Of a stretch of DNA of 64,000 bases, positions 1 through 64,000 are shown piece after piece. Position numbers and translations under genes: made by a program. The first letter of the stretch is position 1, and each line of letters starts with the position of its first letter. The notes under the pieces are model-generated. The model had not been told where the DNA came from and made no database searches. It was given only the letters and a program-made list of their open reading frames with translations. The DNA comes from Streptomyces sp. NBC_01439 (GTDB taxonomy: Bacteria > Actinomycetota > Actinomycetes > Streptomycetales > Streptomycetaceae), in the NCBI RefSeq assembly GCF_036227605.1, contig NZ_CP109487.1:9101001-9165000 (forward strand), given 5' to 3'.

Positions 1-1724
1 CGGACCTCGCCCGTGACGGTGTCGGTCTGCACCTCCGCGAAGTGGGCGCCGAACGCGTGCCTGGCGTACGGGGACTTCTGCTTGGCGGAGGCCGTCGTAT
101 CGGCCGGGACGGACACTCCGGCTTCCGGGATCGGGCCGGGGCGGCGGGCGAGCAGGGCGACCAGGCTCGTGCAGGCGTCGTGGACCGCCCAGCCCCAGGA
201 GGCCGTACCGGCCGAGCCGCCGGCCACCGAGCCCTGCGGCAGTGCGGAGTGCCCGATCTCCACCGCCACCCGGTCCAGGGTGACCCGTAGCGCGTCGGCG
301 GCGATCTGCGCCAGGACCGTACGGGCGCCGGTGCCGAGGTCCGTGGCGTTGGTCTGCACGAGGTAGGTGCCGTCGGGGAAGGCGTGCGCCCGCGCCGAGG
401 AGGGGGCGACGTACACCGGGTAGGTGGCGGCGGCGACCCCGGTGCCGATCAGCAACGGGCCGTCCCGGCGCGGCGTGCGGTGCGCGGCCCAGTCGAACCG
501 GGCGGCCCCCTCGCGCAGGCATTCCACCAGATGGCGGCTGCTGAACGGGTGGCCGCTGTCGGGCTCTGCCCCGGGCTCGTTCCGGACGCGCAACTCGACC
601 GGGTCGATGCCGAGGGCGCAGGCCAGCTCGTCCATGGCCGATTCCAGCGCGTACATGCCGGGACACTCGCCGGGTGCCCGCATCCAGGAGGGCGTGGGGA
701 CGTCGAGGGGCACGACGCGGTGGGTGGTGAGGAGGGCCGGCGCGGCGTACATGACCCGGGCGGGGACGGCGGCCTGTTCGACGAACTCCCGGACGCGGGA
801 GGTGTGGGTGGTGACCTCGTGGGCGAGGGCGGTGAGCGTGCCGTCCGTACGTGCGCCCAGGCGTACGCGGTGCAGGGTGGGCGCCCGGTGTCCGACGACG
901 GCCGCGAGGTGGCGCCGGGGCAGGGCGAGGGTGACGGGGCGGCCGGTGTGCCGTGCGGCCATGACGGCGAGGACGACGTGCGGGCGGGGGGTGCCCTTGC
1001 AGCCGAAGGCACCGCCGACGTGCTCGGAGACCACCGTGACACGGTCCGTGGGCAACTCGAAGAGGGCGGCCAGTGTCGAGCGTACGAATCCGGATCCCTG
1101 GCTGGAGTCGTACACGGTCAGGGTTCCGGCGTCGGCGTCCCAGTGGGCGGTGGCGGCGTGCGGCTCCATGGGGTGGTTGTGCAGCGGCGGTACGGCGTAC
1201 GCGCAGTCCACGCGCACCGGCGCGGCGGCGAACGCGGCGGCCGCGTCGCCCTTCTCGCGGTGGCCCGGATAGCCGCCGTTGACCTGCTCGGGGGTGTAGG
1301 CGGCCGGGTGGCCGGCGTGCAGCACGGCATCGTGCGGCTCGGCGTCGTAGCGGACGCGGACGGCCGCGGCAGCGGCCCGGGCGGCCTCCGGGGTTTCGGC
1401 TACGGCCAGGGCCACGTACCAGCCGCGGTGGGGGACTTCGGGGTCCTGGAGCACGCGGAGGGTGGGGTCGTCGGAGGGGCCCAGCCGGGGCGCGTCGTAG
1501 GGCGTGAGGACGTCGAGGACGCCGGGCAGCGCGAGCGCGGCGGCGGTGTCGACGGCGGTGACGCGTCCGCGGGCCACGGCGGCGGGCACCGGCCATGCGT
1601 ACGCCCGGTCCGGCAGGGCGTACTCGGCCGCGTAGCGGGCCCTTCCCGTGACCTTCTCCCGGCCCTCCAGGCGGGTGGCGGGACTGCCGAGGGAGGGCGC
1701 CGGGGCGGCGGGGCTGGAGTCCAT
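1..1724 (-). CDS. Xanthine dehydrogenase family, molybdopterin-binding subunit (C-terminus beyond window)
   Basis: This is the large catalytic subunit of a molybdenum hydroxylase (xanthine/aldehyde oxidoreductase family), which hydroxylates N-heterocycles or aldehydes. About 574 residues of an expected 700 or more are visible; the C-terminal end with the active-site Glu lies outside the window. The N-terminus begins MDSSPAAPAP and reaches the hammerhead domain (SPATRLEGREKVTGRARYAA) by residue 13. The molybdopterin-loop motif GGAFGCKG and the segment MRAPGECPGMYALESAMDE are typical of the family. It is the last gene of a three-gene minus-strand operon ([2Fe-2S], FAD, Mo), 39 bp after the FAD gene. 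Substrate cannot be told from sequence. Confidence 0.93.
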   Translation of the reverse strand, partial: MDSSPAAPAPSLGSPATRLEGREKVTGRARYAAEYALPDRAYAWPVPAAVARGRVTAVDTAAALALPGVLDVLTPYDAPRLGPSDDPTLRVLQDPEVPHRGWYVALAVAETPEAARAAAAAVRVRYDAEPHDAVLHAGHPAAYTPEQVNGGYPGHREKGDAAAAFAAAPVRVDCAYAVPPLHNHPMEPHAATAHWDADAGTLTVYDSSQGSGFVRSTLAALFELPTDRVTVVSEHVGGAFGCKGTPRPHVVLAVMAARHTGRPVTLALPRRHLAAVVGHRAPTLHRVRLGARTDGTLTALAHEVTTHTSRVREFVEQAAVPARVMYAAPALLTTHRVVPLDVPTPSWMRAPGECPGMYALESAMDELACALGIDPVELRVRNEPGAEPDSGHPFSSRHLVECLREGAARFDWAAHRTPRRDGPLLIGTGVAAATYPVYVAPSSARAHAFPDGTYLVQTNATDLGTGARTVLAQIAADALRVTLDRVAVEIGHSALPQGSVAGGSAGTASWGWAVHDACTSLVALLARRPGPIPEAGVSVPADTTASAKQKSPYARHAFGAHFAEVQTDTVTGEV

Positions 1725-1763
1725 GGCGGGTCCTCGCGATCGGGGGCGGGGCGGAGGGCGTCT

Positions 1764-2771
1764 TCAGGGGCGGGAGCCGCGGGAGGGGGGACTCCCGGAA
1801 AGGGAGTGGAGTACGTCGCGGGCGAGGCTGCGGGCGAGGGGGACCTTGAAGGCGTTGTCGTGCAGCGGCTCCGCCGAGTTGAGCTCGGCCTCGACGGCCT
1901 CCCGTACGGCGCTCTCGGTGGGCGCGGCGCCCAGCAACCGTTCCTCGGCGGCGGTGGCGCGCCAGGGGCGGTGGGCGAGCCCGCCGAAGGCGAGCGCGAC
2001 ATCGCGGACGCGTCCCCCGGAGACGTCGAGCACGGCGGCGACGGAGACGAGCGCGAAGGCGTACGAGGCGCGGTCGCGGGCCTTGCGGTAGCGCGACGGG
2101 AGGCCGGCGCGGTCCGGCGGGAGCGTGACCGCAGTGACGATCTCGCCGGGCTCGATGACGGTGTCCCGTTCGGGGTGGTCGCCCGGCAGCCGGTGGAAAG
2201 CGGTCGCGAGTACCGTACGGGCGCCGTCGGGGCCCTGGAGCTCGACGGCCGCGTCGAGCGCGACGAGCGCCACCGCCATGTCGGACGGGTGGGTGGCGAT
2301 GCACTGCGGGGAGTGGCCGAGGACGGCGTGGTCCCGGTGGACTCCGTCACGGGCGCCGCAGCCGGAGCCGGGCTCCCGCTTGTTGCAGGGCTTGGCCACG
2401 TCCTGGAAGTAGGGGCAGCGGGTGCGCTGGAGCAGGTTTCCGCCGGTGGTTGCGACGTTGCGCAGCTGGGCCGAGGCACCGGCCAGGAGCGCCTGGGACA
2501 GGACGGGGTAGCGGGTGCGGACGAGGGGGTGGAGCGCGAGGTCGCTGCCCCGTACCCCGGAGCCGATCCGCAGGCCGCCGTCCGCGGTCTCCTCGACGGT
2601 GCCGAGCGGCAGGCCGGCGAGGTCGACGAGGGTGTCGGGGGCTTCGACCCCGAGCTTCATGAGGTCCACGAGGTTGGTGCCGCCGCCGAGGTAGTGGGAG
2701 CCGGGCCGCCCGCCGTGGGCGGCGACGGCCTCGGCGAGACCCGTGGCGCGCACGTACGCGAACGGCTTCAC
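1764..2771 (-). CDS. Xanthine dehydrogenase family, FAD-binding subunit
   Basis: A 335-residue FAD subunit that passes electrons from the Fe-S subunit's partner to the final acceptor. FAD-binding signatures are visible: LGGGTNLVDLM near residue 28 and TTGGNLLQRTRC near residue 108. After the second motif comes an insertion with four cysteines (RCPYF, KPCNK, GCGAR, PQCIA). This insertion resembles the extra [4Fe-4S]-binding loop of 4-hydroxybenzoyl-CoA reductase and PaoB/YagS-type subunits; that assignment is inferred. The start ATG overlaps the stop of the upstream [2Fe-2S] gene by four bases (ATGA), so the two are translationally coupled. Confidence 0.92.
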   Translation of the reverse strand: MKPFAYVRATGLAEAVAAHGGRPGSHYLGGGTNLVDLMKLGVEAPDTLVDLAGLPLGTVEETADGGLRIGSGVRGSDLALHPLVRTRYPVLSQALLAGASAQLRNVATTGGNLLQRTRCPYFQDVAKPCNKREPGSGCGARDGVHRDHAVLGHSPQCIATHPSDMAVALVALDAAVELQGPDGARTVLATAFHRLPGDHPERDTVIEPGEIVTAVTLPPDRAGLPSRYRKARDRASYAFALVSVAAVLDVSGGRVRDVALAFGGLAHRPWRATAAEERLLGAAPTESAVREAVEAELNSAEPLHDNAFKVPLARSLARDVLHSLSGSPPSRGSRP

Positions 2772-3325
2772 GTGACCACCCGTCCGTCACCGGAAGCCCG
2801 GGCCGGGGCAGTGGCCCCCGAGGCTGCGGCCACGTCCCGTACGGCGTCCACGATGCGGGGGTACGCGCCGCATCGGCACAGGTTGCCGCTCATCGCCTCG
2901 GCGATCCCGGAGCGGCTGAGGTCCGCGGCCCCGGGGTCGGCGGCCGCTTCGGCGAGCAGGCCGGCGCCGGAGCAGAGCTGACCGGGCGTGCAGTAGCCGC
3001 ACTGGAAGGCGTCCCGTTCCATGAAGGCCTCCTGCAACGGGTGCAGGCCGCCCGCTCCGTCGCCGCCCAGTCCTTCCACGGTGGTGACCCGGGCGCCGTC
3101 GTGGGCGACGGCGAGCAGGAGGCAGCTGTTGGCCCGCCGGCCGCCGACCAGGACGGTGCAGGCGCCGCACTGGCCGTGGTCGCACCCCTTCTTGGCGCCG
3201 GTCAGGCCGAGGTGCTCCCGCAGCAGGTCCAGGAGGGTGACCCGGTGGTCCACGTCGAGCTCGTACCGCTGGCCGTTCACGTGCAGCCCGACCCCGGAGC
3301 GGGTCTCCTGCATGGGATGCGCCAC
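2768..3325 (-). CDS. Xanthine dehydrogenase family, [2Fe-2S] subunit
   Basis: Small electron-transfer subunit of the molybdenum hydroxylase, 185 residues from the chosen GTG. The plant-ferredoxin-type cluster is GCDHGQCGACTVLV followed by a further Cys (NSCLL). The second, helical-bundle cluster is FQCGYCTPGQ plus NLCRCGAYP. I chose GTG at 3325 because an AAGGGG ribosome site lies about ten bases upstream; the ATG at 3313 is possible. The open frame continues upstream to 3649, but that part is proline/arginine-rich and unlike the family, so it is left out. First gene of the three-gene operon; no molybdenum-insertion chaperone (XdhC type) lies in the window. Confidence 0.92.
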   Translation of the reverse strand: MAHPMQETRSGVGLHVNGQRYELDVDHRVTLLDLLREHLGLTGAKKGCDHGQCGACTVLVGGRRANSCLLLAVAHDGARVTTVEGLGGDGAGGLHPLQEAFMERDAFQCGYCTPGQLCSGAGLLAEAAADPGAADLSRSGIAEAMSGNLCRCGAYPRIVDAVRDVAAASGATAPARASGDGRVVT

Positions 3326-3735
3326 TGGTGCCCCTTCGTCCAGGAATGTCGATAGACCTCCCTCGAATAACCGGCCGGGGCGGATCTCACACCTCCCGTG
3401 TGGTGCAAGCGGGTGCATGCCGGTGGGGCGGCGGGCCGATCCGGCAAGCCGCCGACAGGGCTGTGACCGGGACCGGCCGACGGGCCGCGCCGGCCGCGCC
3501 CGTGGTGCGCCGTCCCCGCGTCCGGGTGCCCGCGGACCCTGCTGACGCTGCCGCGTCCCGGCCGGGACGGGCCGCCGCGGCGGCTTCCCCCGGGGTTTCC
3601 CGGGCGCGTCGGAGTCGGTGAGAACGCCTGCCGCGACGGGCCCGCCCAAGCCGTACGCGGCCCTGGTGGCTTCTCGGCGAAGCCCGTCCCTTCCGCGGCC
3701 TCAGCGCGCGCCGTCGCGTCGCCCCCGGCCCCGTG
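3326..3735. other. Intergenic region upstream of the first molybdenum hydroxylase operon
   Basis: No convincing gene. Because both flanking genes are on the minus strand, it should hold the end of the membrane-protein transcript and the promoter of the hydroxylase operon. Two perfect GC palindromes sit close together: CGTCCCGGCCGGGACG at 3554-3569 and GCCGCCGCGGCGGC at 3571-3584. They could form terminator-like hairpins, but no T-tract follows. I could not pick out a clear -35/-10 pair. Confidence 0.4.
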
Positions 3736-4308
3736 TCACGGGGACCGGTGGTTGAACCAGGCACGGCTTTCCGGCTGGTTCGGGCGGGCGATCGCCAGGA
3801 CCGCCGGCACCAGCCAGGCGAATCCCAGGAGGGGGATCACCTGGAAGAACGCCCAGCTGAAGGGCAGGGCCGTCCACCCGTAGGCGAAGGCGGACACGCG
3901 CAGGTTCTGATGGCGCGTGGGGAATTTGAGGGCGGTGGTGACCCCCCATGCGGAGACCGCGAGGACGAGTAGGCCGACGAACACCACCATCCCGGCGCGG
4001 TCTTCGTCCGCCGTGGTGCAACACGGGGCGGAAGCGTCACCGTCGCCCCAGATGAAAGTGGCGACGGCCACGCTGTTGGTCACCAGGGCGATGCCGAGGA
4101 GGGCCTGCAGCCCGCCCAGGACCATCATCAGTACACGGAGGTTCCTCACGGCGTCCGGCATCCGCGCGCCGGGAGGGATCGACGGGTGGGGGAGTCCCGG
4201 CGCACCGGGACGGCCGGGTCCCAACGGTCCCGCCGGTCTCGGGCCGCCGCTCGCGGGCGACCGCCGCCAAGGCCACCGGCCGCCCGACTTCCCGTTGTCC
4301 CCGCTCAT
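3736..4308 (-). CDS. Small integral membrane protein, proline-rich N-terminus
   Basis: A 190-residue protein of unknown function. Residues 1-49 are basic and proline/glycine-rich and probably cytosolic. From about residue 50 there are four predicted membrane segments: LRVLMMVLGGLQALLGIA, GMVVFVGLLVLAVSAWGV, a third around FAYGWTALPFSWAFFQ, and LLGFAWLVPAVLAIA. A CC pair (APCCTT) sits in the first external loop. The start at 4308 is preceded by GGAAGGA at good spacing, whereas the internal ATG at 4161 has no ribosome site. No family is recognised beyond resemblance to the many small actinomycete membrane proteins. Confidence 0.7.
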   Translation of the reverse strand: MSGDNGKSGGRWPWRRSPASGGPRPAGPLGPGRPGAPGLPHPSIPPGARMPDAVRNLRVLMMVLGGLQALLGIALVTNSVAVATFIWGDGDASAPCCTTADEDRAGMVVFVGLLVLAVSAWGVTTALKFPTRHQNLRVSAFAYGWTALPFSWAFFQVIPLLGFAWLVPAVLAIARPNQPESRAWFNHRSP

Positions 4309-4427
4309 CCTGACGGTCCTTCCCCTGGAAAGGCCTGGCACCTGCGCGCCATGCTCCGGCGGCTCCTGCCGACTGTCCAGCCCGCAATCCGGCCACTGCC
4401 GCCGCACCGTCTTCCGGTCGTACGCCG

Positions 4428-4928
4428 CTACAGGGCGAGTCGGTAGCGGACCTCGGTGAGGGACACCCCGTCGTAGTCGTCGGTTTGGACCGCACCATCG
4501 GCGACATAGCCGGCCCGTTCGTAGAACCGACGCGCCCCGGTGTTGTCGGTGAGCACCCACAGCAGGACCGAACCGAAGCCAAGCGCCGCAGCGTTGGCGT
4601 GCACGGCCCCCAGGAGCGTGCGACCGATGCCGGACCCGATGAGCGAGGGCCGGACGTACAGCGCGTAGAGCTCACCCGCAGCCGTGCGCGAAGGCCCGAA
4701 GCAGGCCCAACCCGTCACTGCGCCGCGGGCGTCCACCGCCACCAGGTCGACCGTGGCCTTGTCCGGCTTCGTGACGTACTGGCGGCGCTGGTGCGCATCC
4801 GCTTCGACCGTCATGCGATCGAGGTAGGACCGGGGCACGATCCCGGCGTACGCGACCTTCCAGCCGGTCACCCGAATCTCCGAGACAGCCGTGACATCGG
4901 CCTCGGTCATCACTCGCACGGTCGACAT
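4428..4928 (-). CDS. GNAT family N-acetyltransferase
   Basis: A 166-residue GCN5-related acetyltransferase that uses acetyl-CoA to acylate an amine. The fold is recognisable from LYALYVRPSLIGSGIGRTLL (motif A, with the pyrophosphate loop GSGIGR near residue 96) and from VLTDNTGARRFYERAGYVAD (motif B), which is the usual C-terminal signature. The start ATG at 4928 gives a typical N-terminus (MSTVRVMTEADVTAVSEIR). Upstream in-frame sequence exists but does not match the family. The substrate cannot be predicted. It lies 40 bp downstream of the disrupted zinc-ribbon ORF and could share its transcript. Confidence 0.88.
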   Translation of the reverse strand: MSTVRVMTEADVTAVSEIRVTGWKVAYAGIVPRSYLDRMTVEADAHQRRQYVTKPDKATVDLVAVDARGAVTGWACFGPSRTAAGELYALYVRPSLIGSGIGRTLLGAVHANAAALGFGSVLLWVLTDNTGARRFYERAGYVADGAVQTDDYDGVSLTEVRYRLAL

Positions 4929-4968
4929 CACCGCACTGTACGAGACCGGTCGCGGAGGGGGTACCCGG

Positions 4969-5310
4969 TCAGTGACCACCGCGGCCGTCTCGGAGCCGGC
5001 GGTCCAGGAACTCGATCAGCCGGGTTTCCGAACGGGCGATACGTTCTCGTTGTTCGCGGGGGAGCGGCGCGAGGACGTCGACGAGGACCCGTTTCCGATG
5101 GACGTACACCATGTTCCCGGAGTAGATCCGGCACCCCGAGCACCAGGCGAATCCGATGCACCGCTCGAAGTGGGATGACTCGGGCGGATGGTGGCGGTAC
5201 TGGTACGAGCGGACGGGCGTCCCGCAGGCGGCGCAGCCCCGTCGGTCCCCGTCGGGGAGCGTGTCCCAGGTTCCGACCTTGCGCCAGTGCCGCCACCCGG
5301 CCGCTGCTCT
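4969..5310 (-). pseudogene. Zinc-ribbon-like small protein lacking a usable start codon
   Basis: The minus-strand frame reads as a coherent protein of about 113 residues: a W-rich opening (HWRKVGTWDTLPDGD), then CAACGTPVRSYQYRHHPPES, CIGFAWCSGCR, and an acidic/basic helical tail ending IEFLDRRLRD. Two CxxC pairs suggest a zinc ribbon. It is preceded in frame by ATG ACG ACG TGA at 5322-5311, so the only nearby ATG is followed by a stop after three codons. No ATG, GTG or TTG lies between that stop and the conserved part. Either it is a recently broken gene, a base has been lost in the sequence, or initiation is unusual. Codon use is normal for the genome. Confidence 0.5.
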
Positions 5311-5350
5311 TCACGTCGTCATGCGGAGGATCCTCGCCCACGCTGCGGCG

Positions 5351-5373
5351 CCCGTCCACCCGTTTTGGACGGG
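5351..5373 (-). terminator. Candidate terminator hairpin after the HAD gene
   Basis: CCCGTCC (5351-5357) pairs with GGACGGG (5367-5373) around a nine-base loop containing TTTT on the plus strand. It lies about 100 bp beyond the HAD phosphatase stop and just upstream of the start-less zinc-ribbon frame. No T-tract is present, as is common in actinomycetes. Confidence 0.35.
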
Positions 5374-5468
5374 GACTCCGCCACGGGACGTGCGACCGAC
5401 CCCCTGGCGAGCGGCCCGGTGATCGCCGGGTGGACCGGTGGTTGCGGCTCGCCCGGTCACGGTGACGG

Positions 5469-6086
5469 TCACGTTCGCAGCGCCGCGGTCGCGTCCCGCA
5501 GCTGGTCGACGTGCCGGTAGTGGATCCCGGTCAGCCCGGCCGCTCGTGCCGCGGCGACGTGGCCGGGAGTGTCGTCGATGAACAGGCACCGCCCCAGCTC
5601 CACTCCCACCGCCTCCGCCGCGGCTTCGAAGACCCGGTGGTCGGGTTTGGCGACGCCGGTGCGGGCGGTGTTGATGACCGCGTCGAACGCGTCGGCCAGC
5701 CCCAGCGCGGTGAGGTCGGCCTCCAGGCGGGTGGTCGCGTTCGACACCAGGACCACCGGCACCCGGCTGCGGATCGCGGTCAGGATCTCCAGGACGGCCC
5801 CATCGACGCGGCCGGTCAGCGCCGCCCAGCCGCCGACGAGATCCTGAGCACGGGCCCCTGACCCGCAGACCTCGGCGAGATCCTCCGCGACGCGCCGGCG
5901 CCACTGTTCGTCACTGATCCGACCGGTGACGGCGGCGTCCAGGAGCTCGGGGCGGAACGCGGCGGACGCGAGCGTGCCCTCGGCCAGTCCGGCCGTGCGG
6001 TCGAGCGCGGCCATCCCATCGGGATCCCACAGGCGCAGGACCCCGTCGAAGTCGCAGAGAACGGCGTCGAAAGGTGCTTCACTCAT
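5469..6086 (-). CDS. HAD superfamily phosphatase
   Basis: A 205-residue haloacid-dehalogenase-fold hydrolase, most likely a phosphatase acting on a small phosphometabolite. Motif I is LCDFDGVL (nucleophile Asp at residue 12). A helical cap follows. Motif II is VLVSNATT near residue 114, motif III the Lys in GVAKPDHRVF, and motif IV CLFIDDTPGHV. All catalytic positions are intact. AAGGAT about eight bases upstream supports the ATG at 6086. It follows the deaminase gene by 24 bp and is probably cotranscribed with it, which would fit a nucleotide-salvage or detoxification role, but that link is only contextual. Confidence 0.9.
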   Translation of the reverse strand: MSEAPFDAVLCDFDGVLRLWDPDGMAALDRTAGLAEGTLASAAFRPELLDAAVTGRISDEQWRRRVAEDLAEVCGSGARAQDLVGGWAALTGRVDGAVLEILTAIRSRVPVVLVSNATTRLEADLTALGLADAFDAVINTARTGVAKPDHRVFEAAAEAVGVELGRCLFIDDTPGHVAAARAAGLTGIHYRHVDQLRDATAALRT

Positions 6087-6110
6087 GATGCAGATCCTTT
6101 CGGACGGCGG

Positions 6111-6536
6111 TCAGGACGGGTCGAGTTGGTGGTCGGCCCAGACGTAGCTCTCGGGGAGCAGGTCGGTGATGGAGAAGGTCCGGGGGGTCCGGGGGTGGTC
6201 GCCCGTCCCGACGATGACCTCGATGGCGGGGAAGTAGTCGAGGAGGACCTGGCGGCATCGGCCGCACGGGGGAAGGATCCCCCGGTCACGGTCGCCCACG
6301 GCGACGATCGTGTCCAGTACGTACGCGCCCTGGGCGGCCGCGGTGCCGATGAGGACCAGCTCGGCGCAGGGACCGCCGGTGAAGTGGTCGGCGTTCACGG
6401 CGGTGATGATCCGGCCGTCCCGGGCGCGGGCCGCGGCAGCCACGGTGTGGTTGTCGCCGCGGCAGCGGGTGCGCGCGACGTGTGTTGCGGCCCGGATGAG
6501 TTCGTGGTCGACGGGGTGAGGAGGTGTGGTGGTCAT
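6111..6536 (-). CDS. Cytidine deaminase family protein
   Basis: A 141-residue zinc-dependent deaminase in the cytidine/blasticidin-S deaminase family, predicted to hydrolyse cytidine-like amines to the oxo form. The zinc-binding motifs are GGPCAELVLIG (Cys and catalytic Glu near residues 56-58) and PPCGRCRQVLLD (two Cys). The short single-domain length matches tetrameric bacterial enzymes. The start is ATG at 6536 (MTTTPPHPVDHELIRAA); the open frame extends far upstream to 9314 but only as an antisense shadow of the hydroxylase gene. Divergent from the fused molybdenum hydroxylase, with 285 bp between them. Confidence 0.9.
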   Translation of the reverse strand: MTTTPPHPVDHELIRAATHVARTRCRGDNHTVAAAARARDGRIITAVNADHFTGGPCAELVLIGTAAAQGAYVLDTIVAVGDRDRGILPPCGRCRQVLLDYFPAIEVIVGTGDHPRTPRTFSITDLLPESYVWADHQLDPS

Positions 6537-6821
6537 CGGCTCTGCCTTCGTTCGGTGTCCGCCGACGTTGCTCCGAGCGACGGACGGTGCGCAAGCGAAT
6601 ATCGCCGACGCCCCGGCCCCGGCCGCGCGGGGCAGTGCGGGAGGCACGAACGGTGCAGGGGTGCCGGATGGGCCCGCCTGTACCTGGCGCACGTTCCGGT
6701 GCCCCGCGACCGCCGGCCGGGCCGGCGCCGACCTGCGCCGGAGCCGCGAGCGCGATATCAAGGAGCGTGAAGGCGCGCGCCAGGTGCGACAGGCGCCACC
6801 CCGCGGTGAGGAGAACGTCTC

Positions 6822-9386
6822 GTGGAGTTCGAGGTCAATGGCACCCGCCGCGTGGTGGACGTGGACGACGACCCGGCCGCCGTGGACGTCGTGCGGGACC
6901 GGCTGGGGCTGACCGGCACCAAACTGGTCTGTGCGGGCGGGGTGTGCGGGGCCTGCACGATCCAGGTCGACGGTGAACCCCGGGTGTCCTGCCTGACACC
7001 GGCGGTCCTGCTGGCCGGCCGACGGGTCACGACCGTGGAGGGCCTGTCCGGCCACCCGGTCGGACGTGCCTTCGCCGGCGAGGACGCCCTCCAGTGCGGC
7101 TACTGCACCCCGGGGTTCGTCGTCGCGGCGGCGGCCTTCTTCGAGCGGTGGCGAGCCGCCCACGGCCGCACCCGGCCCGGACGGGAGCCCATCGCGGACG
7201 CGCTCGCGGGCCACCTGTGCCGGTGCGGTGCGTACGAGGGGATCCTCAGCGCGGTGGCCGCGGCCTGCGCCGGCGACTACGACACGGCCCCGGCCGGAGG
7301 GGAAGCGCCGGCGGTCCCGCGCACCGAGGCTCCGCAGAAGACCGACGGATCGGCCCGCTACACCACGGACCTGCGCCCCGAGGGACTGCTGGAAGGGGTG
7401 ATCATCCGCTCGCCGCACGCGCACGCGCTCGTACGCTCCCTCGAAGCCGGCGACCTGCCCCTGGTACCGCTGCTCCCCCCGGACGGCGTGGTGCGGTACG
7501 TCGGCCAGCCGGTGGCCGCGGTCGCGGCGCCGGACCGGGCCTCCGCACGGGCGGCGGCCGCGCGGGTCACGGTGGACTACGAGGTGCTCCCGGCGGCCCT
7601 GGACGCACGCCGGGCCCGAACCGGTGAGGGCCCCTTGGTCTACGAGGACAAGGCGGCGCGCAAGCGCGCACCGGGGTCCGGCGAGACCCCCCAACTCGTG
7701 CCCGCCCGCTGGCGCGGCAACCTCCGGGGCCCGTCCGCCATGAGCAAACGCCCCGCCACGGCCGTGCGCCGCATCACCGAGGCCCGCAGCCGCACTCCCG
7801 AACGGGTGGTGGAAGGCGTCTACACCACCGCCGCGCAGACGCACACCCCCCTCGAACCGCACGCCTGCCTGGCCCGGTGGGTCGACGGCACCCTCCACCT
7901 GGAGGTGTCCACCCAGTCCGTGAAACGCACGGCCGAGCTCGCCGCCGAACGCTTCGGTTTGCCCGTCGAGCGCGTGGTGGCACGAGCCGTCCACGTGGGC
8001 GGCGGCTTCGGCTGCAAAATGGGACTGACCTCCGACGTCGTCGCCGCGGTCGAACTGGCCCGGCTGCACGACGCCCCGGTGCGGGTGGTGCTGGACCGGG
8101 ACGAGGAACTCACCGACGGCGGATACCGGCCCGGCACCCGGATCCGGCTGGCCATGGTCGCGGACGCGGCCGGCGATCTGAGCGCGCTGGCGATGGACGC
8201 GGACAACGACGGCGGCGTCTCGATCGGCGGCACCGTGGCGGCACTGGCCCGCTTCATGTACGGCAAGGCCCCCCGGCGGCTCCGCGACTTCGACACCGTC
8301 ACCCACCGCCCTCCGGGCGCCCCGTTCCGCGGCCCGGGCGGACCCACCATGTGCTGGGCCCTGGAGCAGGCCGTCGACGAGATGGCCCAGCGGCTCGGCG
8401 AGGACCCGATCGCCCTGCGCCGCCGCTGGGACGGCAACCCCAAGCGGCACGCCCTGTACGAGCGGGGGGCCGCGCTCCCGGTCTGGTCGGGCCCCCGCGG
8501 CGGCACCGGCCGGTACCGCCGCGGCGTCGGCGTCGCGGCGGCCAACTGGATGTACTTCCTCGACCCCGTCACCGAAGTCGAGCTCACCGTCGAGGACGGC
8601 ATCGTCGTCGCCCGCTGCGCCGTGCAGGACATGGGCACGGGCTCGCGCACCGTGCTGCGCCGGGCCGTCGCCGCGGGACTCGGCCTGCCGGAGGACAGGG
8701 TGCGCGCCGAGATCGGCCACAGCGACGCCGTCCACGGCCCCACCTCCGGCGGCAGCCGCACCACGCCCTCCCTCGTGCCCGCCGCCGCGGACGCCGCCGC
8801 CCGACTGCGCGACGCGCTCGGCGGCGGTGACGTCGCCGCCCGGCTGGCCATGGCGCACGGCGTACGGGTGACCGGCCGCCGCCCCCGCGACCGCCGGGGC
8901 TTCGTGACCCCCTTCACCATGGGTGGCATCGCGATCGGCCGCGGCTTCACCGGATCGGTGCAGGTCGCCGAGGTCGAGGTGGACACCCGGCTCGGTCGCG
9001 TCCGCCCGCTCAGCGTGTGGAGCGGCATCGCCGCGGGCCGGATCCACGAGGACCGCCTCGCCCGCAGCCAGTGCCAGGGCGCCGTCGTACAGGGCATCGG
9101 CTACGCCCTGTACGAGGAACGGCGCACCGACCCGGCCACCGGAAGGGTGCTGACCGAGAACCTCGAGGACTACCGCATCCCCGGCATCGGGGACACCCCC
9201 GAGATCACCGTCCACTTCCACCAGGAGGGCTTCGAGCACGTGCCCGGTGGCGGAGTCGGCCTCGGCGAGATCGCGACCCTGCCCACCGCCGCCTGCCTGG
9301 CCAACGCCGTGCACGACGCAACCGGCTGGCGCCCGTACGACATGCCCATCCGCCCCGACCGGCTCCTGGAAGGACTGGGCACGTGA
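6822..9386 (+). CDS. Molybdenum hydroxylase with fused [2Fe-2S] and molybdopterin domains
   Basis: An 854-residue protein joining the two catalytic subunits normally made separately. Residues 1-150 are the [2Fe-2S] part: CAGGVCGACTIQVDG, VSC, then CGYCTPGFV and HLCRCGAY. Residues 165-850 are the molybdopterin part, with hammerhead segment QKTDGSARYTTDL, loop motif VGGGFGCKMG and a C-terminal GGVGLGEIATLPTAA carrying the expected active-site Glu. Start GTG at 6822 follows GGAGAA at good spacing. The FAD gene starts on the GTGA overlap at its stop. Xanthine- or aldehyde-type activity is likely; the substrate is unknown. The region around residues 270-310 is arginine-rich and less conserved-looking. 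Confidence 0.92.
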   Translation: MEFEVNGTRRVVDVDDDPAAVDVVRDRLGLTGTKLVCAGGVCGACTIQVDGEPRVSCLTPAVLLAGRRVTTVEGLSGHPVGRAFAGEDALQCGYCTPGFVVAAAAFFERWRAAHGRTRPGREPIADALAGHLCRCGAYEGILSAVAAACAGDYDTAPAGGEAPAVPRTEAPQKTDGSARYTTDLRPEGLLEGVIIRSPHAHALVRSLEAGDLPLVPLLPPDGVVRYVGQPVAAVAAPDRASARAAAARVTVDYEVLPAALDARRARTGEGPLVYEDKAARKRAPGSGETPQLVPARWRGNLRGPSAMSKRPATAVRRITEARSRTPERVVEGVYTTAAQTHTPLEPHACLARWVDGTLHLEVSTQSVKRTAELAAERFGLPVERVVARAVHVGGGFGCKMGLTSDVVAAVELARLHDAPVRVVLDRDEELTDGGYRPGTRIRLAMVADAAGDLSALAMDADNDGGVSIGGTVAALARFMYGKAPRRLRDFDTVTHRPPGAPFRGPGGPTMCWALEQAVDEMAQRLGEDPIALRRRWDGNPKRHALYERGAALPVWSGPRGGTGRYRRGVGVAAANWMYFLDPVTEVELTVEDGIVVARCAVQDMGTGSRTVLRRAVAAGLGLPEDRVRAEIGHSDAVHGPTSGGSRTTPSLVPAAADAAARLRDALGGGDVAARLAMAHGVRVTGRRPRDRRGFVTPFTMGGIAIGRGFTGSVQVAEVEVDTRLGRVRPLSVWSGIAAGRIHEDRLARSQCQGAVVQGIGYALYEERRTDPATGRVLTENLEDYRIPGIGDTPEITVHFHQEGFEHVPGGGVGLGEIATLPTAACLANAVHDATGWRPYDMPIRPDRLLEGLGT

Positions 9387-10345
9387 GCACCGAAACCGCC
9401 CTCACCGACCTCTCGGCCACCGTCCTGGCCCGCGGCGGGGAACTGCGCGCCGGTGGCACCGACACCACCGCCCGGCAGCGCAGCGGCATCTCCCCGGGGC
9501 CGTTCACCGACCTCGGCGGCGCCGCCCACCTGCGCGGCTGCACGCCACTGCCCGGCGGCGGGCTACAGATCGGCGCCCTGACGACCCTCGCCGAGCTGGC
9601 CGCCGATCCGCGGGTACGCGCCGGCTGGCCGGCCCTGGCCCTGGCGGCCGGGACCGCGGCCACACCGCAGATCCGTGCCGCCGGCACCGTGGGCGGCAAC
9701 CTGCTGCAGCGCAACCGCTGTTGGTACTACCGCAATCCGCATTTCAGCTGCCTCCAGAAGGGCGGCCCCGGCTGCCCCGCGCGCCAGGGCGACCACCACT
9801 TCGGCGTGGTCAGCGGCGAGGGCCCGTGCATCGCCCCGCACCCGTCCACTCTGGCGATGGCCCTGCTCACCTACGACGCCGAGGCGCACGTCCACGGCGA
9901 ATCCCCGCGCGGCGTGGCCGACTTGTACGGAGAGGGCGAACGGCTCTCCCACGCCGACCACCTGCTGCCGCCGGACCGCATCCTCACCTCGGTCCACCTG
10001 CCCGCGCCCTGGCCCGGCGAACGCGCAGCCTGCCACCGGGCCATCAGCCGGGCCCACGCCGAATGGCCCCTGGTCGAGGCCACCGCCCGGCTGGTGCTCG
10101 ACGGCTCCACCGTCACGCGTGCCGCCGTCGCGGCGGGCGGGGTGGCCCGCGTACCGCTGCGGCTCACGGAGGTGGAGGCCGCCCTGATCGGCCGCGAGGC
10201 CACGCCGGACGTCCTCGCCGCGGCCGCAGCGACGGTCCTCGCCCGCTGCCGGCCGCTGCCGCAGACCGGATACAAGGCCGAGCTGTTCGGCAACACCGTC
10301 CTGGAAGTCCTGGAGCAGGCCCTGGGACCGGCCACCGCAGGCTAG
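9383..10345 (+). CDS. Molybdenum hydroxylase FAD-binding subunit
   Basis: A 320-residue FAD subunit partnering the fused protein. It begins on GTG overlapping the previous stop by four bases, so translation is coupled. Visible motifs are ELRAGGTDTTARQRSG near the N-terminus and AGTVGGNLLQRNRCWYYR near residue 110. As in the first operon, an insertion carries four cysteines (NRCWYY, FSCLQ, PGCPAR, GPCIAP), consistent with an extra Fe-S cluster between FAD and the [2Fe-2S] chain; this is inferred from the Cys pattern of 4-hydroxybenzoyl-CoA reductase-like subunits. The C-terminus ends YKAELFGNTVLEVLEQAL, as expected for the family. Confidence 0.9.
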   Translation: MSTETALTDLSATVLARGGELRAGGTDTTARQRSGISPGPFTDLGGAAHLRGCTPLPGGGLQIGALTTLAELAADPRVRAGWPALALAAGTAATPQIRAAGTVGGNLLQRNRCWYYRNPHFSCLQKGGPGCPARQGDHHFGVVSGEGPCIAPHPSTLAMALLTYDAEAHVHGESPRGVADLYGEGERLSHADHLLPPDRILTSVHLPAPWPGERAACHRAISRAHAEWPLVEATARLVLDGSTVTRAAVAAGGVARVPLRLTEVEAALIGREATPDVLAAAAATVLARCRPLPQTGYKAELFGNTVLEVLEQALGPATAG

Positions 10346-10523
10346 GTGGTCTCCAGCTTGACTCGGCTCTGTGCCTGCTGGAGGAAGGAGATCTGCTGGG
10401 CGATCAGGGCGGGCGGGGGCGGGCGCGGGCCATCCGGGCGGGGCACGGGGCGCGTACGGCATGGCACCCGGGGCCGCGGCGTCCCGCGGCACATGCTGGG
10501 GCCCCCGCCCTGCAGGAGAGCCG

Positions 10524-11120
10524 GTGACTGATTCCAGACCGCGAGCGACCACGAGGCCGGCATCCGCCGGGGCGGCCGACGGCATTCCCGCTCCCGGGGT
10601 CATCGGCATCGGACTTGCCGCGGTGCTGACGTTCGCCCTCGCCCAGGGCTCGTGGCAGTGGTTCGCCACGTTCATCGGCGTGACCCTGCTCGCGGTGCTG
10701 CTCGCCTTCCAGCGACGGGCGCAGTGGTCCCCGGACATCCGCTCGCCGTACGTGCGCGGCCTGGTCGCGTACTCACTGGTCGTCGGCCTGTGCGTGGCGA
10801 TCGCACTGGCGCCCCTCCTGCAGCGCCGGGCGTGGCTGTTCCCGATGCCGGGCACGCGCAGCGACTGCGTGCTGGTGGGCAGGTACGCGGCGCTCCAGGT
10901 GGAGGCCGGGCTCGGGAACCTGGCCGCCAGTGGCGGCCCGGCCGTGGCGTTCGCGCAGGAGGACCAGGCCCGCAAGGCCGTTGCGGAGTGCCTGGCGGCC
11001 ACGACGACCCTGCGGCTGCCGGTGTACGGGGTGGGGGCGGCGGTGCTGGTGGGAGTCTGCGCGTGGTTCCGCGACCGGTCCGTCTCCCGGGCCCGCACCC
11101 GTTCGGGCCCCGTCGGCTAA
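10524..11120 (+). CDS. Hypothetical four-segment membrane protein
   Basis: A 198-residue protein of unknown function. I start it at GTG 10524, which has AGGAG seven bases upstream; the open frame continues upstream but is low-complexity. Four hydrophobic segments are visible: GVIGIGLAAVLTFALA, WFATFIGVTLLAVLLAF, GLVAYSLVVGLCVAIALA and VYGVGAAVLVGVCAWF. Between segments three and four lies a soluble stretch with two cysteines (SDCVLV and AECLAA) that could form a disulfide outside the cell. No family was recognised. It follows the hydroxylase FAD gene by 178 bp in the same direction and may or may not share its transcript. Confidence 0.7.
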   Translation: MTDSRPRATTRPASAGAADGIPAPGVIGIGLAAVLTFALAQGSWQWFATFIGVTLLAVLLAFQRRAQWSPDIRSPYVRGLVAYSLVVGLCVAIALAPLLQRRAWLFPMPGTRSDCVLVGRYAALQVEAGLGNLAASGGPAVAFAQEDQARKAVAECLAATTTLRLPVYGVGAAVLVGVCAWFRDRSVSRARTRSGPVG

Positions 11121-11210
11121 CTGGTGCCTGTCGGTTGACGGTGGAGGGGACGTGGCTCGAGCGCAAGCCGATGCGTACGGCTCACAAAGAGAGGGACGAG
11201 GGATTCACCC

Positions 11211-12209
11211 ATGTGCACACGGATCTTGTGGAACACCAACGACCACGCTGTCCTCGCAGGCCGGACGATGGACTGGCCGGAATCGACCGAGCCGGTCCTG
11301 ACCGTGTTCCCCCGGGGGGTGGAGCGCGACGGCGGCACCCTCGCGGGTACCACCGTCGTCGACGACAACCCCCTGCTGTGGACGAGCGCCTTCGGCAGCC
11401 TCGTGACGACCGTCTACGGTGCCGGCACGGCCGACGGCATCAACGAAGCCGGCCTCGCGGCGCACATGCTGTACCTGGACGTCACCGACCTCGGCCCCCG
11501 CGACCCCAGCAGGCCCGGCCTGCAGATCGCCCTGTGGATCCAGTACCTGTTGGACTGCGCCGGCACCGTGCAGGACGCCCTGGACCTGCTCGACACCTGT
11601 CAGCTGGTACCGGTCGAGATGCGCGGCTTCCGGGCCTCGGTGCACGTGGCCCTCGAGGACGCGTCCGGGGACTCCGCGATCGTCGAGTACATCGCGGGCG
11701 GGCGGCAGGTGCACCACGACCGCAGCTACACGATCATGACGAACGAACCCCCCTACGAGGAGCAACTCCGTCTGCTGCGGGAAAAGGTGCGCGCCGTGCA
11801 GGGGCTCGGTCACGACCGGCCCAGCAGCGAGGTTCCCCTCCCCGGAAACGTGAACGCGGTCGACCGCTTCCAGCGCGCCGCCTACTTCAGTTCGCTGCTG
11901 CCCGAGCCTGCGGACGACCGGGAGGCGGTCGCCGCGATCCTGGCCGTCACCCGCAACGCCTCGGTGCCCTTCGGCGCGCCGTACCGCGAGGGGAGGTTCA
12001 AGACCTACAACACCGAGTACCGCACCGTCTGTGACCTCACCAGCAAGCGGTACTTCTTCGAACTGGCCACCAGCCCGAACCTCCTGTGGGCCGAGATCGA
12101 CCGCTTCGACCTGTCCCACGGAGCTCCCGTCATGACGCTGCGTCCCGACGGGATCGACCTCGTCGGGGACGTCTCGGACAGGTTCACTCGAGCGCCCGCG
12201 CCGTTCTGA
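11211..12209 (+). CDS. Linear amide C-N hydrolase (choloylglycine hydrolase / penicillin V acylase family)
   Basis: A 332-residue N-terminal-nucleophile hydrolase that cleaves non-peptide amide bonds such as those of conjugated bile acids, penicillin V or N-acyl homoserine lactones. The protein starts MCTRILW, so removal of Met exposes the catalytic Cys2. The family's RTMDWPE (Arg18, Asp21 in precursor numbering) follows, and later YGAGTADGINEAGLAAHML and a conserved Asn segment (MTNEPPYEEQL) are present. There is no signal peptide, so the enzyme acts inside the cell unless exported by another route. The start is supported by AGGGA upstream. Substrate class is unresolved. Confidence 0.9.
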   Translation: MCTRILWNTNDHAVLAGRTMDWPESTEPVLTVFPRGVERDGGTLAGTTVVDDNPLLWTSAFGSLVTTVYGAGTADGINEAGLAAHMLYLDVTDLGPRDPSRPGLQIALWIQYLLDCAGTVQDALDLLDTCQLVPVEMRGFRASVHVALEDASGDSAIVEYIAGGRQVHHDRSYTIMTNEPPYEEQLRLLREKVRAVQGLGHDRPSSEVPLPGNVNAVDRFQRAAYFSSLLPEPADDREAVAAILAVTRNASVPFGAPYREGRFKTYNTEYRTVCDLTSKRYFFELATSPNLLWAEIDRFDLSHGAPVMTLRPDGIDLVGDVSDRFTRAPAPF

Positions 12210-12284
12210 GGGTCGCGAAGCCGAACGGGCCTTCTGCTCTGCATCGGACAAGTTCATTGACAGGAGTTGAACGCAGTCAGACGC

Positions 12285-12298
12285 TGAGAGCGCTCTCA
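12285..12298. promoter_or_regulatory. LacI-type palindromic operator upstream of the glucanase
   Basis: TGAGAGCGCTCTCA is a perfect 14-bp palindrome 70 bp upstream of the glucanase GTG. It differs by one base per half-site from the TGGGAGCGCTCCCA box that LacI-family repressors such as CebR use in Streptomyces to control sugar-polymer degradation. A TTGACA hexamer at 12257-12262 lies just upstream, so a repressor here would block the promoter. Oligosaccharide-released repression of the glucanase is the natural reading; the regulator itself is not in the window. Confidence 0.7.
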
Positions 12299-12368
12299 TT
12301 CGTCAATTCATGGGCATGGGAGCGTTGCACCTCCCCCCACTGTCAGGTGCCCCACAAGGAGGCAGATC

Positions 12369-13556
12369 GTGTTCCGCTTATCGAAGGTGCTGGCTTCCGG
12401 GCTCTCGGCGCTGGCGGTCGCCGCCAGCCTGATCGCCCTCGGTCCGCTGACATCGGCAGAGGCCGTACCGGCGACCATCCCGCTCACGATCAAGAACAAC
12501 TCGGGACGCGGCGAGCCGGTGTACGTCTACAACCTGGGCACGCAGCTCGCGACGGGACGGCAGGGCTGGGCCGACGCCAACGGCGCGTTCCACCCCTGGC
12601 CCGCTGGGGGCAATCCCCCCACCCCGGCGCCCGACGCGTCGATCACGGGTCCGGCCAACGGGCAGACCAAGACGATCCGGATGCCCAAGTTCTCCGGACG
12701 CGTCTACTTCTCCATCGGCCAGAAGATCGTCTTCAAGCTCAGTACCGGCGGCCTCGTGCAGCCCGCCGTGCAGAACCCCTCCGACCCCAACCGCAACGTC
12801 CTGTTCAACTGGTCCGAGTACACGCTGGGCGATGCCGGCCTGTGGATCAACAGCACCCAGGTCGACATGTTCTCGGCCCCGTACGCGGTGGGCGTGAAGG
12901 CGACCGACGGTACGGTCACGAGCACGGGCCGGCTGCGCCCGGGCGGCTACGACGCCGTCTTCGGTCAGCTGCGTGCGGCCGGCTGGGGCGGACTGATCCA
13001 GAACCGCCCCGACGGCACACCGCTGCGCGCGCTCTCGCCCGGCCACGGCATCGAGGCGGGCGCGATCCCCGCCGGCGCCATGAACGACTACATCAACCGG
13101 GTGTGGAAGAAGTACGCCTCCTCCACGCTCACCGTGACGCCCTTCGCGAACCAACCGAACACCAAGTACTACGGCCGGGTCTCGGGCAGCGTCATGAACT
13201 TCACCGACGGCTCGGGAGCGGTGGTCACCAGCTTCCAGAAGCCGGATTCCGACAGCGTCTTCGGCTGCTACAAGCTCCTGGACGCACCCAACGACCTGGT
13301 CCGTGGCCCGATCTCCCGCACCCTGTGCGCGGGCTTCAACCGGTCGACGCTCTTGACCAACCCGGCCCAACCCGACCCGAACGACGCCAACTTCTACCGT
13401 GACGCCGTCACCAACCACTACTCCCGCATCATCCACGGCCAGATGGCCGACGGTAAGGCGTACGGCTTCGCCTTCGACGACGTGGGCGCCCACGAGTCGC
13501 TGGTGCACGACGGCAACCCCCAAGAGGCCTTCATGACGCTGGAGCCGTTCAACTAA
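12369..13556 (+). CDS. Secreted GH64 beta-1,3-glucanase
   Basis: A 395-residue exported endo-beta-1,3-glucanase (laminaripentaose-producing type, glycoside hydrolase family 64) that degrades fungal wall and algal glucans. A signal peptide covers about residues 1-32 (basic start, hydrophobic LSALAVAASLIALG, cleavage near AEA-VPA). The catalytic pair is visible as Glu150 in FNWSEYT and Asp166 in STQVDMF; their spacing of 16 matches the Glu154/Asp170 pair I recall for the Streptomyces matensis enzyme. No carbohydrate-binding module is attached. GTG start follows AAGGAGG. Codon 4 is TTA, implying bldA-dependent translation. A LacI-type operator lies upstream. Confidence 0.93.
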   Translation: MFRLSKVLASGLSALAVAASLIALGPLTSAEAVPATIPLTIKNNSGRGEPVYVYNLGTQLATGRQGWADANGAFHPWPAGGNPPTPAPDASITGPANGQTKTIRMPKFSGRVYFSIGQKIVFKLSTGGLVQPAVQNPSDPNRNVLFNWSEYTLGDAGLWINSTQVDMFSAPYAVGVKATDGTVTSTGRLRPGGYDAVFGQLRAAGWGGLIQNRPDGTPLRALSPGHGIEAGAIPAGAMNDYINRVWKKYASSTLTVTPFANQPNTKYYGRVSGSVMNFTDGSGAVVTSFQKPDSDSVFGCYKLLDAPNDLVRGPISRTLCAGFNRSTLLTNPAQPDPNDANFYRDAVTNHYSRIIHGQMADGKAYGFAFDDVGAHESLVHDGNPQEAFMTLEPFN

Positions 13557-13838
13557 GGGCTGTCCGGAGGCGGTGACCGGCCGGACGACGGGGGACCGGA
13601 GACATGCGCAGAGGCGAGCGGCCGTAGCGGACGGTGCCCGTGCCCGACCCGTGGGCGAGCCGCAGCGGATCACCACGCCGCCGTCACCGTCCGCATCCGT
13701 CCGGTCACCCCTTCCGTTCGCCCGGGTCTCTGCCGCGCGGGCGGCGTAACCTGACTGAACCGCCACAGAACGCGCGTACGAGCGACACGGTGCGCGGGCC
13801 GTGCAGCCCGCCGCGCCCACGATCCAGGGAGGCGGCGC

Positions 13839-15353
13839 GTGACCGATCCGTTCGGCTTCCTCAGGATCCCCCGCGAGGCCGTTCCGGCCCGCCCCGTCGA
13901 GCAGCGGCTCGGCGATTGGCGCGAGGTCTACGCGGGCCAGGCGCTGCTGCCGGTCGTCTCCCGTCAGGCCGACCGTTGCATGGACTGCGGCATACCGTTC
14001 TGCCACACCGGCTGCCCCCTGGGAAACCTCATACCCGAATGGAACGCGTACGCCGCCCACGGCGACTGGCGTGCGGCGTACGAGCGTCTCCACGCGACCA
14101 ACAACTTCCCGGAGGTCACGGGCAGGCTCTGCCCGGCCCCCTGTGAGGACGCCTGTGTCCTCACGATCAACGCGGACCCGGTGACCATCAAGAACGTCGA
14201 GCAGGCGATCGCGGACGTGGGCCTGCGGCGCGGCTACATGGCGCCCAGACCGCCGGAGAAGCGCAGCGGCAAGGCGGTGGCCGTCATAGGCTCCGGTCCC
14301 GCCGGACTGGCCGCGGCCCAGCAGCTGACCCGGGCCGGGCACCGCGTCACCGTCCACGAGCGCGCCGACCGGATCGGCGGACTGCTGCGCTACGGCATCC
14401 CCGAGTTCAAGATGGAGAAGACCCACCTGGACCGGCGCATCGAGCAGATGCGGGCCGAGGGCACGGTGTTCGTCACGGGTACCGACGTCGGCGGCGCGAC
14501 CGGTGCCGGCGCGGACGAGCTGCGGGGCGGCTGCGACGCCGTCATCGTCGCGATCGGGGCCGGCGAGCGCCGGGAACTGCCGGTACCGGGCCGTGCGCTG
14601 GGCGGCATCCACCAGGCCATGGAGTATCTGACCTGCGCCAACCGGGTACGGGAGGGCGACTACGCCGTGTCGCCCGTCACCGCCGAAGGCAGGCACGTGG
14701 TCATCGTGGGCGGCGGTGACACCGGCTCCGACTGCCTCGGTACCGCCTTGCGGCAGGGTGCGGTCTCCGTGCTCCAGCTCGACATCAATCCCGAGCCCGG
14801 CCCGGGCCGGACCGACGACGAACCCTGGCCGGTGTACCCGAGGACGTACCGGATCTCCCACGCCCACGAGGAAGCCCGGGGGCGCGCCGGCCGGGACCCC
14901 AGGCTGTTCGCCCGCGCCACCCTGCGCTTCGAGGGGGACGCGGCGGGCCGGGTACGGGCGCTGCACCTGACCGCCGTCGAGCCGGTGGCCCGCAGCCCCT
15001 TGGCGGGGACCGAGGACGTCATACCGGCGGGGCTGGTCCTGTTGGCCCTCGGTTTCTCGGGCCCGGAGCGGGCCGGTGGGCTGCGCGAACAGCTGGGGCT
15101 GGAGCTCGACGAGCGAGGCAACTTCGCGCGGGACGCCGGCTTCGCGGCGGGCGGCGGGCGGCGGGCACCGGGAGTGTTCGTCGCGGGCGACGCCGGCCGG
15201 GGGCAATCGCTGGTGGTGTGGGCCATCGCCGAGGGCCGGGCGGCGGCGGCCGCCGTGGACCGCTACCTGACCGGCTCCACCTGCCTCCCGGCTCCGGTCG
15301 CCGCGCACGACCAGCCGATGACGGCCTTGGGGCGCATGCGCTACGGGCTCTGA
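13839..15353 (+). CDS. gltD: Glutamate synthase small subunit (NADPH), without an adjacent large subunit
   Basis: A 504-residue NADPH-oxidising flavoprotein that feeds electrons to the large subunit of glutamate synthase. The N-terminal Fe-S cluster motif is CMDCGIPFCHTGCPLGN, followed by CPAPCEDACVL. FAD binding is AVIGSGPAGLAAAQQL near residue 150, and NADPH binding is VVIVGGGDTGSDCLG near residue 290. The C-terminal FAD contact is GVFVAGDAGRGQSLVVWAIAEGR. GTG start has GGGAGGCGG upstream. The expected gltB is absent on both sides, which are occupied by the glucanase and a convergent permease. It may be a second copy or a GltD-like oxidoreductase serving another partner. Confidence 0.9.
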   Translation: MTDPFGFLRIPREAVPARPVEQRLGDWREVYAGQALLPVVSRQADRCMDCGIPFCHTGCPLGNLIPEWNAYAAHGDWRAAYERLHATNNFPEVTGRLCPAPCEDACVLTINADPVTIKNVEQAIADVGLRRGYMAPRPPEKRSGKAVAVIGSGPAGLAAAQQLTRAGHRVTVHERADRIGGLLRYGIPEFKMEKTHLDRRIEQMRAEGTVFVTGTDVGGATGAGADELRGGCDAVIVAIGAGERRELPVPGRALGGIHQAMEYLTCANRVREGDYAVSPVTAEGRHVVIVGGGDTGSDCLGTALRQGAVSVLQLDINPEPGPGRTDDEPWPVYPRTYRISHAHEEARGRAGRDPRLFARATLRFEGDAAGRVRALHLTAVEPVARSPLAGTEDVIPAGLVLLALGFSGPERAGGLREQLGLELDERGNFARDAGFAAGGGRRAPGVFVAGDAGRGQSLVVWAIAEGRAAAAAVDRYLTGSTCLPAPVAAHDQPMTALGRMRYGL

Positions 15354-15482
15354 GGAGTCCGGTCGCCGGATGGAGAACGGCCTGCCGGGGCAGACCTTCC
15401 CAGCCCGCCCGCCTGCTGGCAAGCACACGACGAGAAGGTACGCGGCACGTCGTGACCGGGGCCCTTTCATGTGTTCTCGGAT

Positions 15483-15502
15483 ACCGCCGCAGGAGCGGCG
15501 GT
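15483..15502. terminator. Candidate bidirectional terminator hairpin
   Basis: ACCGCCGC, loop AGGA, GCGGCGGT form a perfect 8-bp stem between the converging gltD and permease genes. No T-tract follows. Position in a convergent gap is the main support. Confidence 0.5.
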
Positions 15503-15560
15503 GCTCCTCGGCCGACCCGTCCTCGCCCGCCGGCCGAACGGAGCCGGCCGGCCGGCCGGT

Positions 15561-17210
15561 CTACACGGTGGCCGGCAGGACGTGGTCGCCGGCCTTGTCG
15601 GTGCTCAGGCACAGGGAGCACACGACCGCCTCGTGGGTGACACAGGCGGTGAGGTCGGGGCGCTCGTAGGACTGGTGGCAGACGTGGCAGTCGAGGACGG
15701 CCGCGCTCGGGTTCCCGTCGGCGTCCAGCAGGGGCTCGCGGATGCCGTCGTCGGTGCGGCGCAGGTAGTAGCGGCCTTTGGTGATCACGGCCATCAGCGG
15801 GGTGACGACGAAGGCGATGGCGGCTGCGGCCACGGGCGAGTACGGCTGGAGGGTGTCGCCGAGGAGGTGGAAGTACATGGCGATCGACAGCCCGGAGGCG
15901 GCGCCGAAGGCCACGATGCCGACCGGATTCACCGCGTGGAGCATCCCCCGGCGGAACTCCGGCTGGAGCGGGGACAGTTTCAGCACGTACTTGTTGATGC
16001 CGATGTCGGTGGCCACGGTGACCACCCAGGCGATCGCGCAGTTCGAATAGAAGCCCAGGACGCTGCCCAGGAAACTGAACATGTCGGCTTCCATCAGGGC
16101 GAGCGCGAAGGCCAGGTTGACCAGGACGAAGACCATGCGGCCGGGGTAGTGCTTGGTGACGCGGGTGAAGGAGTTCGTCCAGGCCAGCGAGCCGGAGTAC
16201 GCGTTCGTCACGTTGATCTTGATCTGGCTGATGACCACCAGGACCACGGCCAGCGGGACGACCGACCAGGCCGGCATCATCGCGTCGAAGGCGCTGCGGA
16301 ACTGCTGGATGGGCTCGGGCGCGGCCGCCGGTCCGACCTCGGCGACGATGTAGACGGCGAGGAAGACCCCGATGGCCTGCTTGAGCGCACCGAGCACGAC
16401 CCACCCGGGCCCGGCCATGATCACCGCGGTCCACCAGGCGCGCTTGTTCGCCCCGGTTTTGGGCGGCATGAAGCGCAGGTAGTCGATCTGCTCGCCGATC
16501 TGCGCGATCAAGGACAGGCACACCCCCGCTCCGAGCATGACGGAGGCGGTGTTGACGGCGCCGTCGCCGTCCGTGCCGGGGTAGGCCAGGAAACGGTCCA
16601 CGGTGCCGGGGTCTTCGGCGATCAGATAGACCAGCGGACCGACCATGAGCAGCAGCCAGATCGGGGTGGTCCACACCTGGAGCCTGCTGAGCGCCTTCAT
16701 GCCGTAGACGACGAGCGGGATCACCATGAGGGTGGACACCGCGTAGCCCAGCCACAGCGGCAGCCCGAGGCCGAGTTCGAGGCCCTGGGCCATGATCGAG
16801 CCTTCGAGGGCGAAGAAGATGAAGGTGAAGCTGGCGAAGATGACGCTGGTGAGGACCGAGCCGTAGTAGCCGAAGCCGGAGCCGCGGGTGATCAGGTCGA
16901 GGTCGATGTTGTAGCGCGCGCCGTAGTAGACCAGGGGTAAGCCGGTGAGGAAGATGACCACCGCGGCGAGGGTGATGGCCACGAGCGCGTTGCTGGTGCC
17001 GTGGGCCAGGCCGATGCCGGCGCCGATGGAGAAGTCGGCCATGTAGGCGATGCCGCCGAGGGCGGTGGTGGCCACGACCGTGGGGGTCCAGCGGCGGTAT
17101 CCGCGGGGTGCGAAACGGAGGGTGTAGTCCTCCAGGGTCTCCTTGACCGCCTGGTCGGCAGGGGGCCTCGTCGTGTGTGCCACGGTCTCTTGCGACTCGG
17201 TGGTGCTCAT
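15561..17210 (-). CDS. NCS1 family purine/cytosine-type permease with a C-terminal cysteine cluster
   Basis: A 549-residue transporter of the nucleobase:cation symporter-1 family, predicted to import purines, cytosine or allantoin-like compounds. Twelve hydrophobic segments run from about residue 45 to 470, starting RGYRRWTPTVVATTALGGIA and including the family segment QIKINVTNAYSGSLAW. Residues 508-534 add CHVCHQSYERPDLTAC and VVCSLCLS: five cysteines (508, 511, 523, 531, 534) plus histidines, which looks like a zinc-binding knuckle. This tail is not part of ordinary NCS1 carriers. Codon 91 is TTA (16938-16940), suggesting bldA control. Purine import would suit the two xanthine-dehydrogenase-like enzymes nearby, but they are in separate operons. 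Confidence 0.88.
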   Translation of the reverse strand: MSTTESQETVAHTTRPPADQAVKETLEDYTLRFAPRGYRRWTPTVVATTALGGIAYMADFSIGAGIGLAHGTSNALVAITLAAVVIFLTGLPLVYYGARYNIDLDLITRGSGFGYYGSVLTSVIFASFTFIFFALEGSIMAQGLELGLGLPLWLGYAVSTLMVIPLVVYGMKALSRLQVWTTPIWLLLMVGPLVYLIAEDPGTVDRFLAYPGTDGDGAVNTASVMLGAGVCLSLIAQIGEQIDYLRFMPPKTGANKRAWWTAVIMAGPGWVVLGALKQAIGVFLAVYIVAEVGPAAAPEPIQQFRSAFDAMMPAWSVVPLAVVLVVISQIKINVTNAYSGSLAWTNSFTRVTKHYPGRMVFVLVNLAFALALMEADMFSFLGSVLGFYSNCAIAWVVTVATDIGINKYVLKLSPLQPEFRRGMLHAVNPVGIVAFGAASGLSIAMYFHLLGDTLQPYSPVAAAAIAFVVTPLMAVITKGRYYLRRTDDGIREPLLDADGNPSAAVLDCHVCHQSYERPDLTACVTHEAVVCSLCLSTDKAGDHVLPATV

Positions 17211-17426
17211 GCCACGCCTCCCGGTGGGGCTGGGTGCAGGTGCGCCGCCGCCGGCAGGACGGGGGCCGATGGGCCGTCATGAGGGTTCCTGCGGCGACGC
17301 CGTTCATGCCGGTGGTCCCACGTCGGTCACGCTAGGAAGCGGTTGTTACCCCGGGTGCGCGATGTGGTGAACACCATGTTGCTGTAGGCAGCCCCGCTGC
17401 GGGGGGCGCGCCACACCTCCGGGTGG

Positions 17427-18224
17427 TCAGGGGCCAAGGGTCTCCAGCAGGGCGGCAGTGACGGCGCTTTGGCCCGAGGGGGTGAGGTGGAGGCCGTCCG
17501 CCTCATGGTGGCCGCGCACCGCGCGGCGCGTGTCGACCACCGGCTCCGGCCGCGCCAGCAGGAAGTCGGCCACGGCATCGAGGTCCGCATCGGACCAGCT
17601 CAGCCCGGCCCGCCGAAAGTGCTCGTACCCGTCCACGAGGTCGGGGTCCGTGTGCGTCGGGGTGAGCCAGACCCACCGGGCTCCCGTCCGGGCCACCGCC
17701 AGGTCGTGCAGGGCGATCAGGTTGCGGCAGGTCTCGGCGCGGCCGACGAGCGGAACGCCGTCGATGCGCTGTACGTCGTTCGCGCCGAGCATGCACAACA
17801 CCCAGTCGGGCCGCTGGAATCCCAGCGCGGGCAGCTGCTGCGTCAGGGCCTGGGCGGTGGTGCTCCCCGATACGGCCAGATTGGTGCACCGCACGCCCTT
17901 GGGGAGCAGGTGCCGCAGGATCTCGAACCAGGAGAGCCGGTCGGCGGTGGTGCTCTCGCCCAGGGCCACGACGTGCTCACCCGGCCGGAACGGCAGTGCG
18001 GCGATCCGAGCTGCCGTGTCCGGTTCGGCCGACAGCGTGGCCGCCGCTTCCCGGTTGCGCTCCTCGAACTCCTCCAGCCGGCCCCGGTAGTCCCCGGCGT
18101 CGGTCCCGAACAGGGCGGCCAGCACCGGCTCGTCGAGCGGCCCCAGGTGGCGCAGGAGCTTCTCCGGCTGGTGGAACCGCAGCAGGCGCTGCGCCTGCGC
18201 GGTGTTCCGGTCGGTGGTGGTCAT
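17427..18224 (-). CDS. SGNH/GDSL-type hydrolase
   Basis: A 265-residue esterase-fold enzyme. Residues 1-80 form an N-terminal helical extension. The SGNH core begins at VVALGESTTADRLSWFE, where the usual GDS is GES; the Ser is retained. Block III is CMLGANDVQRIDG, with the Asn, and block V is DGLHLTPSGQ, with the Asp and His. No signal peptide, so probably cytoplasmic. The start ATG at 18224 has GAGGAGAG upstream and lies within two bases of the stop of the upstream membrane-protein gene, so the pair is translationally coupled. Both are probably controlled by the divergent MarR regulator. Substrate unknown. Confidence 0.85.
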   Translation of the reverse strand: MTTTDRNTAQAQRLLRFHQPEKLLRHLGPLDEPVLAALFGTDAGDYRGRLEEFEERNREAAATLSAEPDTAARIAALPFRPGEHVVALGESTTADRLSWFEILRHLLPKGVRCTNLAVSGSTTAQALTQQLPALGFQRPDWVLCMLGANDVQRIDGVPLVGRAETCRNLIALHDLAVARTGARWVWLTPTHTDPDLVDGYEHFRRAGLSWSDADLDAVADFLLARPEPVVDTRRAVRGHHEADGLHLTPSGQSAVTAALLETLGP

Positions 18225-18225
18225 G

Positions 18226-18954
18226 TCAGCTCTCCTCGGGGACGCGGACGCGGATGCGGGCACGGTTGCGGGGCAGCAGGAAGCCCGCCGCGATCAGCCA
18301 GGCCAGCCCGGCGAAGCGGGCGACCGGCAGGAGCAGGGCGGCGCCCTCGGTCAGCAGGACGAGGGTGGCCAGCTCGGCGATGGCGGCCACGGCGAGACCC
18401 GCGACGGCCAGGGCCCGCGGCAGGAGCCCGGCCAGCAGCCCGGGTACGGCGATCCCGGCGACGAGCAGGCCCAGTAGCACCACGTGCCCGGGGCCGCCCA
18501 GGCCGAACGCCAGGTACTGCAGGGCCCGTACGAGCTCCGGTCGCTGAGCCACCTCGGCGTGCGACAGCACCCAGGTGACCAGGCCGGAGCAGGCCAGGAA
18601 CGCCGCGGCGAGCACTCCGCCCGCGAGGGCGATGGTGGCGCCGGGCGCCCGGACCCCGAGCCGGCCCAGCCGCGCCGAGACGGTTGCGGCGTAGATGGCC
18701 AGGGGGACGGAGGCGGCGAACTGCAGGGCCCCCGATACGCGGACCGCGTCCCCGTGGTCGAGGAAGTACGCGGTGATCGCGTCCGAGTCGCCGAACGGCG
18801 ACGGGAACGGATCGCCGCCGGCCAGCAGGGTGCTGAGGACGAGGCCGCCGAGGAACAGGGCGGTGAAGACCACGGCGAGGACGCCCGGCGGCGGCCCGGA
18901 CTGCGGGGCGGTGGTGGGGGTGTTGCGCGGGACACGGCTCTCGATCGCTTCCAC
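18226..18954 (-). CDS. Multi-pass membrane protein of the MarR-controlled pair
   Basis: A 242-residue integral membrane protein with about six hydrophobic segments (for example VLAVVFTALFLGGLVLSTLLA, VPLAIYAATVSARLG, ATIALAGGVLAAAFLACSG, HVVLLGLLVAGIAVPGLLAGLL, ALAVAGLAVAAIAELATLVLL). It resembles the DUF4386-like proteins of actinomycetes, but I am not sure of the family. GTG at 18954 is chosen; an ATG at 18990 inside the MarR operator would give a longer form. Its gene is divergent from the MarR gene and coupled to the downstream hydrolase, so all three probably form one regulon. Confidence 0.75.
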   Translation of the reverse strand: MEAIESRVPRNTPTTAPQSGPPPGVLAVVFTALFLGGLVLSTLLAGGDPFPSPFGDSDAITAYFLDHGDAVRVSGALQFAASVPLAIYAATVSARLGRLGVRAPGATIALAGGVLAAAFLACSGLVTWVLSHAEVAQRPELVRALQYLAFGLGGPGHVVLLGLLVAGIAVPGLLAGLLPRALAVAGLAVAAIAELATLVLLTEGAALLLPVARFAGLAWLIAAGFLLPRNRARIRVRVPEES

Positions 18955-18976
18955 GGCACAATCCGTTCTTGAGGAG

Positions 18977-19000
18977 AATGATTCACTGCGATGAATCATT
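18977..19000. promoter_or_regulatory. Inverted-repeat operator between the MarR gene and its divergent targets
   Basis: AATGATTCA and TGAATCATT are perfect 9-bp arms separated by CTGCGA. The element is AT-rich in a GC-rich neighbourhood and lies midway between the divergent start codons. It would cover the -35 zone of the MarR promoter and the start region of the membrane-protein transcript, the usual place for a MarR-family site that represses both directions. Confidence 0.75.
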
Positions 19001-19010
19001 ACATGTCGCG

Positions 19011-19016
19011 TACGAT
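19011..19016 (+). promoter_or_regulatory. -10 element of a probable leaderless MarR transcript
   Basis: TACGAT matches the actinomycete -10 consensus TANNNT. Only six bases separate it from the GTG at 19023, so transcription would begin at or next to the start codon. No ribosome-binding site precedes the GTG, which agrees with a leaderless message. Confidence 0.6.
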
Positions 19017-19022
19017 AGCCGC

Positions 19023-19586
19023 GTGAACAGCGCCCGGCAACCAGATCCCTCCCCGGCTCCGGCTCCGGCCCAGGACCGGGCTCAGGCCCAGGACCGGGCT
19101 CCGGCCCCGGCTCCGCGCGGAGCGGCCTTCCTCCTCGCACAGATCGGTGCCCACGCCGCGGGGCGGTTCGCGGAACGCGTCGCCACCCTGGGGCTCACCC
19201 CCGCCGACGTCGGCCTGCTGCGCATGGTCGCCGGGCAGCCCGGCCGCAGCCAGCGCGCGCTCGCCGAGGACCTGGGGGTCGTACCCAGCCGAGTCGTCGC
19301 CCTGATCGACGTCCTCGAGGACAAGCAGCTCGTCGAGCGGCGGCGCAGCGCCGAGGACCGCCGCAATTACGAACTGCACCTCACCCCCGAAGGGCGACGG
19401 ACCCTCGGCGCGGTGTCCCGGGCGGCGGCCACCCACGAGGACGACCTACTGGCCGCCCTCGACCCCGACGGGCGGGCGCGGCTCCTGGAACTCCTCGAAC
19501 GCGTCGCGGCGCAGCAGGAGCTGACACCGGGTGTGCACCCCGGCTACCGCACGCTCGCGAAGCCGGCGGCGAAGCGGAAGGACTGA
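19023..19586 (+). CDS. MarR family transcriptional regulator
   Basis: A 187-residue dimeric winged-helix regulator. Residues 1-35 are a low-complexity tail built from repeated Gln-Asp-Arg-Ala and Ala-Pro units, reflecting an internal nucleotide repeat (CCCAGGACCGGGCT-like, twice). The MarR domain follows: dimer helix FLLAQIGAHAAGRFAERVA, recognition helix RSQRALAEDLGVVPSRVVALIDVLEDKQLVERR, and the wing SAEDRRNYELHLTPEGR. MarR proteins usually repress until a small aromatic ligand or oxidant releases them. It is divergent from the membrane protein/hydrolase pair and the palindrome between them is the likely autoregulatory site. Confidence 0.88.
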   Translation: MNSARQPDPSPAPAPAQDRAQAQDRAPAPAPRGAAFLLAQIGAHAAGRFAERVATLGLTPADVGLLRMVAGQPGRSQRALAEDLGVVPSRVVALIDVLEDKQLVERRRSAEDRRNYELHLTPEGRRTLGAVSRAAATHEDDLLAALDPDGRARLLELLERVAAQQELTPGVHPGYRTLAKPAAKRKD

Positions 19587-19738
19587 GGGCCGACGGGCGG
19601 CTGCTTCCGGGGCCGGCTGCCGGAGTTCGCCCACTGCGCGGTGGGCGCGAGGTATGGCACGCTCGCCGTTCGCTACGAAGCCACCGTATTGGTGGCAACC
19701 ATCAACGAGTGGTCGTGACCATAGGTGCGAAGCGCACC

Positions 19739-20434
19739 TCAGTCGCCTCGGCCCTGCCATGTGGTCACGCAGGCTTCGTTCCCTTCCGCGTCGGCGAGCA
19801 CCCAGAATGCGGGGGCACGGGTCGCGGATACGAGTCGGCCCCCGGCCGCCAGTGCGGCCTCGATCCGCCGGGGTGCCTCGTCATGGGGAACGCAGATGTC
19901 GAAGTGGATGCGATTGCGCTGCGGGCGCGCCCGATCCATCTGCTGGAACCAGATCGCCGGGCCCTGCCCAACAGGGTCGACAAGTGGATCCTCCGGTCCT
20001 TCGGCGCCCGCCTCGTCGGCGTAACCCAGCACCGCCTTCCAGAACGGCCGAATCTCGGCGATGCCCAGCGCATCAATCGCGATCTCCAGGAGTTGGACTG
20101 ACCGCGGTGCCCCCGTTCCGATCTCGGGCTCCGTCAACAGCAACCCAGTCTCGTTGACGGCGGCCGAGATCCGACGCGCGAGCTCGACGTCCCGGGTGGT
20201 AACCGCCGCATGGTCCAGCGACTGCAGGGTGAGCACGACCCGCTGGGGGCGGGCATCGACCCGAAGGTGCCGATCGGCATTGCTGCCGCACACCGCGACG
20301 GCGTCCGCCGCCAAGCCGATCGCCTGGGCCAACGATCCGACCGGGACCGACGTTCGCAAAGTGCCCAGCAAGAAGCGCCAGCCGTAGTCGTGGACAGCCT
20401 CCGACGCTTCCAGCCGACTCAATGCTCGCTCCAT
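19739..20434 (-). CDS. Pterin-4a-carbinolamine dehydratase-like/VOC two-domain protein
   Basis: A 231-residue fusion. Residues 1-95 resemble the pterin-4a-carbinolamine dehydratase fold (ALSRLEASEAVHDYGWRFLLGTL, then VVLTLQSLDHAAVTTRDVELARRI), which rearranges hydroxylated tetrahydrobiopterin. Residues 115-231 are a glyoxalase/VOC domain (VQLLEIAIDALGIAEIRPFWKAVLGYA through RIHFDICVPHDEAPRRIEAALAAGG and FWVLADAEGNEACVTTW). The combination is common in actinomycetes but its reaction is not established as far as I know. ATG 20434 is chosen over GTG 20461 because GAGGA lies ten bases upstream. It converges with the MarR gene; a small hairpin GCCACC-GTATT-GGTGGC (19680-19696) lies between them. 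Confidence 0.8.
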   Translation of the reverse strand: MERALSRLEASEAVHDYGWRFLLGTLRTSVPVGSLAQAIGLAADAVAVCGSNADRHLRVDARPQRVVLTLQSLDHAAVTTRDVELARRISAAVNETGLLLTEPEIGTGAPRSVQLLEIAIDALGIAEIRPFWKAVLGYADEAGAEGPEDPLVDPVGQGPAIWFQQMDRARPQRNRIHFDICVPHDEAPRRIEAALAAGGRLVSATRAPAFWVLADAEGNEACVTTWQGRGD

Positions 20435-20546
20435 GCCTGCATCCTCGCAGCCCACGGTCACGCCGGTTTGGCGGACATCCGAAACCCCCTAGGTGCAACT
20501 GACGGAGCCGCCGCCCCGGGAGCCCGCGGCCACTGCCCCGACAGGG

Positions 20547-22190
20547 TCAGGCGCTGCCGGCCGCGGCCTCCTCCGCCAACAGGCGGGTCGCCATCGCGCG
20601 CATCTCGATCTTGCGGATCTTCCCGGTGACGGTCATCGGGAACTCCTCCACGACATGGACGTAGCGGGGGATCTTGAAGTGGGCGAGCCGCCCCGCGCAG
20701 TACGCGCGCACGGCCTTCGCGGTGAGCGGCGCGGCCCCCTCGCGCATCCGCACCCACGCCATCAGCTCCTCCCCGTACTTCGGGTCGGGCACCCCGATGA
20801 CCTGGACGTCCATGACGTCGGGGTGGGCGTGGAGGAACTCCTCGATCTCGCGCGGGTAGAGGTTCTCGCCGCCCCGGATCACCATGTCCTTGATCCGGCC
20901 GGTGATGCTCAGATAGCCGTCGCCGTCCATGACCGCCAGGTCACCGGTGTGCATCCAACCCTCCGGATCGACGGCTTCGGCGGTCTTCTCGGGCTCGCCC
21001 CAGTAGCCGAGCATCACCGAATAGCCCCGGGTGCACAGTTCTCCCGGGGTACCCCGCGGGACGGTCCGTCCGGATTGCGGATCGACCACCTTGACCTCCA
21101 GGTGCGGGCCGACCCGGCCCACCGTGGAGACCCGGCGCTCGACCGGGTCGTCCACCCGGGTCTGCGTGGACACGGGAGAGGTCTCCGTCATGCCGTAGCA
21201 GATGGAGACCTCGGCCATCCCCATCCGCTCGATGACCTCGTTCATGACCTCCACCGGGCAGGGCGACCCCGCCATGATCCCGGTGCGCAGGCTCGACAGG
21301 TCGTACCCGTCGAACCCGGGCGCGGCCAGTTCGGCGATGAACATGGTGGGCACCCCGTACAGGGAGGTGCAGGCCTCCGCCTCCACCGCCGCCAGCGTTG
21401 CCGACGGATCGAAGGCGGGCGCGGGAATCACCATCGCCGCACCGTGGCTGGTGCAGGCGAGGTTGCCCATCACCATCCCGAAGCAGTGGTAGAAGGGAAC
21501 GGGGATGCACACCCGGTCGTGTTCGTCGTAGCCGCACAGCTCGCCCACGAAGAAGCCGTTGTTGAGGATGTTGTGGTGCGAGAGGGTGGCTCCCTTGGGG
21601 AAGCCGGTGGTGCCCGAGGTGTACTGGATGTTGATCGGGTCGTCCGGGCCCAGTGCGGCCTGCGCCCGCGCCAGCGCGGCCGGATCGGCCCCGCGCCCGC
21701 GTTCCAGCAGTGCCTCCCACCGGGGCCCGTCGAACAGGACGGTGAACTCCAGCTCCGGGCAGCGCGGCCGGACCTCCTCGATCATCGCCGCGTAGTCGGA
21801 GGTTTTGAAGCGGTCCGCCGCGACCAGGAGCCGGATGCCGGACTGCCCGAGCACGTACTCCAACTCGTGGGAGCGGTAAGCGGGGTTCACGGTGACCAGG
21901 ATCGCCCCGATCTTCGCGGTGGCGTACTGCACCAGCGTCCACTCGGCGCGGTTGGGCGCCCAGATGCCGACCCGGTCGCCCCGGACGATCCCGAGGTCCA
22001 GCAGCCCCAGGGCGAGGGCGTCCACCACGGCGGCCAACTCCGCGTACGTCCACCGGCGGCCGGCGGCCACGTCCACCAGGGCGTCCCGGTCGGGGAAGCG
22101 CGCTGCGGTCCGGTCGAGGTTGTCCCCGATCGTCTCGCGGAGCAGCGGGACCCCGGAACCCCCGGACGCACGACTCGACGCTACGGACAC
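20547..22190 (-). CDS. AMP-binding acyl-CoA synthetase
   Basis: A 547-residue ATP-dependent ligase that activates a carboxylic acid, probably a medium- or long-chain fatty acid, as the CoA thioester. ATP-binding loop [18 protein letters not shown] lies near residue 190. The later motifs are [56 protein letters not shown] and the catalytic-Lys motif [14 protein letters not shown]. The sequence is closest to FadD-like fatty-acyl synthetases with the hallmark [16 protein letters not shown]. Start GTG at 22190 has GGAGG seven bases upstream. It stands alone, divergent from the Stealth gene. Confidence 0.92.
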
Positions 22191-22482
22191 ACGTACCTCC
22201 AGCACTCGCTGCGGCGATGACGGCCAACGCGCACCGCCCATGATCCCCTCCGGGCGGGCCGCGGCACCAGAGGTGCGGGGGAGCGGCGCGCTGGGCCGTC
22301 GGCGCACCTGAGAATCGGCTGTGGGTCGGGGCGGCGGCACTCACGACCCTTGCGTGAAAAGCGAACAACAGCAAAAGTGAGCGTGAACAAGGTACCCACC
22401 GTTGCCGCTGAGCGCGCCGCTCCTGCCCGGGACGCTCGGCCGACCGGCTGCAGCGCACCGGCACCCCACACCGAGGTCGTAC

Positions 22483-24336
22483 ATGCAGGGTGTTCACCGC
22501 CTTCTCCTGCCCGCCGGGTTGCGCAAACTCGCCCGGACGCTGCGTCGCCCCGGGGGCGTTCCGCCGCAGCCCGGACCCGCCGGGCGGGAGCGCACCGGCG
22601 GCAGGATCCCCCCGTCCAGCGGGCTCACCTCCCGTGAGGAGGAGCTGCTGGCGACCGTGCCCGGCCTGATCCGGCACTGCGGTCGACTCGTGACCGTACG
22701 CGACGACCTGCTCCCCGCCGATGCCCGTACCGCCAGTCTCCGGTCGGTCGCCGAGGCCCTGGAGGACGCGGCCGTCTCCTACGGGCTGGTCCCCGACGGG
22801 GAGCTCGTCCACCGGGTGGCCATCGCGCCGGGCGACCGGGCCGCGGCCTTGAAGGCCTGCGCCGCCGCCTTCACGGGGCTCCCCGTCTACGCACGTCTGC
22901 TCACCGCCGACGGGGAAGCCGGGGACGTGCTCGCCGAGGACCTCCCGGCGGCGGTCGAGTCCGCCGAGACCGCGGGGGTGACGGACGGGGAAGGAGCGGC
23001 ACACACCGCTCGCGTGCGGGCCGTACGCATCCACCGGCCGGTCATCACCTCCGGCCGGACCCTGACGTACGGCCGCGAAACCGGCTGTGACCTGGAGTTC
23101 TGGGAGGTGCCCGACTCCGGCGAGGGCGCGCTCGCCGTGCTGCGCGAGACCCCGTACGGCTGGTGGGTGCCTTCCCTCGCCGCCTCCACCATCCGCCGCA
23201 TCGACGACCGCGAGTACCCCGTCGTCGACTGCTTCTCGAGCCGCTTCCCCGATGACATCGACTTCCCGATCGACGCGGTGATCACCTGGGTTGACGCCGC
23301 CGACCCCGCGTGGCGCCGCCGTCGGGACCGGGCCGCCGAGGCGGAGGCTGGCTCGGACCGCCCTTCCGGCACCGACGGGACCGACGGGACCGACGGGACC
23401 GACGGGACCGACGGGACCGCGGTGATCGACTTCGCCGAGAACCGCTACCGCGACCGCGGCGAGCTCCGTTACTGCCTGCGCTCCATCGCCGCCTACGCAC
23501 CCTGGGTCCGGCGCGTCTTCCTCGTCACCGACGACCAGGCCCCCGCCTGGCTGGCGGCCGACCATCCGCACATCACGGTCATCGACCATCGCGAGCTGTC
23601 CACGGAACCGACGGCCCCCGCGGTGTTCAACTCCCACGCCATCGAGAGCCGACTGCACCACATCCCGGGCCTCGCCGAGCACTTCCTCTACTTCAACGAC
23701 GACATCTTCCTCGGCAGGCCCCAGCGCCCGCAGAACTACTTCCTGCCCTCCGGACTGCCCAAGGTCTTCCACGACTGGCGGGCGGTGGACCCGGGCGGCC
23801 GGGCCGGGGACGACGTGTTCACCTCGTCCCAGAAGGTCACCCGGCAGGCCGTCGAGGAGGCCGTCGGCCGCACCTATCCCCACATCCTGGCGCACACCCC
23901 GTACCCCCTCACCCGGTCCGCCTTCACCCGCGTCGAGGAGCTGCTGCCCGGTCGGCTCGCCGCCACCGCCCGTTCCGTCTTCCGCAGCGCCGAGGACCTC
24001 GCCCCCGTCACCCTCGCCGCCCACCTGGCGCTCGCCGAGGGACGTGCCGTCGAGGGCGACCTCAGGTACGCGTACGTCAGCACCGCGCGCCGCGCCGAGA
24101 TCGAGCGGCTGCCGGACCTGGCCGTCGAGCGCGGCCACGACGCCTTCTGCCTCGCGGACGACGAGGACCCGGACGGACGCGACGGGGGCGACGGGGGCGG
24201 AAGCGGAGGCGGAGGCGGGCTGTCGGCGGTGCAGCAGAACCAGGTCGTCGCGGCCTTTCTGGAGGCCTACTTCCCGGTGCCCTCTCCGTTCGAACAGCAG
24301 CCGGCTCCGTCCGGGACCGAGGCCTCCCGGGGGTGA
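22483..24336 (+). CDS. Stealth family sugar-phosphate transferase (capsule polysaccharide-type)
   Basis: A 617-residue protein of the Stealth family, whose members transfer hexose-1-phosphate units to build phosphate-linked polysaccharides. The conserved regions are visible: CR1 as DFPIDAVITWVDAADPAW near residue 265, CR2 with RDRGELRYCLRSIAAYAPWVRRVFLVTDD and IESRLHHIPGLAEHFLYFNDD, and CR3/CR4 with the later HILAHTPYPLTRSAF. Residues 1-250 are less typical. A TDG tripeptide is repeated five times between CR1 and CR2, from a 9-bp DNA repeat, and a Gly-rich linker is near residue 575. ATG 22483 with GAGG upstream is chosen over the TTG at 22402. Confidence 0.87.
   Translation: MQGVHRLLLPAGLRKLARTLRRPGGVPPQPGPAGRERTGGRIPPSSGLTSREEELLATVPGLIRHCGRLVTVRDDLLPADARTASLRSVAEALEDAAVSYGLVPDGELVHRVAIAPGDRAAALKACAAAFTGLPVYARLLTADGEAGDVLAEDLPAAVESAETAGVTDGEGAAHTARVRAVRIHRPVITSGRTLTYGRETGCDLEFWEVPDSGEGALAVLRETPYGWWVPSLAASTIRRIDDREYPVVDCFSSRFPDDIDFPIDAVITWVDAADPAWRRRRDRAAEAEAGSDRPSGTDGTDGTDGTDGTDGTAVIDFAENRYRDRGELRYCLRSIAAYAPWVRRVFLVTDDQAPAWLAADHPHITVIDHRELSTEPTAPAVFNSHAIESRLHHIPGLAEHFLYFNDDIFLGRPQRPQNYFLPSGLPKVFHDWRAVDPGGRAGDDVFTSSQKVTRQAVEEAVGRTYPHILAHTPYPLTRSAFTRVEELLPGRLAATARSVFRSAEDLAPVTLAAHLALAEGRAVEGDLRYAYVSTARRAEIERLPDLAVERGHDAFCLADDEDPDGRDGGDGGGSGGGGGLSAVQQNQVVAAFLEAYFPVPSPFEQQPAPSGTEASRG
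23371..23415 (+). repeat. Nine-base tandem repeat inside the Stealth gene
   Basis: Five perfect head-to-tail copies of ACCGACGGG encode Thr-Asp-Gly five times. It lies in a linker between conserved regions, so copy-number changes would keep the frame and lengthen or shorten the linker. Confidence 0.95.
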
Positions 24337-24543
24337 CGCTTTCGCCCCGGCCATCATGCCCGGCCTTCGGCGGCGGCCACGGCGCGGGTCGGATTCCGGC
24401 CCCGTAGGGCGGCCGCGCCTCGCCCGCGGAGCCCCCGCCACCTGCTGTTCTGTAGATCTCGGTCCGGCGGATTGCCTTCCGCATATCCACGGCGAGCCCG
24501 GGCAGACGCTGACCACCGATCGGTGGCACAGGACGACGAGGCG

Positions 24544-25704
24544 ATGGGCGATTGCATGCGAAGCGTGGGCGTGGAGGAAGAGCTGCTGCTGGCGGACGCG
24601 GACAGCGGGGAGCCGCTGGCCGTGTCGGGAGCCGTGCTCGCCGAAGCCGACCGCGCCGCCGCAACCGCCGGTGCGGCGGACGGAAAGGACCCCGGCCACA
24701 CTTTCGAGGCGGAGCTCCAGGAGGAGCAGGTCGAGTTCGGCACGAGACCGGTGACGGAGATGGGCGAACTGCAGGAGGAGATCCTCCGGTGGCGCGCCGA
24801 GGCGGCCCGGCACGCCGCGGCGGCCGGTGCGGTCGTGGCGGCGATCGGCACCTCACCGTTGGTCGTCCGCCCCTCGATGTCCCCCGGACACCGCTACGAG
24901 TGGGTGTCGCGGCAGTTCGGCATGACCGCCCAGGAGCAGCTGACCTGCGGCTGTCACGTCCACGTGTCGGTGGAGTCGGACGAAGAGGGGGTGGCCGTAC
25001 TGGACCGCATCCGGCTCTGGCTGCCCGTACTGACCGCGATGAGCGCAAACTCCCCGTTCTGGCAGGGGGAGGACACCGGCTACGGCAGCTACCGCAGCCG
25101 GGTCTGGAACCGGCTGCCGGCCGCCGGGCCGGTGGACGTCTTCGGCTCCGCCGACCACTACCACGCGGAGGTGCGGGCCATGGTCGAGTCGGGCGTGCTG
25201 CGCGACACGGGGATGGTCTGGTTCGACGCGCGGCTGTCCGCGTCCTACCCGACGGTGGAGGTCAGGGTCGCGGACGTGTGCCTCGACGCGTCGACCCCCG
25301 TCCTGCTGGCCGCCCTCGTACGCGCCCTGGTGGAGACCGCGGCCCGGGAGTGGCGAGCCGGTGAGCCTCCGGCGAGGGTCAGCACCGGGCTGCTCCGGCT
25401 CGCGTCGTGGCAGGCGGGCCGCTCGGGACTGGACGGTCCCTTGTTGCACCCCGAAACACTGCGGGAGACCGCGCCCGAGGTCGCCGTCGACGCGCTCTAC
25501 CGGCACGTCGGCGAGGCCCTGGCCGACTCCGGCGACGAGGAGTTCGTGCGGGCCGCGATCGCCGGCCTCCTGGAGCACGGGAACGGCGCGCGCGTCCAGC
25601 GGAGCCTGCTGCGGTCGGAGGGGGACCTGGCCTCGGTCGTCCGGCACTGCGCGCGCCGGACCACGGCCGGCATCGACCGGGCGGCCCGGGACCTGCCGCG
25701 CTGA
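24544..25704 (+). CDS. Carboxylate-amine ligase, glutamate-cysteine ligase type 2 (YbdK-like)
   Basis: A 386-residue ATP-grasp-like ligase of the GCS2 family, which joins glutamate or a related acid to an amine; some members make gamma-glutamylcysteine weakly. Signatures are VGVEEELLLADADSG at the N-terminus, ELQEEQVEFGTRPV, GCHVHVSVESDEEG near residue 145 and the substrate-binding YPTVEVRVADVCLDA. Length fits the family. ATG 24544 is used; an ATG at 24556 (MRSVGVEEE) is almost as likely because the conserved region begins there. Actinomycetes use mycothiol rather than glutathione, so a role outside classical glutathione synthesis is probable. Monocistronic. Confidence 0.88.
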   Translation: MGDCMRSVGVEEELLLADADSGEPLAVSGAVLAEADRAAATAGAADGKDPGHTFEAELQEEQVEFGTRPVTEMGELQEEILRWRAEAARHAAAAGAVVAAIGTSPLVVRPSMSPGHRYEWVSRQFGMTAQEQLTCGCHVHVSVESDEEGVAVLDRIRLWLPVLTAMSANSPFWQGEDTGYGSYRSRVWNRLPAAGPVDVFGSADHYHAEVRAMVESGVLRDTGMVWFDARLSASYPTVEVRVADVCLDASTPVLLAALVRALVETAAREWRAGEPPARVSTGLLRLASWQAGRSGLDGPLLHPETLRETAPEVAVDALYRHVGEALADSGDEEFVRAAIAGLLEHGNGARVQRSLLRSEGDLASVVRHCARRTTAGIDRAARDLPR

Positions 25705-26089
25705 CGGGGAGCAGGCGGCAGGGGGCGGTCCGGGTGGCTTCCCGGGCCCGCCCGACCGTCAACTGGCCGCACTCCGCCGCCGCTTGGGACGCGAGTTCGT
25801 CCGGTGGCGTTCATAACTGACGGAACGGATGCCTCCGCGGGGGTGTGATCACAGGTGACCCTTTTCGGTCAGGATGGAACCAGTTACTCAAGGTAAGGGG
25901 CATCGTTCGGCTCCTCGCCGCGCCCCCCTGTCCCCCCTTGTCTCACCTGCCCCACGTGTCACACGCAATCGGCAGCAATTAACGCGGCTGTACCCAGGAT
26001 GGTGCGAAAGATTTCCCGATCTGTGTCCACAAGGCCGCAAAACAAGTCCGAAAGTGACAGGTTTGCTTTGACTCCTGGGCGATGGATCC
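25705..26089. other. Intergenic leader of the NRPS operon
   Basis: No gene seen. The first part holds the candidate terminator at 25728-25758. A perfect palindrome TGTGATCACA lies at 25844-25853, followed by AT-richer sequence. Because the exporter gene begins at 26090, the operon promoter should be here, but I could not identify a convincing -35/-10 pair. No iron-box palindrome of the kind seen before siderophore clusters is present. Confidence 0.5.
25728..25758 (+). terminator. Candidate terminator after the carboxylate-amine ligase
   Basis: GGGCGGTCCGGG (25728-25739) pairs with CCCGGGCCCGCCC (25746-25758) with a single bulge around a six-base loop. It starts 24 bp after the ligase stop. 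There is no T-tract. Confidence 0.45.
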
Positions 26090-27451
26090 GTGAATGTCGT
26101 TCACATGTCCGACACATCTCGAGCCGCCACCGGTGGCCCTATGCGCTTGCGCGACTTCCGACTGTTACTCGCGGGAGCCGCCACCGGACAGTTCGGTGCA
26201 CAGGTGACACTGGTGGCGCTGCCCCTCGTGGCCGTCCTCGAACTCGACGCTCCCGCCTTCCAAGTGGGCCTGCTGACCGCCGCGGAGACCGCCGCCTTCC
26301 TGCTCGTCGGGCTGCCCGCCGGGGCACTCACCGACCGCATGCGCAAGCGGCCCCTGATGATCCGCGCGGACCTGGTGCGCGCCGTGGCCATGGCCAGCAT
26401 CCCCGTTGCCGCGCTCGCCGACGTCCTGACCATGGCCCAGCTGTACGCCGTCGCGCTCGTGACCGGCGTGGCGACCGTGTTCTTCGACGTCGCCCATCAG
26501 AGCTACCTGCCGCAGATCCTGCCCCGTGACCAACTCGTGGCCGGCAACGGCGCACTGGAGACCGTCCGTTCCACCGCCCAAGTGACCGGCCCCGGTATCG
26601 GCGGCGGCCTGGTCCAGCTCGTCGGAGCGCAGTTCGCGGTCATCGTCGACGCCATCGGCTACGTGCTCTCCGCCCTCTTCCTCCTGCGCATCGAGCGGGC
26701 CGAGGAAGCGCCCGAGCCCGCTGCTGCCGGAGGCTCCCTGCGCAAGGAGATCGGCGAGGGCCTCCGCTTCGTCTTCGGCCATCCGCTGCTCCGCGTCATC
26801 GCCCTCACGACCGGCCTCGCCAACTTCTCCACGGCGGTCCTCATGGCGACACAGACCGTGCACCTGGTCCGTGTCGTCGGCCTGGAGGCCGGCGGGCTCG
26901 GGCTGGTGCTGTCCGCGTCGGCCGTAGGAGGGCTCCTGGGTGCCCTGTGCGCCGGACGCATCGCCAACCGACTGGGGCAGGGCCGGGTCATCCTCCTGTC
27001 GCTCCTCGTGACCGGCCCGTTCGCACTGCTGTGGCCGCTGTCCGGGCACGGCGTCGCCGGAGCGGTCCTCTTCGCCGCCGGATCGGCGGTCGTCTCCTTC
27101 GGCGCCGTCGTCTACAACGTCGCCCAGGTCAGCTTCCGCCAGGGGATGTGCCCACCACGGCTGCTCGGCCGGATGAACGCCACCCTGCGCTTCCTCATGT
27201 GGGGCACCTTGCCGCTGGGCGCGCTCCTCGGCGGAGCCCTCGCCCAGTCCTACGGGTCGCGCACGGCACTCGCCTGGTGCGCCGTCGGCATCCTCGCCGT
27301 ACCGCTGCCGCTGCTGTTCTCCCCGCTGCGCCGGATGCGGGACCTGCCCGGTCCGCCGGACGACGGTGGCGCCGACGCCACCGACGGGACACCGCGGGAC
27401 ACGACCTCCGCCGGAGGCGACGAACGGCCGGCCCCCGCACCCACCGCCTGA
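26090..27451 (+). CDS. MFS transporter, probable exporter of the NRPS product
   Basis: A 453-residue major facilitator with about twelve membrane segments (first LLLAGAATGQFGAQVTLVALPLVAV) and the loop 2-3 motif GLPAGALTDRMRKRPLMIRAD. It resembles EntS-like drug/siderophore exporters (MFS_3 type). The C-terminal tail of about 40 residues is hydrophilic. GTG 26090 gives the longest plausible form; ATGs at 26105 and 26141 are alternatives, as no strong ribosome site marks any of them. A TTA codon at 26165-26167 lies close to the start in any case, so synthesis should need the bldA tRNA. It heads the NRPS gene row and most likely exports the peptide or confers self-protection. Confidence 0.88.
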   Translation: MNVVHMSDTSRAATGGPMRLRDFRLLLAGAATGQFGAQVTLVALPLVAVLELDAPAFQVGLLTAAETAAFLLVGLPAGALTDRMRKRPLMIRADLVRAVAMASIPVAALADVLTMAQLYAVALVTGVATVFFDVAHQSYLPQILPRDQLVAGNGALETVRSTAQVTGPGIGGGLVQLVGAQFAVIVDAIGYVLSALFLLRIERAEEAPEPAAAGGSLRKEIGEGLRFVFGHPLLRVIALTTGLANFSTAVLMATQTVHLVRVVGLEAGGLGLVLSASAVGGLLGALCAGRIANRLGQGRVILLSLLVTGPFALLWPLSGHGVAGAVLFAAGSAVVSFGAVVYNVAQVSFRQGMCPPRLLGRMNATLRFLMWGTLPLGALLGGALAQSYGSRTALAWCAVGILAVPLPLLFSPLRRMRDLPGPPDDGGADATDGTPRDTTSAGGDERPAPAPTA

Positions 27452-27557
27452 CCACCGCCCGACCACCGTTCGGCGAGCGGGGACGACCCCTGAGCGCGCA
27501 CCGCGCCCGCCGCCACACCGTTCCGCGAGCGACCGCGGCCACGACGAAGAGGACCAC

Positions 27558-28847
27558 GTGCTCAGCATCACGAGTCAGTACCTGGCCCTCTACCGGCGCC
27601 TCGCCGGCGACCGGTCCGACACCCTGCTGCCGGTCACCGGAGCACAGCGCCGCTTCCTGCTGGTGCGTTCGCTGGACCCGTCCGGACGCCCCGACGTGGT
27701 GCCGATGTTCTTCGCGTTCCCGTCCGCAACCGTCGACCCCGAACGCCTGCGGGCAGCGGCATCCAGGCTCGCCGCACGGCACACCGCCCTGCGCTCACGG
27801 CCCGACGTCGTCCGCGGCACACCCGTCCTGCGCGTCGCCGATCCGGACGTCACCGTGACCCGATCGGCCCTCGTACCGGGGGAGTCGCCCGCCGACGGGC
27901 TCCGTCGCGCGCTGGCCTCCTGGGACGCGCAGGGTCCCCCCTTGCGGCTCTTCCTCGTACACGACGAGCAGCGCGAGGAGGACATCCTCGCCGTCGCCCT
28001 GGACCACGCCGTCTGCGACGGCCGTTCACTGGCACGGATCGTCGACGAACTCGGCGCCGCGTACGGCGAGGAAGCCCCCAGACCCCAGGTAGAACCGGAG
28101 GAGACGGAAGCCGAACTCGCCGCCTACCGGGACGCGGTCCTGAGTCAACTCGCCGCCGAGGAAAGGGCGGAGACGCCCGAAGCGGCCGCGTACTGGGCGG
28201 ACCGGCTGCGCGCGCTGCGCGCCCACGCCCCGGCCCCCCGTCCGGCGCGCGTGCCCGAGGGCGCATGGCCCAGCGGCGCCGCGCAGGCCCGGCTGCCCGC
28301 GCACGACGGTGGCGTGTCCTTCCCCGGGCTGCTCGACGCCTGCCGCTCCGCCGCCCGCGAGCTGTACGGCCCCGGCCGCGCGGTCCCGCTCGGCTACCCG
28401 TGGGGCGGCCGTCCCACGGGAGCGGAACCGGTCGTCGGTTGCTTCCTCAACACCCTCGTCTTCCCCACCTACACCGGCCACGGACCCGGCCCGGAAGTGA
28501 CCGCCGACGCGTGGTGGGACGATCTCGACCGGGCCGACGTACCGTTCGACGCGGTCGTGACCGCGGCGCGGGCCGCCGGCTCGGCCTGGACGGGAGGCCT
28601 CGACGGACTGCTCACCGTGGACGACGACAGCCGTCGCCCGCCCCTGACGCTCGCCGGCGTCGAGGGACGGGAGGTCCACGTCGACGGCAGACCGGTTCGC
28701 GGTCCCTTCGCCGTCTCCGTCACCCAGGGAGCGGAGATCCGCGTGCAGATGGCGTGGGACCGGGCGGTGTTCGACGACGAGACCGCGCACCGGGCCTTCG
28801 ACGCGCTCAGCCGGGCGCTGCGCCCCTCGGAGCACACCACGCAGTGA
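27558..28847 (+). CDS. Free-standing condensation-domain protein
   Basis: A 429-residue protein spanning a single NRPS condensation domain, with no carrier or adenylation part. It opens SDTLLPVTGAQRRFLLVRSLDPS, the domain's C1 region. The catalytic motif reads DHAVCDG (residues 149-155): the second, catalytic His is kept but the first His of HHxxxDG is Asp. Later GYPWGGRPTGAEPVVGCFLNTLVFP matches the C5 region. It could form a peptide bond in trans, acylate the first residue, or catalyse release, as free-standing C domains do elsewhere. GTG start with AGAGGA upstream. It is 106 bp after the exporter and 299 bp before the first full module. Confidence 0.85.
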   Translation: MLSITSQYLALYRRLAGDRSDTLLPVTGAQRRFLLVRSLDPSGRPDVVPMFFAFPSATVDPERLRAAASRLAARHTALRSRPDVVRGTPVLRVADPDVTVTRSALVPGESPADGLRRALASWDAQGPPLRLFLVHDEQREEDILAVALDHAVCDGRSLARIVDELGAAYGEEAPRPQVEPEETEAELAAYRDAVLSQLAAEERAETPEAAAYWADRLRALRAHAPAPRPARVPEGAWPSGAAQARLPAHDGGVSFPGLLDACRSAARELYGPGRAVPLGYPWGGRPTGAEPVVGCFLNTLVFPTYTGHGPGPEVTADAWWDDLDRADVPFDAVVTAARAAGSAWTGGLDGLLTVDDDSRRPPLTLAGVEGREVHVDGRPVRGPFAVSVTQGAEIRVQMAWDRAVFDDETAHRAFDALSRALRPSEHTTQ

Positions 28848-29146
28848 CCCCGTCGCCCGGACGCCGCCGAAGGCTCCGGGAACGACGCGCACCCGTGACC
28901 TCCCGCCACACCACCGACCCGCGGCCACCGCGCACCGGTGCCCACGCGCAACCGCAGCGCTCGGCACCCGGCACCCGGTACCGCAGCGCAGCCCACGCGG
29001 CCGTGCACCCCGAACTTCCCCACGGCATCCCCCCACGGCCCCACCCGTGGAACGCGGCACCGCGCGACCCGCGAAGCCGCCCGCACGACCACCGGACACG
29101 ACCGTGACCGGCACGGAGACCGACCCGACAACCTCAGGGATCGCCC
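28848..29146. other. Gap inside the NRPS gene row
   Basis: No gene is supported here on either strand; the long frame beginning at 29047 is a shadow of the C-A-T gene. The only useful signal is AGGGA eight bases before the ATG at 29147. An internal promoter is possible but not visible. Confidence 0.5.
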
Positions 29147-32100
29147 ATGCTTCCCCTCTCCTCCTCGCAGGAGATCGTCTGGCTGCACGAGCAGATGCAG
29201 CCCGGCAGTCGCGCCTACAACTTCACCGCTTCACTGGACCTGTGGGGCACCCTCGACAGCGAGGCGCTGCGCCGGGGGCTCGAAGCCACCTTGGCCCGCC
29301 ACCCCGGCCTGCGGCTCGAACTCGTCGCCTCCACCGGGTCGGTACCGGCGCAGCGGGTCGCGCAGCAGTGCGCGCCGCGACTGCGCACGGTCGACCTCAG
29401 CACCGAGGAGGACCCCGACGCGGCCTTCGCCCGTCTCCTGCGCACCGAGGCCGAGACACCGCTCGACACCTTCGAGGCACCGCTCATCCGCTGGACGCTC
29501 GTGCGACTGGCCGAGCGCCACCACCGCCTGATCCACGTCGAGCACCACCTGATCCACGACGGGCACTCCTTCGCGATCCTGCTCGACGACGTCTTCCGCG
29601 TATACCGCGCCCACGTCCTCGGCGAAACCCTGGAGCTCCCGACCGCCTCCTCCTACGCGGACCACGTCCAGGAGCGGGCCGAGGCCGCGTACGCCCCCGC
29701 ATCGCTCGACTTCTGGCGGGCCGAACTGCGCGACCAGCAGCACGACCTGCCGCTGCCCGGTCTGACCCGCCCCGGCGCCCGGCGCAAGCACCACGGCGGA
29801 CAGCTGCGCCAGACGATCGGCGCGGATCTCGCCGAACGCCTGCGCACGCACGCCCGCGAACGCGGACTCACCCCCTTCTCCACGCTCCTCGGACTCTTCG
29901 CCGAACTCCTGCGCCGGCACAGCGGCCGCTCCCGCATGGTCATCGGCACCGCCGTCGGCAACCGCCCCCTCGGCTACGAGGACGCCGTGGGCATGTTCGT
30001 CAACACCATCCCACTGCCGCTCGTCCTAGACGGCGCGGCCCCCGCCCAGGACGCCATGGACGAGGTCACCGACACCCTCATCCGGGCCCTGCCGCACCAG
30101 GACGTACCGGTCCAGGAGCTGACCCGGGCGCTCGGCATGCATACCTCCGGCGCCGACAACCCGCTCTTCTCGGTCATGTTCAGCGCCCACGACGCACCGC
30201 TGCCCGAGATCGACGTGCCCGGTCTCGACATCACCCTCTTCGAGGGCTTCAACACCGGCACCACCCGCTTCGACCTCGACGTGGTCCTGCTCCCGGACGA
30301 CCGGCGCGGCGTCACCCCGCGCCACGGATCGCCCGGTATGACGTTGGTCTGGGACTACGACATGGACCTCTTCGGCGAAGACGTCGCCCGTCTCGTCTCC
30401 GGCCGCTTCCTGGACCTGCTGCGCGCCTACCTCGACAGCCCCGAGACTCCGCTGGCCGACCTGCACCCGACCGTCGCGGAGCCGGCCGCCGCGCCCGTGC
30501 CCGTCCCCGCCGACCGCGATCCGCTGGACCCGGTGGCCGCGCACCACCCGTCGCTGCCCGCCCTGCTGTGCGGCGCCCGCCGCCTCACCTACGGCGAACT
30601 CGACGAACGCGTCGGCTCGCTCGCCGAGCGACTGAAGGCCGCCGGTGTGACCCCCGGTCGGCCGGTGGCCGCGGTCCTGCCCAGGGGGACCGAATCGGTC
30701 GTCGCCCTGCTCGCCTGCCTGCGGACCGGCGCCGTCTACTGCCCGCTCTCCCCGTCCGACCCGCCGGCCCGGCTCGGACTGCTGCTGGAACGGCTCGCTC
30801 CCGCGCTCGTCCTCATCGGCGACGCCACCCCGGCCCTGCCCGAAGCACTGCCGACCGCCCGGATCGACGCCCCGGTACTGCCGTCCGCGCACGGAACCGC
30901 CGAACTTCCCGGCACGGCGTACGTCATCCACACCTCCGGATCCACCGGCACGCCCAAGCCCGTCGCCGTCGGTCCCGAGGCACTGGTGCACCACATGACG
31001 GCGACCGCCGACCGGTTCGGCCTCACCATCTCGGACCGGGTCCTGATGTTCGCCCAGCCGTCCTTCGACGTGGCGCTCGAGGAGGTGCTGCCGACCCTGC
31101 ACGCCGGTGCGTGCCTGGTCCTGCCCGAGCACGAGGTACCCACGGGCGCGGAGCTCGCCGAACTGCTGACGTCCGCCCGGGTCACCGTCGCCAACCTGCC
31201 CACCAGCTACTTCCTCGCCACCCGCGAGGACCTGCGTCCCGCCCTGCGCGACGAGAGCTGGACGCCCAGGCTCCTGGTCCTCGGCGGCGAGCGCCTTCCC
31301 GTGGAGGCACTGCGCGGTGTCCTCGCCGACACCGACGCCACCGTGCTCAACGCGTACGGCGTCACAGAGGCGGCCATCAGCTCGACCGTCCACGAGATCT
31401 CCCGCGACGCCCTCGCCGAGGGGTCCGAGATCCCCCTGGGCACCGAGCTCCCGGGCGAGCGGGTCCACGTCCTGGACGCCCACCACCGCCCGCTGCCGTC
31501 CGGCGCCGTCGGCGAACTCGCCGTTGCCGGACCCGGGCTCGCCCAGGGCTACGCGGGCAACGCGGAGGCGACGGCCGCCCGGTTCGTCCACGTCGAGGCA
31601 CTCGACGGGCAGCGCGTCTACCTCACCGGGGACCTCGGCTACCGTGGTCTGGACGGCCTGCTCTACTTCCTCGGGCGGCGCGACCACCAGATCAAGCTGC
31701 GCGGTCACCGCATCGAGCTGGAGGAGATCGAGGCGGCCGCCTCCGCAGTGCTGGGCGGCCGGTCCTGCGCCGTCGTACTGGACCGGGAGGGCCCCGGCGG
31801 GCCCCGGCTCGTCGGCTTCCTCGAAGACGGGGCAGAGGGCGCGGCCTTCGACGAGAAGGCCCTGCACGCCGAGCTGAGCCGCCGCCTGCCCGGCCCCCTC
31901 GTGCCCGCCCGGTGGGCACGGCTGGACAACATGCCGACCCTCGCCGGCGGCAAGCCCGACCGTACGGCACTGTCCCGCCGGGCCGCGGCGCTCGACCCCG
32001 ACGAAGCCACGGCAACGCCCGAGCCCGGAACCAGCTCCGAGCCCGGCGCGGCCCCCACGGACGTGTCCGACGATCCGATGACGGCCTTGCTCACCGAAGG

Positions 32101-32308
32101 CTGGCGCACGGTCCTCGGCCACAGCCGGTTCGACGCCCGCTCCCACTTCTTCCACAGCGGGGGCCATTCCCTGCTGGCGGCCGAGCTGGCCGCCTGGCTG
32201 GAGCCCCGGCTGGGCACGCGCCCGCCGCTGAAGGTGCTCTTCCGCAACCCCGTGCTCGCCGACCAGGCCGATGCCCTCGCCACCACCGCCCTTTCCACGG
32301 AGTCGTGA
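29147..32308 (+). CDS. Nonribosomal peptide synthetase, C-A-T module
   Basis: A 1053-residue complete elongation module. The condensation domain (1-440) has HHLIHDG at residues 133-139 with both His, and an LCL-like start (SSSQEIVWLHEQMQPGSRAYNF). The adenylation domain (about 460-950) has TSGSTGTPKP at 596, NAYGVTEAAI, YLTGDLGYRG, RDHQIKLRGHRIELEEIE and the Lys in AGGKPDRTAL. The carrier motif SGGHSLLA places the phosphopantetheine on Ser1008. By alignment with GrsA I read the specificity residues as D-V-E-N-V-G-A-I-S-K, which partly matches the hydroxyornithine code D-M-E-N-L-G-L-I-N-K; this is tentative. The next gene starts on TGATG. Confidence 0.95.
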   Translation: MLPLSSSQEIVWLHEQMQPGSRAYNFTASLDLWGTLDSEALRRGLEATLARHPGLRLELVASTGSVPAQRVAQQCAPRLRTVDLSTEEDPDAAFARLLRTEAETPLDTFEAPLIRWTLVRLAERHHRLIHVEHHLIHDGHSFAILLDDVFRVYRAHVLGETLELPTASSYADHVQERAEAAYAPASLDFWRAELRDQQHDLPLPGLTRPGARRKHHGGQLRQTIGADLAERLRTHARERGLTPFSTLLGLFAELLRRHSGRSRMVIGTAVGNRPLGYEDAVGMFVNTIPLPLVLDGAAPAQDAMDEVTDTLIRALPHQDVPVQELTRALGMHTSGADNPLFSVMFSAHDAPLPEIDVPGLDITLFEGFNTGTTRFDLDVVLLPDDRRGVTPRHGSPGMTLVWDYDMDLFGEDVARLVSGRFLDLLRAYLDSPETPLADLHPTVAEPAAAPVPVPADRDPLDPVAAHHPSLPALLCGARRLTYGELDERVGSLAERLKAAGVTPGRPVAAVLPRGTESVVALLACLRTGAVYCPLSPSDPPARLGLLLERLAPALVLIGDATPALPEALPTARIDAPVLPSAHGTAELPGTAYVIHTSGSTGTPKPVAVGPEALVHHMTATADRFGLTISDRVLMFAQPSFDVALEEVLPTLHAGACLVLPEHEVPTGAELAELLTSARVTVANLPTSYFLATREDLRPALRDESWTPRLLVLGGERLPVEALRGVLADTDATVLNAYGVTEAAISSTVHEISRDALAEGSEIPLGTELPGERVHVLDAHHRPLPSGAVGELAVAGPGLAQGYAGNAEATAARFVHVEALDGQRVYLTGDLGYRGLDGLLYFLGRRDHQIKLRGHRIELEEIEAAASAVLGGRSCAVVLDREGPGGPRLVGFLEDGAEGAAFDEKALHAELSRRLPGPLVPARWARLDNMPTLAGGKPDRTALSRRAAALDPDEATATPEPGTSSEPGAAPTDVSDDPMTALLTEGWRTVLGHSRFDARSHFFHSGGHSLLAAELAAWLEPRLGTRPPLKVLFRNPVLADQADALATTALSTES

Positions 32309-34206
32309 TGACCCAGTCCCCGATCGCAGTCGTCCTTCCCGCGACGCCCACCGACACCGGACCCGCGCTGAGCGTCGCCCACGGTCCCTCCGCCGAACCG
32401 ACCGGAGTGCTCGCCCACTTCGAGGAATGGGCCCGGCGCACCCCGCAGGCCCCGGCAGTGATCGACCGCACACAACTCTGGACGTACCAGGACCTCGACG
32501 CGGCGGCCGAGCTGGTCGCCGCGGACCTGGCCGACCGCGTCCGCCCCGGTGACCTGGTCGGCGTCTGCCTCGACCGGTCCACCGCCCTGGTGGTGACCGC
32601 CGTCGCGCTCGCCCGGCTCGGCGCCGTCTACCTACCGCTCGGCCCCCGCCCCGGCGAGCGCCGCATCCAGGCCGTCACCGAGGACCTCGACGTCACCTGC
32701 CTCATCGGCGACCCCGGCGTCCTGCCCGCGGAACACCGCAGCGGGGAGCACGTCCCGCTGCCGCTGCCCACCGGCGGTGTCAACGCCCCCACCACCGCGG
32801 TGGCGGCCTTCGCCGACTCCGTCCGAGGCGTCCGGCGCGCACCCCGAGGAGCCTTGTACGCCGTCCTCACCTCCGGTTCCACCGGCCGCCCCAAGGCGGT
32901 CGCCGTGGCCGAGTCCTCGCTGTCCGTCGCCCTCGACTGGTACCGGGCCGAGACCGGCCTCGCACCGGGCGACCGCCAGTCCCTGCTCATCGGCGTCGCG
33001 TTCGACCCGCACCTGCTCGAACTGTGGGCCGCCCTGACCTCGGGTGCCGCCCTCGTCCCGGCCCCGGACGACACCCGCTGGGACTCGCACGTACTCACCG
33101 ACTGGTGGCGTGACACCGGCCTCACCCACGCCGTGGCGGCCACTCCCACCGTCGAACCGCTCCTGGACCGGCCCTGGCCGCAGGGCCTGAAGCTGCGTCA
33201 CCTCGTCGTCGGCGGCGACCGCATGCGCCGCCGCCCCGGCGCCGACGTCACCGCGACCGTCCACAACGCCTACGGCCCCGCGGAAGCTACCGTCGTCACC
33301 ACCACCCATACCATGCGCGGCACCGACCCGGAAGCCGGCGACCCGACCCCGCCCCCCATCGGCACCGCACTGCCGGGCGTCACCCTCGTCGTCACGGACG
33401 ACGGGGGCCGCCCCGTCGCCCGCGGGCAGGAGGGCGAACTGCGCATCGGCGGCCACTGCCTGGCGCTCGGCTACCTCGACCCCGAACTCACCGCCCGCCG
33501 GTTCACCTCGCCCGCGCCGGAACCGGCACTGCCGGAGATCGACCGCCTCTACCGCACCGGCGACCGGGTACGGATGAACGCCGACGGCAGCCTGGACTTC
33601 CTCGGCCGCCTCGACGACCAGGTGAAGATCAGCGGCGTGCGGATCGAACCGGTCGAGGTGGAAGCCGCCTTCGAGCATGACCCCCGGGTGCGCACCGCCG
33701 TCGTCACCGTGCTGCGCGACAGCTCCGGCCACGGCCGCCTCGTCGCCCACGTACGGCCCGCCGACGGCGTCGAACCCACGGCGGGGGACCTCCTCGACGC
33801 CGTCCGGTCCTGGCTTCCCGAGCAAGCCGTCCCCACCGCCGTACGGATCGTCGACGGCTTCCCGCTCGACGCCAACGGCAAGGTGGACCGGCCGGCCCTG
33901 GCAGCCCGGGCCACCGGCGCACCCCGGAGCGCCACCACGGACGAGCCCGCAGATGCCACCGCCTCCGCCTCCGAGCTGCTCGTGCTGGGGGCGCTGCGCG
34001 ACCTCCTCGGCCGGCCCGGCATCGGCCTCGACGACCACTTCACCGACGCCGGCGGCACCTCCGTCGTCGCCGCACGACTGCTGGCAACCGTCGAACGCGA
34101 GACCGGAGTGCGCCTGCGCGCCCCCGAGCTGCTGCGCAGCACCGACCTGCGCGCCTTCGCCGCCCTCCTCGACCAGCGCCGGACCCCGCGCCCGGAAGGA
34201 GCCTGA
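32308..34206 (+). CDS. Nonribosomal peptide synthetase, A-T didomain
   Basis: A 632-residue adenylation-carrier protein without its own condensation domain, so it is either a loading protein or is served by a C domain in trans. ATP loop TSGSTGRPKAV lies at residue 188, then HNAYGPAEATVV, YRTGDRVRMNADG, RLDDQVKISGVRIEPVEVE and catalytic Lys in ANGKVDRPAL. Phosphopantetheine Ser585 is in DAGGTSVVAARL. The inferred specificity residues are D-P-L-A-V-G-A-V-V-K, which I cannot match to a known substrate. The ATG overlaps the previous stop (TGATG), and the next gene begins one base after its stop, so the whole row is translationally coupled. Confidence 0.94.
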   Translation: MTQSPIAVVLPATPTDTGPALSVAHGPSAEPTGVLAHFEEWARRTPQAPAVIDRTQLWTYQDLDAAAELVAADLADRVRPGDLVGVCLDRSTALVVTAVALARLGAVYLPLGPRPGERRIQAVTEDLDVTCLIGDPGVLPAEHRSGEHVPLPLPTGGVNAPTTAVAAFADSVRGVRRAPRGALYAVLTSGSTGRPKAVAVAESSLSVALDWYRAETGLAPGDRQSLLIGVAFDPHLLELWAALTSGAALVPAPDDTRWDSHVLTDWWRDTGLTHAVAATPTVEPLLDRPWPQGLKLRHLVVGGDRMRRRPGADVTATVHNAYGPAEATVVTTTHTMRGTDPEAGDPTPPPIGTALPGVTLVVTDDGGRPVARGQEGELRIGGHCLALGYLDPELTARRFTSPAPEPALPEIDRLYRTGDRVRMNADGSLDFLGRLDDQVKISGVRIEPVEVEAAFEHDPRVRTAVVTVLRDSSGHGRLVAHVRPADGVEPTAGDLLDAVRSWLPEQAVPTAVRIVDGFPLDANGKVDRPALAARATGAPRSATTDEPADATASASELLVLGALRDLLGRPGIGLDDHFTDAGGTSVVAARLLATVERETGVRLRAPELLRSTDLRAFAALLDQRRTPRPEGA

Positions 34207-34207
34207 C

Positions 34208-36043
34208 ATGACACCCACCACCCTGCGGCCCGCCGCCCCGGCGACCGCCCTGCCGGCACTCGTCGCGCGGCACGCCGAACTCACCCCCGACGCCCTCGCC
34301 GTCGTGGACGGCGACACCACCCTCACCTACGGCCGACTCCTCCAGGCCGGCCACGCCCTCGCGGCACACCTGCGCACGCAGGACGTGGCTCGCGGCGACC
34401 GGGTGGCGCTCCTGACGGCGCGGTCGTCCCGCACGGTCGTGGCGCAGCTCGGGCTGTGGCTGGCGGGAGCCGCGTGCGTGCCGCTCGATCCCGCCCAGCC
34501 CCGCCCGCGTACCGAGGCGATGATCGCCGACGCGGAGGTGACGCTCACCATCGGCGACGCGAAGCTGCTGGACGCGGCCGCACTCCCCGGCCCCGTCCTC
34601 GCCCTGCCCGAGGAGCCGCTCACGACCGGTCGACCGGTCGACGAGTCCGACCCGGACAGCCCGGCATTCATCATGTTCACCTCCGGATCCACCGGCCGCC
34701 CCAAGGGCGTCCTCGTACCGCACCGGGCCATCACCGAGCTGGTCACCGCGCCCGACTACGTCACCCTCACCGGCCGCGACCGCGTCCTGTTCCACTCGCC
34801 GATGACCTTCGACGCCTCCACGTTCGAGGTCTGGGGCGCGCTCGCGGGCGGCGCCGCGGTCGTCGTCTGCACCGAGCAGCGGCCGTCCTTGGAGGACCTC
34901 GCCCGGCACGTCGAACGGCACGGCGTGACCGTGGCCTTCTTCACCACGGCCCTCTTCCACCAGCTCGCCGCACGTCGCTCCCGCGTCTTCGCCCAGCTCC
35001 GATCGGTCGTCGTGGGCGGCGAGGCGATGGCCGCCGCGCCGGCCCGTGAAGTGCTCACCGCCTTCCCCTGGCTGGAGCTCGTCAACGGCTACGGGCCGAC
35101 CGAGACCACCACCTTCGCCACCGCCCACCGGGTCACCGGGCAGGACTGCGCCGGGCCGATACCGATCGGCAGGCCCATCGCAGGGGCCACCGCGCACGTC
35201 CTGGACGCCGAAGGGCACCCGGTCGCCGACGGTGACCGCGGCGAACTGTGGATCGGCGGCAGCAGGCTCGCCCACGGGTACACGGGCCTGCCCGCACTCA
35301 CGGCCGAACGCTTCGTCGAGCATCCCGCCGCCGCCGGCGAGCGGCTCTACCGCACGGGCGACATCGTCTCCCTCAGGCCCGACGGCATCCTCCACTTCCA
35401 CGGCCGCAACGACGACCAGGTGAAGATCCGCGGCTTCCGCATCGAACCGGCCGAGGTCGAACACGCCCTCCGTGAGCAGCCGGACGTGGACGACGCTGCC
35501 GTCGCCGTCGACGTCGCCGGCACCCCCGGGGCCCGCCTCGTCGCGTTCGTCGTCCCCGCGCCCGGCCCCGTACCGCACGGCGCGGCACTGCGCGAGCGGC
35601 TCACCGCAGTCCTGCCCGCCCACCTGGTTCCCGACACGGTCACCGTGCTGGAGCGGCTGCCCCTCACCCCGGCCGGCAAGGTCGACCGCCGCGCCCTCGC
35701 CGCACGCGCGCACACCGCCGAGAGCCCGCCCGCCGACGAGCCGGCGGCGCAGATGACACCGCTGGAACAGGCCGTCGCCGAGGTGTGGAGCCAGGCCCTG
35801 GGCGTCGAGGTCACGCGCGCCGACGACGAGTTCCTCCTCCTCGGCGGCCATTCCCTCCTCGCCCTCGCCGTCACCGACGACCTGCGCGAGGAACTCGGTG
35901 TGGAACTCTCCCTCGCCGAGTTCTTCGCCGCCCCGACCGTCGCAGCCCAGGCCGCGCTGGTCGAACGCGCACTCCTGGCCGCCCACGCAGACCTCCACCC
36001 CGAGACCGAGACCGAGACCCCGGAGCACAGCGATGTCCACTGA
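34208..36043 (+). CDS. Nonribosomal peptide synthetase, second A-T didomain
   Basis: A 611-residue adenylation-carrier protein. Core motifs: TSGSTGRPKGVLVPHRA at residue 158, SPMTFDASTFEVWGAL, NGYGPTETTTFAT, YRTGDIVSLRPDG, RNDDQVKIRGFRIEPAEVE, catalytic Lys in PAGKVDRRAL. Carrier Ser549 is in LLGGHSLLALAV. The specificity residues read D-A-F-F-V-G-G-T-F-K, very close to the valine code D-A-F-W-I-G-G-T-F-K that I recall, so Val or a similar branched residue is likely. No condensation domain. Its C-terminal acidic tail (ETETETPE) overlaps the start of the final NRPS gene by 11 bases, in another frame. Confidence 0.94.
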   Translation: MTPTTLRPAAPATALPALVARHAELTPDALAVVDGDTTLTYGRLLQAGHALAAHLRTQDVARGDRVALLTARSSRTVVAQLGLWLAGAACVPLDPAQPRPRTEAMIADAEVTLTIGDAKLLDAAALPGPVLALPEEPLTTGRPVDESDPDSPAFIMFTSGSTGRPKGVLVPHRAITELVTAPDYVTLTGRDRVLFHSPMTFDASTFEVWGALAGGAAVVVCTEQRPSLEDLARHVERHGVTVAFFTTALFHQLAARRSRVFAQLRSVVVGGEAMAAAPAREVLTAFPWLELVNGYGPTETTTFATAHRVTGQDCAGPIPIGRPIAGATAHVLDAEGHPVADGDRGELWIGGSRLAHGYTGLPALTAERFVEHPAAAGERLYRTGDIVSLRPDGILHFHGRNDDQVKIRGFRIEPAEVEHALREQPDVDDAAVAVDVAGTPGARLVAFVVPAPGPVPHGAALRERLTAVLPAHLVPDTVTVLERLPLTPAGKVDRRALAARAHTAESPPADEPAAQMTPLEQAVAEVWSQALGVEVTRADDEFLLLGGHSLLALAVTDDLREELGVELSLAEFFAAPTVAAQAALVERALLAAHADLHPETETETPEHSDVH

Positions 36044-38990
36044 CACCGACTCCGCGGCCCGCGGCAGCCGGCAGCAACTCCAGCAGGAGCTGCTGCGCCG
36101 GGCCCGCGCCGGAACCGCCCGCCGCGCGACGGCCGGAGCCGAGCCGATCTCCGGCGCGGGCACCGGCCAGGACGGCCACGCATCCCAGACCGAAAGCGCC
36201 CCCCTCTCCCGCGCCCAGCGCCGCATGTGGCTGATGGAGCGGCTCGGCGGCGCGGGCGACTCGTACCACGTACCGTTCGCCACCCGGGTACGCGGTCCGT
36301 TCGACGTGGCCGCGTTCGCCACCGCCCTCACGCGGCTGGTGGCCCGGCACGGCATCCTCCGCACCCGCTACGCGGAGCGCGCGGGCGAGCCCCACCAGGA
36401 GGTGCTGCCCACGCCGCGGACGGTCCCCGTGCACGTGGTCGACGCCGGCCCGACGGACGCCCCGGACCTGCTGCGGCGCGAGTCGGCCCGGCCGTTCGAC
36501 CTCGCGGCCGGCGACGCGGTACGGGCCCTCGTCCTGCGCCACGGCCCGCAGGACCACACCGTGCTGCTGACGTTCCACCACATCGCCGTGGACGGAGCCT
36601 CACTGGAGACCGTGGCCACCGAGCTCGCCGTCCTCTACACGGCGGCCACCGACGGAACGGGTCGACACGCGCTCGCCGCACCGCCGCAGTACGCCGACCA
36701 CGCACGCCGCGAGCACGACGACCTGCCCGGCTTCGAGGCGGAACTGAACCGCTGGAGCGACCTACTGGCCGACGCCGCCCCGCCGCGCCTGCCCCGGCCG
36801 GCGGCGGCCGCACCCTCCACAGCGGCGCGCCCCGGTGCCGCGCACACCGTTCCGTTGGCGCCGGAGGTGCCGGATACCCTGCGGGCGCTGGGAGCACAGC
36901 GGCAGGCCACGCTCTTCGCGGTGTCCCTCACTGCGGCCTTCGCCGCACTGCACCGCCTCACCGGCGACGACGACCTCGTCATCGGCGTGGCGGGCACCCA
37001 CCGCAGCGGAACCGCCATGCGCGGCCTGGTCGGCCTGTGCGTCAACACCCTGCCCGTACGGGTGGACGTCTCCGGCGACCCGTCCTTCGCCGAGCTGCTG
37101 CGCCGCGTGAGCGACGCGCTCCTCGAAGCCCAGCGCCACCGGCACATCCCCTTCGACCTGGTCCTCGAACGCCTCGGCGCCGGGGCCCGCGGCGCCGACG
37201 GCACCGCACTGGTCCGTGTCACCTCCGACGTCCTCGGCGAGCCGACGGTACTGCGGCTGCCGGGTACGACGGCCGAATACGTCGACATCCCCTCCGACGG
37301 CGCGAAGTTCACCCTGTCCTACGGCCTGCTCCCGGGCGACGACGGTGCACCGCCCCGGGCGCTCCTCCAGTACGACGCGAACACGCTGGACGACACCGTG
37401 GCGGAGGCGGCCGCACGGGACTACGCGGCCCTGCTCCACGCGGTCGCGGACGACCCGGAACTCGCCCTGAGCAAGCTGCCCCTCCCCGGTCCGAGCGGCG
37501 GCTCCGGCCCCGGGGACGGAGCCGACCGGGACGGCGACCGCCACCCGGCCGCGCAAGCCCTGCGCGCCCACCCGAGCGTGGCCGACGCCATGGTGGTCCA
37601 GCCCGAACAGGGGTCGTCCGTGGCCTATGTCGTCCTGCACGACAGCTTCGGCCCGTCCGGTCACGAACTGCTGGGCCTGCTGCGCCGGTCGCTCGCGCCC
37701 GGGGCCGTGCCCGCCACGGTCACGCTGCTCGACGCGCTGCCGCGCTCGGCCTCCGGGACGCTCGACCCCGCCCGGCTGCCAGGGCCGTCCCTACCGAGCG
37801 CCCCGTCCGGCCCGCGGGCCCGGGCGATCGAGGAGGGCTTCACCGCCGTGCTCGGCGTCGCCCCGTCGCCGGACGACGACTTCTTCGCCCTCGGCGGCCA
37901 CTCCCTGAAGGCCGTGCAGCTCGCCGAACGGCTGCGTACGGACCTCGGCCTGCCGCTCACGGGCCTCGACGTGCTCCAGGCCCGCACCCCCCGGGCGCTG
38001 ACCGTGCTCCTCGACGAACGGGCGGCGCAGCAGAGCGCCGCGAAGACCGTGAGCAGGCCGGCCCCCCGTTCCCGGGACGTTCGCCCGGGCACCGTGCTCG
38101 TCACCGGCGCGACGGGTGGCGTGGGCGCGTTCGTCGTACGTGAACTCGCCGCCCGGGGCCGTCCCGTGCTGGCCCTGGCCCGCCCCGAGTCCGCCCATCT
38201 GATCGCCACCGAGGGCGTCGACGTCATCGAAGGCGACCTCACCGACCTGGCCGAGCTGCGGGACGCCGTCGCACAGGCGGACGCGGTCGTCCACGCCGCC
38301 TGTACCTTCACCCGGCACGACGTGGACCTGGCGGCGATGGAGGCGATGGTCGACGCCTGGCGGCGCGGACCGTTCGTCTTCGTCAGCAGCGTCGACGCCT
38401 ACGGGCATCCCGGGACGGACCGGGTCGCCGAGGAGTCGCCGCCCCACGAGCCCGTCAGCCCGTACGGGAGGGCCAAGCTCGATTGCGAGGCCATGGTGTT
38501 GCGCGCCGCGGGGACCGAGGGGCGCGGGGGCGCGAGCGCCGTACGGTCGCCGATCGTCTGGGGCGCGCACGACCGGCTGCGCGAACAGTTGCGCTGGGGC
38601 GCCCTCGGCACCCTCTACCAGTCCGCCCTCCAGGGCCGGCCGATCGACCTGCCGCGCCCCGGTACCGGCGGACACGACTGGTACGGAGCCGCCTGGGTGC
38701 ACGCGGCCGCCCTGGCCCGTGCGGTGGCCGCGTGCCTGGAACGGCCCGTGCACGGAGTCGCCAACGCGTGCAGCGGCCACGTGTCCTGGCACGACCTGGC
38801 ACAGGACCTCACGGAACTGCTCGGCTCCCGCGCGGACATCCGGGGGACCGGGGCGGTCCCGCGGGACCTCGATCACCGCTGGCACTACGACAGCGCCCGC
38901 CTGGCCCGTCCACTGCGCGCCCGCCCGGGAGAGGACCGGCGGACCGTACTGGCCGAGATGATCGACGCCATGCCACCCGACAACGGCTGA
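36033..38990 (+). CDS. NRPS termination protein: C - adenylation remnant - T - short reductase
   Basis: A 985-residue protein. A disordered start (1-55) precedes a condensation domain with intact HHIAVDG at 182-188. Residues 504-582 look like only the C-terminal subdomain of an adenylation domain (HPSVADAMVVQ, SVAYVVLHD, then ALPRSASGTLDPARLPG). The position of the A10 catalytic Lys is Thr576, and the whole ATP-binding core is missing. The carrier follows (FFALGGHSLKAVQLAE, Ser624). Residues 687-985 are an NAD(P)-binding extended short-chain dehydrogenase: TGATGGVGAFVVREL, FVFVSSVDAYG, and YGRAK with Tyr811/Lys815. It is shorter than classic thioester reductases. Reductive release to an aldehyde or alcohol is inferred. 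Confidence 0.9.
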   Translation: MSTDTDSAARGSRQQLQQELLRRARAGTARRATAGAEPISGAGTGQDGHASQTESAPLSRAQRRMWLMERLGGAGDSYHVPFATRVRGPFDVAAFATALTRLVARHGILRTRYAERAGEPHQEVLPTPRTVPVHVVDAGPTDAPDLLRRESARPFDLAAGDAVRALVLRHGPQDHTVLLTFHHIAVDGASLETVATELAVLYTAATDGTGRHALAAPPQYADHARREHDDLPGFEAELNRWSDLLADAAPPRLPRPAAAAPSTAARPGAAHTVPLAPEVPDTLRALGAQRQATLFAVSLTAAFAALHRLTGDDDLVIGVAGTHRSGTAMRGLVGLCVNTLPVRVDVSGDPSFAELLRRVSDALLEAQRHRHIPFDLVLERLGAGARGADGTALVRVTSDVLGEPTVLRLPGTTAEYVDIPSDGAKFTLSYGLLPGDDGAPPRALLQYDANTLDDTVAEAAARDYAALLHAVADDPELALSKLPLPGPSGGSGPGDGADRDGDRHPAAQALRAHPSVADAMVVQPEQGSSVAYVVLHDSFGPSGHELLGLLRRSLAPGAVPATVTLLDALPRSASGTLDPARLPGPSLPSAPSGPRARAIEEGFTAVLGVAPSPDDDFFALGGHSLKAVQLAERLRTDLGLPLTGLDVLQARTPRALTVLLDERAAQQSAAKTVSRPAPRSRDVRPGTVLVTGATGGVGAFVVRELAARGRPVLALARPESAHLIATEGVDVIEGDLTDLAELRDAVAQADAVVHAACTFTRHDVDLAAMEAMVDAWRRGPFVFVSSVDAYGHPGTDRVAEESPPHEPVSPYGRAKLDCEAMVLRAAGTEGRGGASAVRSPIVWGAHDRLREQLRWGALGTLYQSALQGRPIDLPRPGTGGHDWYGAAWVHAAALARAVAACLERPVHGVANACSGHVSWHDLAQDLTELLGSRADIRGTGAVPRDLDHRWHYDSARLARPLRARPGEDRRTVLAEMIDAMPPDNG

Positions 38991-38995
38991 CACAC

Positions 38996-39036
38996 CGCGT
39001 GCGCCCGGAGCCTCCAGGACACTCCGGGCGCACGCG
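38996..39036 (+). terminator. Strong terminator hairpin closing the NRPS operon
   Basis: CGCGTGCGCCCGGAG (38996-39010) and CTCCGGGCGCACGCG (39022-39036) form a perfect 15-bp stem with an 11-base loop, starting six bases after the final NRPS stop codon. It lies between convergent genes and may act in both directions. No T-tract, as usual in this genus. Confidence 0.88.
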
Positions 39037-39122
39037 GCGCACGGTCCGGTCGGCGGGGCCGCGGCTGAGGGCTTCCCGGTCGGGCGGCGCCCGGCCGTCA
39101 GGCCTGCGCACCCACTCGCCAC

Positions 39123-40211
39123 CTATTGCGGTTTCGGGCCCTTCATCAACTTGCTGAGCTGTTCCAGGGGGCCCTCCGTCATGCCCCGGACGTAGTCCCA
39201 GCCGTTGTGGTCGCCGCCCTGGATCTCGTGGATCGTGACCTTGATCGGCTCCTTGCCGAACTGCTGCTGGAACTTCTCCATCCGGTCGCGCCCGCCCTCC
39301 TTGGTGCCGTACTGGAAGAGGATGTCGACCGCGGGGCCCTTGTCGTTGATCAGCTTCGGGGCGAGCTTTTCGGGGTTGTTCGCGTCCATTTCCGCCTGGT
39401 GGCCCTTCCAGAGCGGGGAGTCCGGGACGATCTCGCCGCCGTTGGCGATGACGGCCCGGAAGCGGTCCGGCTTCTGCAGCAGCTGTTTGAGGCCGACGAA
39501 GGCGCCGGAGGAGTTGCCCATGAAGGCCCAGCCGTCGCGGGACTTGTACGTACGGAAATTGGCCCGGGCGAGGTCGGGCACGTCCTCGCCTATCCACGTG
39601 CCCATCTTGGCCTGGCCGGGTATGTCGGAGCCGTCGTAGTAGTACTTGGCGTCCGGGTTGAGGATCGGCATGACCAGGATGAACGGGAGGCTCTTGCCGG
39701 CTGCGGCGCCTTCGGCAACGGCCTTCTGGAGACCCAGCTTCGGCATGGTCGCCCAGTAGTTGTCGGCGTTCCCGTTGCCTCCGGGCAGCGCGATCATGAC
39801 GGGGAAGGCGCTCTTGGCGTACTCCGGGCGGTCGTATTCCTTGGGAGTCCACACCCAGACGCTGCCGTCGAAGCCGGACTTGGCGCCCTTCACGCGGGCC
39901 TTGGATATTCGGGTGCCGTCGTCCAGCTTGACCGTCTGCTTGAAGTCGGTGAAGGGCCCGGAGGGGAGGGAGACGTCCGGGTCCGCGCTCGGGGCGGAGG
40001 CCTGTTTCCCGCCGCCGGTCTCCTTGTTGCCGTCCGCAGGGGCAGCGGGCTTCCCGTAGCTGACGGACGCGCCGTTCCCGTCGAACCAGTCCGTCGTCCA
40101 GTAGATCAACCCGGCGCCGGTGCCGGCGAGCAGGGCCACCGCCACCCCGGACGCGATCCACACCTTCCTGCGGGATCGCCTGGGCTGCTGCGGCTGCGGG
40201 TACTCGTGCAC
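39123..40211 (-). CDS. Membrane-anchored or secreted esterase (esterase D / antigen 85-like fold)
   Basis: A 362-residue alpha/beta hydrolase. Residues 1-12 are basic and proline-rich, then one hydrophobic segment (KVWIASGVAVALLAGTGAGLIYW) acts as a signal anchor, followed by a low-complexity linker. The catalytic domain has the nucleophile elbow FMGNSSGAFVG (GxSxG), a candidate acid in VDILFQYGTKEGGRDR, and His in QGGDHNGWDYVRGM. These features fit the esterase D/PF00756 group that includes mycolyltransferases and feruloyl esterases; the present enzyme is most likely an esterase. GTG 40211 has GGAG eight bases upstream; the TTG at 40313 would add an unconvincing extension. Confidence 0.83.
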   Translation of the reverse strand: MHEYPQPQQPRRSRRKVWIASGVAVALLAGTGAGLIYWTTDWFDGNGASVSYGKPAAPADGNKETGGGKQASAPSADPDVSLPSGPFTDFKQTVKLDDGTRISKARVKGAKSGFDGSVWVWTPKEYDRPEYAKSAFPVMIALPGGNGNADNYWATMPKLGLQKAVAEGAAAGKSLPFILVMPILNPDAKYYYDGSDIPGQAKMGTWIGEDVPDLARANFRTYKSRDGWAFMGNSSGAFVGLKQLLQKPDRFRAVIANGGEIVPDSPLWKGHQAEMDANNPEKLAPKLINDKGPAVDILFQYGTKEGGRDRMEKFQQQFGKEPIKVTIHEIQGGDHNGWDYVRGMTEGPLEQLSKLMKGPKPQ

Positions 40212-40508
40212 GAACTTTGCTCCGAACGGGGCGGCTGCCCTCGGGCGGGCAGAACGGGTGGGTTCTCCTCTTTGGATGTGTTCTGGACCCGAAGGGTTGC
40301 AAAAAATGCGCAATTAATATCGTTCATATTTCAAATGAGCGCGTCCGTGTCGTTGCCCCACCGGCACGGACGCGACGTGCGAAGGACCGGCCACGCCCCC
40401 GCGCGACGGGAGGTCAGCCCCAGCGGGCCAGCGGCCCGCGGCGGGTTCGTCCGACAGACCCGAACTAGACGGCGCCGTGCGGTCGGGCCACGGGGGCCGG
40501 CTGCCGGT

Positions 40509-40766
40509 TCACCGTTGGTACTGCAGAGCGTCGGCACCTGCGGCGATGACCTCGGCGAGCCGGTTGGCGACGGCCGCGTTGCAGCCGCCGAGCCGCACGA
40601 AACCGTGGCTGGCCACCGGCCCGTCGTTGCACAGGGAGGGAAGGGTCATGCCGGCGAGCGCGAGCGCTGCCTGGAGATTGGTGACCGCGTCTTCGCCGTC
40701 CTGGTAGGCGGCGTCCTGAAGCCGCTTGTACTGCATCCGCTCGGCGTGGCTCAGTTCGTACACCAT
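40509..40766 (-). CDS. Small conserved hypothetical protein
   Basis: An 85-residue soluble protein. It starts MVYELSHAERMQYKRLQDAAYQ and ends with a Gly/Asn-rich segment (GFVRLGGCNAAVANRLAEV). It is predicted to be largely helical, with two Cys (SLCND, GGCNA). The ATG at 40766 has AAGGG eight bases upstream, and codon use is typical of the genome. I recognise the pattern as one found in other Streptomyces genomes but know of no function. It lies alone, 300 bp upstream of the esterase and on the same strand. Confidence 0.72.
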   Translation of the reverse strand: MVYELSHAERMQYKRLQDAAYQDGEDAVTNLQAALALAGMTLPSLCNDGPVASHGFVRLGGCNAAVANRLAEVIAAGADALQYQR

Positions 40767-41447
40767 GGTTCTTGCCCTTCGGGGGAGGTGGGGGAAGTGT
40801 GAGGGGTGGGGCGCCGGAGCGCGTTGTGGATTCGTTCGGTTCGGTCCGTCGAGGTGCGGCCCGCGGCCCGGCCCGGCCCATGACCCATGGCCCCTGGGCG
40901 CACGGCTGCCACGGGTGCCGCGTCGCTCATCACCGAGCCGGCGCGTTCGCCGCAGATGACGGCGGGGCGCGGCGGTGCGGAACGACGTCCCGTTCGGACG
41001 TGCCGCGGCAGCCGGATGTCCGGAGTGCGGGCCAGGGCTCGGGTCACATCCCGGCGAACGGGCCCGGACCTGGGCATGAACCGTTGGGTCAGTCTGCGCA
41101 CGGCCCGTGACCATCGCTTTGGATCTTCGTTTCAAAGGTGCAGGCGAGCACCCTTGTGACGCGTGGGAAGGACGGGGTTGTCCAGGAAATTGGCGACTGT
41201 CACTGCCTCAGTTCTTCGCGGTCGCCCCGCACGGGACGTTCGGCCTCCGTGCGTCGTAGTCCGGCAGGGCCGTTCCCGTCGGCCCGCTCGCGCGGGAGCC
41301 CAACGGTCGGTCCCGCCGTGCTCGGCGTCAGCACCTCAGCCCGTCGGTACGGCACCGTTCGTCCCTTCGAAGCCCGAGCCGAGGGCCGTGGCCCTGGCCG
41401 GCACACCGGACGCCGCCGCACGAGACGCCGCCGCACGGGTACGACCG
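40767..41447. other. Gene-free stretch
   Basis: Frames on both strands are Arg/Pro/Gly-rich shadows with no ribosome sites or recognisable domains. It should hold the promoter of the 85-residue gene and the end of the DUF2637 transcript, but I see no clear signal for either. Confidence 0.4.
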
Positions 41448-42338
41448 TCATGCGCCGTACCCGAACCTGCGACCGTTGGACGGAGAGCGGTTTTCCCTCC
41501 CGTCCGCCACGGAGTAGCCGGGACGGACACCGTCCGGGCCGCTGCGGGCCGTGGCCGTCTGCCCGGCCCCAAGGATGGATGTCGACGGGTTCCGGTGTCG
41601 GGGAGCGGCTTGGCGGGGCGGCCGCGTGAGCGTGATCTGACGGACCAGCTGCTGGAAGCAGGCCAGCGCCGCGACGGCGGGGAGCGCGGACGACATCTCC
41701 GCGGCGAGTGTTCTGGGTGCCTGGGCCACGCACAGGAGCGTCGCCAAGGTGGAGAACAGGAGGACGATCGCCCAGGAATGAACCGCACGGCGCTGGTGCA
41801 GCGCGGACCTGAGGATGGACAGCGAGGCGACCGTCCAGGGCCCGTAGATCAGCAGGGGCCACCAGCTCACCACTTCGCGGGCCGTGTGGAGTCCGGCGCT
41901 GTGGCGCAGGGCGTCGCAGATCGCCATCCCGCTGAGGACGCTCACCAGGGTGGCGATGATGGCGACCAGCACGGCGGTGAACAGGCTGCCCGTCTGCACC
42001 AGGGTCGCCACCGGCGTCCTCGACGAGCTCCGGCGGTGCCCGCTGGACGCTCTTTTGGCGGGTCGTTCGTTAGGGCTCTGCTTCAAGCCCGCGACGAGGC
42101 CGATGGTGCTGGTCGTGTCACCGGTGACGTCGTAGCTGGCGCGGGTGAAGGACTCCGGTTGTCCCGGTGCGGGATTCTCCTGGAGCAGGCTCGCGAGCTC
42201 TTCCACCGGATCCCACGGCAGGTGCGTCTCGCCCGACATGCCCAGCGTTTCCCCGTGCTCCGGCCGGTGCCAGGACATGGTGGTGGCCGGCTGCGGGTGG
42301 ATGCCGTGGACGTCCGGGTATCCGTACGACTCATGCAC
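41448..42338 (-). CDS. DUF2637-type membrane protein
   Basis: A 296-residue protein. Residues 1-105 are hydrophilic and proline-rich (MHESYGYPDVHGIHPQP, LPWDPVEELASLLQE). Four hydrophobic segments follow: GSLFTAVLVAIIATLVSVLSGMAI, VVSWWPLLIYGPWTVASLSIL, AVHSWAIVLLFSTLATLLCVA and MSSALPAVAALACFQQLV. The arrangement matches the DUF2637 group of actinomycete membrane proteins, some of which are encoded with plasmid spread (Spd) genes. Residues 240-296 are basic and probably disordered. Function unknown. ATG 42338 is the natural start; no strong ribosome site is visible. Confidence 0.75.
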   Translation of the reverse strand: MHESYGYPDVHGIHPQPATTMSWHRPEHGETLGMSGETHLPWDPVEELASLLQENPAPGQPESFTRASYDVTGDTTSTIGLVAGLKQSPNERPAKRASSGHRRSSSRTPVATLVQTGSLFTAVLVAIIATLVSVLSGMAICDALRHSAGLHTAREVVSWWPLLIYGPWTVASLSILRSALHQRRAVHSWAIVLLFSTLATLLCVAQAPRTLAAEMSSALPAVAALACFQQLVRQITLTRPPRQAAPRHRNPSTSILGAGQTATARSGPDGVRPGYSVADGRENRSPSNGRRFGYGA

Positions 42339-43158
42339 GGGAGCGGCCGCCCGAGCGCTCGTCGACGGCCGTGGACGGTGCGGTGCTCCGCGACCTCCGG
42401 TCGAAGTCGACCTGGATCATTCTCATCGTATGAAGGAAGTCCTCGAGGACCGAGGACGAGTAACACAGATCGATTTCCAGGCCCTCGTCTTCCAGCGTCG
42501 CGTGCCTACTCTCGCTGCAGGCCGTTGATCCTGGAGTGAAAGTCCACTTTCCGAACCGGGTCGTCCCGGTGTGAAAACCGCCTCCCCCTTCGCCTTCTTC
42601 TGGAGGCCTGCGGAAGAAGAAGGGGGGCTTTGCTGTTGTCATATTCCATAAACGCTGTCGATGTTGGTCAGGGTATGCGCCATCCGGGTGATCGTGACGG
42701 ATGGATAAGTATCGGCCCTGCTTCCAGTCGATTTTAGTAACGCGACAAGAGCTCAGCGGTCACGTCGTGTCGCGCCGCCAAGCCGCAGCTCAGGGAGGCG
42801 ATGAGGGCGGGGTGACGTGGGCCGCGACGACTCCGGTGCGCACCGTGCGCCCGCCTGACGGCGCCGCCCGTGCATGACCGGATGCGTCAGCACGTGTCGT
42901 TGACTCGCCATATTTTCATCCCTCCATGTCGCTTCCCCGGCGTCGTACGGCCATGCGCCGCACATGAGCACGCCGGGCGCCGGCTCGCGCCGCCACTCAT
43001 GGACTGATCATCGGTAAATCGACTGAGATGCCATTGCTGCGCATTGCTGCAATCGGAGGTCGAGGCGCAACTCTGCATATGCCTCTGCGTTATGCCGAAC
43101 GGTCGACGGGGCTCAGATCGTGGGCCCCCTTGATCCTCTGCCTTCGAAAGGATCAGCT
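42339..43158. other. Gene-poor, relatively AT-rich stretch
   Basis: No gene can be supported firmly. It contains the hairpin at 42583-42628 and stretches with unusually high AT (around 42640-42760 and 43000-43090). On the minus strand a strong GGAGGG precedes ATGAAAATATGG at about 42919, opening a ten-codon frame that ends in Cys. An overlapping ATG six bases on opens a 52-codon Arg-rich frame. Both are listed here rather than as genes because nothing else supports them. Confidence 0.4.
42583..42628. terminator. Long imperfect hairpin, possible terminator
   Basis: CCCCCTTCGCCTTCTTC near the left end pairs with GAAGAAGAAGGGGG on the right, around the loop TGGAGGCCTGC. The plus strand continues CTTTGCTGTTGT, which is mildly T-rich. 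It would end a plus-strand transcript, but no plus-strand gene is seen just upstream. Confidence 0.45.
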
Positions 43159-43491
43159 GTGGGACATCTTCTCCTGTGGATCGTGCTGCTCTCTGCCGCA
43201 CTGGGTACAGGTTGCACTGCGTTCGCGTCATCAGGGACCGGCCGACTGTGGCGCGTGGACGCCCTCGAGTTGAGGCGCCAACAGCGGTTCGAGCACGTCC
43301 TGTCCTGTCATGTGGACGCCATTCGACTGTCTCGCGGGCAAGCCGCGGCGCAGGCGGAGGCATCTGTCGGAGCCTCGACCGGCCCCGTCGTGGAGCCGCT
43401 CCACGTCGTTCACGAGCCGTACTGGCCCCTCTGCTCCCCAGTGGGCCGCGTGATGCCGACGTCCGGCGACGAAGGTCAGAGCTTGCGATAG
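43159..43491 (+). CDS. Possible small membrane-anchored protein
   Basis: A 110-residue frame starting at GTG with AAAGGA six bases upstream, a good ribosome site. It opens with one hydrophobic segment (LLLWIVLLSAALGTGCTAFA) that could be a signal anchor, or a lipoprotein signal with the Cys at residue 19. The rest is charged (RLWRVDALELRRQQRFEHVLSCHVDAI) and then of mixed composition. No family is recognised. Codon third positions are less GC-biased than in neighbouring genes, so this may be a young or spurious gene. Confidence 0.4.
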   Translation: MGHLLLWIVLLSAALGTGCTAFASSGTGRLWRVDALELRRQQRFEHVLSCHVDAIRLSRGQAAAQAEASVGASTGPVVEPLHVVHEPYWPLCSPVGRVMPTSGDEGQSLR

Positions 43492-43844
43492 GCATTCGAT
43501 GCTACTGCCGTACGGTAATGAGCCGATGATCTCGGGCGGAATGCCGCGCAATTCCCCACGTCGGCAGGGTGGGCATTCGATTGAAAGAGCAACTGTTAAC
43601 GTCGAATCCTTAAAAACCCCGGCAATCTGCACATCGTCGATAGTGTAAAAACCCCGGCAATTCGTACATTGCCGAATCGCGGCGCCCTAGCCTCCGTCTG
43701 TACCGTCCGCACCGTCGACGGTCTCCGTAATTCCCGTTCGACGCACCTCCGTACTAGCGCTGACGCAAAGGGCGGGAAATACCCAAAATAAAAAAAATAT
43801 CATCCTCTATTCCTGTTCCGTGCGGCCGAGGAGTAACTGATTTC
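43492..43844. other. AT-rich regulatory-looking region
   Basis: No gene. The stretch 43570-43820 has by far the highest AT content in the window, including an A-rich run near 43785-43800. It contains the direct repeat described separately and precedes the small gene at 43845, so it may be its control region or a remnant of transferred DNA. Confidence 0.5.
43611..43671 (+). repeat. Pair of direct repeats in the AT-rich region
   Basis: TAAAAACCCCGGCAAT at 43611-43626 recurs exactly at 43646-43661, a spacing of 35 bp. Each copy is followed by a similar tail (CTGCACATCG and TCGTACATTG). The spacing is close to three and a third helical turns. Possible protein-binding iterons. Confidence 0.8.
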
Positions 43845-44168
43845 GTGAAGGGACATGAGCATGGCTCCTGTGGTGACTTATCGGATCGAGGCTCTTGGTC
43901 GGCTGTGCGACACCGTCTCCGGAGGGCTGCCGCCCGAGCGGTGAGAACGGCCCGGGCCGCGCTGATGCGCGTGACCCGACACCTCGCCGAGGCGGTCACT
44001 CCGCCCGGCGAGAAGGGACCGATACGAGTACTCCAGGACGAATACAGGGCCGGCTTCCCCCTGCCCATGCCTCATCGAGCGAGCGCCCCGAGCGACCCCC
44101 ACGGATGTCCGTGGTGCTTCGCCCTCGGAAACCCCGACCCTCCCGTCCGGCCCGACCCCGAGTGCTGA
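43845..44168 (+). CDS. Small hypothetical protein with CPWC motif and a TTA codon
   Basis: A 107-residue frame from GTG. It has a basic helical middle (AVRHRLRRAAARAVRTARAA), then LQDEYRAGFPLPMPHRA and a C-terminal HGCPWCFAL followed by a proline-rich end with a last Cys. The CPWC pair could bind metal or be redox-active. GAGGAG lies upstream but at long spacing (about 12 bases). Codon use becomes strongly GC-biased after the first dozen codons. Codon 12 is TTA (43878-43880), so if real the gene depends on bldA. No family recognised; could also be a chance frame. Confidence 0.45.
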   Translation: MKGHEHGSCGDLSDRGSWSAVRHRLRRAAARAVRTARAALMRVTRHLAEAVTPPGEKGPIRVLQDEYRAGFPLPMPHRASAPSDPHGCPWCFALGNPDPPVRPDPEC

Positions 44169-44492
44169 ACGCCAGCAGGTCTCGGGCAGGACGGCCCTGC
44201 GGCAACGAGGCGGCCGTGCTCTCAGCTGCCCGCGTCATTGACCACGGACGTCGTTGATGCGCTGCAGGTCTTGGACGTGGCGAAGACCTCCGGTGCGGTG
44301 GGAGCTGCTGAGGAACTCACCGCGCCGAGGCCTTCTTGTTCCACCGTAGTGCCCTGCTGGCCGTCTTCGCTAGGCGCCTGCTGGTCGGTGTCGGCGCACG
44401 CGGGGGGCGCTCCGGCGGGCAAAGGGCTGTGTACCGCCCCGCGGACGTGATGCCGTGCCCTCCTGAGTACTCTCGCCCCGAGAGGGGACGTC
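44169..44492. other. Intergenic region before the 58-residue membrane peptide
   Basis: No supported gene. A small hairpin CTCTCG-CCC-CGAGAG (44470-44484) lies at the right end and its right arm overlaps the AGAGGGG ribosome site of the next gene, so it could limit that gene's translation. Confidence 0.4.
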
Positions 44493-44669
44493 ATGGAGTC
44501 ACTTGGGACCCTGTTCACTGCCGCGGCCTGGGGTGTTGCGTTGGTCAGCCTGCTGGGTGGGGTGATCGTCGTGGTGGCCGTCACGCGTTGGCGCCGTCGT
44601 GCGATCAGCGCTCTGGAGAGGAGCGAGGAGGAGCAGAGCGGACCTGCCTTCCGGGCATCCGGTCGGTAG
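44493..44669 (+). CDS. Single-pass membrane peptide
   Basis: A 58-residue protein. It begins MESLGTLFTAAAWG and has one membrane segment (GVALVSLLGGVIVVVAV), then a positively charged stop-transfer cluster (TRWRRR) and a short acidic cytosolic tail (ALERSEEEQSG). AGAGGGG six bases before the ATG is a strong ribosome site, and the composition is typical of real small membrane proteins. Orientation should be N-out, C-in. Function unknown. It lies 140 bp upstream of the DUF6461-like gene and may be cotranscribed with it. Confidence 0.68.
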   Translation: MESLGTLFTAAAWGVALVSLLGGVIVVVAVTRWRRRAISALERSEEEQSGPAFRASGR

Positions 44670-44809
44670 GGAGCGCGAGCGCCGGGAGGTTGACCGGGCT
44701 CGCCCCGGCGAGGTCGCGACCGGCACCGACTCCGGCCGCGTACGACGGGGCCCCCATCAGCCCAGGGCAGCGCGCTCCGGTGTCAGTGGCCCCTGCCAGG
44801 ATGGGACGA

Positions 44810-45493
44810 ATGACCCTTGCCACCGCGGCCGACTACGGCTGGATACATTCCCCGTCCTCGATGTTCGCCTTCGGAATGGAGTTCGGGTACAGCCTGACAC
44901 TGGTGCGGGGGGTCTCACCTTCGGAGTTGTTCCGGATCGTGGGGGCCGAGCCCCAAGGCGTGTGCGAGGGACTCGGCGAGCTCATCCACGAGCAGCAGGA
45001 GTTCTTGGGCGGGTACGACACGTGGCCCGACTCCTTCCTCGCAGGAGCGTTCACCGTGCAGGGCGAGGGAGGGGACTGGACCCTCGTCCTGGAGTTCGGA
45101 GGCGGCTTGGACATGCGCACCGACATCATGGAGGCGATCTCGGCCGAAACGTGCGCCGTCTCGCACTCCAGCAACGGGGGGAAGCCGATGGACTTCTTCC
45201 ACTGGTACGAACAAGGTGAGTTGAGGACCACGTTCGAGTGGCCTGCGGACAGGACCGGCAGCACTCCGGATGCGCTCAACCCCCTGATGCTCGCGGTCGG
45301 CCTCGACCCGTCGGGGGAGGGGGAACCAGAGGTCGACGTGAAGGCGGCGGTCCTGGCGCTCACCGAGCGCCTCACCGGGGTGCGGGTGACCCAGGAGCTC
45401 CTGGCGGAGGCCGAGTACCACGTGGGGGAAATGCCGGAGGAGCCCGCCGAGGAGTGGGAGAACAACACCACCGACGGGGCGCCGGCGCACTGA
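44810..45493 (+). CDS. DUF6461-like protein
   Basis: A 227-residue soluble acidic protein. The opening TAADYGWIHSPSSMFAFGMEFGYSLTLVRGVSPSELFRIVGAEPQG matches the DUF6461 pattern, in which a conserved CxTLVRG-like strand is followed by a helix. It continues with FTVQGEGGDWTLVLEFGG and an acidic tail (EMPEEPAEEWENN). The family is frequent in actinomycetes, often near immunity or signalling loci, without known function. ATG 44810 is chosen; an in-frame ATG nine bases earlier is equally possible. It converges with the PucR-type gene. Confidence 0.75.
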   Translation: MTLATAADYGWIHSPSSMFAFGMEFGYSLTLVRGVSPSELFRIVGAEPQGVCEGLGELIHEQQEFLGGYDTWPDSFLAGAFTVQGEGGDWTLVLEFGGGLDMRTDIMEAISAETCAVSHSSNGGKPMDFFHWYEQGELRTTFEWPADRTGSTPDALNPLMLAVGLDPSGEGEPEVDVKAAVLALTERLTGVRVTQELLAEAEYHVGEMPEEPAEEWENNTTDGAPAH

Positions 45494-45571
45494 CAGAACC
45501 CTGCGCCATCCGACCTCGGCCCGGGCGACCCGAGTCGCACGGACGTGTTCGTGATCCGGGTTCAAGGCTCG

Positions 45572-46846
45572 TCAGCCCACGTCGCGTTTACCGGGCCGGA
45601 CGGCGTCGTGGGCCGCCAGTGCGGCGCGCAGCGTCAGCGCATCGGCACCGCGGGCAGCGTCCAGTCCGGTGAACTCGGTCGCTTTGCGCAGACGGTAGTC
45701 GACCGTGTTCGGATGGATCTGGAGCCTGGCGGCTGCCCGGCGCCGGTCAAGGCTGCACGCGAGGAAGGCGCGTAACGTCACGAGCAGTTCCGGACGCGCG
45801 TCGAGGGGGGCGAGCAGCGCGGCGAGCCCGTCCCTGGCCGGGCCGGGACGGCTCAGCTGGTACTCGAGCAGCACGTCGTCGAGCAGGTACAGGCCGGGCC
45901 CCCGGCCGGACGACTCCGCTACTTCGCGTACCTCGCCGGCCAGCCGGGCGGCCTCGGCGACGCCCTCCGGCGTTGCAGCTGCCGCCGCGGCCCAGAGCTC
46001 GGCGCCGCACGTCCGGCCGAGCTGTTGGACCAGCTGGGAGAGCCGGTCCCGGTCCGCGCGACCGAAGTCGGCGGCCGGCGTCTCGTACGGGATCAGTACC
46101 AGCCCGCCGTCGCCGGACAGCACGGACAGGGGGACTCCCCTCGTCTGGCGCTGCAGTTCGTTGCGCAGCCGCCGGAGTTTGCGGCGCGCGGCGACCGCAT
46201 GGTTCATGCCGGGCACCAGCTCGTCCGGGTGCGGTCCCACGGTGATGCTCAGCACCAGGTAGCAGGGCGGCAGACGGATGCCCGCGCGATCCGCCGCGAC
46301 CTGCGGGCTGCCGCCCTCCAGCAGCCGGGACAGCAACGCCTGCAGGGCGACCTGCTCGTCACTGAGCGCCGTTCGCCGTTCCTGCACGTACCCGGCCGCG
46401 ACCTCGCAGCTCACCAGCCGCAGATACGCGAGCAGTTGGCGCTGGACCCACAGTACGTCGCCCAGATCCCGCGGCTCGGCCGCCGAGAAGACCTGGGAGG
46501 CGCACTCCTCCGCACCCAGGTGATAGGCGCCGACCACGGCCTCCAGCGGCACGCCCTCGTCGGCACGCCGGGCCGAGGCCTCGCGGATCGCCGCCGCTTC
46601 GGCCTGCCCGGGCAGTTCGCCCGTGCGCAGGACCGCGGCGAAGCTCCGGATGCCGCGGGTCACCTGCTTGGCTATGTCACCGCCGAGGTGCTCCGCTGAC
46701 AGCGTGCCGTAGACGGGCAGCCGCTCGACGAGCCGGACCATCACCGCACGTTCCAGAGCCGCGGCGGCGTCCTGAAGCCGCTTGTGGACCGGCACGCCGC
46801 CGAACTGCGGCACCGAGTCCCGTCCCCCCGCGTTGGATGCGGTCAC
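45572..46846 (-). CDS. PucR/CdaR family transcriptional regulator
   Basis: A 424-residue regulator. The N-terminal half is helical (LQDAAAALERAVMVRLVERLP through YHLGAEECASQVFSAAE), the middle is a GGDEF-like, non-catalytic domain (CYLVLSITVGPHPDELV to LSVLSGDGGLVLIPYE), and the C-terminus is the PucR helix-turn-helix: LLVTLRAFLACSLDRRRAAARLQIHPNTVDYRLRKATEFTG. The family controls purine catabolism, sugar-acid use and secondary metabolism. GTG 46846 has GAGG upstream. It is divergent from the secreted lipase with a 244-bp shared upstream region, so the lipase is the most likely target. Confidence 0.88.
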   Translation of the reverse strand: MTASNAGGRDSVPQFGGVPVHKRLQDAAAALERAVMVRLVERLPVYGTLSAEHLGGDIAKQVTRGIRSFAAVLRTGELPGQAEAAAIREASARRADEGVPLEAVVGAYHLGAEECASQVFSAAEPRDLGDVLWVQRQLLAYLRLVSCEVAAGYVQERRTALSDEQVALQALLSRLLEGGSPQVAADRAGIRLPPCYLVLSITVGPHPDELVPGMNHAVAARRKLRRLRNELQRQTRGVPLSVLSGDGGLVLIPYETPAADFGRADRDRLSQLVQQLGRTCGAELWAAAAAATPEGVAEAARLAGEVREVAESSGRGPGLYLLDDVLLEYQLSRPGPARDGLAALLAPLDARPELLVTLRAFLACSLDRRRAAARLQIHPNTVDYRLRKATEFTGLDAARGADALTLRAALAAHDAVRPGKRDVG

Positions 46847-47090
46847 AATTCACCTCGCACATTTCTGTTCCCCGCCCCGCAGACGCAGCCGCGTACCGGC
46901 CCGATGATGTTTCCGGGACATGTCCTACTGGTTGGTAACACGGTTGACCGGTGGATGGCCAGACGCGGCAGACCCCGGCCGCGTCGTTCCCCGCAATCCC
47001 CTGCCGGGGGCCGCCCGCCCCGGCCTGACACGCCGATGCACCCGACCTCGTAACGGCGCGTCAGCCCCCCCACCAGAAAACGAGGACCAC

Positions 47091-48434
47091 ATGTCCAAGG
47101 CAGCCGTTCGCCTGATCTCCGTCGCCGTCGTCATCGCGGCGGCCATGACCGCCGCGCCGGCGGCCACGGCCGCCCAGTCCACGCCCGCAGCAGCGACGTC
47201 CACGACGAGCGACCCGTTCTACACCTATGGCGACAGCACGCCCCTGTCCGCTTTCGCGCCGGGCACCGTGCTAAAGACCCGGACGCTGCAGTACCACCTC
47301 ATCGGTATCGCCACGCCCCTGAAGGCGGTCCAACTGCTCTACCGCACCACCGACGCCCAGGGCCGCCCGGCCGTCAACGTGACCACGGTGGTGCGCAGCC
47401 CGACGGGGGACCGCAGCAAGGCGGTGTCCTACCAGTCGTTCTACGATTCCCTCAACCCGGAGGACGGGCCGTCCCGTGCGATCGCCGGTGACGTCACCCT
47501 GGGCGGCCTCATCCCGAACGTCGAGGCCGTCTTCCTGGCGCCGCTGCTGACCCGGGGCTACGACGTCGTCATCCCGGACACCGAGGGACAGCAGGCGCAC
47601 TTCGCTGCGGGACCGGAGTACGGGACGAACACGCTGGACTCGATCCGCGCCGCCACCAAGTCGGCGCAGACCGGACTGAATTCCGCCACCTCATTCGGCC
47701 TCATGGGCTATTCCGGTGGTTCCATCGCGACCAACTGGGCCGCTGCGCTCGCGCCGAGCTACGCGCCGGACGTGCAGCGCAAGCTGGTCGGCTACGCCGA
47801 GGGCGGCCTGCTCGTCGACCCGGCACACAACCTGAAGTACGTGGACGGCTCACTGGCCTGGTCGGGCGTCATCCCCATGGCGGTCATCGGAGTCTCCCGG
47901 TCCTACGGCATCGATCTCAAGTCCTATCTCAACGGCTACGGCCTCGAGGTGTACAAGGACCTTGAGCACGGCTCCATCGTCGATGCCATCGGCCGATACC
48001 CCGGGCTGACCTGGAAGAAGATGGCGAAGTCGCAGTACGCCGACCCCAACTCGATCCCCGTGTTCGTGGAAGCGATGAACAAGATTAACCTCGGGTCGGC
48101 CGCCACCCCGGCCATCCCGGGATTCATCGCCCAGGGCGACGCGGGCGTCTTGGAAGGGACCTTCGGCAACCACCGGGGGATCGGAACGGGCGACGGCGTC
48201 ATGGTCAGCGGGGACGTGCGGGCACTCGCCCGGCAGTACTGCGCCACCGGTAACTCCGCCGTCAAGTACAGCCAGTACGAGCTGCTCAGCCACACGGGGG
48301 CGGCCGTGGCCTGGGCCCCGGCCGCGCTGGGCTGGCTGGGTGACCGCTTCGCGGGCAAGCAGGCCCCGTCCGACTGCGGCCGCATCCCCGCGGGCAACTC
48401 GCTGGCACCGGAGGAGCCGACGTCGCGGTCCTGA
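47091..48434 (+). CDS. Secreted lipase (fungal LIP-like family)
   Basis: A 447-residue exported lipase of the secretory lipase (LIP) family. A signal peptide covers residues 1-28 (KAAVRLISVAVVIAAAMTAAPAATAAQS, cleavage near ATA-AQS). The nucleophile elbow is LMGYSGGSIATNW near residue 205. The probable catalytic Asp and His lie in FIAQGDAGV and LLSHTGAAV. The lid-containing insertion typical of the family spans about residues 250-340. CGAGGACC before the ATG is the ribosome site. It should hydrolyse triacylglycerols or other esters outside the cell. Divergent from the PucR-type regulator; a hairpin terminator follows. Confidence 0.88.
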   Translation: MSKAAVRLISVAVVIAAAMTAAPAATAAQSTPAAATSTTSDPFYTYGDSTPLSAFAPGTVLKTRTLQYHLIGIATPLKAVQLLYRTTDAQGRPAVNVTTVVRSPTGDRSKAVSYQSFYDSLNPEDGPSRAIAGDVTLGGLIPNVEAVFLAPLLTRGYDVVIPDTEGQQAHFAAGPEYGTNTLDSIRAATKSAQTGLNSATSFGLMGYSGGSIATNWAAALAPSYAPDVQRKLVGYAEGGLLVDPAHNLKYVDGSLAWSGVIPMAVIGVSRSYGIDLKSYLNGYGLEVYKDLEHGSIVDAIGRYPGLTWKKMAKSQYADPNSIPVFVEAMNKINLGSAATPAIPGFIAQGDAGVLEGTFGNHRGIGTGDGVMVSGDVRALARQYCATGNSAVKYSQYELLSHTGAAVAWAPAALGWLGDRFAGKQAPSDCGRIPAGNSLAPEEPTSRS

Positions 48435-48452
48435 CGTCCGTGCGAGGGCCGG

Positions 48453-48479
48453 CCTGCCGCGCCCCGTGCGCGCGGCAGG
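48453..48479. terminator. Terminator hairpin between converging lipase and SUMF1 genes
   Basis: CCTGCCGCGC (48453-48462) and GCGCGGCAGG (48470-48479) make a perfect 10-bp stem with a seven-base loop, 19 bp after the lipase stop and 23 bp from the opposing gene's stop. Confidence 0.75.
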
Positions 48480-48501
48480 TCTGCGCCCGGACGGTGACCG
48501 G

Positions 48502-49197
48502 TCAGGGCCGTAGGGAGCGGGCGAGCCGCACTCCCACGTCCTCGATCCGCAGCGTCGGGTGACTGCGCCGTCGTACGGAGGCGCGGCAGCTCCAGTGCTC
48601 GTCGAACCAGCCGCCGCCGCGCAGTACCCGGTAGGAGCCGTACACCTCGGGGTCGTAGAGGTCCCAGCACCACTCCCAGACGTTGCCGAGCATGTCGTAC
48701 AGGCCCCACGGGTTGGGGCGGCGGCCGCCGACCTCGTGGATCCGTTCCCCGGAGTTCCCGCGGTGCCAGGCGATGTCGTCGAGCGGCCCGTAGCGGGGGC
48801 CGGTGGTGCCGGCCCGGCAGGAGAGTTCCCACTCGGCCTCGGTCGGCAGCCGGTAGCCGTCCGCGTCCCGGTCCCATGTGATGTGACCGTCCCCGCCGTC
48901 CCCGCCATCCGCCGTGGCGGCGGTTCCGGAGGTGTGGGGGAGGTGGTAGGCGGGGGTCAGCCCTTCCTGCCGGGACAGGGCGTTGCAGTACCGGACCGCG
49001 TCCCACCACGACACGCTGTGCGCGGGGAGCCGCCCGCCGTCCTGTCCGCCGTCGGGCCGTGCCGTGGCCACCTGCGCGTATCCGGCCCTGGTGAGCGGGT
49101 GCGCCGCGAGGCGGTACGGGGCGACCTCGACCGTCCAACTGCGCTCGGTGCGGCGGTCCGAGAGGGTGACGCGCCCGCCCGGCACGGCGATCATCAT
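48502..49197 (-). CDS. SUMF1/formylglycine-generating-enzyme-fold protein, probably non-catalytic as FGE
   Basis: A 231-residue protein with the SUMF1 fold: HSVSWWDAVRYCNALSRQEGLTPAYHL, YRLPTEAEWELSCRAGTTG, GLYDMLGNVWEWCWDLYD and VLRGGGWFDEHWSCRASVRRRSHP. True FGE has two catalytic Cys five residues apart after the GGS motif; here the first position is Asp and only one Cys (in WSCRA) remains. So it is unlikely to make formylglycine and may bind ligand or protein instead. A Gly/Asp-rich low-complexity insert lies near residue 100. AGGAG precedes the ATG, which overlaps the stop of a 71-residue gene by four bases. Confidence 0.82.
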   Translation of the reverse strand: MMIAVPGGRVTLSDRRTERSWTVEVAPYRLAAHPLTRAGYAQVATARPDGGQDGGRLPAHSVSWWDAVRYCNALSRQEGLTPAYHLPHTSGTAATADGGDGGDGHITWDRDADGYRLPTEAEWELSCRAGTTGPRYGPLDDIAWHRGNSGERIHEVGGRRPNPWGLYDMLGNVWEWCWDLYDPEVYGSYRVLRGGGWFDEHWSCRASVRRRSHPTLRIEDVGVRLARSLRP

Positions 49198-49409
49198 GCC
49201 CGGTTCTCCTGTTCCTGGTGGTCCGGCAGCAGCAACCGTGCGGCCCTCTCGCGGTTCCGGGCCTCCAGGACCGCGTCCGCTTCCTGGACGCGGTACCCGC
49301 CGACCGTGTCCGCAGCGGTGTCCAGGGACCACACCGGGGCGGCCGTGCCCGTGGGCGGCGGTCCGATCCGCGGTGCGCCGGAGCCGAGTTGGTCCACGTA
49401 CTCGATCAT
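49194..49409 (-). CDS. Small partner protein of the SUMF1-fold gene
   Basis: A 71-residue protein beginning MIEYVDQLGSGAPRIGPPP, followed by VWSLDTAADTVGGYRVQEADAVLEARNRERAARLL and a charged tail. Its last codons overlap the SUMF1-type start (ATGA), so the two are made together. No strong ribosome site is visible before the ATG. No family recognised. It could be a substrate or adaptor for the SUMF1-fold protein; that is only suggested by the coupling. Confidence 0.6.
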   Translation of the reverse strand: MIEYVDQLGSGAPRIGPPPTGTAAPVWSLDTAADTVGGYRVQEADAVLEARNRERAARLLLPDHQEQENRA

Positions 49410-49580
49410 CTGACCGAGGGTAGACGAGGTGGCCGGTGGGCACGGCACCCCGCCTCCTTCACGTAGGACCACCGGCCCGTCCGATCTGCCCGTCGTTCCG
49501 GGACGCGCTGCCCGCCCGCGCGGTCCTCTTCTTCCCCGTGGTGGTCGCGGTGGCGTTCGTGGGGTGGGTACCGTCTGTCC

Positions 49581-50825
49581 ATGTACTTGATCGGTCCGGG
49601 GCACCAGCGGGGTCACGTCCTTCTCATAGCGGGGGACGCCGCGGTGCGCCGCGGCACGGTGCACCTTGCGCCGAGCGCGAATCTTGCCGCTCTCGCGATG
49701 GTGCCGGCTTCGGTGTTGCTGGGCAGCGGGCTTCCCACGGACACGGTGTGTCTGGACGGGGCGCGTGATCCGAACACGGTGCTGGCGCGGTTGCGTACGG
49801 CGGCCGCGACCCCGGGGCCGTTGCTGCTCTATCTTTCGGGCCGGCTCACCGCTGACCGGCGCGGCCGCGGGTTGTACTTGGCTCTGGCCGGGACGGCGCG
49901 GGCGGCCGTGCGATACACGGCTCTGCCCTGGGATTGGCTGGTGGGCGAGTTGCGGGGCCGTCCTGCCGGGCTGACGACGGTGCTCCTCGACCTTGCCGCG
50001 GACAAGGAGGCCTGGCCGTTGCTCCAGGAGGTCGGCGGTCTGCCGGGCCTCCCGTCTCCCGAGGTGTACGGGGTGGTGTGCCCGCCGGGTTTCGCGGCGG
50101 GCAGCGGTACGGTCAGCGGCTACACGCGGCACTGGATCGAGCAACTGCGCCGCAGTCCGTCCCGGCCGGCCGATGTGCAGTTGCACGCTTTGGCGGCGGG
50201 CGCAGCGGGCCTTCCGCCGGGTGCGCTGGTCCTGCCGACCGCCCGTGAGCTGGGCATGCGCCCGGGCCCGCAGCAGCAACCGCTGCCGCAGCAGTCGGAC
50301 CGGCAGGGGGTGTGGCAGGAAGCCGGCGGGGCCGGCCCGCCCTCCTATGGAACGATGGGCGGAGTGCCGGGCGGAGGGTCGGGTGGGGATCCACGGCCGC
50401 ACATCCATGCATTGGCTACCGCGGGCCGTCATTCGGAGGCGGCTGCTCTGGCCCGGGCGTGGGAGGAGCATGTCCGGCATGCTCACGGGTCCTCCTCCCC
50501 GGAGGCGGTCCAGTGGGCGGAGATCCGTGCGGATCTGGCACGGATGGCGGGTGATTTCCTGCTGGCAACGGGGTTGTGGATCGGGGCCTGCCGGGTTCGG
50601 CTGGCCGCTCAGGGCGCGGCGGCCCCCGAGGTCTATGCCGCGGCGGCCGGGGCGCTGTACTGCTGGACCCAGCTCGGGGACCGGGCTTCGGCGGTGGAGT
50701 CGGGGCCCGAACTGCTCGCCCTGCTGCGGACCCTGCCCGCTCTGGATCCCCGATACCTGCGGCTGGCGCAGGCACGCCTGGACGTACTACGGGTCCCCGA
50801 GCTGCCGCGTGCCGTTCCCACCTGA
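49581..50825 (+). CDS. Caspase-like fold protein without catalytic residues, with helical C-terminal domain
   Basis: A 414-residue protein of unknown function. The N-terminal 200 residues follow the layout of a caspase-type p20 domain: strand GHVLLIAGDAAVRRG, then GPLLLYLSGRLTADRRGRGLYLALAGT where LLLYFSGHG is expected, then TALPWDWLVGELR and TTVLLDLAADKEAW where LLDACHSG is expected. His and Cys are both replaced, so it should be inactive as a protease. A Gln/Gly/Pro linker (220-265) leads to a helical, TPR-like repeat region (HIHALATAGRHSEAAALARAWEEHV to the end). It is divergent from the SUMF1-fold pair. The fold assignment is my inference. Confidence 0.65.
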   Translation: MYLIGPGHQRGHVLLIAGDAAVRRGTVHLAPSANLAALAMVPASVLLGSGLPTDTVCLDGARDPNTVLARLRTAAATPGPLLLYLSGRLTADRRGRGLYLALAGTARAAVRYTALPWDWLVGELRGRPAGLTTVLLDLAADKEAWPLLQEVGGLPGLPSPEVYGVVCPPGFAAGSGTVSGYTRHWIEQLRRSPSRPADVQLHALAAGAAGLPPGALVLPTARELGMRPGPQQQPLPQQSDRQGVWQEAGGAGPPSYGTMGGVPGGGSGGDPRPHIHALATAGRHSEAAALARAWEEHVRHAHGSSSPEAVQWAEIRADLARMAGDFLLATGLWIGACRVRLAAQGAAAPEVYAAAAGALYCWTQLGDRASAVESGPELLALLRTLPALDPRYLRLAQARLDVLRVPELPRAVPT

Positions 50826-50848
50826 CCCCGGGACCGGCGGTCGGACTA

Positions 50849-50869
50849 CCCGGCTGCACTGCAGCCGGG
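50849..50869. terminator. Hairpin between convergent genes
   Basis: CCCGGCTGCA and TGCAGCCGGG are perfect 10-bp arms around a single C (in practice a slightly larger loop). It starts 24 bp after the pseudo-caspase stop and lies before the opposing FMN-reductase stop. Confidence 0.65.
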
Positions 50870-50906
50870 CCGCGCCGGGCCGCCGGGCAGCCGGGGTGCG
50901 GGGTCG

Positions 50907-51479
50907 TCAGGCGGCTCGGTTGCGTGCTTCGTCGTGCTGGCGTGCGGTGCGCAGGGCGTGGCCCCACCACAGCAGGTCGTCGAGGAGGAGGTTCGCGGCC
51001 CGTGCGGCGGCATCGGAGTCGTGGGGTGCTCCGGTTTCGTCGAAGGGGAACCGGTGGAAGCTGACGGTTTCGCGGAGCGTCGTGGCGTGGAGTTCGGCGA
51101 AGACGGGGCGGAGTTGCTCGACGGCGCGCAGGCCGCCGGAGAGGCCGCCGTAGGAAATGAAACCGACTGGTTTGCGCCGCCAGATCTGCCCGGCGATGTC
51201 GATGGCCTGCTTCAGGGAGGCGGGGAAGGAGTGGTTGTACTCGGGGGTGAGGACCACGTAGGCGTCCGCCAGGGTGAGGCGTTCGACGAACGCGTGGCCG
51301 TGGGGCGTGAGGTCGGGGGTCCAGTGTGCCGGGAGGTCGGCGTCCGCGAGGTCGGCGACGGTGAGTTCGACCTCGGTGCGGGCGGCCGCGATGGTTTCGA
51401 ACCAGCGGGCGACGGTGGGGCCGAACCGGCCTTCCCGGGTGCTGCCGACGACGAGTGCGATGCGTAGCGGAGTGGTCAT
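50907..51479 (-). CDS. NADPH-dependent FMN reductase family protein
   Basis: A 190-residue flavodoxin-like oxidoreductase. The FMN phosphate loop is VVGSTREGRFGPTVARWF at the N-terminus. The dimer/flavin contact segment is VVLTPEYNHSFPASLKQAID near residue 78, and GFISYGGLSGGLRAVEQL near residue 106 completes the site. It probably reduces quinones, azo compounds or free FMN with NADPH. The C-terminal tail is charged. It stands alone on the minus strand, 125 bp downstream of the kinase gene. Confidence 0.9.
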   Translation of the reverse strand: MTTPLRIALVVGSTREGRFGPTVARWFETIAAARTEVELTVADLADADLPAHWTPDLTPHGHAFVERLTLADAYVVLTPEYNHSFPASLKQAIDIAGQIWRRKPVGFISYGGLSGGLRAVEQLRPVFAELHATTLRETVSFHRFPFDETGAPHDSDAAARAANLLLDDLLWWGHALRTARQHDEARNRAA

Positions 51480-51603
51480 GGCCCCATGTGTAGAACATCA
51501 AGTCCGGTTGAGGTCAAAGGGCTGACGGTCGAAGGGCTGACGGGCCAAGGCGGGAGGCGACCCGTCGCCCGCGCCTCGCGGACCACGGGCCGCGGGCCGC
51601 GGG

Positions 51604-53256
51604 TCATGGGCGGCGGGCCAGCGCCGCGGGAGCACCCGCCGACTGTGCACCCTCCGATTCCAGTGTGAGGCGGTCGGGGTTCGTCATCGTCAGCACGTAC
51701 AGGTTGCCCCGCGGGCACTCGAGGAGCGCCGCACGGTCCGTGGGATGGCTGGTTGCCGCTTCGAACACCGCGCTGTTCCCGCGGACCTGCTTCAGCCGCA
51801 AGGCCTCGGTGCATCCCAGGTTCTGCCCGGTGGTGACCTCCTTGAGGTCACTGACCTGCCGGCCCACCAGCTCGCCCACCGCTCCGCCGTTCAGTGTGAC
51901 GGTGACCGAGAACTCACCCGTGCGCGCCCGGGACACACCGTCCGCGTCGGGTGTTCCGGGTCCGGCACCCGACCACGTACCGGCCCACGCGGCCGGCAAC
52001 GCCCCCGCCGGACCCGTTGCTGGCGCGGGTGAGGACGCCTCGGGGGTGGGGGCCCGCCCGCTCCCGTCGCTGCCGTCGCGGTGCCCGGGGAGCCACACCG
52101 CGAGTGCGACGGCTGCGGCGACGGCGGTGGCACCGGCGGCCGCACCGGCGCCCCGCGAACGCAGGACCGCTCGCCCCGGCCCGAGCCTCGGGGGTACGGG
52201 GGAGTGCGGCGGAGTCCCGGCACCGGCGAGCGCCCCCGGCAACGCCGAAGGTAGCGGCGGCGTCGGCGGGGGTGAGAGCGGTGCGGGCACGGATGCGGGG
52301 AGGTGGCCGTCCGCACCGGGCGCATGGGGGGTGTTGGTCGGAGACGGCGGGAGGGTGAGGAGACGGCGGAGCTCGGTCTCCCGCCGCCCGGTCTCGGCGG
52401 CCAGGGCCCGGGGCGTGGCGGGTCCCCACCCTTGCGTCGTGCCGCCAGCGGCCAGCCGTGCCGCTACGTCCTCGGCGAGGGGACGTTGGTGCGGGTCCTT
52501 GGCCAGGCACTCCCTCACCAGCGCCCGTAGCGGCTGCGGCACACCGTCGAGGTGCGGTTCGTCGTGCACGATCCGGTACAGCAGTGCCGGCAGGTCCAGT
52601 TCCTCGCCGTCCGCCAGGAAGGGGCTGCGGCCGGTCGCCGCGTACACGAGCACCGCGGCCAGGGAGAACACGTCGGCCGCGGCCCCGGCCACCGCGCCGG
52701 TGGCCTGTTCCGGCGCCAGGAATCCGGGTGTGCCGATGACCGTGCCGGTGCGGGTGTGCCGCGGGTCGCGGACCGTGCGGGCGATACCGAAATCGATCAG
52801 GAAGGGCCGCTCAGTGCCCAGCAGTACGTTCGCCGGTTTGATGTCGCGGTGGACGACACCTGCCGTCCGTACGCTGACGAGCGCCGCCGACAGTTCCTGT
52901 CCCAGCTGCTGGACGGCCGAGGCCGGCAGCGGCCCCCATCCGCGTACCCAGTCACCCAGCGACGGCGCGGGCACGTACTCGGTCGCCAGCCACTGCGGGG
53001 AGGCCCCCGGCGCGCTGAAATCGACCACCGATACCGTCCACGGGCTACGAACTCGGTCGCTGGTGCGTATCTCCCGGTCGAAGCGGTGTGCGAAGTCCGC
53101 TTCCAGGCTCAGCTCGCGGTGCACGGTCTTCAGGGCGAGCGCCCGCCCGGACAGCGTCCGTGCCAGGAACACCTCGCCCATGCCGCCCGATCCGAGCCGT
53201 GCCAGCAGACGGTACCCACCGATCTCCAGCGGGTCACCGGGCCGCAAAGACTCCAT
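51604..53256 (-). CDS. Membrane-bound Ser/Thr protein kinase (PknB-type)
   Basis: A 550-residue eukaryotic-like kinase. Residues 12-270 are the kinase domain: GSGGMGEVF (22-30), ATP-binding Lys43, catalytic HRDIKPANVLL and metal-binding DFGIAR, followed by GTPGFLAPEQA. A proline/alanine-rich juxtamembrane linker (300-375) precedes one membrane segment (AAAGATAVAAAVALAVWL, about residue 385). The extracellular part of about 140 residues has the opening AWAGTWSGAGPG and FSVTVTLNGGAVGELVG, with two Cys, and is not a PASTA domain; it resembles small beta-rich sensor domains of other Streptomyces kinases. ATG 53256 has GGGGGAAG upstream. Confidence 0.92.
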   Translation of the reverse strand: MESLRPGDPLEIGGYRLLARLGSGGMGEVFLARTLSGRALALKTVHRELSLEADFAHRFDREIRTSDRVRSPWTVSVVDFSAPGASPQWLATEYVPAPSLGDWVRGWGPLPASAVQQLGQELSAALVSVRTAGVVHRDIKPANVLLGTERPFLIDFGIARTVRDPRHTRTGTVIGTPGFLAPEQATGAVAGAAADVFSLAAVLVYAATGRSPFLADGEELDLPALLYRIVHDEPHLDGVPQPLRALVRECLAKDPHQRPLAEDVAARLAAGGTTQGWGPATPRALAAETGRRETELRRLLTLPPSPTNTPHAPGADGHLPASVPAPLSPPPTPPLPSALPGALAGAGTPPHSPVPPRLGPGRAVLRSRGAGAAAGATAVAAAVALAVWLPGHRDGSDGSGRAPTPEASSPAPATGPAGALPAAWAGTWSGAGPGTPDADGVSRARTGEFSVTVTLNGGAVGELVGRQVSDLKEVTTGQNLGCTEALRLKQVRGNSAVFEAATSHPTDRAALLECPRGNLYVLTMTNPDRLTLESEGAQSAGAPAALARRP

Positions 53257-53864
53257 CACTTCCCCCTGTCCCCACGGCCGCTGCCGGTCCGCGCCGCGCG
53301 CGGCCCGGGTGCCGGGCCGCCGTGATGGACCCTAGAGGACGAGCCCTCGCCCCGCCCGCTCAGGGGGAGCAGGGCAGGAGCCCGCCGCCGTCATGCCCCC
53401 GGACGAGCAGGTAGTGCACAGGAGAGGCTCCTGCCGCGATCCTTCGGTTTCCGCCGCACGGTCATCGCGGTGTGGCCGGATGGTCACGGTCGACCGGCCG
53501 ACGGGCGGGGTTCTCGGCGCCGAAACCGGTCGTGACCGGGACCGCGTGCCACCTCGGCGTGGTGGGGCGGCTCAGCGGAGTGGGGATCCGCGGCCCGGCT
53601 GCTGCGATGGGAGAGCCGCTGGTACGGACCTCGCGTGGGTCGGGGCAGGGCGCGGGGGAAGTGCGTGCGGCAGGCCGAAGGGTCAGGCGGCCCAGCGTTG
53701 TCGGGCCTGATGTTGATGTCGGTGCAGGCGTTCGCGGTGGAGAAGAGCCGGCCGGCCGGAGGGCTCGTGTCTCCGGCGGGCTTGGAGCAGCTGGTCGAGG
53801 AGTCGAATCGGTCTCGCCCTCGGGACCCTTCGCCCGTGCCCGTTACCGGCTCGGGTGGGGGTTC
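53257..53864. other. Intergenic region upstream of the kinase
   Basis: No gene is firmly supported. One plus-strand frame (from about 53710) reads MLMSVQAFAVEKSRPAGG and runs on into the antisense of the DUF4097 gene; I regard it as chance. The kinase promoter should be in the left part. Confidence 0.35.
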
Positions 53865-54539
53865 TCAGTTGCTGCGGGCGGTGATGTCGCCGTAGGAGGT
53901 GGTGGCGCGGATGGTGAGGCCGGCGTCGGCGCCGTCGGTGTTGTTGAGGGCGTTGTGGATGCGGCCGTAGGCGGTGCCGGCGTCGAGGGTGGCGGAGACC
54001 CCGCGGGCGGCGCCGATGGTGATGTCGCCCGACTGGGTGGTGAGTTCGACGGTGCCGGTCTGGGCCTCGGCGATCTGCAGGTCGCCCTTCTGGGTGGTGA
54101 TCTGTGCGGCGCCGCCCAGGCGTCCCACGGAGACGTCACCGGCCATCAGGGTGAGGTGGGCGCTCGCGGTTTCGTCGAGCTTGACCGTGCCCTGGGCGCT
54201 TTCGAAGGTGACGTCGCCGAGGCGGCCGACGCCGCGGAGTTCACCGGCCGCGGTCTTCGCCTCGATGCGGGAGCCGGCGGGCAGCTGGACGGTGATCTCG
54301 ACCGAACCCGGGTGGTTGCCGAGGACCCGGTTCTTCACCGGTGCGGCCGCGATCCGCAGCACACCGTCCCGGAACTCGGCCGTGGTCTGCTCGGCGGCCT
54401 TCACGTCACGGCCCTTGGAAGCGTCGGCCGGCAGGATCTCGACCGTGGTGTCGGCCCGGTCGGCCGCGATGAACCGGATCAGCCCGGCGGGGACGTCCAG
54501 AACGGCGGCGATCGGGGCGGCGGTGGCGAACTTCTGCAT
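53865..54539 (-). CDS. DUF4097 beta-repeat protein
   Basis: A 224-residue protein made almost entirely of short beta repeats, forming the beta-helix-like DUF4097 (putative adhesin) fold. Repeats are visible in AKTAAGELRGVGRLGDVTFESAQGTVKLDE, AGDVSVGRLGGAAQITTQKGDLQIAEAQ and TVELTTQSGDITIGAARG, each carrying the G-D/E-hydrophobic pattern. The start is MQKFATAAPIAAVLDVPAGLIRF, without a signal peptide, so it is cytoplasmic. The family often sits beside regulators or anti-sigma systems; none is adjacent here. Upstream lies AT-rich DNA with an ATTGCAAT palindrome. Confidence 0.85.
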   Translation of the reverse strand: MQKFATAAPIAAVLDVPAGLIRFIAADRADTTVEILPADASKGRDVKAAEQTTAEFRDGVLRIAAAPVKNRVLGNHPGSVEITVQLPAGSRIEAKTAAGELRGVGRLGDVTFESAQGTVKLDETASAHLTLMAGDVSVGRLGGAAQITTQKGDLQIAEAQTGTVELTTQSGDITIGAARGVSATLDAGTAYGRIHNALNNTDGADAGLTIRATTSYGDITARSN

Positions 54540-54942
54540 GGTGCTTCTCCTTCATCAGCGGCTGCGCTCCGTGCGCCCCGCGGTTTCTGATGAACGAAAA
54601 GCTACGTTGCGTTCGCAGAACTGGCAACAGATTCATTGCGCTGAATCTGCATCGCTGCAGGTCAATAGTGGGATTTCATTGCAATGGTTTCGAGCTTAAC
54701 GCAACGTGCGACATGCGGCTCGTTGCAATGGAGTGAAGGTGAACGCTCTGGCGAGGGGGTCTCGGGAGGATGTCCAGCTCGGGCCATGTGCGACGGGTTA
54801 TGGAATGGCGAACTGTCAGGATCAGCCGGTCGTAGCGGCGGCCGGGCCTGCTGGCCGCCCGGACGCACGTACGGGGCGCAGCCGGCCGATGCCAGCCGCG
54901 CCCCACCTCCGGTCCCGGTCCTTCAGGGCCGGGTCAAGTTGA
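54540..54942. other. Intergenic region with palindromic motif, upstream of DUF4097 gene
   Basis: No gene. The right half is GC-rich and the left half AT-richer, with several TTGC/GCAA words (TTGCGTTCGCA near 54608, CATTGCAATG at 54677-54686, GTTGCAATGG near 54723). These look like clustered regulator sites for the DUF4097 gene. Confidence 0.45.
54677..54686. promoter_or_regulatory. CATTGCAATG palindrome
   Basis: A perfect 10-bp palindrome about 140 bp upstream of the DUF4097 start. The same ATTGCAAT core recurs in the divergent region at 61.87 kb, suggesting a shared regulator. Confidence 0.4.
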
Positions 54943-56559
54943 CTACAGGACGGGTATCACGTCGTGTGTTTCGTCGACCTCGGGGGAGGTGCTGCGGCGG
55001 TCGAGCGGTTGTGGGGGAGTTTCGTCCGCACAGATGGTGCCTCGGGCGGGCAGCGCCAGAGTGCTGAGGTAGGCGTCGACCAGGGTGCTGATGCATGCGC
55101 TGCGGTGGTAGGCGGTGTGCCCCTCGGCGCTGAAGGTGAGTAGCCGGCCGCTGGCCAGCGTCCTGGCCAGGGTTACGGCGTCTTGGTAGGGGGTGTCTGG
55201 GTCTCCGGTCGTGCCGAGTACCAAGATCGGGGCGGCCCCCGCCGCCCGGTAGGAGCCCTCGAAACGGCTCGGGCGTTCCGTCGGCCACTGCGCGCAGGTG
55301 GGTGCGTGGTTGTGGTCGTAAGTGGGGGGCCCGAGAGCGATGGGGGGTCCCATGAGTGGGGCGGACGCGGTCTCGGCGGCGATCAGTGTGCGCAGGAGTG
55401 GCTGGCTGTTCGGATAGAGGCGGTCGGCGCACTCGACGGCCGTGTTGACGCTGAGGAAGTCGAATGATGCGGGCGAGGGAGGCGACAGGAGGAACGAGGC
55501 CTGCCGCGCTTGGGCGGATCGCAGTGCCTGCCCCAGATAGGGCCAGATTTCCTTGCCTGCGTTGATGTTGAACATGAGGCGGTAGGCAAGGGTGTAGCCG
55601 GTGGCCGGGCGCCCGCTCGTGGTGATCACCGGGTGTGCGTCCAGATCTCGTTTCAGCTGCTCGAAAGCCTGTTGTGGATGGCCCTCACCGAACCCGCAGG
55701 CCGCCGCGTTGCGCCCGCACCAGTCCAGGAACCGGCCTACCGCTGCGTCTAGGGCGGCGAATTGCTCGGCGTCGTACGCGTAGGGCATGTCCGCGTAGCG
55801 GCGCGGATCGTAGGCCCCGTCCAGGACCATGGCACGCACCCGCTCCGGGAACCGGGCGGCGTACACGGTGCCGACGTAGCTGCCGAATGAACGGCCGTAG
55901 AAGGAGAGGGTCTCCTCACCCAGGGCCTGCCGGAGCAGGTCGATGTCGCCGGCGTTGGACCCGGTGCCGATGTACGCCAGCAGGTCCCCGGAGCGTTCCT
56001 GGCAGGCGGCGGCGAAGGCGGCGCCCTGTCGCAGGGCCTCCGTGAAGGCCCCCGGCCCGGGCGCACCGCGCGCACCGTCGACGGCGGCGGCGTACTGCGC
56101 GTCGTCCCAGCACTCCACCTGCCCGCTGCGCGCCACCCCGCGCATGTCGTACCCGACGACGTCGAAAGTGTCGCGCAGGGAAGTGGGCAGCGCTTCGTAG
56201 CTGTTGCGGGCGAAGTTCACACCGGAGTTGCCGGGTCCCCCGGGATGCAGGATCAGGACGCCGGTGCGCCGCGTCGGATCGGCCGCCGCCCGGCGGGTGA
56301 CCGCGAGCGCGAGGGTGGGTCCGGCGGGCCGGCGGTAGTCCATCGGTACCCGGGCGGTCGCGCACTCGAAGCCGTCCTCCGCCCCGTCGCAAGGGCCCCA
56401 GGACAGCACCGGGACGGGCGGCGCCCCCGCCGCCCCGGTCGCCCCCGCCCCGGCCGCGGCGGGGCCGGGTGTTCCTCCCAGGAGGGCGGTCACCGTGATC
56501 AGGACCAGGGATATCCCCCAGATCACGCGCTTGCGGGGGTCGTCGGCCGAACGGGTCAT
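54943..56559 (-). CDS. Exported alpha/beta-hydrolase, tripeptidyl aminopeptidase (TAP-like) family
   Basis: A 538-residue secreted peptidase related to Streptomyces tripeptidyl aminopeptidase, which removes short peptides from protein N-termini. A signal sequence occupies residues 1-38 (RKRVIWGISLVLITVTALLGGTPGPAAAG). Oxyanion segment LHPGGPGNSGVNF is followed by VVGYDMRGVARSG. The nucleophile is in FYGRSFGSYVGTVYA, and the TAP-like C-terminal domain brings Asp (GTTGDPDTPYQDA) and His (FSAEGHTAYHRS). Conserved Cys pairs (SWGPCDGAEDGFECAT; WCGRNAAACG) should be disulfides. ATG 56559 has GAGGAG upstream. Confidence 0.9.
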   Translation of the reverse strand: MTRSADDPRKRVIWGISLVLITVTALLGGTPGPAAAGAGATGAAGAPPVPVLSWGPCDGAEDGFECATARVPMDYRRPAGPTLALAVTRRAAADPTRRTGVLILHPGGPGNSGVNFARNSYEALPTSLRDTFDVVGYDMRGVARSGQVECWDDAQYAAAVDGARGAPGPGAFTEALRQGAAFAAACQERSGDLLAYIGTGSNAGDIDLLRQALGEETLSFYGRSFGSYVGTVYAARFPERVRAMVLDGAYDPRRYADMPYAYDAEQFAALDAAVGRFLDWCGRNAAACGFGEGHPQQAFEQLKRDLDAHPVITTSGRPATGYTLAYRLMFNINAGKEIWPYLGQALRSAQARQASFLLSPPSPASFDFLSVNTAVECADRLYPNSQPLLRTLIAAETASAPLMGPPIALGPPTYDHNHAPTCAQWPTERPSRFEGSYRAAGAAPILVLGTTGDPDTPYQDAVTLARTLASGRLLTFSAEGHTAYHRSACISTLVDAYLSTLALPARGTICADETPPQPLDRRSTSPEVDETHDVIPVL

Positions 56560-57772
56560 ACGGCGCTCCTCGGTCAGGGATGCTGCGGACCGGGCGACAA
56601 CGTAGCGGCCGGCCACCGCCCCTGTCGGCCCGCCAGGAGTTGATTCCCGGCTACCGCCGGAGTTGTACGCCCCCGGCCCGCGGCGGCCGGGGGCGGCGTG
56701 CCCGGGACGGTGTGGGCCACGGTCGGGGGACGCGTCGCGTTGGTCCGTCCGATGCCGGGGCGGTACCCCGGAACGCCGGACGACGTCCGCCATCGTCCGG
56801 AGTGACCATTGCCTCATGAACGTCCCCGAGCCGCTGTTCGAGGATGACGTGGCGGCCGGGCCGAGCCGAGCCGCGCCGAGGCGTGGAGTGGCCCGTGGCC
56901 GAGCAGGTACGGGCGAGCTGGCGCGAGGGCCTTGCCAGGCAGGCGGTCCTGGACCACGTCCGTGAGTCGACGACACCGGGCGCGGCGTTCGCTGAGCGTG
57001 CCGGCCGACCGGATCGCCGCGTCCGACGATGACGGCACGCCGTGGGCCGAGCGGCCGATGCCGCCGCGGTTTGACTTCGTGCTCCGTATCCGGGAGGAGG
57101 AGGTGAAGGCAGCCCCTCCCCGTCGGCTTCGCCACCGTCGAAGTCATCGAGGCCGAGCCGTTCGATGCCTTCACCGCCCGCCCGCCTGCCCGGGCCGGGG
57201 CGGGGCGGGGCGAGAGGACGGTCCCCTCGACGGGGCGGGGTCGCCGCCCTGAGCGCGTGCGGAAAACGCGGCCACGTCCCGGACCCCGGTCCACGCCCGT
57301 CCAAGGACTTGAGCCCCCAGATGGTGGTGATCGCGTACGGCTGCTCCAGCGAAGGGGCCTCCGATCAGGGACGGATCACTATGGGCCTGTCCAGGCTTCC
57401 CGTTGCGCCGAGATCCCCTGAGACCTGCATCGATAGTCGTCATCCGTGGGGCTCGGCCGTCTGGGTGGACGGGTGGCTCTCGCAGGGGCGGTTGGCTGAG
57501 CGTGTGGAACATGCGCCTCTTCCATGTGCACCGGGCCGGCGTACCGGGCCGTGGTCGCAGGCCCGTGGCTGGATCGACCTAGTGCTCCGGCTCCGGAACC
57601 GGTCGGGCTGTGAGGTGGTGCCGGAACGGTCGGCCGATCCCCGGCGAAACGGTCGGATCCGACGAAGCCGGCAGCTGTACGGTCGTCGGATCCCCGCCCG
57701 CCCTCGATGCCTCTAGCGCGTGGGGAGCCCTCGCCAGGTGTTCGTCAGCAGTGTGGAGTCGGATCGGCCCCC
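56560..57772. other. 1.2-kb stretch without an intact gene, possibly decayed coding DNA
   Basis: Fragments read like protein but in shifting frames: MNVPEPLFEDDVA from 56817 on the plus strand, then GLARQAVLDHVRESTTPGAAF around 56930-57000 in another frame, and TPWAERPMPPRFDFVLRIREEE around 57040-57100. I cannot join them into one gene, so this may be a degraded coding region. Near 57620-57690 there are three similar words built on ACGGTCGG and GATCC. No transposase or attachment site is recognisable. Confidence 0.4.
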
Positions 57773-58960
57773 TCAGTCGGTGCGGCGGGCCGGCGGGACC
57801 GGTGCGCCGTCGAGGAGTTCCCGCACCAATGCGGCGACCTGCTCGGTCTCCAGCAGGAAGCCGTCGTGCCCGTACGGGGAGCGGATGATCCGCACCCCGT
57901 CCGCGGAAGGGATACCGGCTGCGAGTTCTTCTTGCTGAGCGAGGGGGTAAAGGCGGTCGGAGTCCACTCCGGCGACCACCGTCCGGGCCGTGACCCGGCC
58001 GAGGGCGGTGCGGATGCCGCCGCGACCCCGCCCGATGTCGTGGGTGTTCATGGCCTCGGCCAGGGCGACGTAGCTGGCCGCGTCGAACCGCCGGACGAGC
58101 TTTGAGGCCTGGTGGTCGAGGTAGGACTCGACGCGGTACCGGCCGCCGAGCCGGGGCTGCTCGCCGTCCTGGGGTAGGTGTCCGAAGCGGGCCTGGAGTT
58201 CCCCGGCCGACCGGTAGGTGATGTGTGCGATGCGGCGGGCGATGCCCAGTCCCGTGTGCGGCCCCCGTCCGGGTCCGGCGTCGTGGTAGTCGCCGCCCCG
58301 CCAGAGGGGGTCGGCACGGATCGCGTGGATCTGCGCGGTGGCCCAGGCGATCTGGTCCGCGCTCGCCGTCGCGGGGCAGGCGAGCAGCAACAGCGCGGCC
58401 AAGCGCGAGGGTTCACCGACCGCCCACTCCAGTGCCCGCATCCCGCCCATGGAGCCCCCGATGACCAGCGCCCAGCGCTCGATGCCGAGCGCGTCGGCGA
58501 GCCCGGCCTCGGCGCGTACCTGGTCGCGCTGGGTCAGACGTGGGAAGGAACCGCCCCAGGGGCGCCCGCCGGGGCCCGGGGAGGCGGGCCCGGTGCTTCC
58601 CTGGCAGCCGCCCAGGACGTTCGGCGCCACCACGAACCACCGGTCCGTGTCGAGTGCCCGGCCCGGGCCGATGAGTGCGTCCCACCAGCCCGGGGTCGGG
58701 TGACCGGGTCCGGCGGCACCCGCGACATGGCTGTCGCCGGTCAGGGCGTGCAGCACGAGCACGGCGTTCGAACGGTCGGGGGCGAGCCGCCCCCAGGTCT
58801 CGTACGCCAGTCGCACCCCCGGGAGCACCCCGCCCCCCTCCAACTCCAGCGGCCGTGAGCGTCGGTGCCACCGGCGGCGGCCGGGCGGGTCCCCCTCCCG
58901 CCACGCACCGGTGGCGGGAGGGGGGACCGTGGTGGCCGGGGCCGCCGGGACGGCGCTCAG
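57773..58960 (-). CDS. metX: Homoserine O-acetyltransferase
   Basis: A 395-residue alpha/beta-hydrolase-fold enzyme that acetylates homoserine with acetyl-CoA, the first committed step of methionine synthesis by direct sulfhydrylation. Family segments are LAYETWGRLAPDRSNAVLVLHALTGDSHVAG, APNVLGGCQGSTGP, nucleophile VIGGSMGGMRALEWA, and late Asp (VAGVDSDRLYPLAQQ) and His (SPYGHDGFLLE). The only initiation codon fitting the conserved N-terminus is CTG at 58960-58958, which overlaps the metY stop (CTGA) and has AAGGAAG upstream; no in-frame ATG or GTG lies before the conserved region except a GTG too far inside. Second gene of the metY-metX operon. Confidence 0.9.
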   Translation of the reverse strand: MSAVPAAPATTVPPPATGAWREGDPPGRRRWHRRSRPLELEGGGVLPGVRLAYETWGRLAPDRSNAVLVLHALTGDSHVAGAAGPGHPTPGWWDALIGPGRALDTDRWFVVAPNVLGGCQGSTGPASPGPGGRPWGGSFPRLTQRDQVRAEAGLADALGIERWALVIGGSMGGMRALEWAVGEPSRLAALLLLACPATASADQIAWATAQIHAIRADPLWRGGDYHDAGPGRGPHTGLGIARRIAHITYRSAGELQARFGHLPQDGEQPRLGGRYRVESYLDHQASKLVRRFDAASYVALAEAMNTHDIGRGRGGIRTALGRVTARTVVAGVDSDRLYPLAQQEELAAGIPSADGVRIIRSPYGHDGFLLETEQVAALVRELLDGAPVPPARRTD

Positions 58961-60318
58961 GACGCTTCCTTCGCGGCGCGGAACCCGGCCTCCAGGTCGG
59001 CCTTCAGGTCGGCCGGGTTCTCGATGCCGACCGACAGGCGCACCAGCCCGGGGGTGGTGCCGGTGGCGGCCAGCTGCGCCTCGTCGAGCTGGCTGTGGGT
59101 GGTGGAGGCCGGGTGGATGACGAGGCTCCGGACATCGCCGATGTTCGCGAGGTGGCTGAACAGTTCCAGCCCGTCCACGAACCGCCGGCCCGCCTCCACG
59201 CCGCCCCGTAGCTCGAACGAGAGCACGGCCCCGGCACCCCGCGGCAGGTAGCGGCGCGCCGCCTCGTACCAGCGGCTCGACGGCAGGCCGGCGTAGTGGA
59301 CCGCCGACACCTCGTCGCGCTGTTCGAGCCACTCCGCCAGGGCCCGGGCGTTCGCCGAGTGCCGCTCCAGCCGCAGGCTCAGTGTTTCCACGCCCTGGAG
59401 CAGCAGGAACGCCGAGTGCGGTGCGATGGCGGGGCCGAGGTCGCGCAGCAACTGCACGCGCAGCTTGACGGCGTACGCACCTGCTCCGAGAGCGGGCCAG
59501 TAGCGCAGTCCGTGGTAGCTGGGATCGGGTTCGGTGAAGTCGGGGAAGCGCTCGGCGTGCGCGCCGAAGTCGAAGGTACCCGCGTCGACGACCACACCGC
59601 CGATGGTGGTGCCGTGCCCGCCGAGGAACTTGGTGGCCGAGTGGACGACGACGTCCGCCCCGTGCTCGATGGGGCGCAGCAGGTACGGGGTGGGCACGGT
59701 GTTGTCGACGATGAGCGGAAGGCCCGCCGCGTGCGCGACGTCGGCCACGCCCCGGACGTCGAGGACGTTGCCGCGCGGGTTGCCGAGGGTCTCCGCGAAC
59801 AGTGCCTTGGTGTTCGGCCGTACGGCCGCCCGCCACGCGTCGAGGTCGTCGGGGTCCTCGACGAAGGACACCTCGATGCCGAACTTCGGCAGGGTGTGCC
59901 GGAACAGGTTGTACGTGCCGCCGTAGAGGGAGGCGCTGGAGACGATGTGATCGCCGGCCGAGGCGACGTTCAGGAGAGCGAGGGTCTCCGCGGCCTGCCC
60001 CGAGGCGAGGGCGACGGCGGCGACACCGCCTTCGAGGGCGGCGATGCGCTGTTCGAGGGCGTCCTGGGTCGGGTTGTGGATGCGGGTGTAGATGTTGCCG
60101 GGTTCGGCCAGGGAGAAGAGGTCGGCGGCGTGCTGGGTGTCACGGAAGACGAACGAGGTGGTCTGGTAGATCGGGACCGCGCGGGCGCCGGTCGCCGGGT
60201 CGGGGGTGGTGCCGGCGTGGAGCTGTTTGGTCTCGAACGACCAGTCCGGCGTCCCGGCTCCGGAGGGCTCGCTCTCGGGGGTGTGACCTGCGGTGACGGC
60301 ATCGATGGGCTGGGTCAT
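58957..60318 (-). CDS. metY: O-acetylhomoserine sulfhydrylase (PLP-dependent)
   Basis: A 453-residue PLP enzyme of the Cys/Met metabolism family that makes homocysteine from O-acetylhomoserine and sulfide. Visible are WSFETKQLHAGTTPDPATGARAVPIYQTTSFVF, the IYTRIHNPTQDALEQRIAALEGG substrate segment, DNTVPTPYLLRP and PLP lysine in VVVHSATKFLGGHG. The C-terminal SLVIHPASTTHSQL motif is complete. GAGGAG precedes the ATG. It is followed directly by metX. The 320-bp region before it holds a tandem repeat and an upstream leader-peptide ORF, pointing to translational or attenuation control by sulfur supply. Confidence 0.93.
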   Translation of the reverse strand: MTQPIDAVTAGHTPESEPSGAGTPDWSFETKQLHAGTTPDPATGARAVPIYQTTSFVFRDTQHAADLFSLAEPGNIYTRIHNPTQDALEQRIAALEGGVAAVALASGQAAETLALLNVASAGDHIVSSASLYGGTYNLFRHTLPKFGIEVSFVEDPDDLDAWRAAVRPNTKALFAETLGNPRGNVLDVRGVADVAHAAGLPLIVDNTVPTPYLLRPIEHGADVVVHSATKFLGGHGTTIGGVVVDAGTFDFGAHAERFPDFTEPDPSYHGLRYWPALGAGAYAVKLRVQLLRDLGPAIAPHSAFLLLQGVETLSLRLERHSANARALAEWLEQRDEVSAVHYAGLPSSRWYEAARRYLPRGAGAVLSFELRGGVEAGRRFVDGLELFSHLANIGDVRSLVIHPASTTHSQLDEAQLAATGTTPGLVRLSVGIENPADLKADLEAGFRAAKEAS

Positions 60319-60637
60319 GGGTGTCTCCTCGGAGATGAGGGTGAACAGCGTGGCGGCAACCGGCAACCGGCAACCGGCAACCGTTAACTGGCCACAGGCG
60401 TGCGGAAGGGAGGTACGGCGCCCCTAGGTGTGGGCGCGGACAGGGAGAGGCGGCGTGGGCGGCGCGTCGGGGTGTTCACCGTGCAATCGCGCCCCGGCAT
60501 CGAACGGTTCCCGTCCGGCAGCCGTGGCGGCAACCCTCGCCACCGCCGCAACGGTCACGAGGGAGGGCGTGACTGTGTACGGCGGGTACGTGGGGTGCGA
60601 GGGTGGAGGGCGCGGATCTATGCCGCGCGGCGCCGCG
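60319..60637. other. Leader region between leader peptide and metY
   Basis: No protein gene. It contains the GTTGCCG-type tandem repeat (60354-60388) and several strong GC hairpins just after the leader-peptide stop, for example around 60618-60635 (GCGCGGCGCC). It should be the 5' untranslated region of metYX. I looked for the SAM-IV riboswitch core and did not find it. Confidence 0.45.
60354..60388. repeat. Seven-base tandem repeat in the metY leader
   Basis: Four perfect copies of CGGCAAC (60354-60381) plus a variant CGTTAAC (60382-60388), read on the plus strand. It starts 36 bp upstream of the metY ATG, within the mRNA leader. Confidence 0.92.
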
Positions 60638-60712
60638 TCAGTTGGTGACGGGACAACCCGTGGTCGTGACACGCACGTAGTCGACGTGGCGACGGGTCAC
60701 GAGTACGGTCAT
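60638..60712 (-). CDS. Putative sulfur-metabolism leader peptide
   Basis: A 24-codon upstream ORF on the metYX strand. It begins MTVLVTRRHVDYVRV and ends with a single Cys five residues from the end (GCPVTN). The RRHVD core followed by a C-terminal Cys matches the short actinobacterial leader peptides found before sulfur-assimilation genes, where ribosome stalling at Cys codons when cysteinyl-tRNA is low is thought to control the downstream operon. TTATCT just upstream (60720-60725) resembles a -10 element close enough to make the leader transcript leaderless. The metY start lies 320 bp downstream. Confidence 0.65.
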   Translation of the reverse strand: MTVLVTRRHVDYVRVTTTGCPVTN

Positions 60713-61036
60713 GGGCCCAGATAACCACAGGCGGGGCGGGATGCACCAGGTGTTTCAGTCAAACCGGTGAGATGGCCACCTGACCCGGTGCGGGACGAGC
60801 GCCATCCGCCGACCCTGCCTGCCTCCCGCAACTACCCATCGAGTCACGCCGTATGACGGACAGCCGCATGTCGAACGGGAAGCGCGTCGTCGCGTTCGTG
60901 ACCGGGCGCACGGGCCTCGCCGCGCCCGGGGTCTGTCCCGAGCAGCGTCCACGGGCGGCGCTTCGCCCGAGGGCAGGCAGGGTGGTGCGACACCTCCGGT
61001 CGGTCGATCGGCGGACCGAAGGTGTCCTCCAGCACC
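60713..61036. other. Region between the GbsR-type gene and the leader peptide
   Basis: No gene supported. Because both flanking genes run on the minus strand it should contain the end of the regulator transcript and the promoter of the metYX operon. Apart from the -10-like TTATCT at 60720-60725, nothing stands out. Confidence 0.4.
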
Positions 61037-61765
61037 TCAGTCGGACGTGTTCCGCCTCGCGGCGTCGGCCTGCCGCCATTGCTCGGCTGCCTCGATCATG
61101 GTCCGGCCAACGTGCTCGAAGAAGTGGCCTATGTCTTGCATCCGGGTGCCGGCGGGTGTCGTGGCGCCGAGGACCTGGGCGCCACGAAGGGCGAAGTCGG
61201 CCAGCAGGGCGTTCTGACGGGCGCTGGCCATCCAGCCCCGGAACCAGGCATCGGCGTCGATGACGTACCGGTCGCGTCGTCGACCGGTGTCGCGTTCGCG
61301 CCTGATGAGTTCCTGCTGTTCGAGTTCGCCGACGGCTTTGGAGACGGATGCCGGGCTGACCTGGAGGCGCTGAGCGAGCTCGGTGGCGGTCAGGCTGCCT
61401 CCATCGGTGACGTACAGGCACGTCAGCACTCGGGCGGTCATCCGCGGGAGACCTGTACCGACCATCATCGCCGTGAACTGTTCCTCCAGTTCGAGGACTG
61501 CCTGGGGGTCGCGTCCGTGCGTGCCGCCCGCGCTCGGGGAAGCGGCCGGGGCCGCGGGCTGCTTGCGGCGGCGGGCGCGCCCTGTGGTGGCGCGATGGGC
61601 CGCGTCGGCCCGATAGGCGGCGGGGCCGCCGTTGCGGGCCACCTCTCGGGTGACGGTGGAGATGGGCCTGCCCAGGCGCCCGGCGATGTCGGTGTAGCTG
61701 AGCCCTTCCCTCAACCCCTCGGCGATTGATTGCCGTTCGTGGTGGGTCAGTCTGCCTCCGGGCAT
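61037..61765 (-). CDS. IS30-like HTH fused to GbsR/MarR-type regulator
   Basis: A 242-residue transcription factor with two DNA-binding domains. Residues 4-60 look like the N-terminal helix-turn-helix of IS30-family transposases (RLTHHERQSIAEGLREGLSYTDIAGRLGRPISTVTREVARNGG, then YRADAAHRAT). Residues 85-230 form a GbsR/MarR-type winged helix: MTARVLTCLYVTDGGSLTATELAQRLQVSPASVSKAVGELEQQELIRRERDTGRRRDRYVID. No transposase catalytic core is present, so the HTH has been recruited for regulation. ATG 61765 is preferred over 61771 because GGAGG is then eight bases away. It is divergent from a membrane-protein gene with AT-rich operator-like DNA between them. Confidence 0.85.
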   Translation of the reverse strand: MPGGRLTHHERQSIAEGLREGLSYTDIAGRLGRPISTVTREVARNGGPAAYRADAAHRATTGRARRRKQPAAPAASPSAGGTHGRDPQAVLELEEQFTAMMVGTGLPRMTARVLTCLYVTDGGSLTATELAQRLQVSPASVSKAVGELEQQELIRRERDTGRRRDRYVIDADAWFRGWMASARQNALLADFALRGAQVLGATTPAGTRMQDIGHFFEHVGRTMIEAAEQWRQADAARRNTSD

Positions 61766-61822
61766 CGCCATTGCCTCCGTATCGGTTCCGCGTGTGCGGC
61801 CAGTATTGCTTTCGCAGCCAGG

Positions 61823-61877
61823 TCATTGCAAGTGGCGCCTCGGCGACTTTTGCATTCGACCTCATTGTCATTGCAAT
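61823..61877. promoter_or_regulatory. Repeated TCATTGCAA motifs in the divergent promoter region
   Basis: TCATTGCAAG at 61823-61832 and CATTGCAATA at 61869-61878 share CATTGCAA; the second contains the palindrome ATTGCAAT. They are 45-46 bp apart, about four helical turns, between the GbsR-type gene and the membrane-protein gene. They are the best candidates for that regulator's binding sites. Confidence 0.45.
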
Positions 61878-61925
61878 AGTTTTCGGCTCTGACCTGCATG
61901 CTTGCTGAACGGGTCACTTTTTCGA

Positions 61926-61954
61926 TTGACGAAATAGTGAAAGCAATTTAGCTT
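61926..61954 (+). promoter_or_regulatory. Consensus-like promoter of the membrane-protein gene
   Basis: TTGACG (61926-61931), a 17-bp spacer and TAGCTT (61949-61954) form a near-ideal housekeeping-type promoter, giving a leader of about 70 bases before the ATG at 62032. It is the clearest promoter in the window. Confidence 0.75.
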
Positions 61955-62031
61955 TTAGTCATTCGCGAACGAGCGATGCGAACCCGAGTCGGCCCGGTCG
62001 AGGGCTGCTCGTCACCCTGATCGGAGCCCTC

Positions 62032-63039
62032 ATGACGTCCTTACTCACACCCGTGCGTGCCTGGCACCGGCCGCTGGTGGTCTGCGCCGTCCTCATGTTC
62101 GGTCTGGTGCTCGTTTCCGGCGTCGGAACCTTCGTCGACGGGCGGACGCTGCTGGACGAGTCGGTATGGGTGAAGCCGCTCAAGTTCGGATTCGCCTTCG
62201 GCCTCTACTCGGGCACGCTGGCATGGCTGCTGACCAAGCTGACGAGGGGCAGGCGGCTGGGGCGCTTGCTGGGCACCGTCTTCGCGGTGGCCGCCACCGT
62301 GGAGGTGGGCGCCATCACTGCCCAGGCGGCGCGCGGCACCTTCAGCCATTTCAACGCGGACCAGACCGACCCGGTCACTCTGGCCATGGTCCCCCTCCTC
62401 ACCTTCGGCGTGATGGTCATCGTCATCGCGCAGTTGGTCCTCGCGGTCGTCGTCCTGATCCAGCGCACGGGCGGAGCCGCGCTGAACCGCGCCATCCGCT
62501 CCGGTCTCGCACTCGCCACCTTCGGCATGGTCGTACCGGTCTTCTGGATGGTCACGGAGATCCACTCCCGTACGGTGACCGACGCCAACGGCCACTCCGT
62601 GCAGATGTACCAGGGCCATGGCATCGGCGACCCCGACGGCCACGGCATGCCCCTCACCAACTGGAGCGTGACCGGGGGCGACTTCCGGGTTCCGCACTTC
62701 TTCGCCCTGCACGGCATCCAGGTGCTCCTCCTGATCGCCGCGGTACTGGCCGCCCTGGCCGCCGAGCGCGTCTGGCTGCGCGACGAGAAGGTACGGGCCC
62801 GCCTGGTCGGCAGTGCGGCCCTCGGCTACACGGGTCTGGTCGCGGTGGTGACCTGGCAGGCGTGGCGCGGACAGTCCCTGATCCATCCGGATGCCGCCAC
62901 CCTCCTCGCCCTCATCGCGGTGCTGCTGCTCACGGTCGGGACCACCGCACGAGTGATCGTGACCGCCAAACGCGCCACCGCCGAGCGTGCCACGGCGCGA
63001 CCGACCGGAATTCCCGAGCCCGCCCACCTGGCGCGCTGA
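62032..63039 (+). CDS. Multi-pass membrane protein with TTA codon
   Basis: A 335-residue integral membrane protein with about eight hydrophobic segments (LVVCAVLMFGLVLVSGVGTFV, FGFAFGLYSGTLAWLL, LLTFGVMVIVIAQLVLAVVVLI, ALATFGMVVPVFWMV, HGIQVLLLIAAVLAALAA, GYTGLVAVVTWQAW, LLALIAVLLLTVGTTARVIV). A long polar loop rich in His/Gly/Asp (residues 185-222) follows the fourth segment. A GGAG ribosome site lies six bases before the ATG. Codon 4 is TTA, so translation should need bldA. I do not know the family's function. Likely controlled by the divergent GbsR-type regulator. Confidence 0.82.
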   Translation: MTSLLTPVRAWHRPLVVCAVLMFGLVLVSGVGTFVDGRTLLDESVWVKPLKFGFAFGLYSGTLAWLLTKLTRGRRLGRLLGTVFAVAATVEVGAITAQAARGTFSHFNADQTDPVTLAMVPLLTFGVMVIVIAQLVLAVVVLIQRTGGAALNRAIRSGLALATFGMVVPVFWMVTEIHSRTVTDANGHSVQMYQGHGIGDPDGHGMPLTNWSVTGGDFRVPHFFALHGIQVLLLIAAVLAALAAERVWLRDEKVRARLVGSAALGYTGLVAVVTWQAWRGQSLIHPDAATLLALIAVLLLTVGTTARVIVTAKRATAERATARPTGIPEPAHLAR

Positions 63040-63058
63040 CGCCACGTCGCTGGCCCGA

Positions 63059-63125
63059 CCAACCGACCAACCGACCAACCGACCCACCCACCAACCCACC
63101 CACCAACCCACCCACCGACCGACCG
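63059..63125 (+). repeat. CCAACC/CCACCC simple tandem repeat
   Basis: Between the membrane-protein stop and the next gene, the sequence is an array of ACCAACCG units giving way to ACCCACCCACCA units and ending in ACCGACCGA. The plus strand is almost free of G, and its transcript should be unstructured. Confidence 0.9.
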
Positions 63126-63153
63126 AACCCGAACTCCCGAAAGGAACACCGAC

Positions 63154-64000
63154 ATGACCCGTCACTCTTCCCCCGAGGCGATCGCAGAGGGCACGCCGGC
63201 GGTCCCCGCGGCGGACGTCACCACCACCCCCGCCCGCGCCGCACTGCAGCAGGTCCTGGACCGCGCCGCCGCCCCGGGAGGCGCTCCCGGCGTCGTCGTC
63301 GACGTACGAGACGGCCACGGTCCGTGGTTCGGCTCGGCAGGCGTCTCGGACACCGGGACCGGGGACGAGCGCCGGCCGGGCGAGCGGTTCCGGATCGGGA
63401 GCACGACGAAGGCGTTCACGGCCACGCTGGTCCTGCAGTTGGCGGCCGAGGGCAGGTTGGGCCTTGATGACACGGTGGAGCAATGGCTGCCCGGGATGGT
63501 GGCGGGCAACGGCTACGACGGCCGTGCGGTCACCATCAGGCAGTTGCTCAACCACACCAGCGGCATCTTCAACTACGGCAACGACGAGCAGTTCTTCACG
63601 AAGGGCATCGGTGCGGCCTGGTTCGAGCACCGCTACGACACCTACGCCCCCGAGCAGTTGATCAGGATCGGCCTGGCCACCCCACCGTCCTTCGCTCCGG
63701 GGGAAGCCTTCCTGTACTCCAACACCAACTACTTCCTGGCCGGCCTGATCTTCGAGAAGGTCACGGGCGTGACGTTGGCCGATGCGCTCATCCAGCGGAT
63801 CGCCCGCCCCCTGGGGCTCACCGGAACCTACCTGCCGGGCACGGAACCGACCATCCGAGGGCCGCACCCCCGGCACTACTCCACCCTCTTCGCCTCCGAC
63901 GCCCGACCCGAGGTCCACGACGCGACCGAGATGAACCAGTCCTTCGCCTGGGCGGCAGGCGGCGTCATCTCGACTACGCGCGACCTGCAGCGCTTCTTCG
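63154..64000 (+). CDS. Serine beta-lactamase family hydrolase (class C-like/esterase), 3' end beyond window
   Basis: About 282 residues are visible of a protein that is usually 380-450 long. It belongs to the beta-lactamase/transpeptidase-like family (PF00144), whose members are esterases, D-aminopeptidases or carboxypeptidases. The nucleophile motif SxxK is in FRIGSTTKAFTATLVLQLAAEGRL, and the YxN motif is in FLYSNTNYFLAGLIFEKVTG. NHTSGIFNYGND is also typical. There is no clear signal peptide: the N-terminus (MTRHSSPEAIAEGTPAVPAAD) is polar, so it may be cytoplasmic. AAAGGA precedes the ATG. The C-terminal KTG-like motif lies outside the window. Confidence 0.9.
   Translation, partial: MTRHSSPEAIAEGTPAVPAADVTTTPARAALQQVLDRAAAPGGAPGVVVDVRDGHGPWFGSAGVSDTGTGDERRPGERFRIGSTTKAFTATLVLQLAAEGRLGLDDTVEQWLPGMVAGNGYDGRAVTIRQLLNHTSGIFNYGNDEQFFTKGIGAAWFEHRYDTYAPEQLIRIGLATPPSFAPGEAFLYSNTNYFLAGLIFEKVTGVTLADALIQRIARPLGLTGTYLPGTEPTIRGPHPRHYSTLFASDARPEVHDATEMNQSFAWAAGGVISTTRDLQRFF

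Follow-up and report, generated by a model that had tools for sequence, protein, structure and literature searches.

The omicsynins are ureido pseudo-tetrapeptides that vary at positions 2 to 4 and end in an aldehyde or an alcohol, with the omicsynin Bs carrying an argininal end. In the available text of the report that describes them, their cluster in Streptomyces sp. 1647 (omn) has five NRPS genes with only three adenylation (A) domains, and is homologous to the deimino-antipain and chymostatin clusters (PMC12783407). The same text describes the reductase (R) domain of OmnF, of about 300 residues, as distinct from classical R domains, and the terminal reductase of the family as a short extended-SDR type with the motifs TGxxGxxG and YxxxK. 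When the OmnF R domain was deleted, omicsynins were gone and carboxylic acids were left, and pseudo-tripeptides were seen as shunt products (PMC12783407). In the accessible part of another source, the deimino-antipain/antipain cluster, anp, corresponds to MIBiG entry BGC0002051, and MAPI is placed in the ureido group (PMC10548850).

The urea bond of such compounds is associated with a sequence signature. According to the text available from PMC11212132, the motif EHHxxHDG is conserved where condensation (C) domains form ureido bonds and is missing from every other C domain in MIBiG, and on current MIBiG examples it is called necessary and sufficient for ureido formation; antipain is counted among the cases in which this has been confirmed experimentally. 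Altering the motif Glu or either of two His in SnaA, which required an MbtH-like protein in vitro, harms or abolishes the product. Of the two residues flanking the urea, the inner is usually fixed by the Curea-A-T module and the outer by the loading A-T module (PMC11212132).

Related regions have been listed for several strains. In the published entries available, NRPS regions of S. nojiriensis JCM 3382 and S. yangpuensis CM253 are each labelled deimino-antipain at 66%, and an NRPS cluster identical to antipain is given for S. antarcticus (three strains, at species level only). Reported likeness to anp spans 66% to 'identical', and the 66% figures imply that these relatives fail to match every reference gene. 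BGC 35 of S. rimosus, also labelled deimino-antipain at 66%, goes with chymostatins A-C, and a chymostatin cluster is ascribed to S. mobaraensis as well.

Layout and conservation of the operon

The window, by which we mean the whole 64-kb stretch of DNA analysed here (positions 9101001-9165000 of a 9578283-base genome in one contig), contains an operon of six co-directional genes on the plus strand, at window positions 26090-38990. Open reading frames and Pfam matches give the order MFS exporter, free C protein, C-A-T protein, a first and a second A-T didomain, and a terminal C-(A remnant)-T-R protein, where T is a carrier domain. This is the architecture that an earlier reading of the sequence, the original prediction, had proposed. 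Its count of three complete A domains and three C domains over five proteins likewise agrees with Pfam, which finds three Condensation, three AMP-binding and four PP-binding domains and one reductase, as well as an AMP-binding_C remnant lacking the AMP-binding core and, at the end, a domain of the NAD-dependent epimerase/reductase type. Both omn and anp are described as discrete in the same way: omn, whose product is ureido, has five discrete NRPS genes with three A domains, as here (available text of PMC12783407), and anp is likened to our operon, by description, in its discrete NRPS modules.

The exporter gene (26090-27451, with an alternative start possible at 26105) matches PF07690 with 111 bits and PF05977 with 92.5 bits, and scores 240 bits against TIGR00900, under the family cut-off of 319.6; the protein probably exports the product. 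About 100 bp downstream lies the free C gene (27558-28847, 429 aa), and after a further gap of about 300 bp come the genes for the C-A-T protein (29147-32308, 1053 aa), the first A-T didomain (32308-34206, 632 aa), the second A-T didomain (34208-36043, 611 aa) and the terminal protein (36033-38990, 985 aa). The six genes had been called coupled. All six are indeed present, on one strand and in the predicted place, but tight junctions (a 1-bp overlap, a 1-bp gap and an 11-bp overlap) are confined to the last four. No thioesterase domain was found by Pfam in the six genes, and all five MbtH matches of the genome lie outside the 64-kb window, as had been claimed for both. The need of SnaA for an MbtH-like protein counts against placing the operon in the antipain family, since the window encodes none and the five in the genome are elsewhere.

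The extent to which this layout is conserved was assessed by scanning genomes, one for each species, with exact peptide patterns that retrieve the closer relatives only; the loci found are in Streptomyces and Kitasatospora. A relative of the terminal protein is encoded in 28 loci, and in 26 of these all six genes occur in the same order and on the same strand, led by the exporter; the other two, L030 and L034, are truncated where their contigs end. Grouping homologous loci by gene order, as had been suggested, thus recovers a recurrent six-gene order. Matches are partial for the exporter in L024, L028 and L033, at the locus edge, and for the second A-T protein in L024. Among 36 sampled genomes of the same genus, five contain an orthologue of the terminal protein (G012, where the gene is in two pieces, G016, G025, G034 and G036); the other matches in these genomes are 31-39% identical, mostly in the C-domain part. 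At E <= 1e-60, 416 relatives of the terminal protein were found among 8000 scored candidates. The matches listed (the best 120 of the 416) include an S. nojiriensis protein with 86% identity, and S. rimosus, S. mobaraensis and S. albulus are absent from these 120 and from the best 120 of 424 obtained with L028 as query. One locus (L012) belongs to strain H27-S2, the name of the S. antarcticus type strain. The published 'antipain' regions in related strains are presumably orthologous loci.

The genes around the operon are less constant. The original prediction had considered that homologous loci might always include further NRPS genes; within the flanks reached, NRPS matches outside the operon range occur in three of the 28 loci (several in L028, one A-domain region in L012 and weak matches of 63-78 bits in L013), so such genes are not a constant part downstream. 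The NRPS matches of L034 are the operon itself, with the exporter cut off. Two neighbours were considered as cluster members and rejected. By tblastn (E 1e-20), the esterase gene (39123-40313, minus strand) recurs in only one of the 28 loci (L027), and the GCS2 ligase gene (24472-25704) has a single match, in L023, with 39% identity, on the other strand and about 7 kb beyond the terminal gene. Upstream of the exporter match these loci reach 0-0.9 kb; the absence of upstream members therefore refers to three longer stretches (L056-L058), whose roughly 2-3 kb contain no GCS2 or Stealth match above 200 bits and 45% identity. The omn cluster further includes a regulator (omnR), an arginine cyclase homologue (omnC) and an SDR (omnG), according to the available text, and these were unrecognised among the neighbours scanned here; in particular, none of these neighbours had a Pfam match suggestive of an arginine cyclase like OmnC or AnpI. 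If AnpI is assumed to belong to the TauD family (PF02668), the genome has seven matches to that family, none of them in the window. Chymostatin contains capreomycidine, for which it served as the standard in PMC12783407; no capreomycidine gene was recognised beside the operon.

Ureido signature, carriers and adenylation pockets

In the C-A-T protein, the C domain has the sequence VEHHLIHDGHS, in which EHHLIHDG matches the signature EHHxxHDG, as expected of a Curea-A-T protein in this family. The signature is found in all 28 sequences compared (the window and 27 loci, as L030 starts inside the operon and lacks the C-A-T gene). It is also rare within the genome: a back-translated pattern occurs twice, in this operon and at genome position 9328546, the latter falling outside the 39 places with a Condensation (PF00668) match, and one of these 39 matches, some of which are fragments, carries the motif. 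The ureido-forming C domains of the syringolin, pacidamycin and SnaA (threopeptin) systems have this active site in common with the C-A-T protein, although their product contexts differ; a Ser two residues past the DG is also shared, but amide-forming domains have this Ser too (available text of PMC11212132).

The free C protein matches PF00668 only distantly, scoring 49.4 bits where the cut-off is 30.6. When a profile of 18 homologues was run against the PDB, all 24 distinct sequences that it matched were NRPS chains. His150, Cys153 and Asp154 are invariant in 18 of 18. In L028 and L033 the Gly of the HHxxxDG motif is replaced by Glu. We propose that this protein joins the second and third residues of the product.

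The four T domains, which the original prediction left uncounted, change the expected product. Their GGxS motif is present in all 28 sequences of the C-A-T protein, all 28 of the first A-T protein, 27 of 28 of the second (the exception being L024) and all 29 of the terminal protein, counting the window with its relatives. Three C domains would account for three bonds, and four T domains for four residues. This argues against the three-residue product suggested at first; the four T domains and the ureido-type C domain point to a ureido-linked tetrapeptide aldehyde. With four T domains and three A domains, one A domain must serve two carriers; the claim that the modules cooperate in trans agrees with the domain anatomy.

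Pockets of the A domains were read at the standard ten positions in 28 sequences per domain. The window has DVENVGAISK in the C-A-T protein, DPLAVGAVVK in the first A-T protein and DAFFVGGTFK in the second, which we take to be Arg-like, unusual and possibly aromatic, and Val-like, respectively. The first and last of these are constant in type across the relatives, with DVENVG[AV][IV][ST]K and D[AG]FF[VI]G[GA]TF[KR] each found in 28 of 28 sequences, and, by specificity codes, they would fit Arg at position 2 and a branched-chain residue at position 3 of the predicted product. The pocket DPLAVGAVVK of the first A-T protein is present in 14 of 28 sequences and altered in the others, most of all in L033 (DPQPTGAVTK). 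It departs from the standard Phe code. Specificity codes and the place of the gene lead us to propose that the first A-T protein is the loading module and supplies an N-terminal aromatic residue. For the second A-T protein we propose a branched-chain substrate (Val, Leu or Ile), as its pocket is close to DAFWLGGTFK, given for Val in the available text of PMC8399532.

The terminal protein

The terminal protein combines matches to PF00668 (205 bits), PF13193 (35.5 bits, residues 508-575), PF00550 (43.6 bits) and PF01370 (79.6 bits). PF13193 is the AMP-binding_C remnant, and the absence of an AMP-binding core bears out its description as adenylation-less. Furthermore, the catalytic Lys of A10 is missing from the remnant in all 29 aligned sequences. 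The C domain has HHxxxDG in 26 of the 28 loci as well as in the window; L030 is truncated, and L027 reads HHIAVDA. Mean identity to the window is lowest in the remnant (about 64%) and rises to about 74% in the C domain, 79% in the T domain and 80% in the R domain.

The R domain, with its boundary set at residues 685-985, has 300 residues, and thus resembles, by description and not by sequence, the omn reductase of about 300 residues. It has the family features of a PF01370 match, a TGxTGxxG motif (29 of 29 sequences) and a YxxxK motif (Tyr811 and Lys815 invariant in 22 of 22). The gene as a whole has 2958 bp, compared with the 2847 bp amplified for omnF (available text of PMC12783407). We propose that the terminal protein releases the chain reductively as an aldehyde; release by reduction, as originally predicted, is probable on the basis of this anatomy.

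A kinship of the A remnant with the loading A-T protein was considered and abandoned. It appeared with a support of 0.975 in a first tree without outgroups, built from 29 terminal, 27 first A-T, 20 C-A-T and 12 second A-T sequences (others were lost to a narrow pattern), and was gone from a second tree with 14 sequences per gene, out of 28-29, and nine outgroup A subdomains from the same genome. There the remnant grouped with the second A-T protein and one outgroup, with a support of 0.47. Mean identity to the remnant is 28% for the C-A-T protein, 33% for the first A-T protein, 37% for the second and 36% for the outgroups.

Proposed pathway and the fourth residue

We are highly confident that the operon belongs to the antipain/chymostatin/MAPI/omicsynin family and that its product is a ureido-linked pseudo-tetrapeptide aldehyde, an inhibitor of serine or cysteine proteases. 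In the proposed pathway, the first A-T protein (32308-34206) would load an aromatic amino acid, and the C-A-T protein would use its C domain to couple this residue, by way of a CO unit, with the Arg that its own T domain carries, the urea bond reversing the direction of the chain at that point. By precedent, the CO unit would come from bicarbonate. The free C protein would hand the chain on to Val, Leu or Ile on the second A-T protein, and the terminal C domain would add a fourth residue, for which the terminal T domain, lacking an A core, would be charged in trans by another A domain. The terminal reductase would then free the chain as an aldehyde, to be exported by the MFS protein. The most likely product is Phe/Tyr-CO-Arg-(Val/Leu/Ile)-(Phe/Tyr or Arg)-al. 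Calculated [M+H]+ values are 596.319 for Phe-CO-Arg-Val-Phe-al and 605.352 for antipain, with 610.335, 612.314 and 619.368 for further candidates.

The identity of the fourth residue depends on which A domain charges the terminal carrier. If it is that of the C-A-T protein, the product would be aromatic-CO-Arg-Val-argininal, of which the Phe/Val version is antipain itself. We consider this antipain-like outcome a genuine candidate, a little short of probable. It is consistent with the S. antarcticus cluster reported, in the entry available, as identical to antipain, with the fact that the three pockets of the H27-S2 locus are those of the window except at one position, and with the argininal end of the omicsynin Bs in their published description. 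The cluster label leaves the terminal residue unfixed, however, as BGC 35 of S. rimosus is listed as deimino-antipain at 66% and goes with chymostatins A-C. This same case, together with the description of the chymostatin cluster as homologous (available text of PMC12783407), speaks for charging by the loading A-T protein, which would yield aromatic-CO-Arg-Val/Leu-phenylalaninal or -tyrosinal. MAPI is an aromatic aldehyde relative. The first tree, which paired the remnant with the loading A domain (0.975), pointed the same way, but the grouping vanished with outgroup A domains added, and we hold the MAPI/chymostatin-like product to be a credible possibility with slightly less than an even chance. 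A further idea, that the dead A subdomain is kept as a docking platform which recruits a shared A domain for the fourth carrier, and that an A-domain switch alternates argininal and aromatic warheads, strikes us as unlikely.

A smaller product, of the size originally predicted, would result if the terminal module stayed empty and a ureido tripeptide were released reductively. There are only three A domains, and the omnF R-domain mutant gave pseudo-tripeptide shunt products in the published account available, but the terminal T domain retains GGxS in 29 of 29 sequences, the terminal C domain has about 74% mean identity to the window, and the main products published for the family are pseudo-tetrapeptides, which makes this very improbable. 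The chance that the operon is an assembly line of a genuinely new type, with no relation to antipain, is slighter still and close to negligible. Its odd architecture is the one thing found in favour, and against it stand the omicsynin description, the gene order in 26 of 28 loci, the ureido motif in 28 of 28 sequences with the signature described in the available text of PMC11212132, and the pockets. The operon had been put forward as an undescribed system; the combination of three A domains with five NRPS genes had already been described for the omicsynin cluster (PMC12783407). A match to a known cluster with a known product, which the original prediction named as evidence against itself, exists indirectly, by way of the cluster predictions published for related strains. 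The unusual split architecture is thus confirmed, with all its parts, but it fits a family of Streptomyces clusters that is already known and in which this operon is an ordinary member.

What looked like an orphan assembly line can be assigned a predicted protease inhibitor, and many Streptomyces species share its plan. The A domain that charges the terminal carrier would decide between an argininal and an aromatic aldehyde warhead, and hence the likely target protease.

Upstream neighbour and internal spacer of the operon

Two genes upstream of the operon, at positions 22402-24336 of the window, lies a gene for a Stealth-family protein in which CR1-CR4 are all matched. Within the operon, the free C gene is separated from the C-A-T gene by a spacer of about 300 bp (28848-29146) that holds no recognised gene, and it is possible that an internal promoter or a leader resides there. 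Across 26 loci, the spacing between the segments matched to free C and to C-A-T ranges from 129 to 508 bp.

Variation in the terminal gene

In the locus closest by identity, that of Streptomyces sp. NBC_01214 (L027), the C domain of the terminal protein (L027:10575-13625) carries HHIAVDA in place of the C-domain motif HHxxxDG. In one sampled genome of the same genus, G012, the terminal gene is broken within the linker that joins the C domain to the A remnant. Its two halves (L055:7342-8823 and L054:5521-6978) lie approximately 285 kb apart on a single contig of 9034319 bases, which suggests a chromosomal rearrangement or a misassembly.

An acyl-CoA dehydrogenase gene in three orthologous operons

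Three orthologous operons carry an acyl-CoA dehydrogenase gene, recognised by Pfam, between C-A-T and A-T: those of Kitasatospora mediocidica (gene at L028:5718-6890), Kitasatospora sp. MAP5-34 (L033:5613-6779) and G036, a genome sampled from the window's own genus (L056:7578-8732). The L033 and L056 copies are 91% and 79% identical, respectively, to that of K. mediocidica, and there were no matches at an E-value of 1e-10 in the window and the 30 other stretches compared. The gene may mark a branch of these operons whose products contain a dehydrogenated residue or a different warhead.
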